Shown here: one piece after another, positions 1 through 64,000 of the stretch
How positions within the stretch are numbered: position 1 is the stretch's first letter
How the letters are laid out: each line of letters begins with the position of its first letter
Source: Pseudopyrenochaeta lycopersici
Lineage: Eukaryota > Ascomycota > Dothideomycetes > Pleosporales > Pseudopyrenochaetaceae
Reading direction: 5' to 3'
Assembly (NCBI GenBank): GCA_003313425.1
Contig: NHZP01000042.1
Span: 124,001-188,000, forward strand
DNA: 64,000 bases
Program-made: the position numbers and the translations under genes
The notes under the pieces: model-generated
What the model was told of the DNA's origin: nothing
The model's database searches: none
Seen by the model: the letters and a program-made list of their open reading frames with translations, nothing else

Positions 1-75
1 TTTAATATGGCAGACACACAAAATAAGTGAGGTGTATCGCAACCGTCGGCCGCTCCGAACAAGTCCTTGCTGTTC

Positions 76-300
76 TTATAGCAGATTAATTTTATAAATT
101 ATAGCAATATTCGTTGTGCGCATTAGGCAAGCCCACAAAGTTTGTTCCACTCTGTATCCTTTGACTTCTTGTTTTGCTGTGACAACGCGGCGAAACCACT
201 TTTCAGCAGCATCGAAACATCTCCGTTCGTACAGTTCCTCTGCTCTGGAGCCCATAGCCTCGACCAAATAGATTATTTCATATGCTGGAATCTTTTTCAT
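76..300 (-). pseudogene. TPR-like fragment, C-terminal scrap
   Basis: The minus strand encodes a short stretch with the tetratricopeptide pattern (AEELYERRCFDAAEKWFRR, then TLWACLM), like the last repeat of fungal NLR/TPR proteins. It runs to a stop near 76. Its apparent upstream part is antisense of a hAT fragment, so only about 70 residues look genuine. No domain beyond one or two helices can be seen. I read it as a gene end cut by a transposon remnant. Confidence 0.4.
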
Positions 301-326
301 GCTTCGGAGTTTCCTAATCAACTTTG

Positions 327-545
327 ATGCTATTAAACGCCGCCTTCGCTGCTCTGGCCATATTATCAATCTCATTGCTCGCCATCTTCTTTTCGGCGTG
401 GACCCAGATTTATTCGAAATGGAGGATCAGATGCCAAAAAACATCAAAGAGAGTTTGAGGCATTGGAAAAAAAGGACCGGTCGAAACTTGAAAACCTGGT
501 TGTTTGGACGTATTCAAGCCCCAAACGACGAGCTAGATGGATCGC
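327..545 (+). pseudogene. hAT transposase fragment
   Basis: The frame opening at 299 encodes RRLRCSGHIINLIARHLLFG followed by an FEMED..MPKNIKESLRHWKK segment. This lines up with residues of the intact hAT-1 transposase in this window (RRLRCAGHIINLIARHLLFG, FEFEDAIPGNMRDELKRW, coded near 27930-28060). Only this central hAT block remains. The rest of the 206-codon frame, to 919, shows no family resemblance. It is a decayed relative of hAT-1, too divergent to be a fragment of that copy. Confidence 0.75.
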
Positions 546-1050
546 AGGTAAGTTTACTGCCCTTAACCATCGAGCAGTATCGAGGGGTCTATGCTCGCAT
601 GCAGCAACATCCGGACGTCCTTCGTACGGTGAGGACTGAGTCTCGGCGTACCTACTTCTCCGCTGATGTGATTGTAGGCTGTTCGGAAGGATCTAAAGAT
701 GCGGCGTGCCTGATAGCAGGTATCACTAAGGGACAGAATCACAACAGGAGTTTAGTAGGTTCAGCTACAGGTCATTTCATTATCAAGAGAGAGAGAGACT
801 CTTCGCTGCCGAGCAGCGAAGCAGCACTGCAGACTATATATACTAGTCTGACCCCGCACGAGATGACGCCAGTGCAGTATGGGACGACCCGGGGCCTTGT
901 GCTGACAATAATAAATTAATAATATTGTAAAAAGCAGGGAGCAAACGCTAGGTAACCTCTACCCCCCGACTCTCTATCTTAAGAGCCCACCAGCTCCCTA
1001 GGTTCCAACCGCACTCCTAGCAGATGTATACAGCTATGTTGTGCAACTAT
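546..1050. other. intergenic, no gene seen
   Basis: No supported gene. It contains a short GA microsatellite near 786-798 and the 3' flank of the convergent minus-strand hydrolase gene. Confidence 0.5.
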
Positions 1051-4000
1051 TCAGCCCCAATCAGGTGAGCAGTCGTTCAGGGCATCGTTGCGGTTCAGCT
1101 GATCTCTCCACTTTTTCCCGTTCTGATCCTCCATGTCCGAACACAAGCATAGTGCGTAATTTCCGAACCGTGAAGAGGGGTCAATAGTGTCAGCACTGCC
1201 AACTACCTTCCAGAAAAAGCCCGCCCCAGATTCGGTTTTCAGATAGCACACGGGAATGTTAAAGGTGCCCACTTGTCTCGGCGTCAGATCCCTCCAGGTC
1301 TGCCAATTGGGGTTCGAGATCAGGTCGTCCAGGTTCGCACCTTGATCGTAACTATAGCCATACTTTTCGTGCGTATCAATAGAACTTCTGATGACGTCGG
1401 TCACAGAGAAGGTCACATTGAGATCGGCCAAATTCTTGAATCCAGGAGGGTCTCGTTGAGTGTATGTCGTTTCCCCAATGTTTATCGTGGGTTCCATACT
1501 ATAGAAAAGAGTATAAGCATTGTATCCCCGTGCATTTGAGGTTGTGAAACAAACCTAAGGAGAACGTATCCCCAGCCATCGTAGTAGGTCATTTGGTCCC
1601 ATGCGAAGTCGCTTGACCCGGCTCCTTCGTCGTCTAACGCCAGCGTATCAGCTTTGGGATCGATTGGAGATGTTCGATATACTTACATTCTTCCTTGGTC
1701 ATGGCGTGACCGATGATAGTAACAATCGATCCCTTCCAGGAGTAGTCGAGGATAGCGGCGTGTAGGAAGTTGGCGAAGAAGTCACCAAGCTCTATGGAGC
1801 TGATGCTGTCATATTCCGAATTAGTGTTGAGCACCGGGATTTGCCTGGTGTCGAGCCATCTGCCGTCCCTGAAAAGCTCGTCTAGCACAAGTCTGCCCCC
1901 TTCCTCTGGCTCATATTGCCCCGCTCCAAGGAGACTGTTGTTTATGTCCTCGATCGCCGCGCGCGCCGAGCTAATAAACTTCGCCGCGACCCTGTTGGGG
2001 AACTATCGTTAGCATCCATACTTTTGTAAGGGTAACATGGGATAACATGGAGATAGAGAGAGGTCAGGAGAAGGGATAATGGGATAGGGGCGGGAAGTAT
2101 ACTTTGAGAGTTGATCTGTTTTGTCAATTACGCCGTCAGTTGTGGTCAAGGCTGACTCGATCGCCCCAGACACAACCCCGTACATTCCGCTCCCTAACTC
2201 CACGCCTGCGCTATCTCCAGCGAAGGTCGTGAATGTGTCGACGATGCCATTGATGTTGCTAAAAAGTTGAGCCAAACCTACATCTTCGAGATTCTCGCCT
2301 GGGAAGTACCGACTGAGAGCCTCTTGGAGAATGGCGAAACTTAACCCAGCAGAGTCAATCGCCTCGTCGAGTCTGTGATAGTAACCCTGCAGGTTCTTCA
2401 TAGCCTTCATGATGAGATGTGCGCGCCCACTCCCTTTTTCTGTGTTGTAGGCATGACAGTTGTCGGGCACATCACAGTCGCCATGCACGGTGCAGTCGAG
2501 GCTGTCGGTCCCCCAGTCGCTAGCAAAACCCTTGGCTACATTGCCTGTGGCGTCGTCGTCGTAAGTAAGCCAATTGGTTAAATATTCACCGGCATCTGTC
2601 TGGTCCCACAGATCTGCGGGGAAATCGCCCGATTCATCGTGCTCTGTTATACGAATTATCAGTTGAAATCCAAAGCTGCCGGATATGAAGACTGACCTGT
2701 AACCTCATCGCAGGATGAGTCGCCATTGAGGCCGCCGCCTCCGCCGCCTCCGCCATTACCAGGGAGATTCACAAACGGCGGTTTCCAGTTGCATGTATTG
2801 AGGTATGCATATACTGCACCGTTCTCAGAGACAGTCAGGTAATCCGCCTTTCCATCTCCATCAATGTCCGCGTAGTATACCATGCCCTGGGAGCTCATGC
2901 CCGAGGCGACTGTACCCAGGTTGGCCCAGTTCCTGACTCGACCACGATCGGGAATGTTTCCGGTATTGTTGAAGGCTTTGGCAGAACCGCCACTGTACTG
3001 GATTATGTAGTCTAGGGAAGGTTATTAAATTTGCATGTATATTTCTGGAGCGGGATCAAGTTACCATCCAGACCGTCACCATTGATGTCTGCAAACCGGA
3101 TCTTACTGCTTGATTCGCCGACACCAGTGGCTATCGTCTCCTTGTTCCTCCAGAGCTGCGAAGGAGGGAAGCTACCCGATTTCGGGCAGGTATTGAGCCA
3201 ACAGTTTACCGCGCCGCCGTCATAAATGACGAGGAAGTCAGAACAACCATCCCCGTTGAGATCTGCAAACGAGACCTTGCGTCCCCGCTCACCAACTCCA
3301 GGAGAAATGGTGTAGGGACCGCTCCAGAGACGATTGCCGTTGTCTTTGCCGATGTTTCCGTTGTTCAAATAGCCCTTGACGGCACCTCCACCGTAAATGA
3401 CCAAGTAATCGTCCAAGCCATCGCCGTTAATGTCGTGGAATTCGATACGCGATGAGGTGAGGTCCTCGTCTAGGCCTGGGGCAATCTCTCCTACGTCATC
3501 CCATTTGTCCTGGCCTCGGTTGACCCATGCACGAGCACGCCCATTGTGATCGACGACGACAATATCAACACCCTTGGTAGCGGAGACTTTGGCGAAGCGA
3601 ATAGCTCTTCCCTTGGACCCGACGATGCCATTGTTCTTCCACATCCGGATACTTCCATCATTCGAAACGGCCAAAAAATCGGGAAGACCTAAATTGGGCG
3701 TACAAGTCAGTGATACGTGTTTTTACTAAAGCGTAGGGATATGAGAAGGGAGCGATACTCGAACGGTTCGTATCGCGTCTGCACAATATGCAGGATATGC
3801 ACCCCGGGCTTACTTACCGTCTCCATCCATGTCGGCAAACCGTATCATGTCACCGGTCACACCTGAGACCCCTGGGACAATAGTGCCGAGCGAGTCCCAG
3901 TTACTTCGGTCACCCCCTCCGTCGTTCAAGGCTCCAGTGTTTGACCAAGCTCGAACGGCACCGCCTTCGTATATGACGAGGTAGTCTAAGCAACGTTAGC

Positions 4001-5455
4001 CTATGACCAAGTAAGTGTCTAGGGCAGAATCAACTTACCCGCAAGCCCATCTCCATCAATGTCCTGGATCGAGGCTCGATTGGCAGGCATTCCTGCCGGT
4101 CCAGGTGCAATAGTCTCTATGCCCTCCCAATTCACCCTGTCGCTGTCCTTGCCGTTGTTGTGAGAATTCTGAGCCCATTTAACAGCGCCACCGGAATATA
4201 CAAGAACGTAGTCTGCGTAACCATCGCCATCGATATCCTGGAAGTGGATAATGTCACTGTGTTCGTCTCTCGTAGCCCATTCGGGATCGAGGGCCTCGAA
4301 TTTCTTGCCATTGTCGACGTTCTTCCACACCTTGGCCTTGCCATCCTTGTACAGGGCAATCATGTCCGCCTTGCCATCGCCGTCGACGTCTACCATGCGG
4401 ACCATGTCACCGCTGACGCCCGTCCACGCTGGGTTTACACTTCCCAGACTTGTCCATTGGTTGGGCTTCCCACCGTTGATCCAGGCGGAGACAGCGCCGC
4501 CATCATAGGCAAGAATGTAGTCGGCTAAGCCGTCGTTGTTAAGGTCAGCCAAGATGACCTTATCACGCGATGCACCGGCCGGACCAGTCATGACGGTACC
4601 GACTTCCTCCCAGACGGAGATTCCGTCAAAGACCTTGCCTTGGGCTTCCCAGTTCCCAGTCCCACAGCTACCGTCGACAACGCCACCACCACCGGAGTTA
4701 CTGTCGGAACCAAGGCCAATGTTGCTGGGCAGCTTGCTAGCATCGACTTTGGTGGGCTGCGAGATCCAGCCACGTTCGTGCGCTTCCAAGATTCCATTGA
4801 ACCATGCCACGGCCATCTTCTCGTAGCCTTGGTCGTTGGGGTGCTTCCGATCAGAGAGATCGCCGGCAGTGATTTGCGTTGGCACAGAGAGAACGTGCTG
4901 ACCGGCTCCTTGCTTACGTTTGATGATGGTTCCGAGCTGAGCGTTGAATGTATCGGTTCTTCGCTGCATGCCTGGATCATTGGCCCAGATGACAGGCATA
5001 ACGAGGGCGACAGCCTTGGGGGAGCCTTTCCAGATATCGTCCATGATCCCCTCGATCAGGTCTGTTGCGATGCCCAAATCAATCTGTTTGTCCATGTTGT
5101 TGGTACCGGCATGGACGAGCACGATGTTGGGCTGCGCCGCAATAGACAGCTTGAGAAACTCCCTGATCTGCGCAAGGTACTTCCCGCTATGGCCCTGGTG
5201 GTCACCGTCGACGGGCATCTTGGGGGACTTCTGGGTGCCAATCATATCAACTGTGCTGTCGTCGTAGGCCAGGAGCTTCTGTCTCAAGCGTTTGCGGTAG
5301 CCGTTTCCATCAGATGCACCGTTTCCCTTGGTGATGGAGTCGCCAAGGGGCATGATGCGGAGGTCGGGTAAGGACTGGCTGGCGACGAGTGGTATGACTG
5401 TACATAGCAAAACAATTGCCCAAGTCAAGGCGTGACATAAGGGGGAGTACCCCAT
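1051..5455 (-). CDS. Secreted SGNH/GDSL hydrolase with FG-GAP (VCBS) repeats, 8 exons, 1298 aa
   Basis: Exons by splice consensus and frame: 5455-4039, 3985-3818, 3688-3065, 3011-2697, 2643-2103, 1991-1687, 1633-1555, 1498-1051. They sum to 3897 nt with all phases agreeing. The ATG is followed by a clear signal peptide (LTWAIVLLCTVIPLVASQS). An SGNH hydrolase follows, with block I GDSITKG, block III GTNN and catalytic D-x-x-H (DRKHPN), so the active site looks complete. Then come about nine FG-GAP units with calcium-loop motifs such as DIDGDGYADY and DLNNDGLADY, a poly-Gly linker, and a roughly 450-residue C-terminal region I do not recognise. The family suggests an extracellular esterase on a beta-propeller-like scaffold; the substrate is unknown. 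Introns 1-3 all fall inside the calcium loops in phase 1. Confidence 0.88.
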
Positions 5456-5560
5456 GGTGAACGTGAACCCGTTGGAGTCGTAAACGAAAGGACGAAAGCA
5501 AAGGACGAAGTGAAGGTCTTCAGCTCATAGGGTGAAAACATCGAAAACTGGCGACTACAA

Positions 5561-5570
5561 CACTTATAAA
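5561..5570 (-). promoter_or_regulatory. TATA-like box of the SGNH hydrolase gene
   Basis: The minus strand reads TTTATAAGTG about 110 bases upstream of the start codon at 5455, a plausible TATA position for a fungal gene. Supported by position and motif only. Confidence 0.35.
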
Positions 5571-6129
5571 CATTCCGTGTTGCTGAACAAAATTGCTCGT
5601 TTGATTCATAGGTTTCCATTGTGTTGGTGTACGGACGTTCGATACCGATAAATCCAGCTTGTAAAGCGCTAGGCCCCGAACTAACGTACGCGCTTAGTGG
5701 ACGCCGTGGACGCCGTATGCTACGAAGTTACGGTCACCATTCCAACGATCTCACACATGGCTCAACCGTCTAGTCTGCGGTCAGGCGTGCAAAGACCAAT
5801 CTGCATGCCCCACAAAAACTGACTCAGTGGTTACTATTCTTACAATTCTCCGTCTTGGTCCGACGCTACCTGAACCCTTGGGTTCGATATAGTCTGTTCT
5901 GTTATAGTCTTGCGAACCTTTTGCTCGTGGCTCATGAATTACTACTTTGGGACGGTTAGATTCAGCGACAGTCTACCTACCGCGCTATGTAGGTAGATAC
6001 GCGTAAATCAAATTAGGTGATTGGTTCTCATCAGGAAGCTGTTACGATCCTGAGGAACACCGAACGTAGGGCGACAATTACGAGCCAGTGCGGCACGGTC
6101 GCGGCACGGTCGACCCACACGGAAAGAAG
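5571..6129. other. intergenic, promoter side of the hydrolase gene
   Basis: No gene seen. There is a small hairpin at 5972-5997 (TCTACCTAC / GTAGGTAGA) and a short direct repeat of CGGCACGGTCG near 6092-6112. Confidence 0.4.
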
Positions 6130-6682
6130 CGGCAAATTTCCGCTATACCACTGCTTGGCGTAATAATTTCCCATCTACCACTGTTTTGAGTACACTACCA
6201 CACACGTGACGTCAGCTCAAAAAATATCCCAAAGGTCACTGTTTCTATCCCAAATGCCATCGTTTTATTAGTGGGCTTCGCGCCTCCCCCAGACGCTCTC
6301 GAGCAGTAGACAAAAGCATTTTTACATAAAAAGAGAGTCTGTATTATGATGTCGTTATTTTTGGTGTTGGGTGGTAGGACTTGTTATTGGCGTCAGAATG
6401 CGTTGAGTCTTAAATCGCGTTGGATGCGTTTTGGGCTGTCGGCCGCCTAGCTTGATGGAGGCCAAATAAGTTGGGAGCAACCGCCTATAATCTGGGGGCA
6501 ACCGACCGTATTGTTGACACGGGGCTACTAAATTTTAGTGGGTCAGAATCAGTGGCATCTGGGATAAAAACAGTGACATTTGGGATATTTTTTGAGCTGA
6601 CGTCACGTGTGTGGTAGTGTACTCAAAACAGTGGTAGATGGGAAATTATTACGCCAAGCAGTGGTATAGCGGAAATTTGCCG
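6130..6682. mobile_element. MITE-like element with 130-bp inverted arms
   Basis: The left arm (6130-6259) and right arm (6553-6682) are inverted copies matching at 127 of 130 positions by eye, both starting CGGCAAATTTCCGCTATACC from the outside. The roughly 293-bp core has no coding frame but carries two similar GCAACCG-containing blocks near 6477-6510. Each arm carries CACGTGACGTCA, an E-box overlapping a CRE palindrome. Flanking bases show no convincing target-site duplication, so the superfamily is unassigned. A more diverged single arm occurs at 52284-52413. Being non-coding, it would need a transposase in trans. Confidence 0.85.
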
Positions 6683-9400
6683 AATACCAGTAGCTATAGA
6701 TAGTTTAAGGCCTTATAAATCACTCCACCAAAAAAAAAACTGCAAAAACAGCTATAGTATGAGGCTCAATAGCCTCAATTTAGTTGTGCGTTTTGGAGTT
6801 CGGGTGTTCGTTACGGGGTGAACCTCGGTAATTGGCATAGCTCAGGTGGTCCGTGGGCGGCTGTTTTTGACGGTGCGTGGGATATTGCAGGATTGAGTCT
6901 GGCCTCCTTGAAGTAGCACAGACCATTAAGCTCGGCACGGTAGTGTTCGGCCACCCCCAATGCAATTTTTCAGGCGACTTGACTGATAGAAGGTACCGGA
7001 GCGCTGCATTGTTCTACTTGAGGATGTTGATGTAGCCAGCCTGAATCGTACACAAGACAGCAATGCGGATGCTAGACGAAGCCTTAGTAGGTATAACAGC
7101 ATGAGCAAGCAGCTCGCTCGGCTCGTCACGTCCACAATCATGTGAAGTCTCTGGCCATGAATTAGCAAGAATGCAAAAATATACTTTGGCTCGCTCGTGG
7201 ATGTCGACCTCGACTGAGGCCGCCCTGTCAGCGGCATACTTAAAGCTCTTCTCTCCCTCTTCCCAGACCACAAACCCCATGAATGAGGACCAGTTCCCCC
7301 CCCCCCCCCCACCTACTTCCTCCTCCTCGTTATACCACGGCCGTCTATCGCGTTCCTTCCTATCCGCCGTAGTTTCAGCATTAACCCTACTCCCTTTACT
7401 ACCTTTACTAGTACATCTCTTAGTGCCCGCCATCGTGTGCCGCCGCCTGGCTGTCGAAGATTCTTCTGATGACAGCAAATACACAGAGTCTGATATAGAC
7501 TGCAGTGCTGATTCAGATACAGATTACCTATAAGTCATGGTTGGCTTTGTCATGTTCAACCGCGCTGAAAGGTTTCGCGCTGTCAGATTTTTTTTGAATG
7601 TTTTTTTGGTCAGAAGGGGTGATGATTGATTGTTTCTGTCTGTTCCTTTCTTCTATAGCTCCTCTGCTTCCGGAGGTTCCGTAGATCGCAATAGTTATCG
7701 GTCCTACTATTTATCGCTCTTTCCTTGTATTTGACAATCTGACACGGGCACACAGGGTTTTCATGCACCTTGCGCAATTAACTAGAGCTTGGTTGGCTCA
7801 GTGAAGCGACCGGATTCGAATGGAGAAATATGCAGCAGTACATGCATAAGCTCCACGAGGCTGCACAGCCCGCTCTTGTGATGTAGAAAGTGTGGTGATT
7901 CCATCTTCAGCTCAACGAGGCTGAGAATGCAGGTCCATACTCTCCAGGTTCTTGAACCAAATTGAGCAAACGAAGCCCTCCACCTCCAGTTTGGCCAATA
8001 CCCGATTTCCAGCCTTTACAAATCGATCCTATTACGAAGAATCTCCACAAGATATGATTGGCGGTTGAGTGCCTCACCAATCATATACCTAAGTAGGTCA
8101 GCGACTCTGGATGTATGGCGAGACTTTCTTGAATCGGTTCATCGAGTGGAGGTTCGCAGCCACCAGACAAGAAGAAATGCTGGGCTGGTTGACACTAACT
8201 ACTGGACAGGAGGATGTATGCTAAATCAAATGCCCATTTGCGTTGCATTTTACTTATGCAGGAATCAACATGGTTCGGCAGAATTTATCGTCCTGAGACT
8301 TCAGAGCGTGGCCACGAGCGCGGCACTTAATTGGCGGACAAGTGCTCCGCCAATTGATCAACAGATTAAATCGACGAAATCCCTATATTCATTCCGACCG
8401 ATGAGCGTACCTTATCGCAAACCACGCCCGAACGTCATCCGTTCCGAGCGCTCAAAGCCGTTTGCAGGTCTTTTCTACATTATCCATTTATGAGGAAATG
8501 TCTTCATTAACGTTGCCTCGCTTGTAGATATTTGTAACACCTATCAATCTTCAAGGCCTCTACATCCGCTTGCTCTGCCATTAGAGGAAGTAGTGCAGCT
8601 AGGTCAGCTTCTGAAACGATCAGCCCATACTTCCGATCAATAATGACTAAATAGCATCTTAAGGTTGCTCTTCAAATGTCTGGAGAACTCGCCTGGAGGT
8701 TCTGTAAATTCTCTCGGGAAGGCAGCTGTGAAATACCATGTCTTTCTCCATCGCCATCGTCTCGCGCTTTATTATCCCTGAATTCTATAGTGCCTCATTG
8801 CCATTCGACGCTCTCTGGGCCTCAGATCTAATGTTGAAGGCATGATCAGAGGAAGGAATGGGACTGACAAAGGTACGAAGTTCTGCGAAAATTCTGGGAG
8901 AGAAACTGAGTAGAGCTGGCTGATTACGATTGAAGGTGATACCTAGATCGCAATACAGAAAGGTCGCATTAGATGTCTCGGGGTTTTTTGGCAGGCAGCC
9001 CGGTACTCAAATTGTAACGTTCATATGTAGCAGTTTCGACCATGAAACACTTGTTGGGCATGTCAAATGGCTTAGTGGGTTTCACTCGCGAGAAGTGACG
9101 ATAATGAGGTACGTACATACCTTATTTGATCAAAGCAGTTCCGACTATGGAACACGAAGAGCATGTTAAACAGCTTGGCGCGTTCCATAGGCGGTATGGC
9201 CAAAATGCGGGAAGTTGCTATTTTTGAATTTTTGAATCCTTTCACGCTCGACAGAACATGCCTGTGGCGAAACGATTTGTGAAGGAGCGCAACGCCCAAC
9301 CATAAGGCGTCCAAGGAACCTCCCGTAACAAGGGACAAGGCACGACATCAGGACAACATGGGTTTAACTTCAGGCGGTTAGGCACACATGTACATATATA
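6683..9400. other. long intergenic stretch, no supported gene
   Basis: Open frames here (7014-7484 minus, 7171-7533 plus, 8065-8493 plus, 8930-9338 on both strands) lack recognisable domains. The first two overlap antisense across a C-run at about 7298-7311, which produces the poly-Gly or poly-Pro in them. I see nothing else with confidence. Confidence 0.4.
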
Positions 9401-9412
9401 TCAACTAAGGAG

Positions 9413-9450
9413 CTGGTCTGGTCTGAGGGTACAGACCAGACCAGACCAGG
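9413..9450. repeat. Perfect short inverted repeat (GGTCTGGTCTG / CAGACCAGACC)
   Basis: Arms of GGTCTGGTCTG and CAGACCAGACC flank a 5-7 base loop, with an extra ACCAG unit on the right. It lies immediately 5' of the putative remnant LTR and could be part of it or of the target. A role as a terminator or cruciform cannot be told. Confidence 0.6.
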
Positions 9451-9451
9451 T

Positions 9452-9584
9452 GTGTCGGATATCACGGTGGCTGAAGCATACATGTAACAGGCGTTGGGAA
9501 TGCGTACATATATATGAGGCATTCCGCCTGCATCTACAAAAACAACAATACAATCACTTGCTTCAACAGGTTATGAGCCCGGGT
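9452..9584 (+). mobile_element. Remnant Copia-type LTR 3' end plus primer-binding site
   Basis: The segment ending CTTCAACA at 9568 is followed at once by GGTTATGAGCCCGGGT (9569-9584). That is identical to the primer site after the 5' LTR of the intact Copia element at 33948-33963. The preceding 110-120 bases run from TG to CA and are not similar to the other LTR, so this would be a different family using the same primer. No internal coding region follows. The left edge is uncertain because no second LTR is present. Confidence 0.55.
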
Positions 9585-10440
9585 GTGCACATAATATCTG
9601 AGATTCTACACCCACAGCTAAGCTTCCGCAGCGAGTGATAACTCTATTGGCAAAAGAAGCTAACCTCTACCCTCACCAGCCATCAGCAACCTTCTAAATA
9701 TTATCGTTCTGCTCACTGCATCAATCTAAAAAAAAAGTTGCTTGCTCCTCTTGCTAAGTGCCTAGTGGTGTTAATCCCAATAATGGCTTGAACTTGTCCA
9801 GTTAGCCCGTCTCTGTAGGGAACAATCAATATTATTGTAAAGGTTATTTAGTTTGTATAAATTTCACAGGATCCACGTCAGACCGCAATTTATGGTAGCA
9901 ATTAAATAGCCAAGTTCTGAGCCGCTGATCATGGTCGTGGTATGGCAGATCTGCAGGTCCGCGCTGACTCCCGCAGATCGCGATCAACCTATCACAGCGG
10001 GACCATGAATCAAGGTCATTTCACGGCGTTCTCCATCATACCAACTGATGCCTAAAAACTGGAGGTGGCTGTTCGCCGAAGGTAACTGTCTATTGTTTGA
10101 TGACCTCATTGGCTTTCACATATAGTGAATAAATCGAGAGCTGGACAGGCGTGGATTGTAGTTCTCCCGTTCTGTTGCCCTAGAATTTACAGAGTCAACT
10201 CAACCATCGCATATGATCTTGTACTAACTTAGGCCAAAAGTCTATTCGCGTAACGCACGGGGCCCCGGACACCTCCAGCACGGCCAGTGCGACCGTAACT
10301 AGTACCGCCATGACTTACTTGGTAGATCAGTGCTGTGTCTCGCTGTGTCGTGGTCTTGCTGATCCATCTCCATGCGACCGGAAGTTACCGAATACCGTCA
10401 ACCCTTTCTTGATCCATCCGCTTTAGGCCTTGCTTCTCCC
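9585..10440. other. intergenic, no gene seen
   Basis: AT-rich DNA between the LTR remnant and the hydrophobin promoter. Nothing supported. Confidence 0.4.
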
Positions 10441-10446
10441 CGTCAG

Positions 10447-10456
10447 GTATAAATAT
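10447..10456 (+). promoter_or_regulatory. TATA box of the hydrophobin gene
   Basis: GTATAAATAT lies about 150 bases upstream of the ATG at 10602. The leader between them has CAACAACAACAAT-type CA-rich sequence, typical of highly expressed fungal genes. Supported by motif and spacing. Confidence 0.5.
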
Positions 10457-10601
10457 CACTTGCCCTGGTTTCTTAAGATCGAACATCCTATCATCATTAA
10501 CAACAACAACAATAACAGCTTTCGCACTCAAGCAAAATCCACAAACACACTCTCCAACTTCCCCCACTTTCACCATATTCAACCCATCGACAACCCTTCA
10601 A

Positions 10602-10986
10602 ATGTTCACTAAGGCCGTCATCCTCGCTCTTGCTGCTGTTGCTGTCGCCGTTCCCACCAATTGGGTGCGCCAGGATGGCGGCGACACCTGTGCCAACGGC
10701 AACACCGTCCATTGCTGCAACTCCGAGACCGTCAAGAAGTTGACTGGCCATGGGCTTATTCCCATCAATGCTGATCTTCAGAATCTCCTCGGCCAGTGTA
10801 ACGATGTCACTGTTGCCGTTCTTGGTGGCGCTGTTCCAATCAAGAACCTATGCTCCCAGCAGGCTGTTTGCTGTGGCGAGATTGAGCAGAATGTAATAAG
10901 GTCACCAAAGTCTCTTAAAGTTGTATTTACTAACAATAGCACTCCAGGGTCTCGTCAACCTCGGCTGCACCGCTCTCAACTTGTAG
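10602..10986 (+). CDS. Class I hydrophobin, 2 exons, 109 aa
   Basis: Exons 10602-10892 and 10948-10986. The 55-bp intron has a TTTACTAAC branch region and a CCAG acceptor. The product starts with a secretory signal (MFTKAVILALAAVAVAVP) and has the eight-cysteine hydrophobin pattern C-x7-CC-x26-C-x17-C-x5-CC-x12-C at about residues 30, 38, 39, 66, 84, 90, 91 and 104. These spacings fit class I, not the tighter class II. Hydrophobins self-assemble at air-water interfaces and coat spores and aerial hyphae. The eighth cysteine is only reached by splicing; unspliced reading gives an unrelated tail. No damage is seen, so it is probably functional. Confidence 0.92.
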
Positions 10987-11066
10987 ATACACATACCTAC
11001 AACGAGGTTAGTTTCGGGAAGCGGGCGACCAGGTTATTTGCAGCATTAGAAGGCAATGGATCCTAG

Positions 11067-11580
11067 CGTTGTTTGGGAATAGGAGGCGCCGAATAAGCCT
11101 TTCGCTTGTAATGATCCGTTATAATTGAGAATCGTTGATTGCTGTCCTCCACATTGTTCTCATTGTGAGCGATTTGGTCCACTTAAAATTTCGTTCCTTC
11201 ATCTGTTTGCCCCTCTATTTGGCGGCTCGTTTTGCCTTCGTATACGCTACCAGCTGGGACTGCGATTGGGACGACAGGGCTGCTGGAAACACGACCTGAT
11301 CGTCTTGAGTAAACTGTAAAAATAAGTAGAGGATGAAGGAGAATGGCATTGACGAAGAGGCTACGTCGCCTGTAAGATGTACTTTGTAGAGATAAGTCTC
11401 CTTTTTAAATCCTCCAACAAAGACGCCAGCCTCCCACACCATTCTTCCATTAAGCATTGTTGACCACATAGCCTCGCTTCCAGGTCAACGCCGCTGGCCA
11501 GTAATGAGCGGTTGAGTTTCCACCGTAACCAAGTTGTGTTCTGGTCGCGCTAGTGTGACACGCAGCGATTGGACTGCTAG
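11067..11580. other. intergenic, no gene seen
   Basis: 3' flank of the hydrophobin. The short frames on both strands (11125-11319 and 11215-11469) have no recognisable content. Confidence 0.4.
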
Positions 11581-11589
11581 ATGCAAGAG

Positions 11590-11865
11590 GTTTCGTCATC
11601 CCAAGTGGTCTCGCTGGGAAGACGAGTGATCTCGCTTGGCTACAATGCCGTTACTCGCACGCTGTACCGATCGCAGCGCCGACTGCGAGTCCGAGAAGAT
11701 CGTATGCTGGCTGCTAGTGTTGGGAAGACTTTCCCACCGAGAGTCATATACGGCCGGACCCTGCCGCTATTTGGCTGCCTCGTTGGTGGTAAACAGACCT
11801 GCTGTCTTGTTGATCTTACCAGGAGCAGGGAGCGCAAAGGTCTACAAAATCTGGGCCCAGCTCAA
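11590..11865 (-). pseudogene. RNase H fragment of a Tad1-like LINE
   Basis: On the minus strand one reading gives HTIFSDSQSALRSVQR, preceded by TNEAAK and a stop. It matches the RNase H core of the better preserved LINE fragment at 41.2-42.8 kb (LLAISEAANW ... VRIFSDAQSALLSVQS). The frame has an in-frame TAG and no flanking coding sequence. It is a short fossil of the same general family, inserted in the opposite orientation to the other fragment. Confidence 0.65.
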
Positions 11866-12495
11866 GTAATAATGGTCAGCCTTTTCGCAAACGCCCTTTT
11901 CTGTGATAACATTGGAGAAACATTGTCAGACTTGCGATGCTGCTATTGTACACATTACCCATTTGTAATGCTGCATTTTGAGCGAAAGTTGTTTTGCTGA
12001 GGAAGATCCCGCATTGGAAGTTCTTGGTGTACTCCTCACTTATCTTCATTTAAGAGAATTACTTCGTAGTGCCGATAATCTACTGTAGCTGCTTGGTGGT
12101 TTGGTGCAGCACGTCTGCTGTCAATGAAACTCCTAAATCGCCACCAGTTCTCCCGAAAATACCTGAGACCATGTTTGGAAGGCGTCGGACATCCCGTCCG
12201 ACCAATAAATGGGTGCTAGCCCAAGCTTGCACAACGAGGCTATTGCTATTGTAAGAGCAGATTAACCACCCGTTGACCGAGATGGCTGCCGCGCGTTCGG
12301 AGCAAAAGGCTTGATCCAGACTAAGAGCCGATGCGACGCCTCTCGCTAACTAGAGTAATCATCTCTTTATTTCATTGCCCCCATAGAAATTAAAAGCACC
12401 ACTCTTAGTTGTGGCTTGAGCCCTTCTGAACTGAGCACTCGTCTGAGAACTTAAGAGTGCGGCGATAGCACTAAAAGGTTGAGTAGGCCTTACCA
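11866..12495. other. intergenic, no gene seen
   Basis: No supported gene; frames here are short and unlike known families. Confidence 0.4.
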
Positions 12496-13526
12496 TTATC
12501 CGCGCGTCTGCTTCCGCCTGAGCCTTGCAAGCAGCCGATGCCGGTAGGACGCTGGCTTAGTTGGAGATGCAACAGACTCGGCGACGTTCTTCCTAGAGGA
12601 CTGGTCCTCTATCGACGTCGTGTCAGCAAAAGAGCTTTGTCCCTCTCTTTCGACTTCCAGAAATACAAGCGTGCTGCGCAAAGACTCGCAACTGTCGTGG
12701 TCTGGCCCAAACGTCTTCTGATAGCCCAGAAGAGCTTGCGAGTACCAATGCATAGCGTCATCTACACGACCCTAGCTTTCGCGCAGAGAAGCAAATGCCC
12801 ACATGTTCTTCAGCGCTGGGACGTGGGTCATGAGGCTATCTGGACTTATCACTTTCGCGTAGCCGTCTAGTGCACGCTGGTACATCTGCTCAGCTTCCCC
12901 CAGCCTGCCCAGGGCCGCGTAGAGAGCACCCAGATTGTTGACCGTGCTGAGTGTCGATGTGTGCTCCGGCCCCCATGTCTTCTCCTTTCCCTCCAGTGCT
13001 CGCTGCAGCATCTGCTTTGCTTCCCCTAGCCTGCCTTGGTCTTTGTAGAGATTGCCCAGGTTGTTGACCGTGTCGAGTGTCTCTGTGTGCTCCGGCCCAC
13101 ACGCCTTCTCGTACCCGTCCAGTGCACGCTGGTACATCTGCTCAGCTTCCCTCAGCCTGCCCAGGGCCGCGTAGAGATTGCCCAGGTTGTTGACCGTGTC
13201 AAGTGTCGATGTGTGCTCTGGCCCCACGTCTTCTCGAATCCCTTCAGTGCACGCTGGTGCATCTGCTCTGCTTGCTGTCTGTCTTCATCATCGTGCAAGT
13301 ACCCAAGGCTGTGAAGATGGCCCGGCAATATCGACACCTCAATCACACTCTCCTTATCCAATCCGCCGTCTTCTCTAATCCATCCGCTGACACGGAGACC
13401 GTGCGCCATGACCCGCTTTCGTTTCTTCCAGAACTCCGCGTCTGACCGCAGAGGCACACTCGACGCCACCAGCCCTGCTTGTTTGCTTAGTTGTATACAA
13501 ATAAACCCCTGGACGAAACCCAACAA
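12496..13526 (-). pseudogene. TPR region of an NLR-type fungal protein, broken
   Basis: Reading down the minus strand: an FWKKRKRVMAHGLRVSGWI lead-in of the kind seen at the start of fungal NLR TPR arrays; a divergent first unit; then 42-residue units such as AEQMYQRALDGYEKACGPEH and TLDTVNNLGNLYAALGRL; then a tail ending LARLRRKQTRG. There are two breaks. Near 13228 a base is missing in a C/G run (4 instead of the 5 in sister repeats), and near 12772 an in-frame TAG sits where sister sequences suggest CAG. No NB-ARC/NACHT domain is present, so the 5' end is also lost. In intact relatives these repeats form the sensor end of non-self recognition proteins. Confidence 0.8.
13477..13500. repeat. 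24-bp exact repeat, copy 1
   Basis: A 24-base string (GCTTGTTTGCTTAGTT followed by GTATACAA) recurs exactly at 20412-20435. On the minus strand both copies read CIQLSKQA, here inside the frame leading into the TPR remnant. It may be a scrap of a shared gene family or a transposon edge. Confidence 0.7.
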
Positions 13527-13886
13527 AACTCACAGTACCAGGGAATCGAAAGATCCGAACACTACAAGTGGGGCTCTATGGCTGGGGATACTGCGAAGTG
13601 CTCAATACTGCAGCTTCCAGAATCTCCGTCTGGAGAGAGGCATTCATCAAGATGAATCGGCTACTTCTGAAAAGGATCTTGAGCCAGCGTAATATGCGGA
13701 TCTTGTGAACTTCATCGACCTTAAGCGTCTGACGAGTTGCTCGGTTCAGAAGGAGTTCGAAGGACTGCCATGATGGTTCAAAGCTTCGATATCAACCGGT
13801 ACTTAAGTGCGACTTACCACTCGACTCTACTTTGATGAATATGGAGCTAATCAATTGTCCAAGAGTTCCTGTTGCAATTGCGCTAT

Positions 13887-14985
13887 TCAGCCGCATACCC
13901 TCGCATACCCCTCCGATTCTCTGAGATTCACCAGGTAAGAATTATATGCATCAATGAAGAAGCACTGAAGCTCTCCTAGCTTAGAGCCATGTCGCGCCAT
14001 CTGGCATGGTGGAGAGGCAAGAAACTGACGCTCAGCGACAGTATTGGCAAAAAGGACGACCTGATTGTCTCTCCAAGCAGCTTGGAGGGCTTGCTGACTT
14101 TGTGAAAGGGCCCAGTAAGTGTCTCCCCACTCTAGCTTACGCGTATGCTGAGTCTTAAGCTTTATAAGGTCGCTATTAAAGCGCTCTTTTTGCAGCTTTG
14201 CCCGCGCCTGAGTACTGACAGCTGGAGCTTCTGCTAGAAGTTCAGCCTCAGCTGTCGCCTCAAATCTCTCCTCTGTCGCTGTCTTTGTCGTCCTAACTGT
14301 CCCAGCGCAGCCTACGCCTTTAGATCTGAGGTATTCGAGCATTGGTATAGTATTAAAGAGATTGTCGTCCCACACAATGTGGAGATTCGGCGGGAAAAGG
14401 CGACGGCCAGCGGCGTCTACGGCGTGTACGAGAGTGACGGGGACTGACTCTGTAGGAGGAAAAGCTGGCGCGTCAGCAGGTAAGTTGGGTAAATTGACAG
14501 GCCCTCGTCCTCTGGCATGAAATAACCAGTTTAGTATTACTCCGTCGTTAGCTAAACACCAGATTTGAAGCCCTCTGGAGTTGGCTTTGTCTTGATTATT
14601 ACAAGCTCGCTCCCTCATCAACACAGAGGTGGACTCCGTGTCCAATACTTAAAGGAGCGCTCGCGGAGCGTCTCTGAGAGATCCCATATACGGCCAAAGG
14701 GCTACTTAAAGCTCCGATTGACTTCTGTACAGTACAGGTATCGGTCAAGCTGCTCCCATCGCTCCTTCACCATGTAGCGATTGATCTCATGCCGAGGCGC
14801 TGTACCGTGGAGTTTTTGCCAGTATTCGACGAGCGAGGGCTCCCTGTGGACTCACATATACAGTTCGCTCGAAGACGTAGGTTTCCACCTCCGGTAGGCT
14901 GGCGTTGGCGGTGCGTCAGCTTGAAGCTTTTCGGCGTGCTGATTCGTATGGTATACGATGCGATCGAGGACATCTACGTCAAAAA
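13887..14985 (-). pseudogene. piggyBac-like transposase (DDE_Tnp_1_7 type), decayed
   Basis: The open part at 14645-13887 contains GLQIWCLANDGVILNWLFHARG, NLHIVWDDNLF, LRSKGVGCAGTVRTT and WRDNQVVLFANTV, the ordered landmarks of fungal piggyBac-like transposases. Upstream on the same strand the homology continues to about 14985 (IVYHTNQHAEKLQ, VHREPSLVEYWQKLHG, RERWEQLDRYLYCTEVN-like), but with in-frame TGA and TAG codons and shifts. The N-terminus and the C-terminal Cys-rich region are missing, and no TTAA-flanked termini were found. Confidence 0.8.
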
Positions 14986-15054
14986 TAAGCTGAACAATGC
15001 AAAATATTCGACTTCACATGGGAGCAGCGAGGCATCTCTTGGAAGAAAGCGATT

Positions 15055-16745
15055 CTACTTTGCCACCTTCCTTCTCGACCTTTTCGAGGCTCCTTCTTGT
15101 TCGGTGAACGAGGTGGTTGGGGTGATACCCCCAATACCTGAATGACTATCATCATCTCCCGTCTGAGCTGCCGACTCCACGAACGATCGCGAGAGATGAT
15201 GGGATTCCAAATCTTGCGAGAGTCCAGAGTCTTGTGGAAGCGGCGCGACATCAAAATCTAACTCCGGAGGCAAATCATCAATGGCTGAGCAGAGTCGTTT
15301 GAAATGAGTTGGCATCCAGGCATCGTAAACATTTTTGGTGAATTTATACGCCGTCCATTTCTCTTTCCCGTCAAGTGCCGTAAAACTGAAATCATGAATG
15401 GGGTGGCGGTAGAAGGTAGTTTTGTTCCCATCAATAACGGCGTAGTGACCGTAGATCCGGACTGACCGATGATCGTGCGAGACTGAGAAGGCAAGGATCT
15501 CCCGATCAATCTCTTCCTCACGCTTGAGGAGCCGGAAAAGCTCGACGACAGCCCTCACTGCGAGCGTCATGCTGTGCGCATTCTGTCGGTCGGCGATGTC
15601 GAGGGCCGCAGCACCGCACTTTACTTCGCACGTGAGAAACGGGAAGTACATGTAGTATGTGGCCATGAAGAAGGACTGGTCACCGGCGATGAAATCACCG
15701 ATGAAAGGTGCAAGCTTCTCGCGCTGCTTTTCCGTAAACGCCTCCCGCTTGAATCCGACAGAGTAGTCGGGCTGCGGACGGGTCCCAGTCAGAGGGATGG
15801 AGTTGTTCCAGCCTTCGTTGACACTCTCAACCAAGATCGTTAGAGTTTCAGCACCACGTGAAGCCAAGATCTCCGCAGAAGGAACGATTAATAGCGAAAT
15901 ATCGCGAATGACTCTGGCTTCATTCTTGTTCCGTATCATCTCGCAGGTTTCTTCAAATAAGTTGTCGCGGAACGCTGAATCCTCGGGAATGGTCTGTTGG
16001 TTCTCGAGTAACATATGACAAAGGGCTTTGCCTGCACCAGTAAGACCAAGTTTAGATTTTCCCATAAAACTGCTCTTGGTTGCAAGTAGGGTTTCATAAC
16101 GCGTATCCCTATATGGAGCACTCTTCTCCTCTCGGGGCTTCTGATCGCTGGGTGTGGTTGAGCTCGCCGCGAGAGAGCCCGAATCCGATCGTTTGCGCCG
16201 GAGGGAAGGCGCCGACTTCCTCCTTGCAAGCAGATGGCTCATCGTATCCGGCTCAAAGTATTCCTTAGGCCAAGTTTGTTTCCTCCGCCAATACTCAATA
16301 GGATCACTGGGCGTCTCGGAGCTTTCACTTTGTGCTTCTCGATCAGCCGGTCTCACAGCGGTAGAGCCCACAGATGCTCGCGGTCGCTTCGCGGAAGGTT
16401 CGACTGCGACGTCGGTGGGTAAATATTCGGCCTCGCGCGATCGTTTTCGGCCACTGGGCTGTGGAGAAGTTGATCGATTCTGTACACTCAGCGTGAGTTG
16501 ACCAGTAGAAACGAAATGACATACCAAGGGCCGCCCAGAGTAATCGCTAGGCCCAGGATTGAGGCGTGTGCTCCTGCGGGTAGGTTTCTGCGCCTTCGAT
16601 TTCCTGACACCCTGAGGGCGCTTCCCTACGTGCAAGTCAGCGGTAGTAGCTGGCTGAAGCTAGCAGTAGACGGACCTTGATCTCTTTGTTGGGTTTGTTT
16701 CTGCCGATGCTTCGGGGAAGCTAGCTTGCTGCGATTGTTCGCCAT
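15055..16745 (-). CDS. DUF7924-like nuclear or nuclease-fold protein, 2 exons, 546 aa
   Basis: Exon 1 is 16745-16676, exon 2 is 16625-15055. The 50-bp intron has donor GTCCGT, a GCTGAC branch and acceptor GTAG; the phases agree. The ATG at 16745 is preferred because the upstream frame extension begins with GTG. The N-terminal 200 residues are basic, Ser/Pro-rich and disordered (KSKAQKPTRRSTRLNPG, KRPRASV). The C-terminal half has the pattern of fungal DUF7924 proteins: FFMATYYMYFPFLTCEVKCG, then ADRQNAHSMTLAVRAVVELF and HDHRSVRIYGHYAVI. The D..EVK arrangement suggests a PD-(D/E)xK fold, which is inference. No defects are seen. Function unknown. Confidence 0.75.
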
Positions 16746-17861
16746 TTCGATGGCCAGGAGGGCGAGACGAGGTCTCTTTATAGTGGTGGTGGGTTCAGCG
16801 GTAGAGGATGCGAACTGTGATGACGCGAGAGCGGGTGGAGAGGAGAGAGTCTTGGCACAAGAAGCTAATCTCTTTAGGTGTAGTGAGCAGAATCTCTTGG
16901 CAAAATCACTGGTGGCTGGGACTCCAGGCCAAAGATGAGTCACGATTCAAGCGCTTCAGAGTGAGACCCCTGCATCGCACGCTCCGTCACATCTTCGACA
17001 TCGCAGCGGCTCGCGGATGGCAATCGCAGAAATCCGAGACCTGGATGTACCCGTCGATAAAGCTTTCGATACATTACTCCCGTCGCAATAATGACAACAC
17101 GAAAGCTATAGGAGACGCGCAATGTTCAGGTGTCCGTGGTCCGCGAATAGAATGCTTCGAGATAGAGGTAGCGCTTTTCTGCTTGGTGCTGCACCGGCCG
17201 GCAATTGCGCTGTCTGGTAGGCGTAAACTATTCCCGAAGACCCTCTCCAGTGGCCAACGCAGGCTGCAAGTCGGTCGTTTCAATGTGCTAGCCCACAAAC
17301 AGCCAAGACAGACACCGCGATTGGCCTCGAAGTGCACGAGCGGGAGTTTGCCCGCTCAAACGTCAGGCCAAGACAAACGGTGGTCCTTTGCCGCGCGCTG
17401 ACTGGCTCTTGCACTGTGCTAAGTCTCAAAACTTTCGCGAGCTCTACTGAGCTAAGTCACGTGAGTCTACATAATCCTTGGCGGGGGCAACACCATAAGT
17501 ATGATCGCACTGTCTCCGTTTTCTATCTGCCCTACGTTTGCCTCAGTGTTTCGAACTCAGCGTCAAGCACACCAAGTTTCAGAGCCTCAGACCTCCTCCA
17601 CTTCTTGATTACATATTACTTTGCCAATCGCGGCATATATTGGGAGAAGTCTGTTCCACCCCCGCTTCTGAAGTCTCTATGGATTTTACACTCCTTCGCA
17701 ATCCCCCCACTCATCGTCCACGGCTTAGACAGCAAGGCGATACCCGGAATTGCACGCCAACACTATCAGATCCTGTTGGAATCTACCACTCTGAAGTGGA
17801 TTTTCCACAACCAAGCAACAACTGAAATTTTAGAACGTTTTGTTCAACCTAAACCTCCCAA

Positions 17862-19169
17862 ATGGGGAAGAAATCACCTACTCTCGAAGGCCACGTCAGT
17901 GGCCAATGCAACAAGCCTCTGTCAAAGCCAGCTCACAGTCTTTCTGTGCAGGAAGTCGTCCAGGAACTCAAGACAGAGACGTGGTCAGGACTCGATGACG
18001 CTGAAGCCAAACGCCGTCTCGGGGACTATGGCAACAATGAGCTTGGAGAGACTGAAAGCGCCTCCGTTCTGCAAATCCTTGTTGCTCAGGTTGCCAATGC
18101 CATGACCTTGGTGTTGATTCTTGCCATGGCTGTCAGCTTTGGTATCCGATCCTGGATCGAAGGCGGTGTCGTTACTGCGGTCATTCTGCTTAACATCGTT
18201 GTCGGCTTCTTCCAAGAATGGTCCGCTGAGAAGACTATGGATTCTCTCCGGTCCCTGAGTTCTCCCACAGCGCGACTCATTCGCGGAGGACAACAAATTA
18301 CAGTGCCGTCAGTTGAAGTCGTTCCTGGCGATGTCATCGAAGTCAAGGTCGGCGACACAATTCCTGCTGACATGAGGGTGTTCGATGCTGTCAACTTTGA
18401 GACCGACGAAGCTCTGCTTACAGGAGAATCGCTACCTGTCCGCAAACAGGAGGATGCAACATTTGAGGAAAGGACTGGACCTGGAGATCGTCTCAATGTT
18501 GCCTATAGTTCGTCTAGTGTCACCAAAGGCCGCGCCAAGGGTATTGTGTTTGCCACGGGTGCGTACACTGAAATCGGTGCCATCGCCGCTCAGCTTCGTG
18601 AATCTCAGTCCAAGGTGCGACCAGTCAAGCGAAAGCCCAACGGCAAAGCTAAGCCACACCGTTACCTGGAAGCCTACACGTTGACAACTACTGATGCCAT
18701 TGGCCGCTTCCTTGGCCTGAACGTCGGTACACCTCTCCAGAAGAAGCTTAGTAAATTGGCCATCCTTCTCTTTGGAATTGCCGTCGTTTGCGCCATCATC
18801 GTCCTTGGCGCCAACAGGTTCAATGCCCGACAGGAAGTCATCATCTACGCGGTCGCTACTGGCTTGTCTATGATTCCGGCTAGTTTGGTTGTCGTTCTTA
18901 CGATTACTATGGCCGCTGGTACGAAGAGTATGGTGAAGCGCCATGTTATTGTGCGAAATCTCAGGTCGCTCGAAGCCCTAGGTGGCGTGACCGACATTTG
19001 CTCTGATAAGACTGGAACGTTGACTCAGGGCAAAATGATCGCCCGCGGAGCTTGGATCCCTGGCGTTGGAACGTACACTGTTGAGAATTCCACGGCGCCT
19101 CATATTACAAGGCAAGTTATTCTACGGTTAAGACCATCTCTTACGCTGACAACAGTGCTATGGTTCTAG
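17862..19169 (+). pseudogene. ENA-type P-type ATPase, 3'-truncated
   Basis: An ATG-initiated frame of 435 codons encodes the N-terminal third of a fungal ENA-type (P2D) Na+/K+-exporting ATPase. It has M1-M2 (about residues 75-120), the actuator motif TGES (187-190), M3-M4 with the ENA-type IPASL (about 338-342), and the phosphorylation motif SDKTGTLTQ (381-389). Family members are about 1000-1100 aa. Here homology stops near 19100 and a 20-codon unrelated tail follows. The nucleotide-binding, hinge and M5-M10 regions are gone, so transport is impossible. The break coincides with dynamin-like sequence. The frame is otherwise clean, so the truncation is probably recent. Confidence 0.88.
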
Positions 19170-19670
19170 GTGGCGATGAACAGATTTATCGACGATGTCA
19201 GCGTGCTTGAGGTCGCCAAGCTTTTCAGGTCAAGCCAGTTCTTGGAAATGAGCCCCGACGATGTCAGTCCTCTCGCAGGAGAGACCGAAGAGTCCTCTGT
19301 AGAGAGAAAGCATCTGATACAGAAGCGTAAAATACTCGATGCGGGATTACGGGGTCTTAAGGGCCTACAAAGGCAAAGGCAAATCGCCAATCCTGCTCCA
19401 GGTGATCTTATGTCGTTGGCAGATTCAGAGAACGAGTCTGATAAAATTACCCCTGGTTCAGGAAAAGCATCAACTGCCAGCTCCATTAGGGGTGCATCTC
19501 CAACGCTGAGTTTACAAGAGGTCCTGGAATCGCAGGAGCCATGGGAAAACGATTGGAATTTCACAATCCCGTCAGACCAAGCGACCAAGAAAAGCAAGGG
19601 AAAGAAGAGGCTTGGCAGGGAATTGCTCGCTATTTTTGAGGAGTCTGACTATGAGCCGAAGAAAGAGTGA
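19105..19670 (+). pseudogene. Dynamin-like GTPase C-terminus (GED fragment)
   Basis: From 19170 the frame reads VAMNRFIDDVSVLEV ... MSPDDVSPLAGETEESS-ERK, the start of the GTPase effector domain of fungal dynamin-like proteins. An acidic or basic tail follows to a stop at 19670. Just upstream, TATTACAAG (YYK in the dynamin frame) is followed by GCAAGT and, 60 bases on, a GCTGAC branch and TTCTAG acceptor. This looks like the natural last intron of a dynamin gene with a GC donor. The GTPase and middle domains are absent. Splicing would not put this exon in frame with the ATPase. Confidence 0.7.
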
Positions 19671-20898
19671 TATTGAGTCATAGCAGTTGCGCAGTACTTC
19701 ATTCAACATGAAGAGAGAGAGAGAGATTTAGTAGTGTCTTCTTAATAGCCATGTCAACTTTGATCCATTACACTTTGAATCGCCATGGACTTTCAAAACC
19801 AATAGGATTTAGGTTTCCGGGATCAATAATCCTACCCTATGGTGACGAGTTCCAAAATAAAGAGAACAAAATCTAGGCGTGGACCAAAGAATAATGTAGC
19901 TTCACGGAACAAAGCATCGCCTGACTAGAGGAGGAAAGCTGAGAGCAAATCAAGGTCAACCCTGAGCACGGCGAATAAATCCTCTAGGATAGCCGCATTC
20001 CACACTACAACTTTGAGCGCCGAGAATTAAACTCTTAGGATACGAAGGTCTGATTTGCAAGAAGGCCGTTTTGGAAAACACGTAAAGCATAACCAGTCGA
20101 ACTTAGCGGTTGAGAATTGAAATTCATACAAGTCAGTCGTTCGTCGGACTACCAGGCAGTGATAACAACTGGAAAATGATGACCAGCCCCATCTTATGCC
20201 ATCCGAAACTGCCGACGAGAATGCCATGTGATCCGGCTGGACATCATTGTGAACATAAGCAGCCTATCTTGAGGAGTTTGCTGTATTATAAGTGGAAGCT
20301 TCTCGCAGTGTCCGTGCGCCCCCTGGACCGCGACGATGCTGGGCTTGACTGCGTCGTAGGTTTCCCAACGTTACCTCTATCGACAATGTTTTACGCGGTA
20401 TTTTCGTTCAAGCTTGTTTGCTTAGTTGTATACAATGAGCGAGACAAATCTGGGATAAGCTGCTCAACCAGCGCAAATACCTCTTCGCATGGACGGGATT
20501 GAGCTGACAAAATGGCTCCTTCTTCCCTCCTCCATCCTCCCAAGAGCTATTACCCCTCCTCCTTAGGTGATGATACTATGGTCATGAATTCGGTGATTGC
20601 AAATGCACTTGATTATTTGTCTGCATGTATGAGTGGAGATGTCTCACATACCCTCTCGCTGCCTGTCTATTAAGCGCCGAATACTCGAGCCAATCAGAGT
20701 TAGAATGACTATGCCAGAGTGGCTGAGCAAAGAGTGCCGTTGGCTTAGTGTAGAATGAGACTTTGACGTCAGCTCTCGTAATTGGCTGGAACCTATAGAA
20801 AGGGAAGCGAAGATTTGGAACGCGGTTGCTAACGTTAGTGATTGGATAATAAAAACGCGAGCAAACAGCACCCCAATGACTTTGCGCAGACCAACGAT
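19671..20898. other. intergenic, no gene seen
   Basis: It contains a GA microsatellite near 19711-19725 and the second copy of a 24-bp repeat. The frames at 20110-20502 (plus) and 20644-20871 (minus) have no recognisable domain. Confidence 0.4.
20412..20435. repeat. 24-bp exact repeat, copy 2
   Basis: Exact match to 13477-13500 in the same orientation; the flanks are not similar. Confidence 0.7.
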
Positions 20899-22244
20899 TT
20901 AACTATGATGCTCTATAGACTTAAACATCTTGTCCCATCCTACACCACGCGCAATCTTGCCATGTACGGCGTGTCCCGTCGCTTGGAGCGGTCTTGACGG
21001 AAGAAGTTCAGACAGTTGCGTTGCCTGCCTGAGCACCACGTCAAGCGCCAAGTGCGCGCAATAAATGGCTTCTTTCGCGTCGCACTGTGTTCTAAAATTG
21101 TCTGGCGGCATTATGGACACATTTTTAAGTTGCGTTCGAAGGAAATCGACGATAATTGAGTTTTTTGCACCAGGGCCGCAGATGAAGAGCTCCGCAACTC
21201 TCTGATCTGCTGGGAAGTACTTAAGCAGCCTGCGATATTGTAAAACAATGTTCTTTGTTGTGATCCGTATAATCGTAGCCACGGTGTCGGCCGGCGACAT
21301 ACTGAGGTAGACGCAGTCATCGATAAGCCTCTGTGCTTCGTGGTCGCCGAACATCTCAATTGCCATTTTCACGTCAGAGGTCGTGCGTAGACAGTCCCAG
21401 CCCTCAAAGAAGCGCTTCACCACGTCTTGATTGACGTTTCCTGAGGCTGCGAAGTCACTACTGTTGTCTCCACCTTGCTCGTTGAAGGTACAGTAGCGCA
21501 TGGCGTAATCGATCCATAAAGTCCCGGGACCACAATTGCGGGATACTGTTTGATGGACGGCATTATCGCTAACTGCAGGGATGAAGCTGATTCTCGTAGT
21601 GTCATCGATGTCAAGACAGGCGCGAAACTTAGTGGGATGTTGTAAAAGGACCATGTCCACGAATGTGATGGGAGACATGCTGGGCCTGGGAGCTCCGCAC
21701 TCGGTGATTAGGAAGTCAAAAACGGTAGTGATGCCTGTCTCTGCTGCGATAAAGGTATTCCAATTGGAAGCACCACCCACTTTAGGATTGGCGAGATGTT
21801 GGAAAAGCGCGTGAGAGTGCGAACCGATAATATCGATCGTCGCCAGATCTACATCGTGGTTCAGGCAGAAGGCTTTCGCTGCCCCACATAAGATATGACC
21901 GAACAGAGTATCTATACGTGATACTGAAGAACGCCGATTCCGAGTTTCGCAGAGGATGCGATTTCGAGATAAGCTAGAGATAGGGACCTTATCGTACTGT
22001 TGACCTGTTAGCGCAAGCAATTTATAGAAGTCGTAGTACTCACCTGCACACTTTCAATTAGAAATGGGCCGGTAGGAGTTTCTTGGTGATAGCACACTAG
22101 CGCACATTCAACCGTGTCAAGCCGAATGCAACCGCGAAGGCCTAAGACCTTCAAGTCGAGGCTGTCCTTTAAACTCCCGTCAATGCTCTTTGACTTCTTC
22201 GCAGCATCTTCTTTAATGTTTGTGAATGAACCAATCCTGACCAT
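20899..22244 (-). CDS. AnmK-like (anhydro-N-acetylmuramic acid kinase family) protein, divergent, 432 aa
   Basis: Exons 22244-22044 and 21996-20899. The 47-bp intron has donor GTGAGT; the acceptor is the second CAACAG, which keeps phase and joins SVQ to YDKVPIS. Family landmarks in order: LKVLGLRG at the start, VDLATIDIIGSHSHALF, AAETGITTVFDFLITE, LLQHPTKFRACLDI, GPGTLWIDYAMRY, and FICGPGAKNSII near the C-terminus. AnmK phosphorylates anhydro-muramic acid in bacterial cell-wall recycling; fungal homologues exist with unclear roles. Here the GTSMDG nucleotide loop reads GCIRLDT and the NIGGIANV segment reads DIDDTTRI. Catalysis is doubtful. The frame is open, so this is either a pseudoenzyme or an early pseudogene. 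Confidence 0.75.
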
Positions 22245-23109
22245 GACGGCGAGCTTCTTTGCCTGTGCTCTGCGTGCGCTTTCGATTGCAGCAGGTACGA
22301 AGTAGTTGATTGGTGTTGTACAAAGTAAAGTTTGTTCCTAGGGGACGGTGAGCGGGACACATCATGTAAGTCGCGGGTCTACCTGTGTTGTCATGATGAT
22401 TTCCTTACCTCTGCAATATTATTGGACGGAATAGCGATCCGTTGCGACCAATTCTTCGCGGAACTTGTCCAACCAGGACCTGAATACTATGGGCTTGTCA
22501 CCGATAGTCCGGCTGATTACATTGACATTTCGTCTTTATCAGGCAATACTTGCGTAAAGTGTGGATGACAGTGCCTGGCTTTCCGTCCAATAAGGATATA
22601 AACCGTCATACCTGCCGCACCGGTAGACATGAGCTTAATGTCATCAGAATCGGAATCATCATGATCAGAAGAAGAAGACCTTCGGCCAATATCCAACGTA
22701 CTAAGACGATACCGCTGAGTGCTATTCGACGATCAAACGCGCTTTTGTAGTCGAACTGGCACATAGCACATCGGCGACAGCCCACCGCCGCCACATTACT
22801 ACCCTTCGGTAAGTGCACACAGACGCTTGTAGCGTGAAGTCTGCGACGCGCCCGAAGGTACCTCAACCACATCATCTACTGCCTCCGTTTAGGCGATGCG
22901 ATCCCATACAGTCTTCTTCTTCTTCTATGGTGAGGGTGTCGGAACAGGCTGCGGGGGGTAAGATGCGGCTGGTTGCACAGCCCCAGAATGTGAGTGGCAA
23001 GGCTGATGTGCAGCCACTGGTTTTCAGTGTCTGGATGCTGAGAAACGGGCGAACATGTTAGCGAAGCCAGCAAGGAGGGCCGACCCGCTCCTGCCACAGG
23101 GTTGCCAGC
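22245..23109. other. intergenic, no supported gene
   Basis: Short frames (22332-22568 plus, 22606-22875 minus, 22813-23061 plus) show no domain. It contains the upstream region of the AnmK-like gene. Confidence 0.4.
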
Positions 23110-23112
23110 TTA

Positions 23113-23417
23113 GGGCCTGTTCTCTTAACCGGAGGCTCCGGCTCCGGTTTGGCAGAAAAGTGGCAGAATCAAGCGCTCACGTGCCCAAACCGAAGGCTCC
23201 GGTTTCCAGCCAGAGAAAAACCCTCTGGTTTCAAACCGGAGCCTTGGCGGCTGAAAATAGTTAAAGCCTTACCCTTGATGGAAGGAATAGACGCTGGAAA
23301 CTGGACCTCCGGTTTGCTTCTGACCGCCTTCAAATAAGGTAAGCGTATGTCTACGGAGCAGGCTCTAGGCCTAATGAAGCCTCAAACCGGTGCCTCCGGC
23401 GCGAAGAGAACAGGCCC
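23113..23417. mobile_element. PIF/Harbinger-type MITE, 305 bp, TTA duplication
   Basis: The termini are GGGCCTGTTCTCTT on the left and its reverse complement on the right, flanked by TTA at 23110-23112 and 23418-23420. A TTA duplication and GGGCCTGTT-type ends are the usual PIF/Harbinger signature. The interior has repeated blocks of the ACCGGAGGCTCCGG kind in both orientations and no coding frame. Non-autonomous. Confidence 0.82.
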
Positions 23418-23420
23418 TTA

Positions 23421-24420
23421 AACTATGACTGAGAAGCATCCCTTGTACGGTAGCAGATCACGTGCTCAGGCCAGCTGTAAGTAGCTCGCGAGATGACGAG
23501 CTAGCGCTGGATGGGCGCGTGCGACGCGGGGGTTGATCGCTAAATCGCTCGCGCGTCATCACAGGTCCGGCAGGCCTGTGTTCTTAACTTGGCGTGAAGC
23601 GATTGGTGCTCATGTGCGGCTAGTCATAAACGGGCAACGTTATGTCAGCTTTTCACAAGAATTGCTCTCATTGGAGGGGTTTAAACGACAGTACTGGTCC
23701 ACGTCGCGATCGCGCATAAATCAGCGCCCAGAGCAGCCCTCACGACTAATCATAGCGCCTAAGTCTTTCTATTGGATCCCTAGACGTATACGAAAGCTGC
23801 GCATGGGTCGCGATAGATGTAAATGATGGCGGTGGCTCTGTGTTAGGGGAGATTCGCTATTGCTATAAAGAAGGTCTCCTCGCAGATTGGAAGGGCAAGC
23901 GACTATGCGACTGTAATTTTTGTATTAATGCACGTGAATGCGTTCAGGGGTTATCTGAGTATGTAGGTTAAGAGGAATTTCAGATTATTAACGCGTGTAC
24001 GGATTTTTGTATTGCTGCAAAATCTAAGTACCTACAATTTTGTCCGTTACGGCGGTTGTTCCGTTACATTAGTTTTCGTGACCTCAAGTGTCTCCGACCG
24101 ACTATCACTTACTAGCTCTCTGACAGAGAAGTGCCGAGGACGAAGCAGATGCCCTGATTAACATTCGCTTCAAGGTTCTTGTAGTATCCCCCACGTTCGA
24201 TCATTGTTGCCAATTTTCGCTTCGTTTCGAGTTCGTCGTGATGACGGCCGCTTGCCTGGCACATCCTTACGGAAGACCATGTGAAAAAGAAAGTGGCCCG
24301 CCGCAGGAGACAGAGATGAACATGGAAATGGAGACGATCGACTTCTTGAGGCTGGCTCACAAAGCACGGAGTCCAGCTGCGATAAAAGTGCCACGCGGAC
24401 GGGCAGTATCCTCTACTTCG
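23421..24420. other. intergenic, no supported gene
   Basis: A 97-codon frame at 23533-23826 has no recognised domain. The 200 bases before 24420 may hold decayed N-terminal HET coding sequence, but no consistent frame could be read. Confidence 0.4.
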
Positions 24421-24425
24421 AATAG

Positions 24426-25433
24426 AGGCCGGACGAGACAATCTGGATTGATTCAATTTGCATCAACCAAAGCGACAAGCTCGAAAAGTCACAGCAAGTT
24501 GGCATGATGTGCGACATTTATCGGAGTGCTCGGAGAACGATCGTCTGGCTTGACCCGATGGAAGACCCGATGGAAGGCGCTGACGCGGCATTTTCACTGG
24601 TAGAGAGTATTGCATCCGGAGTCTCTAAATGGATTTCAGAGCCCGATGATCATCACTTAGCTTGGAAACGATACCTGTATGGGCAGATAATGCAATACGA
24701 CTTCCGACAAAGAGCGCTGGCCCGCCTCTTCCATCAACAATATTTCCTCAGAACTTGGATCCTCCAAGAGATTGTATTCTCCAAGGTTGTCCATATTCGG
24801 TGCTCCGGATCCGGGCTCAGCTGGGACAAGCTTGCAACGGCGATTCTCACTATTCATCATCAAAATTACCAGGGGCTGTTGATGTCCTCTGACATGATAC
24901 GCGGCGTTCAAGCGGGCGTGTTGATTGAAATCGGTTGGCTGTGCAACGCAAGGAAGATGTTCAACACACCTGGCAACTTCAACCCATTCCAGCTAAGCGA
25001 TATTCTTTCTCAGTTCTCGTTTCTCCTGGTAACAGATCCAAGGGACACGATATTCGGCATCCTGAATCTGACAACGGCGAAAGGCGAGCCGGAACTTGTC
25101 CCAGATTACGCTGAGGATGTCGATGCAGTGGAAGTTTTCAAAAGAACGGGATCATACTTGCTACGAATAAGGGAGCTCGACGAGGTACTCTACGCTGCGG
25201 GCATTGGATATCCACGACGAACCGCCAATTTACCTAGTTGGTTGCCAGATTGGACATCACAGCCAACAACGAAACGTCTCCGGTTCACAAAGAGCCTAGA
25301 AGTCTATCACACATCCGGAAAGAAATCTGCTTCAATTATTCGCCTCGACCCGGATACTATTTCTGTTTCAGGAGTCACTAGTGTGGTCGATGCGAATACA
25401 GTAGCGCATATCAAAACTGACCACGGCAAATAG
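24426..25433 (+). pseudogene. HET-domain protein, 5' and 3' incomplete
   Basis: The frame is open from just after a TAG at 24423. It reads ETIWIDSICINQSDKLEKSQQVGMMCDIYRSARRTIVWL, the core of the HET (heterokaryon incompatibility) domain, then the typical YFLRTWILQEI and DPRDTIFGILNL segments. The usual N-terminal YEALSYVWG block is not found upstream in frame. AATAG at 24421-24425 could be an intron acceptor, in which case an upstream exon has decayed. The product ends after about 335 residues, whereas family members are usually 500-700. HET proteins trigger cell death after fusion of unlike hyphae. Confidence 0.75.
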
Positions 25434-25544
25434 CACTCCACAGAAGCACTGGAAGTAAAAGTTCTTGTACTAATGTGCTGCATAAGATACCTCTAACTGA
25501 GAACGCGATGAAGTAGGCGCCCTTGTCGAAACTCCACACATGCC

Positions 25545-26609
25545 TCACTCATCCTCCCAATTAGAATAGTCTCCTTCAGAAGAAACACAACATATCCCAC
25601 AGAAACTAACGCTTTCCCCTTCTCGGCTAGTAGCTATAATAGATGCGACTAGCGAGGATGCAGTTGGGCGTAATTGCTGTTCTGTAGAGAGCATTTGTCG
25701 AGTCCAGCCAAAGGCTCGATCGTCAAACGAGTTCCCGATTCCTTCTAGTTCTGCAACAAAATCTGGAAAGACATCAAGATTTGTGCGAATAAACGCCTGC
25801 CGTGATCCGCGCTGCATGAGAAATTCGTCCATGTCCTGAACAGTCTTGCCTTTAAGAACCACAATCATCTCCATGAAGACAACGCCTAGGCTCCAGATGT
25901 CAGACATTGTGTTTCGAGGCTCAAACCGCGCAACCTCAGGCGCGCAATATCTAGGAGTCATCCCGTTCACCATGCTCATCGTGGTGCTGCCGTTTGCATC
26001 TGTGAAGTCGAGAGATAAGCCAAAGTCAGCAAAAAAGACTCTTCCACAGTTGACGAGAATGTTGCCTGGCTTGATATCTTTATGGCGAACGTTCTGCTCA
26101 TGTAGAAATTCAAGTGCCGTGGCTAGGCAACCAAAGAAGGTTCGCAGCTCCGGAATATTAGAATTGTTAGTACGCGTTAAATAAGCGCCTAGGTCCATCT
26201 CAGCAACTGGAGACATTATTAGACTAATGTACTTCGGATCCGTGTAGCTACCAACAAATTCCACGATGTGGTGATGCTTCAGGCGCTTCAGAATTTCGAT
26301 CTCAGCGATGAACTGCTTTATATCTTCCTTTTGTCGACCCCCAAAGGCTAAACTCCGAGGTACCTGCTTCTTCGCGTACTCTTTGAAGCTGATCAAGCTC
26401 AGCACTCTATCGACCTGTCCAAATCCACCCCTACCCAAGATTCCTTTCGTCTCAAATGGAGGTGACTCGCCTTGCTTGTAATAGCAATGCTGCCCTTTTT
26501 CGCCTTTTTCTAGGTCCAGCGACTTCGTCAACACCAGTGTATTAAACGGATGGCGCCGATTTGGATGATCCATCCAAATATGGCTTTGGATGGCTGAATC
26601 CAGATGCAT
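25545..26609 (-). CDS. Ser/Thr kinase domain segment, with an ATG inside the hAT-1 end
   Basis: A 354-codon ATG-to-stop frame. The first 27 or so residues come from the hAT-1 terminus (element boundary 26535); host sequence resumes at LVLTKSLDLEKGEKGQ. Kinase landmarks by residue: GRGGFG 59-64, lysine about 80, alpha-C glutamate about 103, HKD 176-178 with D178 as catalytic base, DFG 195-197, then an APE motif near 222. HKD replaces the usual HRD but keeps the base. All catalytic residues are present, so a free kinase could be made if a promoter in the transposon end is used. That is not demonstrated. Confidence 0.8.
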   Translation of the reverse strand: MHLDSAIQSHIWMDHPNRRHPFNTLVLTKSLDLEKGEKGQHCYYKQGESPPFETKGILGRGGFGQVDRVLSLISFKEYAKKQVPRSLAFGGRQKEDIKQFIAEIEILKRLKHHHIVEFVGSYTDPKYISLIMSPVAEMDLGAYLTRTNNSNIPELRTFFGCLATALEFLHEQNVRHKDIKPGNILVNCGRVFFADFGLSLDFTDANGSTTMSMVNGMTPRYCAPEVARFEPRNTMSDIWSLGVVFMEMIVVLKGKTVQDMDEFLMQRGSRQAFIRTNLDVFPDFVAELEGIGNSFDDRAFGWTRQMLSTEQQLRPTASSLVASIIATSREGESVSFCGICCVSSEGDYSNWEDE

Positions 26610-29373
26610 AATGGATTTGGCGATCCATCCATATGCGGTAGTGTGGCTTCAGCCATCGCCTCCTATTTCCTTAGTTAGCCAGCCCCTGATAACGATGAAG
26701 CTTCGAACGCACTGTTTCTCCCACCTATATCCAAAGCTTCATGATGTCTTCTTTTAAACCCAACTTTCAACGTTCTTTTGACTTCAGTAAGATAAACTTT
26801 GAGCCTCAAGAATCCCGTTAGTATCCAGATATGAAGGCAGCACGTGCCGGATATCGCGCCAAATATCCATCATTAACATCATCGCCGGAACCGTCGTCAC
26901 CATCAGATATCGGCGGCGCCTCCGTAATTGTCTCAGATGTAGCTTCGACGTTATCGGAGGTGTCAACTCTTACTACCGTTCCAACTTTCGACACAGATCT
27001 GAGTAAGAAAGTACAACTTGGCGAGCCGAATCAGTTCGAGCAATCAAAGTTCGACTATCGTGAAGTCGAGTGGGATAGACTGCCTGGCCACACTATACCG
27101 CTTCAGCGATTGACGGGCGGCCTGCGTTCGTGGATATGGCAATTTGGCGTGCCAACTGAAGAGACGGAGACCGGATCACGCTGGTGGCTTTGCATGAAAT
27201 GTCACAAGGTAGATCCGGTGTTTCGAGCCCAGCACAATTACCATTACATGGTCGACAAAGGAAGCAGTAATGCATCTGATCATCTTCACCAAGTCCACAG
27301 GCTTGGGTGGAACAAGAAGACAAAGTCGGTCGAGCAATATGCAGGCAAAGGCTTACTACCACTAGTAAGTCTTGATGCATATAGATCGGCGGAGCAGGCT
27401 ACCCTGAATGAGTTAGCAATCGCCTTCGACGAGGTGCATTTTCGGAAGCTACTCGCACGTTGGATTGTGTACGACAATGTCTCCTTCCGACAGGTGGATA
27501 GTGAGGTCTTTCGCGACTTTATTACCTATCTCTCACCGCGCGCGGGTGTTGCCTTGCCTTGCGGTCGAACTGTGCGTAACTGGATTATGCAGGGGTACCA
27601 AATTCACAAGGCTACTGTGAAAAACGCCTTGCACAATGCTATCAGCAAGATCCACATCGCCTTCGACTTATGGACCTCTGGTAATTGTCTCTCGCTGAAC
27701 GGAGTCACGGCTCACTTTCTGGATGCCAACTCCAAGACGCAGTCGATTCTTCTATCGTCGCCGGAGCAGAGTGAGTCCCATTACGGTGTCGACATCGCAG
27801 ACCAAGTTATCACGGTCATCGAGGACTTTAACATTGCAAGCAAGCTAGGATTCTTTGTGTTAGATAATGCCTTAAACAATGACACGGCGATGGAAGCAAT
27901 CGGAGCAAGATTCGGCTTCAAACCCAAGGAGCGACGTCTTCGTTGTGCTGGCCATATTATCAACCTGATTGCGCGCCACCTTTTATTCGGATTTGACAAG
28001 AAACTTTTCGAATTCGAAGATGCGATTCCAGGAAACATGCGGGATGAATTGAAGCGCTGGAGGAGGACGGGACCGGTCGGCAAAGCTCATAACTTGATTG
28101 TCTGGACTTATTCAAGTCCATCGCGAAGGAATCGCTGGCATAATAAACAACGAGAATATTTTGAGCAGATAGTCGACAAAGACGAGTGGCATACAATAAA
28201 GATTCGCGAACTTCATAGGAGTAATGATACTCGCTGGAACAGTGTCTACGACGAGATTAAGACGCTGCTTCCTCTGCGCGCGCCGTTCGACGACTTCATC
28301 CAAAGTGAGCGCGAGGCTGCTTTAAAGAAGAAGACCAAGAAACATGACAACGATCCCGATGCGGCTCGCAATGCAATCATACAGGATACACTGTCCGAGG
28401 AAGACTGGGCTATTCTTGCTCAGTATGCGAAGCTCCTCGAGCCATGCTGGGAGGCTACCATGGACCTTCAAGGCCGCCCGGGCGATGGGAAGACTTGTGG
28501 ACTCTTTAATGTCATGCCAGACCTCGAGTGTATCGTCGAGCACCTTACCGAAGTGTACAACAATTACAAGGACGCGCCGGCAGCGGCTACCGAAGGTCAA
28601 TGGCATTTTAGGACCCAGATCAAACTTGCGCTCGACAAGGCAGAAGAATATTACGCCAAACTTGACGACTCTCCCGCATATCTTGCGGCAACAGTACTTC
28701 ATCCGAGTTACACTTGGCGCTTCATTGAGCAGAGATGGGCTCGCAAGAAGTCTTGGGTTTTATCAGGCAAGAAGTCCGTCAAGTCGTTGTATGGGCTTCA
28801 ATATAGGAAGCAAGTTGTATCGGAAGCTATCTCACCGCAGAAGCAACGTGAGCCGAACAAAGTCGTTGCTCATCGTCGGCAACATCTTGACAAGGTTCAC
28901 TCGGATGCCCGCAAAGCTACTCCTCAGGATGAGTTCGAGCGGTTCTGCGATCAAGCAATTATTGATGTTAACGACTGCCCAATTCAATGGTGGCGTACGA
29001 TCGGCTTAAAGGAATATCCTCATCTTGCGCAGATGGCGTTTGACATGCTATCTATCCCAGCAATGAGCGATGAACCTGAACGAGTCTTCAGCCATATGGG
29101 ACTCATGGTAACGAAACGTCGTAATCATCTTGAGCAAGATATAATCCAAGCCGCGCAATGTCTCTACTCCTGGGATCGTGCCAGCATTATTGACATGATG
29201 GCGAGCGATCCAGCAATGTAACTAGTCGCAATCACGCTCTTCAGAGATCAAATATAGTTCGGTGGCTTCAGCCTCAAAGACCAATTTGGCTTAGATCCAG
29301 CGATTATCCAAAAGCCATCCAAGCCACCTAATGGATTTGGATCGGCTGGCCGATCCATCCATTTAACACACTG
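26535..29373 (+). mobile_element. hAT-1, complete, 2839 bp, 8-bp target duplication
   Basis: Terminal inverted repeats are CAGTGTATTAAACGGATGG on the left and CAGTGTGTTAAATGGATGG read inward from the right, 17 of 19 identical. The flanks are GTCAACAC at 26527-26534 and again at 29374-29381, the 8-bp duplication expected of hAT transposition. The subterminal 100 bases at each end are rich in GGATGG/CCATCC. It is inserted in the linker just before the kinase domain of the split gene and transcribed opposite to it. Confidence 0.97.
26831..29221 (+). CDS. hAT transposase of hAT-1, 796 aa
   Basis: An uninterrupted ATG-initiated frame. Near residues 115-160 there is a BED-type zinc finger (CMKCHKVDPVF ... 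ASDHLHQVH). The catalytic core has FDLWTSG, VLDNALNNDTAM and the RRLRCAGHIINLIARHLLFG block. The C-terminal hAT dimerisation region reads YPHLAQMAFDMLSIPAMSDEPERVFS, carrying the E of the DDE set. The length is normal for an autonomous hAT enzyme. No stop or shift is seen, so with intact ends the element could be active. It acts in the nucleus by cut-and-paste transposition. Confidence 0.95.
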   Translation: MKAARAGYRAKYPSLTSSPEPSSPSDIGGASVIVSDVASTLSEVSTLTTVPTFDTDLSKKVQLGEPNQFEQSKFDYREVEWDRLPGHTIPLQRLTGGLRSWIWQFGVPTEETETGSRWWLCMKCHKVDPVFRAQHNYHYMVDKGSSNASDHLHQVHRLGWNKKTKSVEQYAGKGLLPLVSLDAYRSAEQATLNELAIAFDEVHFRKLLARWIVYDNVSFRQVDSEVFRDFITYLSPRAGVALPCGRTVRNWIMQGYQIHKATVKNALHNAISKIHIAFDLWTSGNCLSLNGVTAHFLDANSKTQSILLSSPEQSESHYGVDIADQVITVIEDFNIASKLGFFVLDNALNNDTAMEAIGARFGFKPKERRLRCAGHIINLIARHLLFGFDKKLFEFEDAIPGNMRDELKRWRRTGPVGKAHNLIVWTYSSPSRRNRWHNKQREYFEQIVDKDEWHTIKIRELHRSNDTRWNSVYDEIKTLLPLRAPFDDFIQSEREAALKKKTKKHDNDPDAARNAIIQDTLSEEDWAILAQYAKLLEPCWEATMDLQGRPGDGKTCGLFNVMPDLECIVEHLTEVYNNYKDAPAAATEGQWHFRTQIKLALDKAEEYYAKLDDSPAYLAATVLHPSYTWRFIEQRWARKKSWVLSGKKSVKSLYGLQYRKQVVSEAISPQKQREPNKVVAHRRQHLDKVHSDARKATPQDEFERFCDQAIIDVNDCPIQWWRTIGLKEYPHLAQMAFDMLSIPAMSDEPERVFSHMGLMVTKRRNHLEQDIIQAAQCLYSWDRASIIDMMASDPAM

Positions 29374-29960
29374 GTCAACACTAGGCACTGAGCTCTGACA
29401 AATGATGCTTTAATACTTGGAAGTAAAAAACCTGGAAGACTGCGTTCAGTAACAGGAAACCAGTAATCAGAAAAGCCGACATTGATGAGATTATCAAGGA
29501 GGTCAAGATGGAAAATAGTCCGAAGGATGACATATGTCCGTGGCACCTTACTCCACTGCGGTTGGGAGTGCTTCAGTAGTGATGATATTTCGTTGATCTC
29601 CGAGTCAGTATATGGCTCACGGCTGTTCTGCCTCTCTGAAAAAAAGCTATTCAGCCGACTAGCTAAGACCTGCTGGGTGGTATTGTTGGTCGGTAAGAAC
29701 GAAGAAGAATTTAGCTGCAGTTCTTGTAGCAAGTGTACGGTTGCAGGTGTGTCTTTGTGGGCTTTCTTTTGATCGTAGAGTGTGCGTCCTAGCAAGTGCT
29801 TGCTGTCAAGGGTGTCTTCATGGTCTCTACCAAGTGTCTTCTCTCGCCCCTTTACTACTTGTCGGAGCAGTCCCTTAGCCTTACTATACTTTTTCTGATT
29901 GCAAAGTATAAGTCCGAGCCATTGCTTACTATCAAGTGTATCTTTATGAGCTCTGCCAAG
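29374..29960 (-). pseudogene. TPR-kinase gene, third segment (last TPRs and linker)
   Basis: It begins after hAT-2 with RAHKDTLDSKQWLG, completing TPR 13, carries TPR 14 and a partial fifteenth unit, then the non-repetitive linker (SLLKHSQPQWSKVPRTYVILR, FSDYWFPVT). It ends at QCLVLT where hAT-1 is inserted. The open frame runs on into hAT-1 and stops at 29328. Includes both target-duplication copies adjoining the two elements. Confidence 0.85.
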
Positions 29961-32900
29961 CAGACATGTCGACAATCAAGCTTCTATCAAGCACTTGATT
30001 GTTTGGCTTGATTACATAAGCATTCCAACAAGTCAAGCCTTCCCATAGTAATTTGTTAGCCAAATCAAGCCTTGAGGGAAGGCTTGATTGATAGGCTTGG
30101 CTGGCTTGATGTCTAGGTAGCAATTTTTGATGAAGTTGCTGACTTTGCTGTATGCGCTATATCGCGATAATTTCTTAGGGTTGTCGTTAGCTTAGTAAGC
30201 ATGGCACCTTACCTAGCTATCCACTATCTCAACTTTGACGCGTTATTATATATTTTTGAGCAGCTCTACCTGCTCAATTTTAGTGTTGTTACTTGATCTC
30301 TTCGTTAATATGGCACTACCTAGCCTAAAACACGCCCGCAATAGTACTACTCGCAGCAGTACTATTGTTCCTAACAAGCGCGTCAAAGTCGCTGCTCGAG
30401 GCACTTCTACGCGACCTGCTAAGGTTGATAATAGCCAGCAGCTATCACAACGTCTATCACCGCGTAAAGCCCTAGGTACCGCATCCCAGCCGTCCGAGGC
30501 GCCCACGTTCGAGTCGCAGTTGCGCGAATCCCAGCTTGAAGGCGCGATTGCACCGCCCACTGAGGGCAGCAAAGCTGTTACAGTGGCTACAGCAGAGGAC
30601 AGCAACAGTGGTGGTAAGGAATTTGATGAGCACCTTACAGACGACTATAACGGTATTGATTGGACGCGTTTACCTAAATATATGAAGCCGTTAGCTACGC
30701 AGAGAGGAAAGAAGAGCTGGGTATACCAACATGGCTATCGCGTCGCGCTGCATAAGGACCCATCTAGGATCTTCTTCATCTGCCGCTTTTGCCATCAACG
30801 CAAGATTATAGACGCTGGTGGCCCTGGTGTTTATGAGACAACGCAATCAACGTCAACCTCAGCGCGCCACCTCGAACAGCAGAAGCGCGGCCATAACCAT
30901 CAGGCGCCTGGCAAGGCAATATACGAAACGAAGAGTTGGCTACGGAGCGTCCTCAAGGATGGCAGGGTTAAGGTGTCCCAAGACGTCGCTAACGAGCTTG
31001 CTGGCTTCGATATTCAGAAGTTTCGACTCGCCGCTGTCAGCTGGTTGGTAGAGAATAACCATCCGCTCAAGGAGTTTGAAACACCTGCTTTTCGCCAGTT
31101 GGTCGCAGCAGCAAACCCACAAGCAGAAGCGGCTTTATGGTCTGCCCATAGTAGCGTTTCTCTATACGTTATGCGGCTCTACGACTATATGTTGCCTCGG
31201 GTTGTCGCTGAGCTGTCGCAATCACTTAGCAAAATCCATATTAGCTTTGACGGCTGGACGACTAAAGGCGGCAAGCGTGGCTTCTTGGGAGTGGTTGCTC
31301 ACTACGTCGATTGCTCTGGCGACGTTAAGGACTTGCCTATCGCGCTGCCGCAGCTAATAGGCACTCATAGTGGTGAGAGGATGACTGAAGTTGTTAGTAA
31401 AATACTGCAGCAGTTTGGTATTAGCCCGCTTACTGTTGGCTATTTTGTACTCGACAACGCCAGAAATAACGACACCGCCGTTCTCAACCTCGCGCAGCAG
31501 ATGGGCTTTATCGCACCCCATCGCCGCCTCCGCTGCGGCCCTCATACACTCAATCATATCGGCCAGACACTGCTCCAGGGCAACAACGATGACGCTTTTG
31601 ATAACGACGTTAGCCAGCTCGCAGACGAGAGCAACTTCATGCGCAATTGGAGACAAGATGGCCCACTTAGTGTACTGCTAAGCGTTATCAACCACATTAG
31701 AACCCCACAACAGTACACGCTTTTTGCTGACTTTCAGCGTCTCGCCCACCGTGAGCTACCAGTCAACGCTCCCGCTGAGGACCGCAAAATACTTGAACCA
31801 GTCAAGCCAGTTGTTACGCGCTGGAACTCGTACCACTCCGCTTTTGAACGTGCTGTCAAACTGCAGTCGGCTGTTAACGCATACGCCAACCATCATATAC
31901 GACGCGTGCGAGACGAAGACACGTACGCGATAAGCAGAGGCAACAAACTGCCCGACGTGCAGCCGTGGATGCGATCTGACGGACTAACAGCTGCTGATTG
32001 GGCAGTAGTTACCGAATATATAGATGTGCTGAAGCCGCTGAAGTCAGCAACAAAGCGTCTTGAAGGTCGCGGCAGAAGCGGTCGCTATGGCTCTATAGCT
32101 GACATTATCCCAGTATTTGAATATATATTAACTTACTACGAGCAGCGTGTCAAGTCTTACGAGGCAGTTGACTATAACGCGCATGACGAGGCCCCTGAAG
32201 ATCATCTAGCAATCAACCTTAGAGCCGCCTGGGCAAAAGCCAGCGAGTACTACTCTAAGCTCGACCTCTCTCCAGCGTACTACGCGGCCACGATACTCCA
32301 TCCATACTATAAGCCATACTGCGACACCTCATGGAGTGACAAGCCAGAGTGGCTGAAGGCAAACAACCGCGCGTTCCACGCGCTATGGGCTGATTACAAC
32401 ATCCTGCCGCACTCAGCAAAGCGGCCAAAGGTCATCTCTAGCGACATGGACGACGCTATCGATAGCCTCATCGACCCCAGCACCAGTGTCACTAATAACG
32501 TGGGCGAACTAGATGAGTTCGAGAGGTGGAAGAAATGCGAGCCAAGGGTGGAGAAGGACCATGATCACGCCAAGTTCCCAATAAAATACTGGTTAGGGCT
32601 GCGCAGTCGCTACCCTAACCTTAGCAAGCTAGCGATTGACGTCCTCTCTATACCAGCTTCAAGTTGTGAGTGCGAGCGTATGTTCAGTGAACTTGGCGAC
32701 CTTCTTGAACCCCGAAGGCGATCAATCAAACCTCAGTTACTAGCTGCTATACAGTGCGTTAGACGGTGGCGCAAAGCTGGCTTAGATCAGGGTAACAGTG
32801 CTACTAGGGCAACAATAGCTGATGCTGAGATAGAGGCCATGTACGGCTTATGTGATTGGGATCAAGACAGCGAGTAATTTATATGGGCAAGCAATCTACA

Positions 32901-33053
32901 ATACACCAAACTATCAAGCCACTATCAAGCTACCAAGCCAAGCTGCCCTCTATTTACTCTATCAAGCTGAACAAGTCAAGTTTGCAACACAAGAACAAGC
33001 CTCAAGCCAAGTTTGAAGCCGAGGCTTGATCGGCTTGATTGTCGACATGTCTG
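29961..33053 (+). mobile_element. hAT-2, complete, 3093 bp, 8-bp target duplication
   Basis: The ends are perfect inverted repeats of 21 bases beginning CAGACATGTCGACAATCAAG. The flanks are CTGCCAAG at 29953-29960 and 33054-33061. Both subterminal regions hold about ten copies of TCAAGC/GCTTGA in either orientation. Inserted in the thirteenth TPR of the split gene, in the opposite orientation. It differs in family from hAT-1: no similarity of ends, and low protein identity. Confidence 0.97.
30310..32877 (+). CDS. hAT transposase of hAT-2, 855 aa
   Basis: The first ATG is at 30310; the frame extends further upstream only from a TTG. The Ser/Arg-rich N-terminus (TTRSSTIVPNKRVKVAARG) looks like a nuclear signal. 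A BED-like finger follows (CRFCHQRKIID ... ARHLEQQKRGH). The core motifs are FDGWTTKGGKRGFLGV, VLDNARNNDTAV and RRLRCGPHTLNHIGQ. The C-terminal dimerisation block reads YPNLSKLAIDVLSIPASSCECERMFSE. No interruption is seen. Likely a functional enzyme for its own ends. Confidence 0.95.
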   Translation: MALPSLKHARNSTTRSSTIVPNKRVKVAARGTSTRPAKVDNSQQLSQRLSPRKALGTASQPSEAPTFESQLRESQLEGAIAPPTEGSKAVTVATAEDSNSGGKEFDEHLTDDYNGIDWTRLPKYMKPLATQRGKKSWVYQHGYRVALHKDPSRIFFICRFCHQRKIIDAGGPGVYETTQSTSTSARHLEQQKRGHNHQAPGKAIYETKSWLRSVLKDGRVKVSQDVANELAGFDIQKFRLAAVSWLVENNHPLKEFETPAFRQLVAAANPQAEAALWSAHSSVSLYVMRLYDYMLPRVVAELSQSLSKIHISFDGWTTKGGKRGFLGVVAHYVDCSGDVKDLPIALPQLIGTHSGERMTEVVSKILQQFGISPLTVGYFVLDNARNNDTAVLNLAQQMGFIAPHRRLRCGPHTLNHIGQTLLQGNNDDAFDNDVSQLADESNFMRNWRQDGPLSVLLSVINHIRTPQQYTLFADFQRLAHRELPVNAPAEDRKILEPVKPVVTRWNSYHSAFERAVKLQSAVNAYANHHIRRVRDEDTYAISRGNKLPDVQPWMRSDGLTAADWAVVTEYIDVLKPLKSATKRLEGRGRSGRYGSIADIIPVFEYILTYYEQRVKSYEAVDYNAHDEAPEDHLAINLRAAWAKASEYYSKLDLSPAYYAATILHPYYKPYCDTSWSDKPEWLKANNRAFHALWADYNILPHSAKRPKVISSDMDDAIDSLIDPSTSVTNNVGELDEFERWKKCEPRVEKDHDHAKFPIKYWLGLRSRYPNLSKLAIDVLSIPASSCECERMFSELGDLLEPRRRSIKPQLLAAIQCVRRWRKAGLDQGNSATRATIADAEIEAMYGLCDWDQDSE

Positions 33054-33786
33054 CTGCCAAGTGTCTTCTCTCGCCCCTCCATTGCTTGTTGCAACAGCTC
33101 CTCAGCCTCACTATACTTCTCTTGATCATAGAGTGTGCGTCCTAGCAAGTGCTTGCTATCAAGGGTATCTTCATGGTCTCTTCTAAGTGTCTTCTCTCGC
33201 CCCTCTACTACTTGTCGAAGTAGCCTCTCAGCCTTACTGTACTTCTCCTGGTCGTAGAGCGTAAGTCCTAGCCATTGCTTAGTGTCAAGTGTGTCTTCAT
33301 GGTCTCTTCTAAGTATCTTCTCTCGCCCCTTTACTACTTGTTGGAGCAGCTTCTCAGCCTCACTGTACATCTCCTGGTCGTAGAGCGTAAGTCCTAGCCA
33401 GTGCTTGGTGTCAAGGGTGTCTTCATGGTCTCTACCGAGTGTCTTCTCTCGCCCTTTTACTGCTTGTTGGAGCAGTCCCTTAGCCTCACCGTACTTCTTC
33501 TGATTGCAAAGTATAAGTCCGAGCCATTGCTTGCTATCAAGGGTGTCTTCATGATCTCTAGTAAGTGTCTTCTCTCGCCCCTCTACTGCTTGCCGGAGCA
33601 GCCTCTCGGCCTCACTGTTCTTCTCCTGATTGTAGAGTGTAAGTCCTAGCCATTGCTTGTTATCAAGGGTGTCTTTATGGTCTCTACCGAGTGTCTTCTC
33701 TTGCCCCTCTACTACTTGTCGGAGCGGCCCCTCGGCCTCACTATACTTCTCTTGATCATAGAGTGTGCGTCTTAGCAAGTGCTTGC
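33054..33786 (-). pseudogene. TPR-kinase gene, second segment (TPRs 8-13)
   Basis: Pure TPR coding: five full 42-residue units and most of a sixth, for example KQWLGLTLYNQEKNSEAERL then LRQAVEGREKTLTRDHEDTLDS. Bounded by hAT-2 on the left and the Copia 5' LTR on the right. The units are so alike that the DNA is a 126-bp tandem repeat. Confidence 0.88.
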
Positions 33787-33947
33787 TGTTGGGATTACAT
33801 AAACAGACAGACCCCTGCTAGCGCCATCTTTATATGTAGCACTCAACCGACTAGACGTGACACCGACCTCTGACAATAATGAAGACAATACCTATCATGT
33901 CGATAGTCTCCTCTCCTCATCGTGCCGAAGAGCCTGTAAATCCAACA
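33787..33947 (+). repeat. 5' LTR of the Copia element
   Basis: 161 bp with TGTTGG...CCAACA ends. It differs from the 3' LTR at a C/T and a T/G position about 120-130 bases in. It should hold the element promoter; TTTATATG near 33828 is a candidate TATA. Confidence 0.93.
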
Positions 33948-33963
33948 GGTTATGAGCCCGGGT
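33948..33963 (+). promoter_or_regulatory. Primer-binding site matching the initiator tRNA-Met anticodon arm
   Basis: GGTTATGAGCCCGGGT begins at the base after the LTR. Its complement contains GGGCTCATAACC, the conserved anticodon stem-loop of eukaryotic initiator tRNA-Met, not the tRNA 3' end. That is the half-tRNA priming known for Drosophila copia and yeast Ty5. The same 16 bases follow the LTR remnant at 9568. Confidence 0.8.
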
Positions 33964-34000
33964 TCAGCGCCTATTTTCATACCTGATTCGAGCTTGGCCC

Positions 34001-34385
34001 CCACTCGCAGCAATCTTCAAAGCCTGCCACTCGCAGCAATCTTCAAAGCCTGCCACTCGCAGCAATCCTCAAAGCCTGCCACTCGCAGCAATCCTCAAGC
34101 CTGCCACTCGCAGCATTCCTCAAGCCTGCCACTCGCAGCAACCTTCAAAGCCTGCTCCGGCAGCAACACCAAAAACCCGTGCGCAAACTTAGCTCTACAC
34201 AGACGACCCAGTCTTGCCTCAGGCAGGAGCCCTATTGCCCCTGAGTAACGAGCAGATTTCCCGGCATACACACACACACATACTTGAAGCCCGCGCGCAA
34301 ACTTCGCTCTGTACAGACGACCAAGTTGTACCTCAGACAGGAGCCTTATTACCCCTGAGCAACGAGCATGTTTCCCGGCACTCCA
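34001..34385 (+). repeat. Tandem repeats in the Copia leader
   Basis: About six units of 25-26 bp (core CACTCGCAGCAATCTTCAAA then GCCTGC) run from 34002 to about 34157. They are followed by two copies of a block of about 80 bp, about 115 bp apart (each with ACAGACGACC, CAGGAGCC and TTTCCCGGCA). They lie between the primer site and the polyprotein start. Confidence 0.85.
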
Positions 34386-34634
34386 CCGGCACCCCACCTG
34401 GGGACCCCACTCAATTTCCTTTTGCTCTGCACAGACGTTCATCTCACAATTCAAGCAGGAACCCTCTGAGAAATAAACCAAAACAAAATCTCCTCGCAAA
34501 CACAACAAAAAAAAAAACAATTAAAACTATTACGACCCAATTCCTTAGACGATCAAGTCATCCGAGTTTTTTTTTTCAACGGCCAGATGCCATTGCAAGG
34601 CCCACCATAGAGGAACGTGGCCCTCGAGACATAA

Positions 34635-37600
34635 ATGCAACAAGATCCTTTCGAACCAAATCCAGCGCCGATGGCACCCCAGACACGAGCCCAACAACGC
34701 GGTTCCGGTACCACCAACGACGTTCCAAGCTCCTCCGGCACGATCAACGTATCCACCAACCAAACACTCCAACCTCTATCTCATCGTCAACAGCCTCTAC
34801 ATGGTCCCCTTCAACGAAGACTCGAACTCGAAGAACCTGCCGTTGAAGTTGAAGTAGCCAGACTCTTCGGCTCCGGCAGCAACTACACACACACTAAGTT
34901 TCCTCAGCTACAAGGGGCATCCAACTGGGCTGAGTTCGACGAGGCACTACAAAACGCTGCCCGAGCCGAACACGTCCATAAGCTACTCGACCTCCCTGGG
35001 ATGCCAGCTAGCATCACAGATCCTTCCGAGCCCCCCGACGGCAGCGACACCGAGATATGGAACAACTATGTTCGGCGATGCGCTAGATACGAAAGAGCCA
35101 ATGATAACCTGCTCGCGGGCATAAAGCACAACCTGTCCCCTTACATGAAGGAGAAGGTCAGAGGCATTTATCACGCAAATGAGGTCTATCGGATTCTCCG
35201 GGACGAGTCCCAGCAGCGGGGAGCAAATCTGCTAGCCGAGGAAATCGAGGGCTTAATCCACGACAACTTAAACCAACACAAAGGGGTACAGGACTACTCA
35301 CAGACATTCATGTCGCGAGTCAACAAGATCCGGCGCATGAACCTGTCCTGGCACCTTCCTGAGGAACTACTCCAATTGTGGTTCCTCACCAATCTCGGCG
35401 AATCCTTCAGCACCTTTCGTTCCACACTCTACCAACACTTCAGCGTGGCAGGCGTAGGAACAGGCCAAACGCTCTCCCTCCAAGAAACCATGTCCCGGGC
35501 CACCGACGAATGGTCTCGCATACAATCGGAACAAAAGACCTCGGCCTACCTGGCCAGCGGCTCATTCCGATCTGGCGGAAAGCGACCCGGCAGTAACACC
35601 CTTAGTAACTTACAAAATTACAAGCGACCTACCATTAATCAGCAAAACCCAATAGAACGCACTTGGAAGATCCCAGTTACTGCAAGACCCCACGAACAAA
35701 ACCTTTGTAGCGTCCATGGCTGGATCCCTGGCCGTGGCAACCACAATGATGCGGAATGTCGCTTACAGCAAGAAAAGAAAGCGTTCATGACCAGCACCGA
35801 TAACAGTGCTGAGCTCTCATCAGCGGGCCCAGAGGACAACGAACAAGTACTACTGAATTGGCCTGAAGGCATGAACACTACGTACATTGCAGGCTTCGAA
35901 GAACCCGAATCCTATGCCTCTATCAATGAGATTACTACCAAAGTTCCTCCGCGTCTCAATAGTGCTAAATCCCTAGACTGGCTACTCGACAGCGCTGCTG
36001 GTCGCCATCTCTGCTGCCAACGCGAGATGTTCAGCGACTTCCAGGCGTTCCCGAAGCCTATACCAATGCGAGGCGTAGGAACCGGAGCAGAAGCCCTAGG
36101 GGAAGGCACTGTACCTATCATAGTACAGCGAGTCAACAACACGCAACGAATAGAGTTTAAAAGAGTACTATATGTTCCCTACATGACGGTAAACCTGATA
36201 TCTGTCAGCGTCATCACAAGCCAGCCTGGCATGGGCTATTACCAGGACTCCCGATGCGCCCGCATCACGAAGCGGCACCAAGGGAAAAACACCCTGATCC
36301 TCTTGGGTTCTGTTCATGGCGTCTTCCGGAAGCTCCGGTACTCAATTAAGGAATCTCTTGAACTCTGGAATTACGCCACAGAAACACCTAGTGGTACGAT
36401 GGCCTTTGTTACCGAGCACACCACTCCTGCCATCTCACTCATGGACCTCCACAAACGGATGGGTCACCTCAACTACAAGACCTGCAAGACTCTAGCCAAA
36501 CAACTGGAGATACCGCTCCTGGACGACCGGACCGACCTACTCTGCGCCTCCTGTGTCCACGGCAAAGGCCATGCCCAAAACCACATGGCATTAGTAACCC
36601 GCGCCACGCGACGAGGCGAGCGCCAATTTGCGGATCTTGGGGGGCCCATCACGCCGCCTACCCCTAACGGCGAAGCTTACTACCTCCTGATCATCGACGA
36701 CTACAGCAGGCGCCCACGACTTTACCTCCTAAAACGGAAGTCTGACGCGACACACTGGATCAAACTCGATACAGCACAGGTAGAAGCACACACTGGACTC
36801 AAGGTCCTCTACTACCGCACCGATAACGGTGGAGAGTTCAGAAACAAGCAACTCATCATACACTTTCAGAAACTAGGCACACAACCAGAACCTACGGCTC
36901 CCTATGCCCACGAGCAAGTCGGCGCAGTAGAACGAGTTCACAGAACTCTCTGGGGACTGGTGCGGGCAGTCTTTCATGACAGCCAACTACCACTCGAACT
37001 CTGGGGAGAGATCCTCCGAGCAATCGTCTACATCTGGGAACGATCACCACAGTCCGCTCTCAACGGCCTCTCCTCTTATGAAGTTTGGTACGGCTATAAA
37101 CCTACCGTTCACTACTTCCGGCGTCTCGGGTGTCAAGCCCACAAACTAATCCCTAAGGAGAAACACCCCAAGAAACTCGACAGTCGCACCAAACCTTGCG
37201 TGCTAGTTGGCTATGAGGCTGAAAATATATACCGACTCTGGAACCCCTCTACCGGTGAAATCGAGCGCGCCAAAGAAGTATTATTTGACGAGAATGTCCG
37301 CCTCAAGCACTCGGCAGAATACAAGCTCCCCTCTTGCTCTGCCATGTCTGCGGCCATTCCGACACCCGAAGAAGTCCTCCCTGCTAAACAATTAGCTCGG
37401 TTCCCACAAGTGCCCGCTCTAAAACCTACCACAACTCAGGACCTCACGGCACGCGTTGAGGGGGCGAATCGGGATCAACTACAACGCGACCTTGATCTGA
37501 GTCCTGCTGAGCTCCAACAAGTCCTTGACCTAGCCGCCAACCCAATAGAGCCAGTCAACCTTGAACAGAACCCCAAACGTCACCGCTCGGCCACAGGGGG

Positions 37601-39380
37601 CGCCAAAGAAAATGAAATCAACTGCCTTGAGGTCCTCAATCAACCATGGGCTTTCCTAGAAGACATCAAAGACCGCATCCACCAACTCGACCTCCCGCCA
37701 CTGCCGTCCTTCCCACTACTTGAACAATGCAGACCTAGGAGTTGCCGACAGCTAGCTATAGAAGCCTTCCATGCCGCCGTGTCCTTTGACAACAACGATC
37801 TCGAAGCATACGGCAATACAGTCCAAGGCCAGCTGCCTGAACCCCTTGAACCTCAAACCTACGAGCAGGCAATAAACGGTCCATATCGAGACCAATGGAT
37901 CAAGGCAATGCAAGAAGAAATGAAATCCCTAAGCCTCAATTGCACATGGGACGAAGTTCCTAAGACCCAGCAGATGAACCTACTCAGTGGCAAATGGGTA
38001 TACAAGATAAAGCGAGGCCCTGACGGCGAAATCAGCAGATTTAAGGCTCGTTGGGTCGTCCGCGGGTTTGAGCAACAACAAGGCATCGACTTCTCAGAAA
38101 CCTTTGCGTCAGTAGTACGACAGAAAACCTACCGCGTGCTGTTCGCACTGGCAGCCATTCATGACTGGGAAATTGAGCAAATGGACGTTAAAACCGCCTT
38201 CCTCTACGGGCCCATTGACACCGAAGTCTTTGTAGAGCTCCCCACTGGATTCACCAAGAACGGAACAGTCTGCCGACTACGGAAGGCCCTGTACGGTCTG
38301 AAGCAAGCCCCAAGAATCTGGTACCAAACACTCCAGAAAGCGCTACAAGAGATGGGGTTTAAGAGGTCAGCATACGACGAGGCCGTTTTCTTGAACGGAG
38401 ACACCATCCTGGTAGTCTACGTCGACGACATGCTACTGTTTGGCCCCGACAAGGAACGCATTCAACACACCAAGAATCAACTACACTCGCGATTCGAAAT
38501 GAGCGACGAAGGACCCTGTAAACACTTCCTAGGCATGCAGATCTACCGAGATAGGGAGAACCGGAAGATCCGCCTAAGCCACAGCACCTACCTACGAAAG
38601 GTACTCACACGCCTAGGCCTTGACAACCTCAAGAAGAACGCAGTGCCAATGAACCCCGGGATGTTCCACAAGCCACCTGAGGACAACTACATCTGCGAGA
38701 AGAGATTACGCTACGACTACCAATCTCTGATTGGCTCTCTAATGTTCGGCATGATCGGAAGCCGGCTAGACCTAGCCTACCCAGTATCTCTGCTGAGCCG
38801 GTTCATGGTCAACCCTACACAACAGCACTATGACGCGGCAAAGAAGGTGCTGCGATACGTCTCTGGAACCCTAGACCTTGCACTAGAATTCGACGGTAAT
38901 AAGGACCAAGAGATCATAGGATGGTGCGATGCTGAGTGGGGATCCGACTGTACTGACAGCGTTTCGACAGAATGCTATATCTTCACTCTAGCAGGAGGTG
39001 CAGTCAGCTGGAAGAGCCGGAAGCAATCTGTAGTGTCGGTCTCTAGTACGGAGTCTGAGTATATGGCGCTGTTTACGGCAAGTTTAGAAGCAGCCTATCT
39101 CAAGGGACTGCTGGAAGAGCTTGGACATCCGGTTAGTCAAGGCATACTAATCTGCAGTGACAACCGAGGAGCCAAAGACTTGGTCGACAACGCCAAACAC
39201 CATGAACGCACAAAGCATATCCGGATACGATACCATAAAACCCGGGAGCTTCAAGCCGACGGCACCGTCAGAATCAAATGGGTGCCACGGGAAGAGAACA
39301 TGGCGGACATGGGAACCAAGGCATTACCACGCGAGCCACTAGAACGCTGGCGACTAGCCGCAGGCCTCGTGCCGCACTAA
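34635..39380 (+). CDS. Copia Gag-Pol polyprotein, 1581 aa
   Basis: One frame from the ATG at 34635. Gag-like N-terminus of about 400 residues with a degenerate CxxH...C finger (CSVHGWIPGRGNHNDAEC). Protease core LDWLLDSAAGRH, with DSA instead of the usual D-S/T-G. Integrase with an HHCC finger (HKRMGHL ... CASCVHGKGH) and DDE residues in FADLGGP, YRTDNGGEF and AVERVHRTLW. Reverse transcriptase with KARWVVRGFEQ, MDVKTAFLYG and YVDDML. RNase H with WCDAEWGSD, SSTESEYMAL and CSDNRGA. No stops or shifts. Expression as a single polyprotein is typical of fungal Copia elements. Confidence 0.96.
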   Translation: MQQDPFEPNPAPMAPQTRAQQRGSGTTNDVPSSSGTINVSTNQTLQPLSHRQQPLHGPLQRRLELEEPAVEVEVARLFGSGSNYTHTKFPQLQGASNWAEFDEALQNAARAEHVHKLLDLPGMPASITDPSEPPDGSDTEIWNNYVRRCARYERANDNLLAGIKHNLSPYMKEKVRGIYHANEVYRILRDESQQRGANLLAEEIEGLIHDNLNQHKGVQDYSQTFMSRVNKIRRMNLSWHLPEELLQLWFLTNLGESFSTFRSTLYQHFSVAGVGTGQTLSLQETMSRATDEWSRIQSEQKTSAYLASGSFRSGGKRPGSNTLSNLQNYKRPTINQQNPIERTWKIPVTARPHEQNLCSVHGWIPGRGNHNDAECRLQQEKKAFMTSTDNSAELSSAGPEDNEQVLLNWPEGMNTTYIAGFEEPESYASINEITTKVPPRLNSAKSLDWLLDSAAGRHLCCQREMFSDFQAFPKPIPMRGVGTGAEALGEGTVPIIVQRVNNTQRIEFKRVLYVPYMTVNLISVSVITSQPGMGYYQDSRCARITKRHQGKNTLILLGSVHGVFRKLRYSIKESLELWNYATETPSGTMAFVTEHTTPAISLMDLHKRMGHLNYKTCKTLAKQLEIPLLDDRTDLLCASCVHGKGHAQNHMALVTRATRRGERQFADLGGPITPPTPNGEAYYLLIIDDYSRRPRLYLLKRKSDATHWIKLDTAQVEAHTGLKVLYYRTDNGGEFRNKQLIIHFQKLGTQPEPTAPYAHEQVGAVERVHRTLWGLVRAVFHDSQLPLELWGEILRAIVYIWERSPQSALNGLSSYEVWYGYKPTVHYFRRLGCQAHKLIPKEKHPKKLDSRTKPCVLVGYEAENIYRLWNPSTGEIERAKEVLFDENVRLKHSAEYKLPSCSAMSAAIPTPEEVLPAKQLARFPQVPALKPTTTQDLTARVEGANRDQLQRDLDLSPAELQQVLDLAANPIEPVNLEQNPKRHRSATGGAKENEINCLEVLNQPWAFLEDIKDRIHQLDLPPLPSFPLLEQCRPRSCRQLAIEAFHAAVSFDNNDLEAYGNTVQGQLPEPLEPQTYEQAINGPYRDQWIKAMQEEMKSLSLNCTWDEVPKTQQMNLLSGKWVYKIKRGPDGEISRFKARWVVRGFEQQQGIDFSETFASVVRQKTYRVLFALAAIHDWEIEQMDVKTAFLYGPIDTEVFVELPTGFTKNGTVCRLRKALYGLKQAPRIWYQTLQKALQEMGFKRSAYDEAVFLNGDTILVVYVDDMLLFGPDKERIQHTKNQLHSRFEMSDEGPCKHFLGMQIYRDRENRKIRLSHSTYLRKVLTRLGLDNLKKNAVPMNPGMFHKPPEDNYICEKRLRYDYQSLIGSLMFGMIGSRLDLAYPVSLLSRFMVNPTQQHYDAAKKVLRYVSGTLDLALEFDGNKDQEIIGWCDAEWGSDCTDSVSTECYIFTLAGGAVSWKSRKQSVVSVSSTESEYMALFTASLEAAYLKGLLEELGHPVSQGILICSDNRGAKDLVDNAKHHERTKHIRIRYHKTRELQADGTVRIKWVPREENMADMGTKALPREPLERWRLAAGLVPH

Positions 39381-39495
39381 CCACGACCCTTGCTGCTACT
39401 CTTTTTCTTCCTTGGATGACTTGAGAAGTTTTTTAACGAGAGCAGCATATGTACGGTTGTCTCTTCCACCTTTACGGGCTCTGTCTGAGGGGGCG

Positions 39496-39656
39496 TGTTG
39501 GGATTACATAAACAGACAGACCCCTGCTAGCGCCATCTTTATATGTAGCACTCAACCGACTAGACGTGACACTGACCTCGGACAATAATGAAGACAATAC
39601 CTATCATGTCGATAGTCTCCTCTCCTCATCGTGCCGAAGAGCCTGTAAATCCAACA
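39496..39656 (+). repeat. 3' LTR of the Copia element
   Basis: 161 bp, near-identical partner of the 5' LTR, followed by the CTTGC duplication at 39657-39661. The G-rich tract just before it (39488-39495) is the likely polypurine primer. Confidence 0.93.
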
Positions 39657-40580
39657 CTTGCTATCAAGAGTATCTTCATGGTCTCTTCCAAGTATCTTCT
39701 CTCGCCCCTCTACTGCTTGTCGGAGCGGTTTCTCGGCCTCACTATACTTTTCTTGATCATAGAGTGTGCGTCCTAGCAAGTGCTTGTTGCCAAGGTTGAC
39801 TACATGGTCTCTACTGAGTGACCTTTCCTGCTCCTTCACTGCATGTCGGAGCAGCCTCTCAGCCTCGCTGTACCTCTTCTGATAGTAGAGTATGAGTCCA
39901 AGCATGTGCTTGCTAGCAAATGTGTCTTCATGGTCTCTACCGAGTGACCTCTCCTGCTCCTTTACTACTTGTCGGAGCAGTCTCTCAGCCTCATTATACT
40001 TCTTCTGATTGCAAAGTATAAGTCCTAGCCATTCCTTGCTATCAAGTGTATCTTTATGGGCTCTACTGAGTGTCTTCTCTCGCCCCTCCACTGCTTGTCG
40101 GAGCAGCCTCTCAGCCTTGCTATACTTCTTCTGACAGTAGAGTATGAGTCCAAGCATGTGCTTGCTAGCAAGTATGTCTTTATGGTCTCTTCCAAGTATC
40201 TTCTCTCGCCCCTCTACTACTTGTTGGAGCAGCCCCTTAGCCTCACTATACTTCTTCCCGTTGCAAAGTATAAGTCCTAGCCATTGCTTGCTGTCAAGTG
40301 TATCTTTATGGGCTCTACCGAGTGTCTTCTCTCGCCCCTCTACTACTCGTTGCAACAGCTCCTCAGCCTCATTGTACTTCTTCTGATAGTAGAGTGTGAT
40401 TCCAAGCATGTGCTTGCTAGCAAGTATGTCTTTATGGTCTTCTCCAAGTGTCTTCTCTCGCCCCTCCATTGCTTGTCGGAGTGGTCCCTCAGCCTCACTG
40501 TACCTCTTCTTGTCATAGAGCGTACATCTTAGTTTGAACTCCTTTTTCCCAATATTTCGCAATCTATGCCTTGAGAACAT
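39657..40580 (-). pseudogene. TPR-kinase gene, first segment (start and TPRs 1-7)
   Basis: ATG at 40580, a short lead (MFSRHRLRNIGKKEFKLRC), then seven TPR units alternating KHMLGLILYYQKKYSEAE and KQWLGLILCNQKKYSEAK types. It ends at DTLDSK where the Copia element enters; the frame then continues 35 codons into the LTR and stops at 39552. Alone it could give a TPR-only protein of 342 residues. The first unit lacks its N-terminal part, so an upstream exon may be missing. Confidence 0.82.
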
Positions 40581-41210
40581 TCTGCTACCCTGATCGTAAG
40601 TATGTCCCCTTCCTGTTGCCGTTGCAGATCGATACGCATGTAGCCGCAGAGCTAGCAGGGCGGGAAATGTGCGACGTTGACTATGGCGGGCCCAACGCTA
40701 CTAGCTTTCGCTGGGCCCACAGTATATCACGCCGCAAGTACGAAGGGAAGTTGGTGGCTTTGTCGATTCCCTGGTTGATATCAGTTCGGATGAAACCACT
40801 TGAATGCGATACGTGCGCCAGACCCAAGTTTTGAAAGCGGACATCGTATCTAGAAAACGCTACTCCAGCTTATAAACTCACCAATATATCACAATAACAA
40901 TCTTATGATCTTTTCGTTTGTTCGACGCTCTTGATGACCATCTAATCCCCTAGTAGGTGCAACGCCCCATTTTCTAGTTTGATCAGGCTGCGAGGCAGGT
41001 GCGGCTGAGCTGTACGGTTTGGGTGGGGTCAGCACTCGTATTGACGACAGCGACTAGAGCAGTCAAATCATAGCACATTCCTCCGGTAGGCCAGCCCGAC
41101 AGAAGTGCAAGAGGTATCTTGACAGCATGCAAGCATGGGGTAGTGTAGAGTTTAAGGAGTCAGAAACTGAAAAGCTCCAGTCCGCATGGCTTAGTATATA
41201 GATACGCTAG
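40581..41210. other. intergenic, no gene seen
   Basis: Upstream of the split gene. An 87-codon frame at 40571-40834 (plus) has no recognisable domain. Confidence 0.4.
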
Positions 41211-41214
41211 TGTG

Positions 41215-42774
41215 CTATAACGTGGGTCCCCACCTGGTGCACAGGTGGCACTGGCGCTGCGCAGACTGAAAGGACTCCGGCCCAAGACAGTCAAGCAACT
41301 GGCGAAGAGCGCAGTGCTGCCGGTGGCGGACTATGCGTCGCCCGTGTGGTACCCGATCGCGACGCACGAGATGAAGCAGCTCCTCATGCAGGCGCAGAGG
41401 GTCACGGCGCAGACGGTCATCAGGGGATTCCGCACGGTCGCGGGCGCGATTGCGGAGGTGGAAGCAGGCCTGATCCCCATGGAGCAGAGACTGCGCAATC
41501 AGACGATCGCGTTCTGGGTGTCGCTCCACAAGCTCGGCCAGTCCCATCCGCACTGGATGCTCAAGCGACAGCGGCTCTGCACGAAGCACCGGTCACCGCT
41601 GATGCGAACGGCAGAGATGTGCGAGGAGGTCCGAATGGACGATGTGGTGGAGGTCAAACCGTATGCGTGCCCGCCGTGGGTAGCCAGGCCCGAGGTGGTA
41701 CTCTGCGAGGGTGAAGAACAGGCGCGAGACATCATCGAAGACTACAGGCCAGGACAGGTGGACATCTTCGCAGACGCATCAGTGCGGAACGGACGAGCGG
41801 GCATTGGCATATATGCAACACCGTCCGGCGCATCCATCTCGAGGACGGTGGCCAGCCCGGATCAGGCGGACGCACATCTCACGGAGCTATTGGCGATCAG
41901 CGAGGCGGCCAACTGGCCTTGGGATCCATCGTGCACTGCGATGGACGAAGCAGGGTCGCCAGTGCCGGCCTCCCACGTACGAATCTTCTCGGATGCGCAG
42001 TCGGCGCTTCTGTCGGTGCAGAGTTGGAGGGCAAGTGCGTGCCAGGAAGTTGTGGGCGAAATCATCAAGAAGCTCCGCATGAGCAATATCACGCTGTACT
42101 GGGTGCCTAGCCACTCAGGGCTAGAGGGAAACGAGAGGGCCAACTGGCTTGCCAAGAATGCGACGAGAGCAGAGAGCGAGGAACCACCGCAGCGAGAAGG
42201 CCGCCCATGGTATCTCGTGAAACAAGCGCTGAAGAAGGCAAAGATCACAACAGGACCGCTTCTGGCCGGACGACCTGATGTAGGCAAGTTCACGAGGAAG
42301 ATTGACGCGGCGCTCCACCTAGGCAAGGCGGCAGCACTGTACCAGCAACTGAACAGCAGTGAGGCCGCGATCCTCGCGCAGCTCCGGACGTGCATGACGA
42401 GCCTTAACATATATCTCTACAAGATCAAGGCAGCAGAATCAGCGGAGTGCGAGTGTGGACTGATCGAATCGATCCCGCACTTTCTCTTCTGCTGTAGAAG
42501 ATGGACAGAGCAAAGACGGAAGCTACGGCTTCGACATGGAGAGCGGTTCGGGGACCTTTCGTACGCTCTTGGAGGCTTTTCGAGCAGACAGGAAGGGGGC
42601 GAAAGTATCGATGGACCGATAGAGCGTTGGAAGCCAGATATTGAGGTGGTGCGAGCCACGATCCAGTTCGCGATGGAGACGAGACGTCTACAGACTGTCA
42701 GCCAAGACACAGCAAGCATTGAAGAAGACAACAACGAGCGACAATGGCTACGAATTCCTACGCCCACGCCTTAA
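41215..42774 (+). mobile_element. Tad1-like LINE, 5'-truncated (RT tail and RNase H)
   Basis: An open frame without its own ATG encodes the end of a reverse transcriptase (LRPKTVKQLAKSAVLPVADYASPVWY), then RNase H (VDIFADASVRNGRAGIGIY, LTELLAISEA, VRIFSDAQSALLS, YWVPSHSGLEGNERANWLA) and a terminal finger (CECGLIESIPHFLFCC). This order is that of Tad1/I-clade fungal LINEs. The RT palm and ORF1 are missing, as expected of 5' truncation during target-primed insertion. ERAN replaces the usual ERAD, so one RNase H metal ligand is lost. No clear A-tail or duplication was found. Confidence 0.85.
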
Positions 42775-43578
42775 CCAACTAGAACTAAGTTGACAGCGAG
42801 CCACCACCGACGAACCTCCGCCAGCGCGCTGCCGATTAAGAGGCGCACGACGCCGGAATTGCCCTGCGGATGGGGGACCCCAGAAAACCACCTGGCTCAA
42901 TATCGACTTCCAATCACATACAGCATACGGTAGCGTATCACTGTTTTCTTTCTTTCTTATGTTGAGCATGGTGTTAGATATGCGATCAGCAGGTCTCATA
43001 GTTGGCTTCTGAATTGGAGCAGGTTGTGTTGATAACAGAATTGTCAGATAAGAGGCATAAAAACTGAAGTATACGAATACTGCATCGTGGACGGTATCAC
43101 CTATGTATCATCGATGTATCAGGTCTGTGTTTAAAAAGGAGAGAAAACAGAACCAACGAAAATACAATCAATTCTGATCCACGATCATGACCAAAAAGAT
43201 TCATTAAATTCTGACAAGAATGTACATAGCTGGCGTATCGTAACGGCCCATACCCATAGGGTGCATGGCCATAATAGACCACACACACACACACACATAA
43301 CGTAATATCGTTTTCAAAGCAGAACTCAAGAATCTCAAGGGGTCTCATGTGTACCAAAGCAGTTGGATCTTAGGGTCACGTGATACCCAGTGTACTGCCT
43401 GGTAGGCAAGTAACGTCCATCCACGTGTGCCGAAAAACCCATCGTGCCGAAAAATACGAGGGTTACTTTGACTTCAAGCGACTATAACCCTGCGCACACA
43501 TCGAGCTTTGCTATATTTCTTTACGGGTCTTGTATCATAGCTAATTTTAAACCCTTGAGATATCTGCTATCGTGAAGG
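42775..43578. other. intergenic with an (AC)n microsatellite
   Basis: An AC tract of about nine units lies near 43279-43297. No gene is seen. The LINE 3' end should lie in the first few hundred bases, but its border is not evident. Confidence 0.5.
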
Positions 43579-44631
43579 CTATTCAGATGCACCATGTTTA
43601 CATAGCAGTTGCACAGTGTCTTCTTGGCCGTATTCCTTTGCTTTCTCTAAAGCGGTCTTCCCTTCAGAGTCTAGAGCGTTGATATCGGCTCCAGCTTCCA
43701 GAAGAATTCTTACTGTTTCCTCATAACGATTTGAAAGTATTACTCCTTCACCATTCTTTATGCTCCAATATTCACCGTAATGACTCGCAGCAGCATGTAA
43801 TGCTGTACCATAATCCTCGGCAACGATATCCAAGTCCACACCCTCCGCTAGGAGTTTGTTTACAACTTTCCAATGACCTTCAGAAGCGGCTATATGTAGG
43901 GCTGTAGTTCCGTCGTTTCTTTGATAATATGGATCTGCGTTTGACAATAAGAGAATATCTATAATCTCAACGAAGTCGCCTCCAGCCGCTCTAAAGAGGC
44001 AAGTATTCAGACAAGATTCCCTAGGCTTCTTCTTCAGCAATGTTGAGACAATGGAAGTATGGCCCTCTTCTACCGCCGATATAATCAATTTTTCATTATC
44101 TTCGTTCATGAAATTGTTTCCATGTTTTTTGTAAATGAGCTGGAAGACATCGATATGGCCTTTCTTTAACGCCTGCTTCAACGCTGGTATGGAACGACTT
44201 TTATCTAATACGGTTGCTCCACTGCGTATGAGTTTCTCAATAATATTCATCTTGCCCTCCCTGATAGCACGTTGCAAGGGAGCATCCTCTGCAGGGCAAC
44301 AGTAGTTGGGGTCCGCACCAGCATCTAGCAACATCTGAACTATATCCTCATAACCATTCTCTGCAGCTACCTGCAGAGCAGAGGGGTGTTTTGGATCGCG
44401 CGGTTGCAAATTCGCACCATAAGCGAGCAATTCCTTCACAATAAGAGTATGTCCCTGGTCCGCAGCAAACTCTAAGGCACCTCCTTTCTTGAAGTAGCCA
44501 TCAGGGCCTTCTGCGTTGACATTGGCGCCACTCTTGAGAAGGAGACGAACAGTTTCCACATCTCCACAGGAGCATGCGCGTTGAAGAGGCGTCCATTCCC
44601 ATGATCTCGGCCGCGATGATGGCGGGCTCAT
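43579..44631 (-). CDS. Ankyrin-repeat protein, apparent start inside the hAT-3 terminus
   Basis: A 350-codon frame with about nine ankyrin units, such as WTPLQRACSCGDVETVRLLL, SALQVAAENGYEDIVQMLLDAGADPN and TALHIAASEGHWKVVNKLLAEG, ending LLCKHGASE. The repeats mediate protein binding. The only ATG, at 44631-44629, is the CAT at the edge of hAT-3, and the first repeat follows within about 12 residues. The true N-terminus, which in fungi often holds a NACHT or other effector domain, was therefore probably removed by or lies beyond the transposon. No matching coding sequence was recognised at 47481 and above. No stops occur within the repeats. Confidence 0.8.
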   Translation of the reverse strand: MSPPSSRPRSWEWTPLQRACSCGDVETVRLLLKSGANVNAEGPDGYFKKGGALEFAADQGHTLIVKELLAYGANLQPRDPKHPSALQVAAENGYEDIVQMLLDAGADPNYCCPAEDAPLQRAIREGKMNIIEKLIRSGATVLDKSRSIPALKQALKKGHIDVFQLIYKKHGNNFMNEDNEKLIISAVEEGHTSIVSTLLKKKPRESCLNTCLFRAAGGDFVEIIDILLLSNADPYYQRNDGTTALHIAASEGHWKVVNKLLAEGVDLDIVAEDYGTALHAAASHYGEYWSIKNGEGVILSNRYEETVRILLEAGADINALDSEGKTALEKAKEYGQEDTVQLLCKHGASE

Positions 44632-47480
44632 ACATGGGCAAACCGGTTAACCGCTGAAATTCACCGACCGAAACGACCGACCGGATCAATTCAGAGACCA
44701 AAACGACCGACCGGTTTAACCAGTTAAACCGATTAGACCAGTTACATTTTATCTGACTTTCTAACAATCAGTTAAGTGGGGCTCTGAGGGTGTAGACTAA
44801 CTTAATATATTACCTGTTTAGGCTTAGTGACTACCTTTATAGGTTTAAACTCTACTTCGCTGGGTTAGCGCCAATTTCCCAAGAGCTGATAGATTTGACT
44901 GTTGGAAACTCTGCGTTTTATAACGTATCTACCAACCTAAATCACCCTCCATACACTCAACCAGCTGTTGATCAAGCTCCTTTACAGCGTCTTGATCAAG
45001 ATAGGGATCTGGCGTGATGGGGAATCCTATTCCCCTCGCTCTAACTGGGTGGATGTGACCCTCTTTCAGCCAATTACCCATACACTCAATAATCTCAATA
45101 TTCCGAGGTGTCAGCCGGAGTCGACTCCATGAACATGTTCTTCGAGCTCCCGAGAATACCCTTTCGGGTTCTGCGGACTCTGCAGGGATTGAGAGGATCG
45201 TGATAGCCATTCGAGAAAGACAAGGGTAGGACCGCCTTTGCGTAGGTTGACACCACCATTCTAGTGGAGTAAGCTTCATGCCATCGAGATCGATAGGTTC
45301 CATGTTAATGAAACGATAGAAATCATCCACAGCTCCAGGTGAAGCGTACTCAGACCTTTGCTTTGCCTTGTACTTCGCAAAGCTACTTAGCTTTACTGAT
45401 TCAAGCTCTACTACAGTAGCGGTATCTCCAGTTATATGAGCATCCTTAATAGGTTGAGTATTGGATTCCTCTTCCCAAATCATGCCAGCTGATTTGATTG
45501 CGGAATCAACCCAAGCCTTCTTCCAGAATGTGTCAAGATATGCGCGGCGAGATGACGGATCAAGAAGGATGGCAGCTCCATAGGCAGGAACCTCGTCAGC
45601 ACGACTATAGTACTTGTTGAGGACAAACCAGCCCATATTAATAGCTCTAACCATGCGGAGGTCCCTTTCAGGTCCAGAGGAGTATCTCTTCTACAAGACT
45701 CGTTAGTAAGGAAACCCTAAGTTCCTAAACCGTAAACGTACCTTCTCGTCTTCAAACTTCTTCAAAAGAATCTCAATAACAAGCAGCGATTGACCAATTG
45801 AGCTCTTTCCCTCCGCATACAAAGTAGCCTCAGCAAATGTCTCTAGGAACTCATGTACTCTATCGAGAATCTGCCAGTCCTCTCCAGTAAGCCGGTTAAC
45901 TCCAAGAGCTACTTCATGCTGAAGCATGAACTTGACAATCTGAGGTTTCATCCTTTTTGCTCGGCTGATGAAGTAATACCATGAGTTCCAGCGGGTGCGA
46001 TTGTCAATTCCCAGCTGCAATCCCACAGTATCTCGCCACAAGTCCATGTAGATGTTAGAACCGCGGAGAAATTTAGCAAGACCATGGAGCTTGCGTAATG
46101 CTGGAATGTTCTCAATGCCCACAAACTCATCAGCAATCGACTCCTGACTTGCTACACTCCCAGCCGTATTTGCGCGCCGCCGCTTGCTAGTTTGACTCAT
46201 CTGTGAACCTGAAGACTGAGCTTGTACAGCCTGAGCCTTTTCTGCGGCACGCTGCTCAGCCTCCTTGTTTTGCCTCGCAGCTAGCACATCTGAGAATGTA
46301 TTGATAAGCTCTTCGCCCTCAACCTCGGCGGCCTCCGCAAATGCAGCTTCAAGTGCTTCCTTCGATGACGCGAGTAGAAATGCTTGGAGGCTTAGGTTGA
46401 TGATATGGGCTATACAGCGAACACGCCTTTGCTTTGCATTAAAAGTAATGCCCTTATCATGAAGTAGCTTTTCGAGATGCTGTAAAGTAGTATCGTTTGA
46501 GGTAGCGTTATCTCCAGTATGCCAGCCGATCCTTGACGCAATACTATAGGTCTCTAGGACCTGCAGAAGCAACTTAGCTTGATACTCTCCAGTATGGGTA
46601 TAGCGACATTCCGGGAGAGCCAGTAATGCCGTTTGAAGCTCCCAGTTCGCATCGACCCACTGTGCGGTGACACCAAGAAGGGAGTGGCGGTTGGGCGAAG
46701 ACCAGAGATCGGAGGAGATGTAAATAGAGCTCACAGCGGTTTGTAGGCTCTCTTTGATCTGTTCGCGATAGTAGTCTTCATTTGTGATGATTATGCGGAG
46801 GAGCGAACGGCGGGTTTGGATGAGTTGATCCTCAATATATGGATTGGCAGCAAGAGAGAGCTCTTGAAACTCTTTCCACTCGATAGCAGAAAACGGGAGC
46901 CGACGCTGTGTGAAGAGGGCTATGATAGCATCATGATATCGTGGGAGACTGAAGACATTCCGCATGGAATCGGGCGATGGAGAAGAGGAGAAAAAGGAGG
47001 TAAGCCTTCGAGGATTATTTGTAAGGGAGTATCCGGTTACAGGCTCGGGAGCTGGGCTCGAGGATGCAAGAGCAGGAGTAGGAGCCGGTAATGGGTGGTT
47101 ATTCAGAACATGTCGGACAGCATTCATGCGATGATTTCCAGAGAATGGTCGAGCAACGCAGACTCTGCAGGTATAGATAGTAAAGCCCTTACTTCCCTTC
47201 TTACCAGATGGAGGCTCCTTAGAGACCTCTATAAATGAATAGAAGTTGGCAGGGAGAGATGAGGACGAGGATTCAGCAGGAAGCAACATAGCGTAGAGAT
47301 ACAATAACCACAAGCTTGCGGGATTGAACTGAATATGAAATGGTTGCGATGCGCAGCCTATATAACTGGTTTAACCGGTTTAAACGATTAGATTAAATCA
47401 AACAAACCGGTTAACCAAAACCGGCCAAATATGCAGACCGACCGGTTAAACGGAACAACCGACCATTTTGCCCATGTATG
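44629..47480 (-). mobile_element. hAT-3, about 2852 bp
   Basis: The inverted ends CATACATGGGCAAA (44629-44642) and TTTGCCCATGTATG (47467-47480) bracket a hAT transposase on the minus strand. Both subterminal regions are packed with ACCGGTTAA and GACCGACCGG motifs. The flanking octamers (GGCGGGCT and CAACAGCC) do not match, so no target duplication is visible. Either a rearrangement followed insertion or the ends are slightly misplaced. Confidence 0.85.
44929..47289 (-). CDS. hAT transposase of hAT-3, 2 exons, 769 aa
   Basis: Exons 47289-45742 and 45690-44929. The 51-bp intron has donor GTACGT, a TTACTAACG branch and acceptor TGTAG, and joins KKFEDEK to KRYSSGPERD. The ATG at 47289 is chosen because the frame upstream starts only from TTG. 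BED finger (YTCRVCVARPFSGNHRMNAVRH), core motifs SDLWSSPNRHSLLGV, HTGDNATSNDTTLQ and RRVRCIAHIINLSLQ, and C-terminal SRMAITILSIPAESAEPERVFSGARR. No defects are seen in either exon. It shares intron position and exon-2 sequence with hAT-4, so the two are related families. Confidence 0.92.
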
Positions 47481-48706
47481 CAACAGCCATATAGCCGCGA
47501 CACAGTAATACGGGAGCGACGACGAAGCAAAAATTCTTACTTCACAGTCACAATACACGCAATGCAGTCACTGATGGGTTTCCTGGTCAGCCATCACCTG
47601 TATCGGAGTATATTAGGGGTAACTTACTTTGACTTTAAGCCGTGGCTTTTGGGGGAACCAAATTCTAACTCAAGTGACTAACTTACAACCCTGCGCGCAG
47701 GCTGAATTGTACTAAGATCCTATTAGAAGAGTGTTCTCTAGCTACTGACAAGCGTTATATACACACTGCCGTAAATGGCCTTCGCTATGCTCCACACAAA
47801 TGGGTATCTTCGTGACCATTTCAGATCACAACTCCTGATAAAAATACTAAATGAATAAACGCCGGTAGATGGGGGAGGATATCGTGCTACCGGTGCTTCA
47901 TCACCACCCTGTAATGCAGAATGACATAGGAGATTTAAATGCAATATTATTACTTTCAAAATTCTGCAGCTGACAGCAGGATCGACCATATAAACAGCAC
48001 TATCCAATCTAGAATGCGACTCGACCATGGGCATAATTAGAGATTCCACGCAAGATGTGCCCTGTGCCATTATATGCCCGGAGACTAGTATATCTCTCCT
48101 ACTAATGTATTAGGTAATGCTAATTAATGTGTAGGTAGAGATTGAGGATCGTCATGCCCTACTTTTCAACTATCTATAATAATTAATCCTTTGTCCGAAC
48201 TATATTCTGCTTGAATAGCCTGTTCTGTGGCGAGTTCGACTGTCGTGGTGGATATATCAGTCGAACCTCTCCCTATGTCACAAATTGTTAGTAGGCCTGT
48301 ATACAGTCTAAGTATGTACCCGCAGCTTACTATGTATATTGTCTTCCAAGATTATGTCCTGGGCGCCTTCGCCAGGATCTTTTGAAGCAAGGTGTTGTGT
48401 ATGAGTGAAACGCATAGTGGTTCTCTTTGTCCTAGCGGAAGCACCGTAACTACTTCCGATGACATTCGGCATGTATTTCCGGAGAAAGGGTTTTCCAGCT
48501 GGGAGACAGGCGCAAACGATGGCTAAATGCACCTCAATCGTCCTAACGGCCTAATGTCACACAAATTTGCCTTAGAAATCGACACCGCTTGCACTTACCA
48601 CCACACAATTGACGAGACGGCGTCCCAAGAGATATCCTTTGTATTAACCAAATCCACTGTGAGCTTTAATCTTATAATGCTAACAATCAAAATACTAATT
48701 CGCGTG
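47481..48706. other. intergenic, no gene seen
   Basis: Only short frames without domains. A weak resemblance exists between about 47620-47700 and 43460-43500 (ACTTTGACTT, AACCCTGCGC), not enough to call a repeat. Confidence 0.4.
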
Positions 48707-49685
48707 TTAGCTGTTTCTGCATCCGAATAAAGCAGCCATTAATAAAACATACAAACCCCCTGTCATCAACACTGCTATGACACCAATCTTTTGCCTCTTG
48801 GGCAGTCGGAGATCTTGTAAAAGTAGAACTGGCAGGATCAGTATTGCAGCATCTGTGGTTGTGTTCATAACGCCACTAAAGACTGTAATCTTTAACCAGT
48901 TAATGCATGAACCACCAGTGATTGTATGATCCCAGTATTTCTCTAGTGGCCTGCAGGCGTACACCCATTCGAATGATGCCACTAGGCTATACATAACAAC
49001 AAGTGCCATGATGAGATATATAGCAACACGGAGATTTCCCCAGGGCGCGAATTGAGTGAAAAATGTGAGGATAGAGAGCTTTGTGAGCATGATTGAGATG
49101 CCATAAAACGTTCCGCCAATAGCCCCAACCTTAAGAATGCATCAGTTGGTCTATATTTGAGTGCACAAGGGAGTGAGATAATAGAGTTACCTACTTTCAT
49201 AAAATTAGGATTAAAAACGGTAATTGGGACATCCCATAGGTGTCGACCAAATCCATACTGAGTGGCTGAGAGTATTTTGTCAATTTCCTGCGTCGGCACA
49301 AATGTAGAGTTACGTACTAATGGCGCCAAGTATAGAATACACCAGAGCGAAAATCTGCATTCAGGGTGTTTAGCAATCTTCCCCGTAAACAAATTAAAAT
49401 GAGCCTAACCCATGCGACAATTAACATATCTACAAACGTCAGCTGAGGTCATTGGTAAGAATGGTAGGACAGCTTACAATCGTCTACCCTTACGTGACGT
49501 GTGATGAATCGAACAGTGTAAAACCGTAACCCGATGAACAGAGTTGAGAGAATCCCAGTCACAATATGAACAGTGAAAATAGTGTGCACTCTGGACGGTG
49601 GACGGGTAAAGTCAGGCGAAATACCTGGAGGAGGAGCTATCACACCAACGACTTCGTTTCGGTGCGAAAGAAATGGAGAATGCAT
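48707..49685 (-). CDS. Rhodopsin-like (PTH11-type) integral membrane protein, 5 exons, C-terminus short
   Basis: Exons 49685-49478, 49429-49410, 49354-49318, 49265-49195 and 49129-48707, joined by consistent phases and GT-AG signals. The product starts with the family lead PPPGISPDFTRPPSR, then TM1 (HTIFTVHIVTGILSTLFIGL), VDDYMLIVAW, YGFGRHLWDV, GTFYGISIMLTKLSIL, YACRPLEKYWD and INWLKITVFSGVMNTTTDAAIL. This is the fungal Rhodopsin_4 pattern of seven membrane helices, a receptor-like family with unknown ligands. It stops soon after MTGGLYVLLMAALFG, within or just after the sixth or seventh helix, and lacks the usual cytoplasmic tail. The 20- and 37-bp exons are inferred from homology. Confidence 0.78.
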
Positions 49686-51787
49686 CGAGTAATAGGTTTA
49701 GTGTAGGAACGGTTTCGTCGGTCATAGAAAATAATATGAGTTGTGCGATAGAGCAGACGTTGCAAGAACTACGTACTTCATCGTTTAAGAAGAGTTGAGG
49801 TATTACACCGATCATGGGCATTGGATCGTCGATTGTCTTCATTCTTTCTCTCTAGGTAAAGCGATGAAATCGTGGTGACCATCATGCTCCTTCTATGATA
49901 GATTCATAGAAACTGGCAACGGAAAGCCATTCGGAATTCCAAGGCGCCACAGAACTTCCGCTATGGAATCGGAAGTGTTGCCGTATACCACCCGAGAGAG
50001 CCTTCGCTTCGGATGGATCCATCTGCATGAAATGATGTGCTTGAGATGGTTTGCGCTCTTGCGCCATCCAAGCAGTTGGACTCAGCCCTCAATGGTCCAT
50101 AATCAATACCACCAGTGTCCCAGAAAGAATTGTTTTTTTACACGCGATAGCGTTCAGAGTTAGCCAGTAGGATCGTTACCCGGAAAGCAAAGGCCCCAGA
50201 ATCGTCAATGAGGCATTTTACGTTTAGCTGTTCATCCATACGGGAGCGGTTCTCAATCCCGTCCTCGTATTGCAGATGCGCGCAAAAGGAGACAATCAAC
50301 GGGCTGGACAGAGTTCACGAGGAACAGGGTGTTGGACCCAGACCACTGGGTCTATTGCGGTAGGTGTTATCAGTGTGTGCAGAACGCTCGCGAAGCTTGT
50401 GCACTGCGGCTAAGCTAGGAAAAGTGCTGATCGCGCTTCGCAGGCTAGGTTGTTAACATTATTCACTTGTGCCTTTTCTATGGCTAAACTCTAATATAGG
50501 GGCCATAATTGATGAAACATGTATTGCTGACGGGAATGAATCGTTACCGGACCTGATAGCCACAAAGGGAGCATGAGGAGCTTTTCGCGCAAGTTTCTCT
50601 AAAACCCGGGACGTTGGGTCAGGTTCCCCGTCCCGGGTATGTGGGCCAACCAATGAGCATGGAATGGGCGTGCGCCATGTCTTTGTATTGCTCCGTCAGA
50701 GTCAGACTCTAGGATCGCTAACTCATGCACATACTAGCGAGCTCTTAATTCCATTTCCCGAATAGTCTATAACTTTGTCCTCCTGCGCCCTGTGAGTTGT
50801 ATCTTCGGGCACACCCAGCGGATCCTTGCCGATAATGCTCGTTCTCTGCCAGTATTGCCCCGATCGATGCACATCAACGGACCTGGGCCCGATACGGTAC
50901 CTACCACCCGTCCTCGGTCAGACGCCCTGCTTATGTTATGTTGTGCTTCGCTGGGCGCAATAGCACGAAAGCAGCCGCTAGGCCAAGACCAGGACCTTGA
51001 GCCTGAGCACCCGCACGGAGTTTAGAGTGCGCTGAGGAGCAGTCACCAGTTCCATTGATAGCGCATACTAACGATATGCTTCGATGTGTTTCCAGCGAGA
51101 GGGGCCCAAAGTCAGAATCTCAAGATCGACGCAACTAGGGGAACATACTGGACTCGAGGCCTAGACATCTAACTTACCAGGCGCGACAGATCTTTGATGT
51201 GCGAATATAGATCCTAGTTGGTTGTTCCGTTATCTAAACGATTAATGACTGCTGTTCCGGATACCTGCTGTTCAGAGTACGACTAAATTCACTGTATGGC
51301 ACAGGGTCTGGATGGCCGGAGCCACCCGGTATCCTCCAGGCAGTTGATGTCATTTTTGATGCCATCTACAAGACGAGCCTGCTACCAGGTGCATGTTATT
51401 AGCCGTACCTCGCACGTCACTCTTTGTAGGTGGATACCCTCTTAGGTCCTGCTCAAGTACGCGTTGCGCAAAGTTGGTGGAGTGGCCAGCTCGCTTGTGA
51501 ACTACGTTAACCAAAGAAGCATGGCAAATGTATATTTTAATAGACTAGTTAACTTATAAGCTAAATGAGATTGGCGTTGTTATAACAGATCGAATTTCGC
51601 CCAATGTTCCGCACCACCAAGGAGCCCACCCCAAAAGGTTTGAGATTCTAATCATTGCCATGCAACCCAGAATCCAAACACGCACGTCACCAAAGCGTCG
51701 ACTGCGTACACCGGTTGCCAGCACTTGTTGCGGGAGACCTCTTAAATCGAAATGGCCTGTTATAAGTTTAAAATTTTTGGTGGGGCA
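49686..51787. other. intergenic, no supported gene
   Basis: Several short frames (49882-50067, 50459-50653, 50792-51025) without domains. No repeats of note. Confidence 0.4.
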
Positions 51788-51850
51788 CGCGGATGACTGG
51801 TTTTCGCGGATGACTGGTTTTCGCGGATGACTGGTTTTCGCGGATGACTA
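51788..51850. repeat. 17-bp tandem repeat, 3.7 copies
   Basis: Three exact units of CGCGGATGACTGGTTTT, then a partial fourth. A short minisatellite with no spacers, so not CRISPR. Confidence 0.92.
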
Positions 51851-52258
51851 GTAAAACATGTTAAGTGCTCTCTAGGCTTAGGCAGGCTGAATAGACTTTC
51901 ATCATCATTCCAATGGCTGACTCGAAGGCTTGGAGACAATGACCATCGTTCCGAAGGCAATCCAAATATCCAACGTTATTCGAACGCAGCTCAGAAAGCT
52001 CTCTCGCGCAACCATGCCACAAACCCCGCTTCGGTCAATTACGGTCATTTCCTTATCGTACCATGTCGGGTTCCGCAACCGCGGCGTCGGAGCTGGTCCG
52101 GCTTTCATCCGGTCACTGGGTCTCACACCGGCCAACCTAGGAAGCTTCAAACAGAGTAGATAGAGCAGCAACCCATATAATGGTAGCATATTGTCAAATC
52201 TAGGAGTACTTGTAGGAAGCTTAGGCGGACGTGGTGCTAACGAAGTCCCGAAGGTGCG
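51851..52258. other. intergenic, one unrecognised frame
   Basis: A 94-codon minus frame (51905-52189) has no domain I recognise. Nothing else seen. Confidence 0.35.
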
Positions 52259-52413
52259 CTAAATTTTATTGGGCCAGAAGCGGTGGCATTTAGGTCCGAA
52301 ACAGTGATATTTAGGTCCATTTTCAAACCGAGGTCACATGTGTGGTAGTGTATTCAAAACAGTGGTAGATGGGGAATTATTACGCCAAGTAGTGGTAAGG
52401 CGGTCTTTTGCCG
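52259..52413. mobile_element. Single arm of the 6.1-kb MITE family
   Basis: 52284-52413 aligns over its full 130 bases with the right arm of the element at 6553-6682 (shared TGTGGTAGTGTA-TTCAAAAC, AGTGGTAGATGG and ATTATTACGCCAAG). Similarity extends about 25 bases inward (CTAAATTTTA). It is more diverged, and its CRE is lost (GAGGTCAC for GACGTCAC). No opposite arm was found nearby. Confidence 0.78.
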
Positions 52414-52840
52414 AAAAGTAAATAATAGTACTAAGATAGCATAGGCAGAACTGTCGGCGCTGAATCAGCCCGTCTGTAAGATAAGAAGCAGAGGTGTTTT
52501 TTTTCGAGATTCGAGAAAATTCGATGTAGAGGGAGATATATTCACGTGTCGCTATAAAGTCCTAGGCTTAAGGCGCCATCGGGACTGCTACCGCAAAGCC
52601 CTACCGATCTGCTACCGTTTCTGCAAGGTGTTAGAATCTCAACTTTACTTTCGCCCTGAATAGTAAGAATGTGGTTTTTTAGAGTGCGCATAGCAAATGC
52701 ATACCTAGAATTGATATAATAAAAACAATAATACTTAGGTATGTTCAAGAGATAGTTAGAAGGCGAAGCGTATCAAGGCTGACGTATTATTCCAATACTC
52801 TATAGGCTACCTTCTTTTGTGACTACTTCAATCTAAACCC
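52414..52840. other. intergenic, 3' flank of the GH3 gene
   Basis: No gene seen. Confidence 0.4.
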
Positions 52841-55412
52841 TCAAGCATCAAAGTCGAAGGGTGCAGCAATTTCGACCCCTTTCGTGGCAAGTATGTGCGC
52901 GCTGGAGACGCCCACGGAAACAACGTACTTGCCTGAGTTGACAGACCACTTGCCTTTTGACTCATTGAAATAAGCAAAGCTTTCATAATCCAAAGAGATA
53001 GAAACAGTCTGTTTTGTCCCTGGAGCCAAATGAACCTTTGCATAGCCCTTGAGCTCCTTCACTGGCCTGTCGACCGCACCTTGGCTGCTCTGACCAACGT
53101 ACACTTGAATGGTCTCACTTCCTTCGCGCGCGCCGGTATTGGTGATATCTGCGGTGACCAACAAACTTTGACCTTTCTTGAAAGAGGTTGATGAAATTGA
53201 CACGTTATTGACGTTGAAGGTTGCATAGGAAAGGCCAAATCCGAAGGGGAAAAGAACAGTCTCTGGCTTGCGATCGTAATGGCGATATCCGATGTAGATA
53301 CCTTCCTTGTATTCTACTCGGTCGGCCTTGAGATCACCCGGGAAATTCTCCCATGCCGGTGAGTTCGAAAGTTTTTTGGGGAATGTGACAGGCAACTTTC
53401 CACCCGGGTATGCCGAACCAAAGATAATGTCGGCAATAGTATATCCAGCTTCTTGTCCCGGAAACCACACTTGTAGAATAGCTGACACATCATTTATCCA
53501 CGGCATAGAGATTGGAGAACCAGTGGAGTTTATAACGACCGTGTTGGGATTTACTGCTGCAACGGCAGTAATTAGCTGGTTGAAAGAGCCATTGCGCGGA
53601 AGATCCATATCGTCCCGATCGCATCCCTCTGTCTCCCAAGCCTGAGTGTTTCCAACAAATATAACTGCCACATCAGATGATTTGGCGACGTTGATGGCCT
53701 CTTGAAGGAGATCTGCTTCCATGAGATGCCGCTCCATAAGACCGAAGTTGAAACCGAGACAATTTGACATGAACGACACTTCATTGTCTGGATCGGCGAC
53801 GGTTGAGGCTTCCAGGCGGATCTGATAAGGCTGACCTGCCACAAAATCAAACCGCTTCTGCTCTTCCACTGCTACTCCTAGCAAGATCGCGTAAACGTCG
53901 GCTGACTTTCCTTCAACGTTGTAGACAAGTTCATCGTTGATATAGACCTTGGTATTCCCGATAGTCGCCAAGCTGATGTAATGTTTCCCGGACACTGACG
54001 GAGTATAAGTACCCGCCAAAACCACGCGGGCCATACCAGTTGACTCCCGTGACCGGAAACTCGAGCTCGGGTGGTTCGTTGTGGGCCCAGCCTCTCCTTT
54101 CTCATTGAATGACTGGAATGAGAAGCCAGGCTTGCCTTCCAGATCGACCACTCCTTCGGAACAAGGAGGAAGGTCCCTCAGTATGTGAGCTCCTTCAGCA
54201 TAATTCAACTGTACCTTATTACCAACTACTTCCTCGAACGCCTCGTAAGCCGTAATGTCATGGTGCGGGTTCACTGCAGCCGAGCCGCCACCCTGACTAA
54301 GACATTGTTTCGCTAAGCCAATCATGGCTATGGAGCCAATATTTTCTGTGTTTAGTGGAAGCGTGTTGTTCTTGTTCTTCAGTAGCACTGCGCCTTCCGC
54401 ACCGGCTTTTCGGATCAGCGCTCGATGTTCGGGAAGATCTTCCGCGCGCTCGGGAGGAATGGTTGGATGATCAAACCCCCCGCTTCGCTGGAGAAATTTC
54501 AAATTCTCAAAGACACGCGCATCTAGCGTCTCCATGGAAACTTCGTTGTTGTCGAGGGCTCTTTGGATGTACTCAGAGGTGCGCCAACTAGCCGGACCGG
54601 GCATCTCGAGGTCGAGGCCAGCATTGAGTGCCACGGCTAGCGAATTAGTGCCACCCCAATCGCCCATTACCTGACCATCATATCCCCATTGGTTGCGGAG
54701 AATATCTGTCAACAGATACTTGTTAGAGTCCGCATGCGTGCCGTTGACGACATTGTAGCTTGTCATGATAGACCACGGCTGAGAGGCCTTGATTGCAATT
54801 TCGAAGGGTTTCAGGTAGATCTCGCGAAGAGCGCGCTCGCTCGCACGAGCATCTATGCTGGATCGGTTGCTTTCTTGTTCATTGGCAGCGAAGTGCTTTA
54901 TTGTGGCCCCGATTCCTTCGCCCTGGACCCCCTTGATATAGTCTGATGCTAGGCGTCCGGCAAGTAACGGATCTTCGGAAAAGGATTCAAAGTTGCGACC
55001 ACCGATCGGATGGCGATGAGGGCAAACAGTGGGGCCGAGTCTAATATATTGACACAGATCAGTTCAGCGCCCTTAAAAACGGCAGCAGAAGCGAATGCAC
55101 TCACAGAACCCGGGCGCCTTTTGTTTTCGTCTCTTGGGCTAGTGCCCTACCTATTTCCCCTGCAAGTTGATTGTTGAAAGAAGCGGCAAGGGAAACACCC
55201 GCTGGGAAACATGCGCTTTTGACACCATTGTTGAAATTCTCGCCACGAGCGCCGTTCGGCCCATCCGTAAGCTTCATACGAGGTATACCAAGTCTTTCGA
55301 TACCAGCTGTCTCCCAAAATGAAGAGCCTGCAAGTAATAGAACTTTTTCCTCAAATGTCATCCGCTTAATGAGACCTTCAAGGTAGGTCTGGATGCCATG
55401 ATCGGAGCCCAT
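52841..55412 (-). CDS. GH3 beta-glucosidase with PA14 insert, 2 exons, 835 aa
   Basis: Exons 55412-55105 and 55040-52841; the 64-bp intron (GTGAGT ... ATTAG) interrupts ARVLLGPTVC. The GH3 N-terminal barrel carries LTDGPNGARGENF, GPTVCPHRHPIGGRNFESFSEDP and KHFAANEQE. The catalytic Asp lies in VMGDWGGTNS, where most relatives have VMSDWGGT. A PA14 region lies around SVSGKHYISLATIGNTKVYI, then the C-terminal GH3 sandwich (GNTQAWETEGCDRDDMDLP, FPFGFGLSY) and fibronectin-like domain. There is no signal peptide, so it is probably an intracellular or non-classically secreted enzyme cleaving glucosides or cello-oligosaccharides. Complete and undamaged. Confidence 0.93.
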
Positions 55413-56633
55413 CTTTGCAAGGAGATCAAAAAAAGGGGTGGCACTTAAGACAAATAGATTGAATTTACGTTGATAGAATAATAGAATTCATACAGATTGG
55501 ACGGCACTATAAGTATTTATTGCCTAATGTCATCTAAAGTTCTGTAGGGTAAATAAGCATTGACACTAGTGTCAGCGGGAGGACTGTTGTGGTAATCCGA
55601 AGCCCACACATCCGAAGGCTTGACCTAGAAAGAGTTGGTAAGCTACTGACTCCGCTACTATTACTCAATCCCGCTAGCTATCCCTAACTCAGCTCCTTAT
55701 CCTTGACGCACATCTGATTGAATATATCTTAAGGCTTCGACTTGGAAAGAGTTGATAAGCAACTAACCCCGCTTCCATTACTTGATCCTGCTAGCTATCC
55801 CAACTCGGCTCCTTATCCTTAACTTAGCTCCTCAACTTAGCTCTTTAACTCAGCTCTCTACCCTTGGCTCGGCTCCTAGTCCCGAAAATACCGAATATGT
55901 AGTAAGGCCTCGCTCAGACTTCCTAGATGTCTCAGTCATAGAGTCTGAATGCGCTATGATAGCTGGACGCGTCAAGGATTCATCTCGCCGTAGACCATAT
56001 GTGTCGCTGTTTGACACATCTCTTTCCGAGTCTCTCGAGGCGGATAGCGAGGACACATTGCTAGAGACTTTACGAGCCGCGATGTCGAAATGGGATTTCT
56101 ATAGTGCCGACTATCCATCTCTTCACGAAACAATCAACACTCGTCTGTTGATAGTGCTTATATTAGGTATCATAATATGAAGTATATACGTCTTTATCAC
56201 AAATGACTCTAGTGTATCAGGTGCGAATAGTTCCTCGGGGTGGACAAGGACAGAGAGGCGGCGTTCCGGCAGACGATGGCGGAATGGCTCGAGTCGCACA
56301 TGCCGGGTGCGAGACTAGTCGGACCCAAGGGAGCACGCACGGGGGACTTGCTTAGATGAGATTCAAATGACAGGATTGCTTCGGCGGGCATTAGTAGGCA
56401 GTATCTAGGCCACTGTAAATCGAAACGCTGAGGCGGTAGTAGTTAGAAAAGGGTGGCGTGTTTCCCGTATCTGAGTCCACCGTGCGGGAGGATTGCGTGG
56501 GCGTTGATTGTCTACAGTTATACGCACACAATTGATTAACGCCCGGCGGCTGAGCCGAAAGGGCTACTATCACTGCTCTACTAACCGCTGCCGCATGCTC
56601 CGCTTGGCTCACGTGTGCTGGTACTCAATCAAC
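55413..56633. other. intergenic with a direct repeat; one weak frame
   Basis: A direct repeat of about 85 bp (about 55615-55700 and 55735-55822, shared CTAGCTATCC and CTCCTTATCCTT) lies upstream of the GH3 start. A 132-codon frame (55782-56180) and a short coding-like stretch around 56240-56357 (plus) have no recognised family. Confidence 0.5.
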
Positions 56634-59531
56634 CAGGCTTGTCGTCAACAGTTGGATTATTGCCAATACCAATATATATTGCCAATACCAATACCAATAC
56701 CAATCCAATAGGGTTCTAGCCTTATTGGCAGCTTATTGGCAAATACTATATAGTTTCTTCTGCAATTTCTGGCCTTATAAGTGCTGCAAATCACGTATTG
56801 GCAGTAATTTAATTGTATATATAAGTAATGCTTGATATATTACTGCTCTTCAAGTGTAGTTGTAGATGCTCGGCAAAGCCTCGGCTAGCTGACAGAACCC
56901 CTCAAATTTGAACACTCAGTACCCCCCAAGTTATTCTAGCCATTAACAACCAAACTTTATCGAATTCCATTCACATACGGTCTGTTTCATTAAATATGGA
57001 CCCTACAGAACAGGCAAATGATACAGCTTCTGTAGCTCATTACTGATCTCCAACGCCAGCGGCCAGCCGCAAACGAACTGCTAGTCAGTCTACTTCTAGC
57101 GAGCATGCTGCAACAAGATCTTCCAAAAAGCGAGCTCTTAGAATATGGTCCCACGCCCGGAGGCCAGGCCCTAGCGAACCAACGCATGATAAGAACCGCA
57201 ATCCAATCTGGTACTGTGCAGATCCAGAATGCAACACTCCTCATCTTGTGTATAGTGCCCAGTCAACAAACGCTGCTCGAAACCATATGAAATCAAAGCA
57301 TAGTATAATTGCTAAAGAGGAGGAAGAGTCTCTAGTTAGGAAAGCAACAAATATGTCACTAGAGAAGTCATTTAAGAATGCAGAAGAGCAGGTTAACGAA
57401 AAGAGAGAGAAAGTGCAGAGGGAGGTGTTTTTATCTGTTATTAAGAGAGAGGAAGTTCAAGAGGCTCTAGCTCGACTTATCGTAGCCCAGAACTTACCGT
57501 ACAACGCTGTTGAATGGCCAGAATTACGCAGTATTCTCATTCAACTTAATCCGGCAGTAAAACCCTTCCTTATCGATTCTCACACAACTGTCCCTCGTGT
57601 TATCGAAACCTGCTTTAATTCACGCCGAGAGGAAGTCAAAGCTGAGATGCTTGATACAGAATATGAAATACACCTCGCTGCAGACGCCTGGAGTGGCCCT
57701 AATCGCAAACGGTTCCTTGCTATAACAGCCCACTTTGTTAACCGCGATGGTATCCTTCGGAAGTATACTCTTGGATTTATTGAGCTACTAGACTCTAAGA
57801 AGGGAATTCACCAGTTCGAAGCTCTTCTTCCCTACCTAGAGAAGTATGAGATATGGGCAAAGCTGGGCTACTTTATTGGCGATAATGACGGCACTAATGA
57901 CGTCCTCTGCCGTCAACTTGAGGCCTGGCTTAGACTTAAAGGTATCCAGAATTGGAAGGCAGCCCACCGAAGAATCCGCTGCCAAGGGCACGTTCTCAAT
58001 ATCATCGCTTCAGCGTTCTTATTTGCCAAGGACAAAGAAGCTGTTGAAGCTGTGATAAAGCAGCTTACAGAGGATGAGACACTTAGTTTTGAGAAGGCAC
58101 TAACAGAGAACTTTGAAGAAGCTACAGCTATCAAATGGCGTCAAATGGGCCCACTTGGAAAGCTTCATAACTTCGTTAAGTGGCTCCGATCCAATTACAA
58201 TGAGTACCACAAGTTTAAGCAGATAGCTGGCCGGACAATACCGATGGACAACGACACCCGGTGGAATAGCTGGCTTCAAATGCTGGAGGTGGCTTGCGAT
58301 AACGAAGATACCGTCAACAAGTTCCTACACTCAAACTACAGCCAACTTGAAAGGGACTATCTTACTCCTAGTGATTGGGAGCTCCTCTACCATACTCGCG
58401 ACTTCCTTAAACCTCTCGAACAAGCTACTAAGTTCTGTGAGAGCCCTTTTGCTTGCCTAGATCGAACACCATACACAATGGACTTTATACTTGCTCATTT
58501 AAAGGAATCTGAGGTAGGTAATATTAATTTTTCCTAAAGTCTACTAAGATATGAACCTAGATTCTGAAGCTAATATTTTACAGGAGCAACACAAGAACAA
58601 CCCTACCCTTCTTAGCAGCATTCGAACAGCGTGGTATTCCTTTGATAAATACTTTATCAAAGCTGACGAGGTCCCTGCCTACTGCGCAGCCACACTCCTT
58701 CACCCTTCCCGTCGAAAGAACTATCTAGAACGCAATTGGGAGCCTAAATGGGTAAAGGATATATATCCAAAGGTGCAGAAGTACTGGGAGAACAACTTCA
58801 AGGGCAAACACCCTGCTATAGTGGATGATATCTCAATACATCCTATGGCAACAGATAAGTTCGCCCAGTGGCACCAGAAGCAGAGGCTTGCTGTACACGC
58901 TGCAGATGAGTTTATCTCCTTTACTGAGAATGATCCCTGTGAGCTCCCTCTTAACATGGAGCCTTATGAGTGGTGGCTACAGCCTCAGCAACAGAAGAGC
59001 TATCCGAACTTATCAAAAATGGCTGTTAATATTCTTTCTTGTCCCTCTATGTCTGCTGAGCCGGAACGTGTCTTTTCTGGGGCTCGTCGCACTATATCAT
59101 GGTCAAGAATTAAGCTTGGATCAAAGAATATTGAGATGGGAGAGTGTTTGAAGTCATGGCAACGTATATATGTTCAGAGGGACGGTGAATATGTAGCAGA
59201 GCTGAGAGCACTTAACGAGCGTTGGATTCAAGACGACAACCCAGAAGTCCTTGGACGCGATGATGATAGTCATATGCCTTTAGACGATACGCAGAGTGAG
59301 TCACTGGAGTCTAGCATCTTATCTGGCCCTCGTACTATTAATTCCGAAAGTCTGTTTGTAGAGTAGAACTATTATACCATGCCAAGACTGGCGATAGGCG
59401 TATTGGCAACCTTATTGGCACGTTATTGACACATTATTGGCACATTATTGGTATTGGCAAAACGGTTAACCAATATCTTGGTATTGGCAAAAAGTGCCAA
59501 TAGCCTTATTGAATTGTTGACGACAAGCCTG
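56634..59531 (+). mobile_element. hAT-4, 2898 bp
   Basis: The inverted ends CAGGCTTGTCGTCAACA match over 17 bases at both sides. The subterminal regions repeat TATTGGCA/TGCCAATA many times. The flanking octamers CAATCAAC (left) and CCAATGCT (right) do not match, so no duplication can be shown. It abuts a broken minus-strand gene on its right. Confidence 0.88.
56996..59366 (+). pseudogene. hAT-4 transposase with a premature stop
   Basis: Exons 56996-58513 and 58584-59366 around a 70-bp intron (GTAGGT ... TTACAG), joining LKESE to EQHKNN. From the ATG at 56996 the frame meets TGA at codon 17 (57044-57046), most simply CGA mutated to TGA; beyond it the frame is open to the end. BED finger (WYCADPECN ... 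NAARNHMKSKH), core ADAWSGPNRKRFLAI, GDNDGTNDVL and RRIRCQGHVLNII, and C-terminal MAVNILSCPSMSAEPERVFSGARR. Otherwise complete, about 766 codons. Starting at a later ATG would damage the finger. Confidence 0.85.
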
Positions 59532-60037
59532 CCAATGCTACCAGAGTCTCGACACCCACGTCCGGCATTTCCGTAGCAGGCTCGTGGCTCGCCCCAGCGC
59601 TCCACTCTTGGCCGACCTCGTGTCCAGGAGCATTCTCTTCCCCGACCTGTGTGTTCGAGGGCACTTCGTGGCTTGTGATGCGAGGTTCACGTTGATCGAA
59701 ATCCGGTCCAGCAGCAATTTCATCATTGGCTGGTTGTTCCGCTGATACCTGGCTCGACGTAACAGCATAGGCGAGGCGAGATGCATCCATCTCTTCTGGT
59801 TGCAGAATCAAGCTCATGCAAGTATCGGGATCAATGCAGGAAAGATCTTGTTCCTGCTCATCTGGATAAGCTCGTTGACATCAAGATGGGAGGGAAGGGT
59901 TCACTCACTGTTTCCCCGGTTTCTAAAGTCCAAGGAGAGTCACAAAGAAAGTCATCGTGTATGAGATCTGAGACAGAGTTAAACAGCTGCTCAATTGCGT
60001 CTGAACTCCAAGAGAAAAGTAAAGGAGAGAAGGCCAT
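59532..60037 (-). pseudogene. Unrecognised gene, frameshifted and cut by hAT-4
   Basis: ATG at 60037 (MAFSPLLFSWSSDAIEQLF). The frame closes at 59865-59870, but a one-base shift near 59878 continues it as DEQEQDLSCIDPDTCMSLIL through EEMDASRLAYAV to the hAT-4 border at 59531. The composition, acidic and Ser/Pro-rich with short hydrophobic patches, is that of a regulatory-protein tail. No DNA-binding domain is seen. A candidate continuation beyond hAT-4 (minus strand from 56612, with an in-frame TGA before it) could not be confirmed. Confidence 0.45.
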
Positions 60038-61919
60038 GATGTGATGAGCAGACCATAGCGGGCTCACGCATGGCTTTATACTTCATCCCGGGCTTTGGGG
60101 TGCAGGGGAGCACCCTCCAAAAGCGTCCCGCCACGCCATCCTCAGCCGTCCTCAACGATGCCTCCACCAATCGACACCTCCCTTCTTACAACGCATAGAG
60201 GGCGCAGCTCAATCATCACCGGACGAGCCTTGTTGGTGTTCTACTGCCAGGATCCTGCCACCGCTAGGGCATGCGAAGGGTGGTAATATGCATGTCGTGA
60301 CACATCAAGTCACACGATACCTGCTCAGCGGCCATGACCGCTCATGTTGATTGGAAGTTGTCACCATGAAGGGGGTACCAGCCTTTCACAGTGGCTTGAT
60401 ATGGTCAAAGGGCCGAAGTCTGCCTTGTACGATGACACAGCTGGGTAGCTGGGGTTGGTGAAGCGCCGTACTGGCGCAAATCGTTGCGGGGAATGGTCGT
60501 AGCTTCAATGCAATCGATGCATCTGAACTCGTGCCCTTGGTCAGGACTGGGACCATGTCTGTTGCAGGAGCGTAGACAAGACGAGCTGCCACGCAATTGT
60601 GGGCTCCATTCTGCAAATGTCCCTCGTCTAACGCCTTTCGAAGGATGACGCAAGACAGTGCATTGTTGAGCGGTCGGCTGTCCCACCGGAAGGAGTTGGG
60701 AACCTCGACGTGGACGAGTTTGAAGCAGGCGCATTCATGCGGTGGTGATGTAGGCAAGTGGCTGCAGCAGCACAGCGAAAACCAGATCATGTGCTCCCTT
60801 GGAGCCGCGAGCGATCGTGCGAGCACACGGCCTTGCCCTGAAGACAGAGGAGGTTGAACGGTGCTGCGTGACCGATGCAGTCCGGGCCTCAAGTCCAGTT
60901 TGCTCCCCTGGTTGCGTCGATCTTGAGCAGAAAGAAATCCGGGCATGGATACTCATACGACAGTTTCTGGCTTTGTGCGGTGATACATTTGGCTGGATCT
61001 CCCATCATCTGCATCGATGCATGTCCTTCCAAACATTACATGCGCGGCCCTGAAGGCAGACCAAGGTTTATTTTGGGCGCTATTGTTCCTCTACAGCTCA
61101 TATGGCCCGGTGCTGGAATGACAGTAATGCAAAATAAATCAACTGCGAAGCAAATCTGATTCATCTAGCTCTGTGCGTTCCTTGTGGACTTGGAGGCTCA
61201 GAGAATTCGTGTGACGTCGGTCGTACGCGCAAGAAGGGGAATTCGGGGACGAAGGTCAAATAGGATATGCCAGAAAGGGCGTTGTTAACCTTGACGTGTA
61301 AGCGGAAGTCATTGCACTTGTGGAATCAATGCATACTCCTAAGCTAATCTCCAATTAACTAGTAGTTAAAGTAAGTTGGGCTATTGCGTGGTGGTTGTAT
61401 CAAGAAGCGGTGGTGGAAAGATTGATTTAGGTTTGGTCTGTGCGGAATGGCAAGCGCTGGCACAACCCAATTGAGGCTAAGGTCAATGCAGCTGCGGGAA
61501 ATCCTAGTCGCTAGTGATTGGTCAACAACATTGATCAGCGAACGAGATTGTCGACAGCACCACTTGATTGAGGAATGGGCCGGAAGCCTGATGTTCTCAT
61601 ACACAGTAGAAGAATTTAAGAGGAACGTCGAGTCTATATGCGAATCATATCCTGCAAGCAGCGGAGCCTTCTCGCCAACGCAGTCCTCATCTATTATTCA
61701 ATCACATTTGTTGTGATGCGACAGTAATTTTAAAGTGCGATGGTGTCTGCATGCTTGGAAGCACCTACAGCACATAATAATCGCTAGCACAGCAGAAATT
61801 GAAGTGTGATTGGAGTGAGAGTTGTTGGAAATCAAAGTACTCGTGATTTTTCCGTCACGGGGGTTTTCCCGTTGCGTAGGGATTGAACGTTATTCCTATA
61901 ACAACAAGAGACATCAATG
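60038..61919. other. intergenic, weak frames only
   Basis: A 186-codon minus frame (60386-60946) and an 89-codon plus frame (61447-61716) have no family resemblance I can name. Several antisense frames overlap the first, which argues against any one. Confidence 0.35.
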
Positions 61920-62948
61920 CTACCCCTGAAATTGCTCAAATTTACGTTTACGTCCCACTAATAGGCTGTTCCTCATTGCACATGCTCTCTGGAGGAGCTG
62001 TTGTCCATCTTCCCCTTTAAGTTGACAAGGATCCTCAAGTTCAAAGCGTACGTCTTTAAACTCCGGAACCTCCCTAAGCGCCTGGAGAAAGCGTAAAACT
62101 TCAACCTCCTCTCCCTCGCCTGTCAACGTCGCTACCGTGAACTTTATCGTAAAGCGCCTTGGCTGCGTTCTTCGTTTAGGGCAGAGTGCATGGACGAAGT
62201 CCAGCAAAATCGAGCGTTCGGCATCGTCGGAGTCTTCGAGATCCACGTAAATCTCAATATCGTTAACGTATTCAAACGAATTTCCGCCGAGCAATCGGAG
62301 GAGCGCGGGTTTGTTCCAACTCGATCCTAAGTAGCGTCCAACGTTGTGATCCTGGCCGTCCCAATCGTAAAAACCATCATCAATGCTCAAGTCGTCCTCC
62401 TCATATTTAAGTCTAAGTGGCTTCGTGCCATACATTAGACTAATAACTTCTTTATGGACCTGTTTGTTGATCGCAAGAAGCCCTATACTGCTCCCTCCAA
62501 GCCTACGCCGGGGAAAGAGCCCTAAAAACGGAGGAAATGCGTACTTGTAAATTTCATTTCGGATTTCCCCTGGAAGTTCGAGCAGCGTAGATTGTCTTTT
62601 AGGTAGTAATAGATCGTGGTCGCCGCAGTACCATTGTTGGTCTCGTGCATCTGTACGGACAAATGGCCGTCCGCATCGATGTCCACATATAAGCATTGCT
62701 GCACATCGGGCCCGGAGGGAATGGGGATGTTTTCGAACGCGGCGCTGTAACCAGGCCGTGCGCTCCCATGAAGACAGCAACACCGCGCCAAAGTGATGTT
62801 TACATTCCGCAATGTGCAACATCTCTTTATCGTTCAGCTGAGATGTGTATGATTGCCCTTCGACCGTCTGGTTGTTTGATGGATTTCCACTAAGCAGAGG
62901 GCCAGGACCAGGCCAAGTTTCTCCGTTGGGTCGTCCTCGTGTCTTCAT
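61920..62948 (-). CDS. F-box-like/2EXR-type fungal protein, 342 aa
   Basis: A single-exon ATG frame. The middle holds STLLELPGEIRNEIYKYAFPP, the F-box-like opening common in fungal 2EXR proteins, followed by LLAINKQVHKEVISLMYGTKPLRL, the usual partner block. Before it lies a Cys/His cluster (CAAMLICGHRCGRP then QQWYCGDHD) that could bind zinc. The tail is basic (GRKRKFEQFQG). Family members are probably adaptors for protein-protein contact or ubiquitin ligases; the partner is unknown. Intact. Confidence 0.8.
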   Translation of the reverse strand: MKTRGRPNGETWPGPGPLLSGNPSNNQTVEGQSYTSQLNDKEMLHIAECKHHFGAVLLSSWERTAWLQRRVRKHPHSLRARCAAMLICGHRCGRPFVRTDARDQQWYCGDHDLLLPKRQSTLLELPGEIRNEIYKYAFPPFLGLFPRRRLGGSSIGLLAINKQVHKEVISLMYGTKPLRLKYEEDDLSIDDGFYDWDGQDHNVGRYLGSSWNKPALLRLLGGNSFEYVNDIEIYVDLEDSDDAERSILLDFVHALCPKRRTQPRRFTIKFTVATLTGEGEEVEVLRFLQALREVPEFKDVRFELEDPCQLKGEDGQQLLQRACAMRNSLLVGRKRKFEQFQG

Positions 62949-64000
62949 TCTGTGGAGCGAAGGAGAGCGTAAACTAAGATAAGAGGCAGGTAGAAAGTGT
63001 AGAAGAAAAATAGTAGGTGTTCTTAGAGCAGCAATTGCGGGCGAATATGAAAACCTTTATATGCACGACATGCCTAAGCCACCAGCGATGCTCCATGCAT
63101 TACAGCGGGGCAATGGTGCTGTCGTTAGGCCAGGATAGGATGGTACTCCTCCATTATCAGTTTCAATTTAAGACAGCATGTAACGTTACCTGCTGATGCC
63201 AACAACTCGTTCATGCTCCGAAGCCAGGGTCTGGCCAATTCCCCCCCTGGAGACAGGGGCGCGTATCTCATGGCGAGGAAAGTCATACGATGTTAGGCAT
63301 TGACTTACATGGCACTACTGCTGCCGAGAGACGGGACGCAGCCATGGAGCTTGCTATTCAGACTAGGGGTTCGTGTCCGCCTTACACGGCAGGGGAAAGA
63401 AAAGAGGCGCATGACAGGTGAATGCATATCCAAGACTCGGAACCAATGTCTCCTAGCAGGGACACTGTCTGCAGCAGAGGCGTAGTTGAGATGGGCCGTC
63501 ATGCATTGTAGACTTCATGCCGAAAATAGTTTTCATCCGAACTGAGCTGCAGATTTTGAAAACGTTCGACGGCCTCGCTTGATAACGCATCATCCTTCAC
63601 TCGTCTGTGCCTTCACAGCACATCGTATAGCACTGCCTGCCTATTTCTACCCTGGAGGTGGCGGTGTGCACCTGATGGTAGGGGAGGACATACGGTGTCG
63701 AGTCAGGGACTATAGCATTTATGCCCATTGAAAACTCCGTTGTCGCAGGAGAGCCAGGCTACAGCAATCAACCAGCGTTAGAGAAGACAAGGGGTTTGGG
63801 TCTGCCTCGTGCAGTGATGGCGCAGATGGGCAGCTTGTGCTAAGAAGTGAGGGACGGCGCAAGTCTATGTGTCTCTCTCTCTTTCGAGAATGAGCTCCTG
63901 CCTGCTGCGGAAACGTGGATGAGGGGGGGATCACAAGTCCCACGTCACACCTCCCTGGCTAGCAGGCGGCATAGAGGGTGTGTGTATCAAATGCTGATGC
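62949..64000. other. intergenic to window end, no gene seen
   Basis: Promoter side of the F-box-like gene, then sequence with only short unsupported frames. Confidence 0.4.

What the first reader, a model, noticed from the sequence alone, without database searches (positions are those of the whole stretch)
25545..40580. One TPR-kinase gene cut by three intact transposons of three different families
Seen directly: hAT-1 (duplication GTCAACAC), hAT-2 (CTGCCAAG) and Copia (CTTGC) each have perfect duplications, and the host codons on either side join in frame at all three sites (LVLT|KSLDL, KTLG|RAHKD, LDSK|HLLRR). The host remainder is one 3213-nt frame. Three independent, non-nested insertions in one 3.2-kb gene with no other decay suggest an insertion hotspot, relaxed selection, or a very recent burst. 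All three element frames are open.
Basis: partly seen in the sequence, partly recalled or inferred. Interest (0 to 1): 0.87.

Follow-up and report, generated by a model that had tools for sequence, protein, structure and literature searches.

The report
Fungal TPR-kinase gene broken by transposons
In an unnamed fungus, one member of a family of repeat-plus-kinase genes has been interrupted by three separate jumping genes; the case is very clean, but its neighbourhood is packed with such elements, so it looks like an ordinary example of how fungi lose dispensable genes.

Summary
On the minus strand one 3213-nt frame (TPR array, linker, protein kinase) is split by hAT-1 (26535-29373), hAT-2 (29961-33053) and a Copia element (33787-39656). 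The 8-, 8- and 5-nt target duplications are perfect and the four pieces hold no internal stop. It was one gene: the 126-nt repeat register is kept exactly across Copia and hAT-2, 190 of 194 alignable homologues run straight through the hAT-1 site, and uninterrupted paralogues exist in the same genome.

A hotspot in this gene is not supported: nearby non-repeat DNA carries as many repeat blocks per kb (1.13 against 0.93, hand-set blocks), and the other hAT-1 and Copia copies whose flanks were fetched do not sit in this gene family. hAT-1 looks very recent, Copia fairly recent (2 of 161 LTR sites differ); hAT-2 cannot be dated. The kinase belongs to a modular fungal family, in which at least two other members here are decayed. 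Best reading: serial, recent insertional loss of a dispensable gene in a transposon-rich island.

The parts
39657..40580 (-). host piece A: N-terminal part of the TPR array (includes one copy of CTTGC)
   Evidence: frame; TPR_10 E 3.3e-66
39657..39661 (.). target site duplication CTTGC, right copy
33787..39656 (+). Copia element with 161-nt LTRs 33787-33947 and 39496-39656
   Evidence: frame 34635-39380; Pol_BBD, gag_pre-integrs, rve, SH3_retrovirus and RVT_2 found in three pieces searched apart
33782..33786 (.). target site duplication CTTGC, left copy
33054..33781 (-). host piece B: middle of the TPR array
   Evidence: frame; TPR_10 E 1.8e-51
33054..33061 (.). target site duplication CTGCCAAG, right copy
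29961..33053 (+). hAT-2 with perfect 21-nt TIR and open transposase frame 30310-32877
   Evidence: Dimer_Tnp_hAT E 4.3e-20
29953..29960 (.). target site duplication CTGCCAAG, left copy
29374..29952 (-). host piece C: last TPR units and linker
   Evidence: frame; TPR_10 E 1.3e-9; homologues
29374..29381 (.). target site duplication GTCAACAC, right copy
26535..29373 (+). hAT-1 with imperfect TIRs and open transposase frame 26831-29221
   Evidence: Dimer_Tnp_hAT E 1.9e-15; 18 full-length copies including this one
26527..26534 (.). target site duplication GTCAACAC, left copy
25545..26526 (-). host piece D: protein kinase domain and C-terminus with stop codon
   Evidence: Pkinase E 3e-42; frame
26527..26609 (-). 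duplication copy and 75 nt of the hAT-1 end that give the kinase frame an ATG at 26609 (354-aa chimeric frame)
   Evidence: mechanical frame only, no evidence of expression

Best explanation
A paralogue of a fungal family of repeat-plus-kinase proteins (TPR array, conserved linker, C-terminal protein kinase) has been inactivated by three independent insertions of different transposon families in a transposon-rich genome island. Each insertion made its own target duplication (shown). The gene tolerated them because it is one dispensable member of a redundant, fast-turnover family (inferred), and because insertion density in this island is high (shown as a rough density). The insertions are recent relative to the family's divergence, so the host pieces have not yet lost their frame (inferred). 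hAT-1 is probably the youngest (inferred from near-identical copies). The order of Copia and hAT-2 is unknown.
For: Perfect 8/8/5-nt duplications and stop-free phase. 126-nt register kept: spacings 3353-3101=252 and 6127-5875=252 (spacings). 190 of 194 alignable homologues, of 240 held, have exactly the expected one residue between pieces C and D. Uninterrupted paralogues: a 1067-aa frame on C54 with kinase 76-77% identical, and shorter ones on C26 and C8. Other members decayed: C25 (frame break, TAG) and C19 (several stops; 30 of 63 private C>T/G>A changes in CpA/TpG context). Repeat density outside the gene 7 blocks in 6.2 kb against 3 in 3.2 kb (blocks). hAT-1: 10 other full-length copies at a rounded 100%, 10 of 10 with perfect 8-nt duplications, all different in sequence. 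Kinase dN/dS 0.13 to C54: constraint over most of its history.
Against: No second isolate was available, so neither the empty allele in this species nor the frequency of the insertions is shown. Dispensability is inferred. Repeat blocks outside the gene were set by hand from repeat matches, several adjoin each other and not all were classified as transposons; if only two were independent insertions, three in the gene would have P about 0.09. The absence of any stop or frameshift is slightly surprising at the point estimate of the Copia age (P 0.05-0.2) and would be incompatible with its upper bound.
Confidence: 0.88

Rival explanations
1. The gene (its chromatin or its tandem repeats) is a true insertion hotspot that draws several transposon families.
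For: Three insertions in 3.2 kb; two lie inside the 126-nt tandem array. The other two hATs of the window, about 44630-47480 and 56634-59531, show no matching 8-nt duplication at their ends (scan; sequence read by eye), so the hAT insertions with intact duplications are both in the gene.
Against: Density outside the gene is about as high. Flanks of 10 hAT-1 copies (200 nt each side) and 20 Copia flank loci gave no match to the gene's pieces (the one tblastx hit is to a flank of a paralogue locus, not to its frame). Linker and kinase adjoin directly, with no element between them, in the fetched paralogues C54, C26, C8, C2, C25 and C19.
Confidence: 0.07
2. The kinase part is still expressed as a free protein from the hAT-1 end (354-aa frame from the ATG at 26609), so the insertion separated the kinase from its TPR part instead of killing the gene.
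For: The kinase domain is complete and matches Pkinase over nearly its whole length (1-259 of 263). The hAT-1 end supplies an in-frame ATG. The same kinase module occurs with other N-terminal partners.
Against: No transcript or promoter evidence. An in-frame ATG within 80 nt is not remarkable (inference, not tested). The low dN/dS (0.13) is a pairwise value dominated by the time before the insertion.
Confidence: 0.04
3. Assembly artefact: repeats were wrongly placed between pieces.
For: The assembly is in 188 contigs and all three elements are multi-copy.
Against: Misassembly does not make three perfect target duplications of the right lengths that also keep frame and repeat register.
Confidence: 0.01

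Closest known systems
hAT superfamily DNA transposons (two families here)
   Same: 8-nt duplications, terminal inverted repeats, open transposase frames with the hAT C-terminal dimerisation domain
   Different: Nothing unusual; the two transposases are 29% identical to each other.
Ty1/Copia LTR retrotransposons
   Same: 5-nt duplication, LTR ends TGTTGG...CCAACA, integrase piece before reverse transcriptase piece
   Different: Short 161-nt LTRs; other copies (C41, C109, C5, C64) with 98-100% identical RT regions carry LTRs only 91-94% like these
Fungal NLR (NOD-like receptor) repertoire with TPR, ankyrin or WD40 arrays
   Same: Internally similar TPR_10 repeats, and a modular family that in other proteins joins the same kinase to NACHT-type or HeLo domains (fungal NLR architecture described in passages of PMC4986451, PMC9815663 and PMC12258605)
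   Different: No nucleotide-binding domain in any of the four pieces. Repeat units here average 66% identity (10 units; 81% in C54), below the 85% high-conservation class of PMC4986451 (passage)
C-terminal PKinase domains in Sordariales NLRs (passage of PMC12258605)
   Same: Kinase at the C-terminus of a repeat or NLR-like protein
   Different: That passage relates its kinases to PRD-4/CHK2; this relation was not tested here

Membership tests
hAT superfamily (hAT-1, hAT-2) | 8-nt target site duplication | tested here: met
   Both perfect; 10 of 10 other near-identical hAT-1 copies examined also have one
hAT superfamily (hAT-1, hAT-2) | terminal inverted repeats | tested here: met
   hAT-2 21 of 21 nt; hAT-1 11 of the first 12 and 17 of the first 19 nt
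hAT superfamily (hAT-1, hAT-2) | transposase with hAT dimerisation domain | tested here: met
   PF05699 E 1.9e-15 and 4.3e-20
hAT superfamily (hAT-1, hAT-2) | transposition activity | not testable with these tools
   Needs a transposition assay; catalytic residues were not examined
Ty1/Copia retrotransposon | 5-nt duplication and paired LTRs | tested here: met
   CTTGC both sides; 161-nt LTRs, 2 differences
Ty1/Copia retrotransposon | integrase upstream of reverse transcriptase (Copia order) | tested here: met
   rve in 36201-37400, RVT_2 in 37401-39380
Ty1/Copia retrotransposon | tRNA primer binding site | not tested
   No call was made for it
Fungal NLR | NACHT or NB-ARC domain | tested here: not met
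   None in pieces A-D at E 0.001; an upstream exon was not excluded
Fungal NLR | superstructure-forming repeats (TPR, ANK, WD40) | tested here: met
   TPR_10 array
Fungal repeat-plus-kinase family of this report | conserved linker directly followed by the protein kinase | tested here: met
   190 of 194 alignable homologues, of 240 held

The most novel reading that the evidence does not exclude
hAT-1 did not simply kill the gene. By landing exactly between the TPR-linker part and the kinase it may have freed an intact kinase, started from its own terminal ATG, from its repeat-domain control, so that a transposon produced a new stand-alone signalling protein.
Probability: 0.04. Interest if true: 0.6.

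Novelty: new member of a known kind. Interest (0 to 1): 0.2.

Why it matters
It is an unusually legible example of insertional gene loss: three clean insertions, each with an intact duplication, in one frame that can still be read, with uninterrupted paralogues in the same genome for comparison. It also points to a modular fungal family in which one linker-kinase module is joined to TPR, WD40, NACHT-type, HeLo, PH or ENTH domains. It does not change any general idea about transposons.

Tried and rejected
Gene-specific hotspot: rejected on local density and on the targets of other copies. The density test rests on hand-set blocks; 52501-54799 was in no repeat search and was counted as non-repeat, some blocks adjoin, and not every block was classified. 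The left half of the window was also searched but not used in the density test.

Pieces from different paralogues: rejected by repeat register, frame and homologue contiguity.

RIP as the cause of decay here: not supported. In the kinase alignment of six paralogues this gene has 5 of 26 private C>T/G>A changes in CpA/TpG context; the decayed C19 has 30 of 63, and the others C25 10 of 32, C54 5 of 20, C26 11 of 51, C8 12 of 44.

Clean duplications at the other two hATs of the window: none found (scan; one search read by eye; the boundary script gave only matches without matching ends).

Identifying the species: no near-identical named protein. The best kinase hits by E-value are 73-78% identical; one partial named protein (P0109) is 86% identical over 59% of the query. 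The closest named ones are Dothideomycetes by my recollection of the genera. hAT-1's best hit is 97%, without an organism name.

Paper searches (listings seen only) showed no paper on a fungal NLR-like or kinase gene carrying several transposons; inactivation of genes by transposon insertion is itself documented, for example by the title of PMC9783078 (aphid; listing). Passages only were seen of PMC9815663, PMC12258605 and PMC4986451.

Not done: structure prediction, other isolates, expression.

Full report
Observation. The window is positions 124001-188000 of contig C42 of a 62.7-Mb assembly in 188 contigs. hAT-1 spans 26535-29373 between two copies of GTCAACAC, hAT-2 29961-33053 between two copies of CTGCCAAG, and Copia 33787-39656 between two copies of CTTGC. 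Counting each duplication once, the pieces total 3213 nt. With the reading phase carried from piece to piece there is no stop before the terminal one, while the two alternative frames of each piece hold 9 to 36 stops. All three elements have long open frames on the strand opposite to the gene, with hAT dimerisation domains in both hATs and Copia domains in the three pieces of the Copia frame.

One gene. Three independent lines show that the pieces were contiguous. First, the TPR array has a 126-nt period; repeats on either side of hAT-2 and of Copia are 3353 and 6127 nt apart, and subtracting element plus one duplication (3101 and 5875) leaves 252 in both cases, exactly two periods. Second, of 240 homologous proteins held (the best 120 listed of 808 and of 725 found), 194 could be aligned to both the linker and the kinase, and 190 of these have exactly the one expected residue between them, at the hAT-1 site; three are 3 residues and one is 10 residues shorter there. 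Third, the genome holds uninterrupted paralogues: a 1067-aa frame on C54 with TPR array, linker and kinase, and shorter ones on C26 (821 aa) and C8 (697 aa).

What the gene is. Pieces A and B are TPR_10 arrays, piece C ends the array and adds a linker, and piece D is a complete protein kinase domain. No nucleotide-binding domain was found, so it is not an NLR by that criterion; an upstream exon was not excluded. The linker-kinase module is modular: the C2 paralogue has WD40 repeats in place of TPRs, and database relatives have NACHT-type (P0125, P0171), HeLo (P0203), PH (P0144) or ENTH (P0175) domains. By my count 97 of the 120 relatives listed carry TPR_10; that search was seeded with a TPR-bearing paralogue and limited by length, so the share is not a census. 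This resembles the modular NLR repertoires described in fungi (passages of PMC4986451, PMC9815663 and PMC12258605). A role in recognition or cell death is therefore a reasonable guess, not shown.

Age. The Copia LTRs differ at 2 of 161 sites. hAT-1 has 17 other full-length copies, 10 of them at a rounded 100%. hAT-2 has two other full-length copies at 98%; the remaining matches are 72-73% full-length relatives or partial copies. So hAT-1 activity is recent, Copia is fairly recent, and hAT-2 cannot be dated. The kinase piece against C54 has dN/dS 0.13 at dS about 1, the linker piece 0.28, which shows constraint over most of the divergence but not since the insertions. Under neutrality at the LTR point estimate about 1.6-2.9 frame-breaking changes would be expected (P of none 0.05-0.2), 0.2-0.35 at the lower bound and 5.8-10.7 at the upper bound (P 0.003 or less; the indel rates are assumed). 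The lack of decay therefore fits recent insertion without needing selection, and speaks against an insertion as old as the upper bound.

Hotspot or island. From 25545 to 64000 about 29 of 38.5 kb falls in hand-set transposon or repeat blocks based on matches elsewhere in the genome. Outside the gene there are 7 such blocks in 6.2 kb of non-repeat DNA, against 3 in 3.2 kb inside it (P of three or more 0.70; 0.09 if only two of the outside blocks were independent). Ten near-identical hAT-1 copies all have perfect 8-nt duplications of different sequence; their 200-nt flanks show no match to this gene's pieces, and by my reading of the translated flanks two lie in other transposons. Of the Copia copies examined, 8 of 9 solo LTRs and 3 of 4 full copies have perfect 5-nt duplications, and none of 20 flank loci matched the gene (three of the 20 entered only this test). 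The simplest reading is that the gene is hit because the island is hit.

Family turnover. Two other close members are decayed without any transposon between linker and kinase: C25 by a frame break and a stop, and C19 by several stops, the latter with many changes in CpA/TpG context that look like repeat-induced point mutation (30 of 63 private C>T/G>A changes, against 5 of 26 in this gene).

Verdict. It is most likely serial insertional loss of an accessory paralogue in a transposon-rich island. The main open point is whether the intact kinase piece, which gains an in-frame ATG from the hAT-1 end, is expressed; nothing here shows that it is.

Noticed in passing
L032 2672-4873 (C2 paralogue): The same linker-kinase is fused to WD40 repeats instead of TPRs; relatives elsewhere have NACHT-type, HeLo, PH or ENTH domains.
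   Followed up: partly
Copia copies on C41, C109, C5, C64: RT regions are 98-100% identical to the window's copy while their LTRs are only 91-94% identical to it, suggesting exchange of LTRs between subfamilies.
   Followed up: no
window 1-6183: A segment of about 6.2 kb with GDSL-lipase/FG-GAP frames is 99% identical to stretches on C25 and (from 492 on) C43, a large recent segmental duplication.
   Followed up: no
window 6130-6682: Inverted repeat with 130-nt arms, 98% complementary, MITE- or foldback-like, with relatives on several contigs.
   Followed up: no
window 43579-47480: An ankyrin-repeat frame on the minus strand begins at the boundary of a hAT at about 44630, so its upstream part may be cut off; this hAT has similar inverted ends but no matching 8-nt duplication, as also the hAT at 56634-59531 (one search read by eye).
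   Followed up: partly
L035 (C19 paralogue) 4199-5815: Decayed paralogue with RIP-like bias: 30 of 63 private C>T/G>A changes in CpA/TpG context, although hAT-1 has 11 near-identical copies in the same genome.
   Followed up: partly
window 24504-25433 and 12772-13227: A HET-domain frame next to the gene and a separate TPR frame further left, so the region holds several recognition-type frames.
   Followed up: no
window 41245-42774: RNase H frame, perhaps of a LINE-like element fragment (my reading), just upstream of the gene.
   Followed up: no
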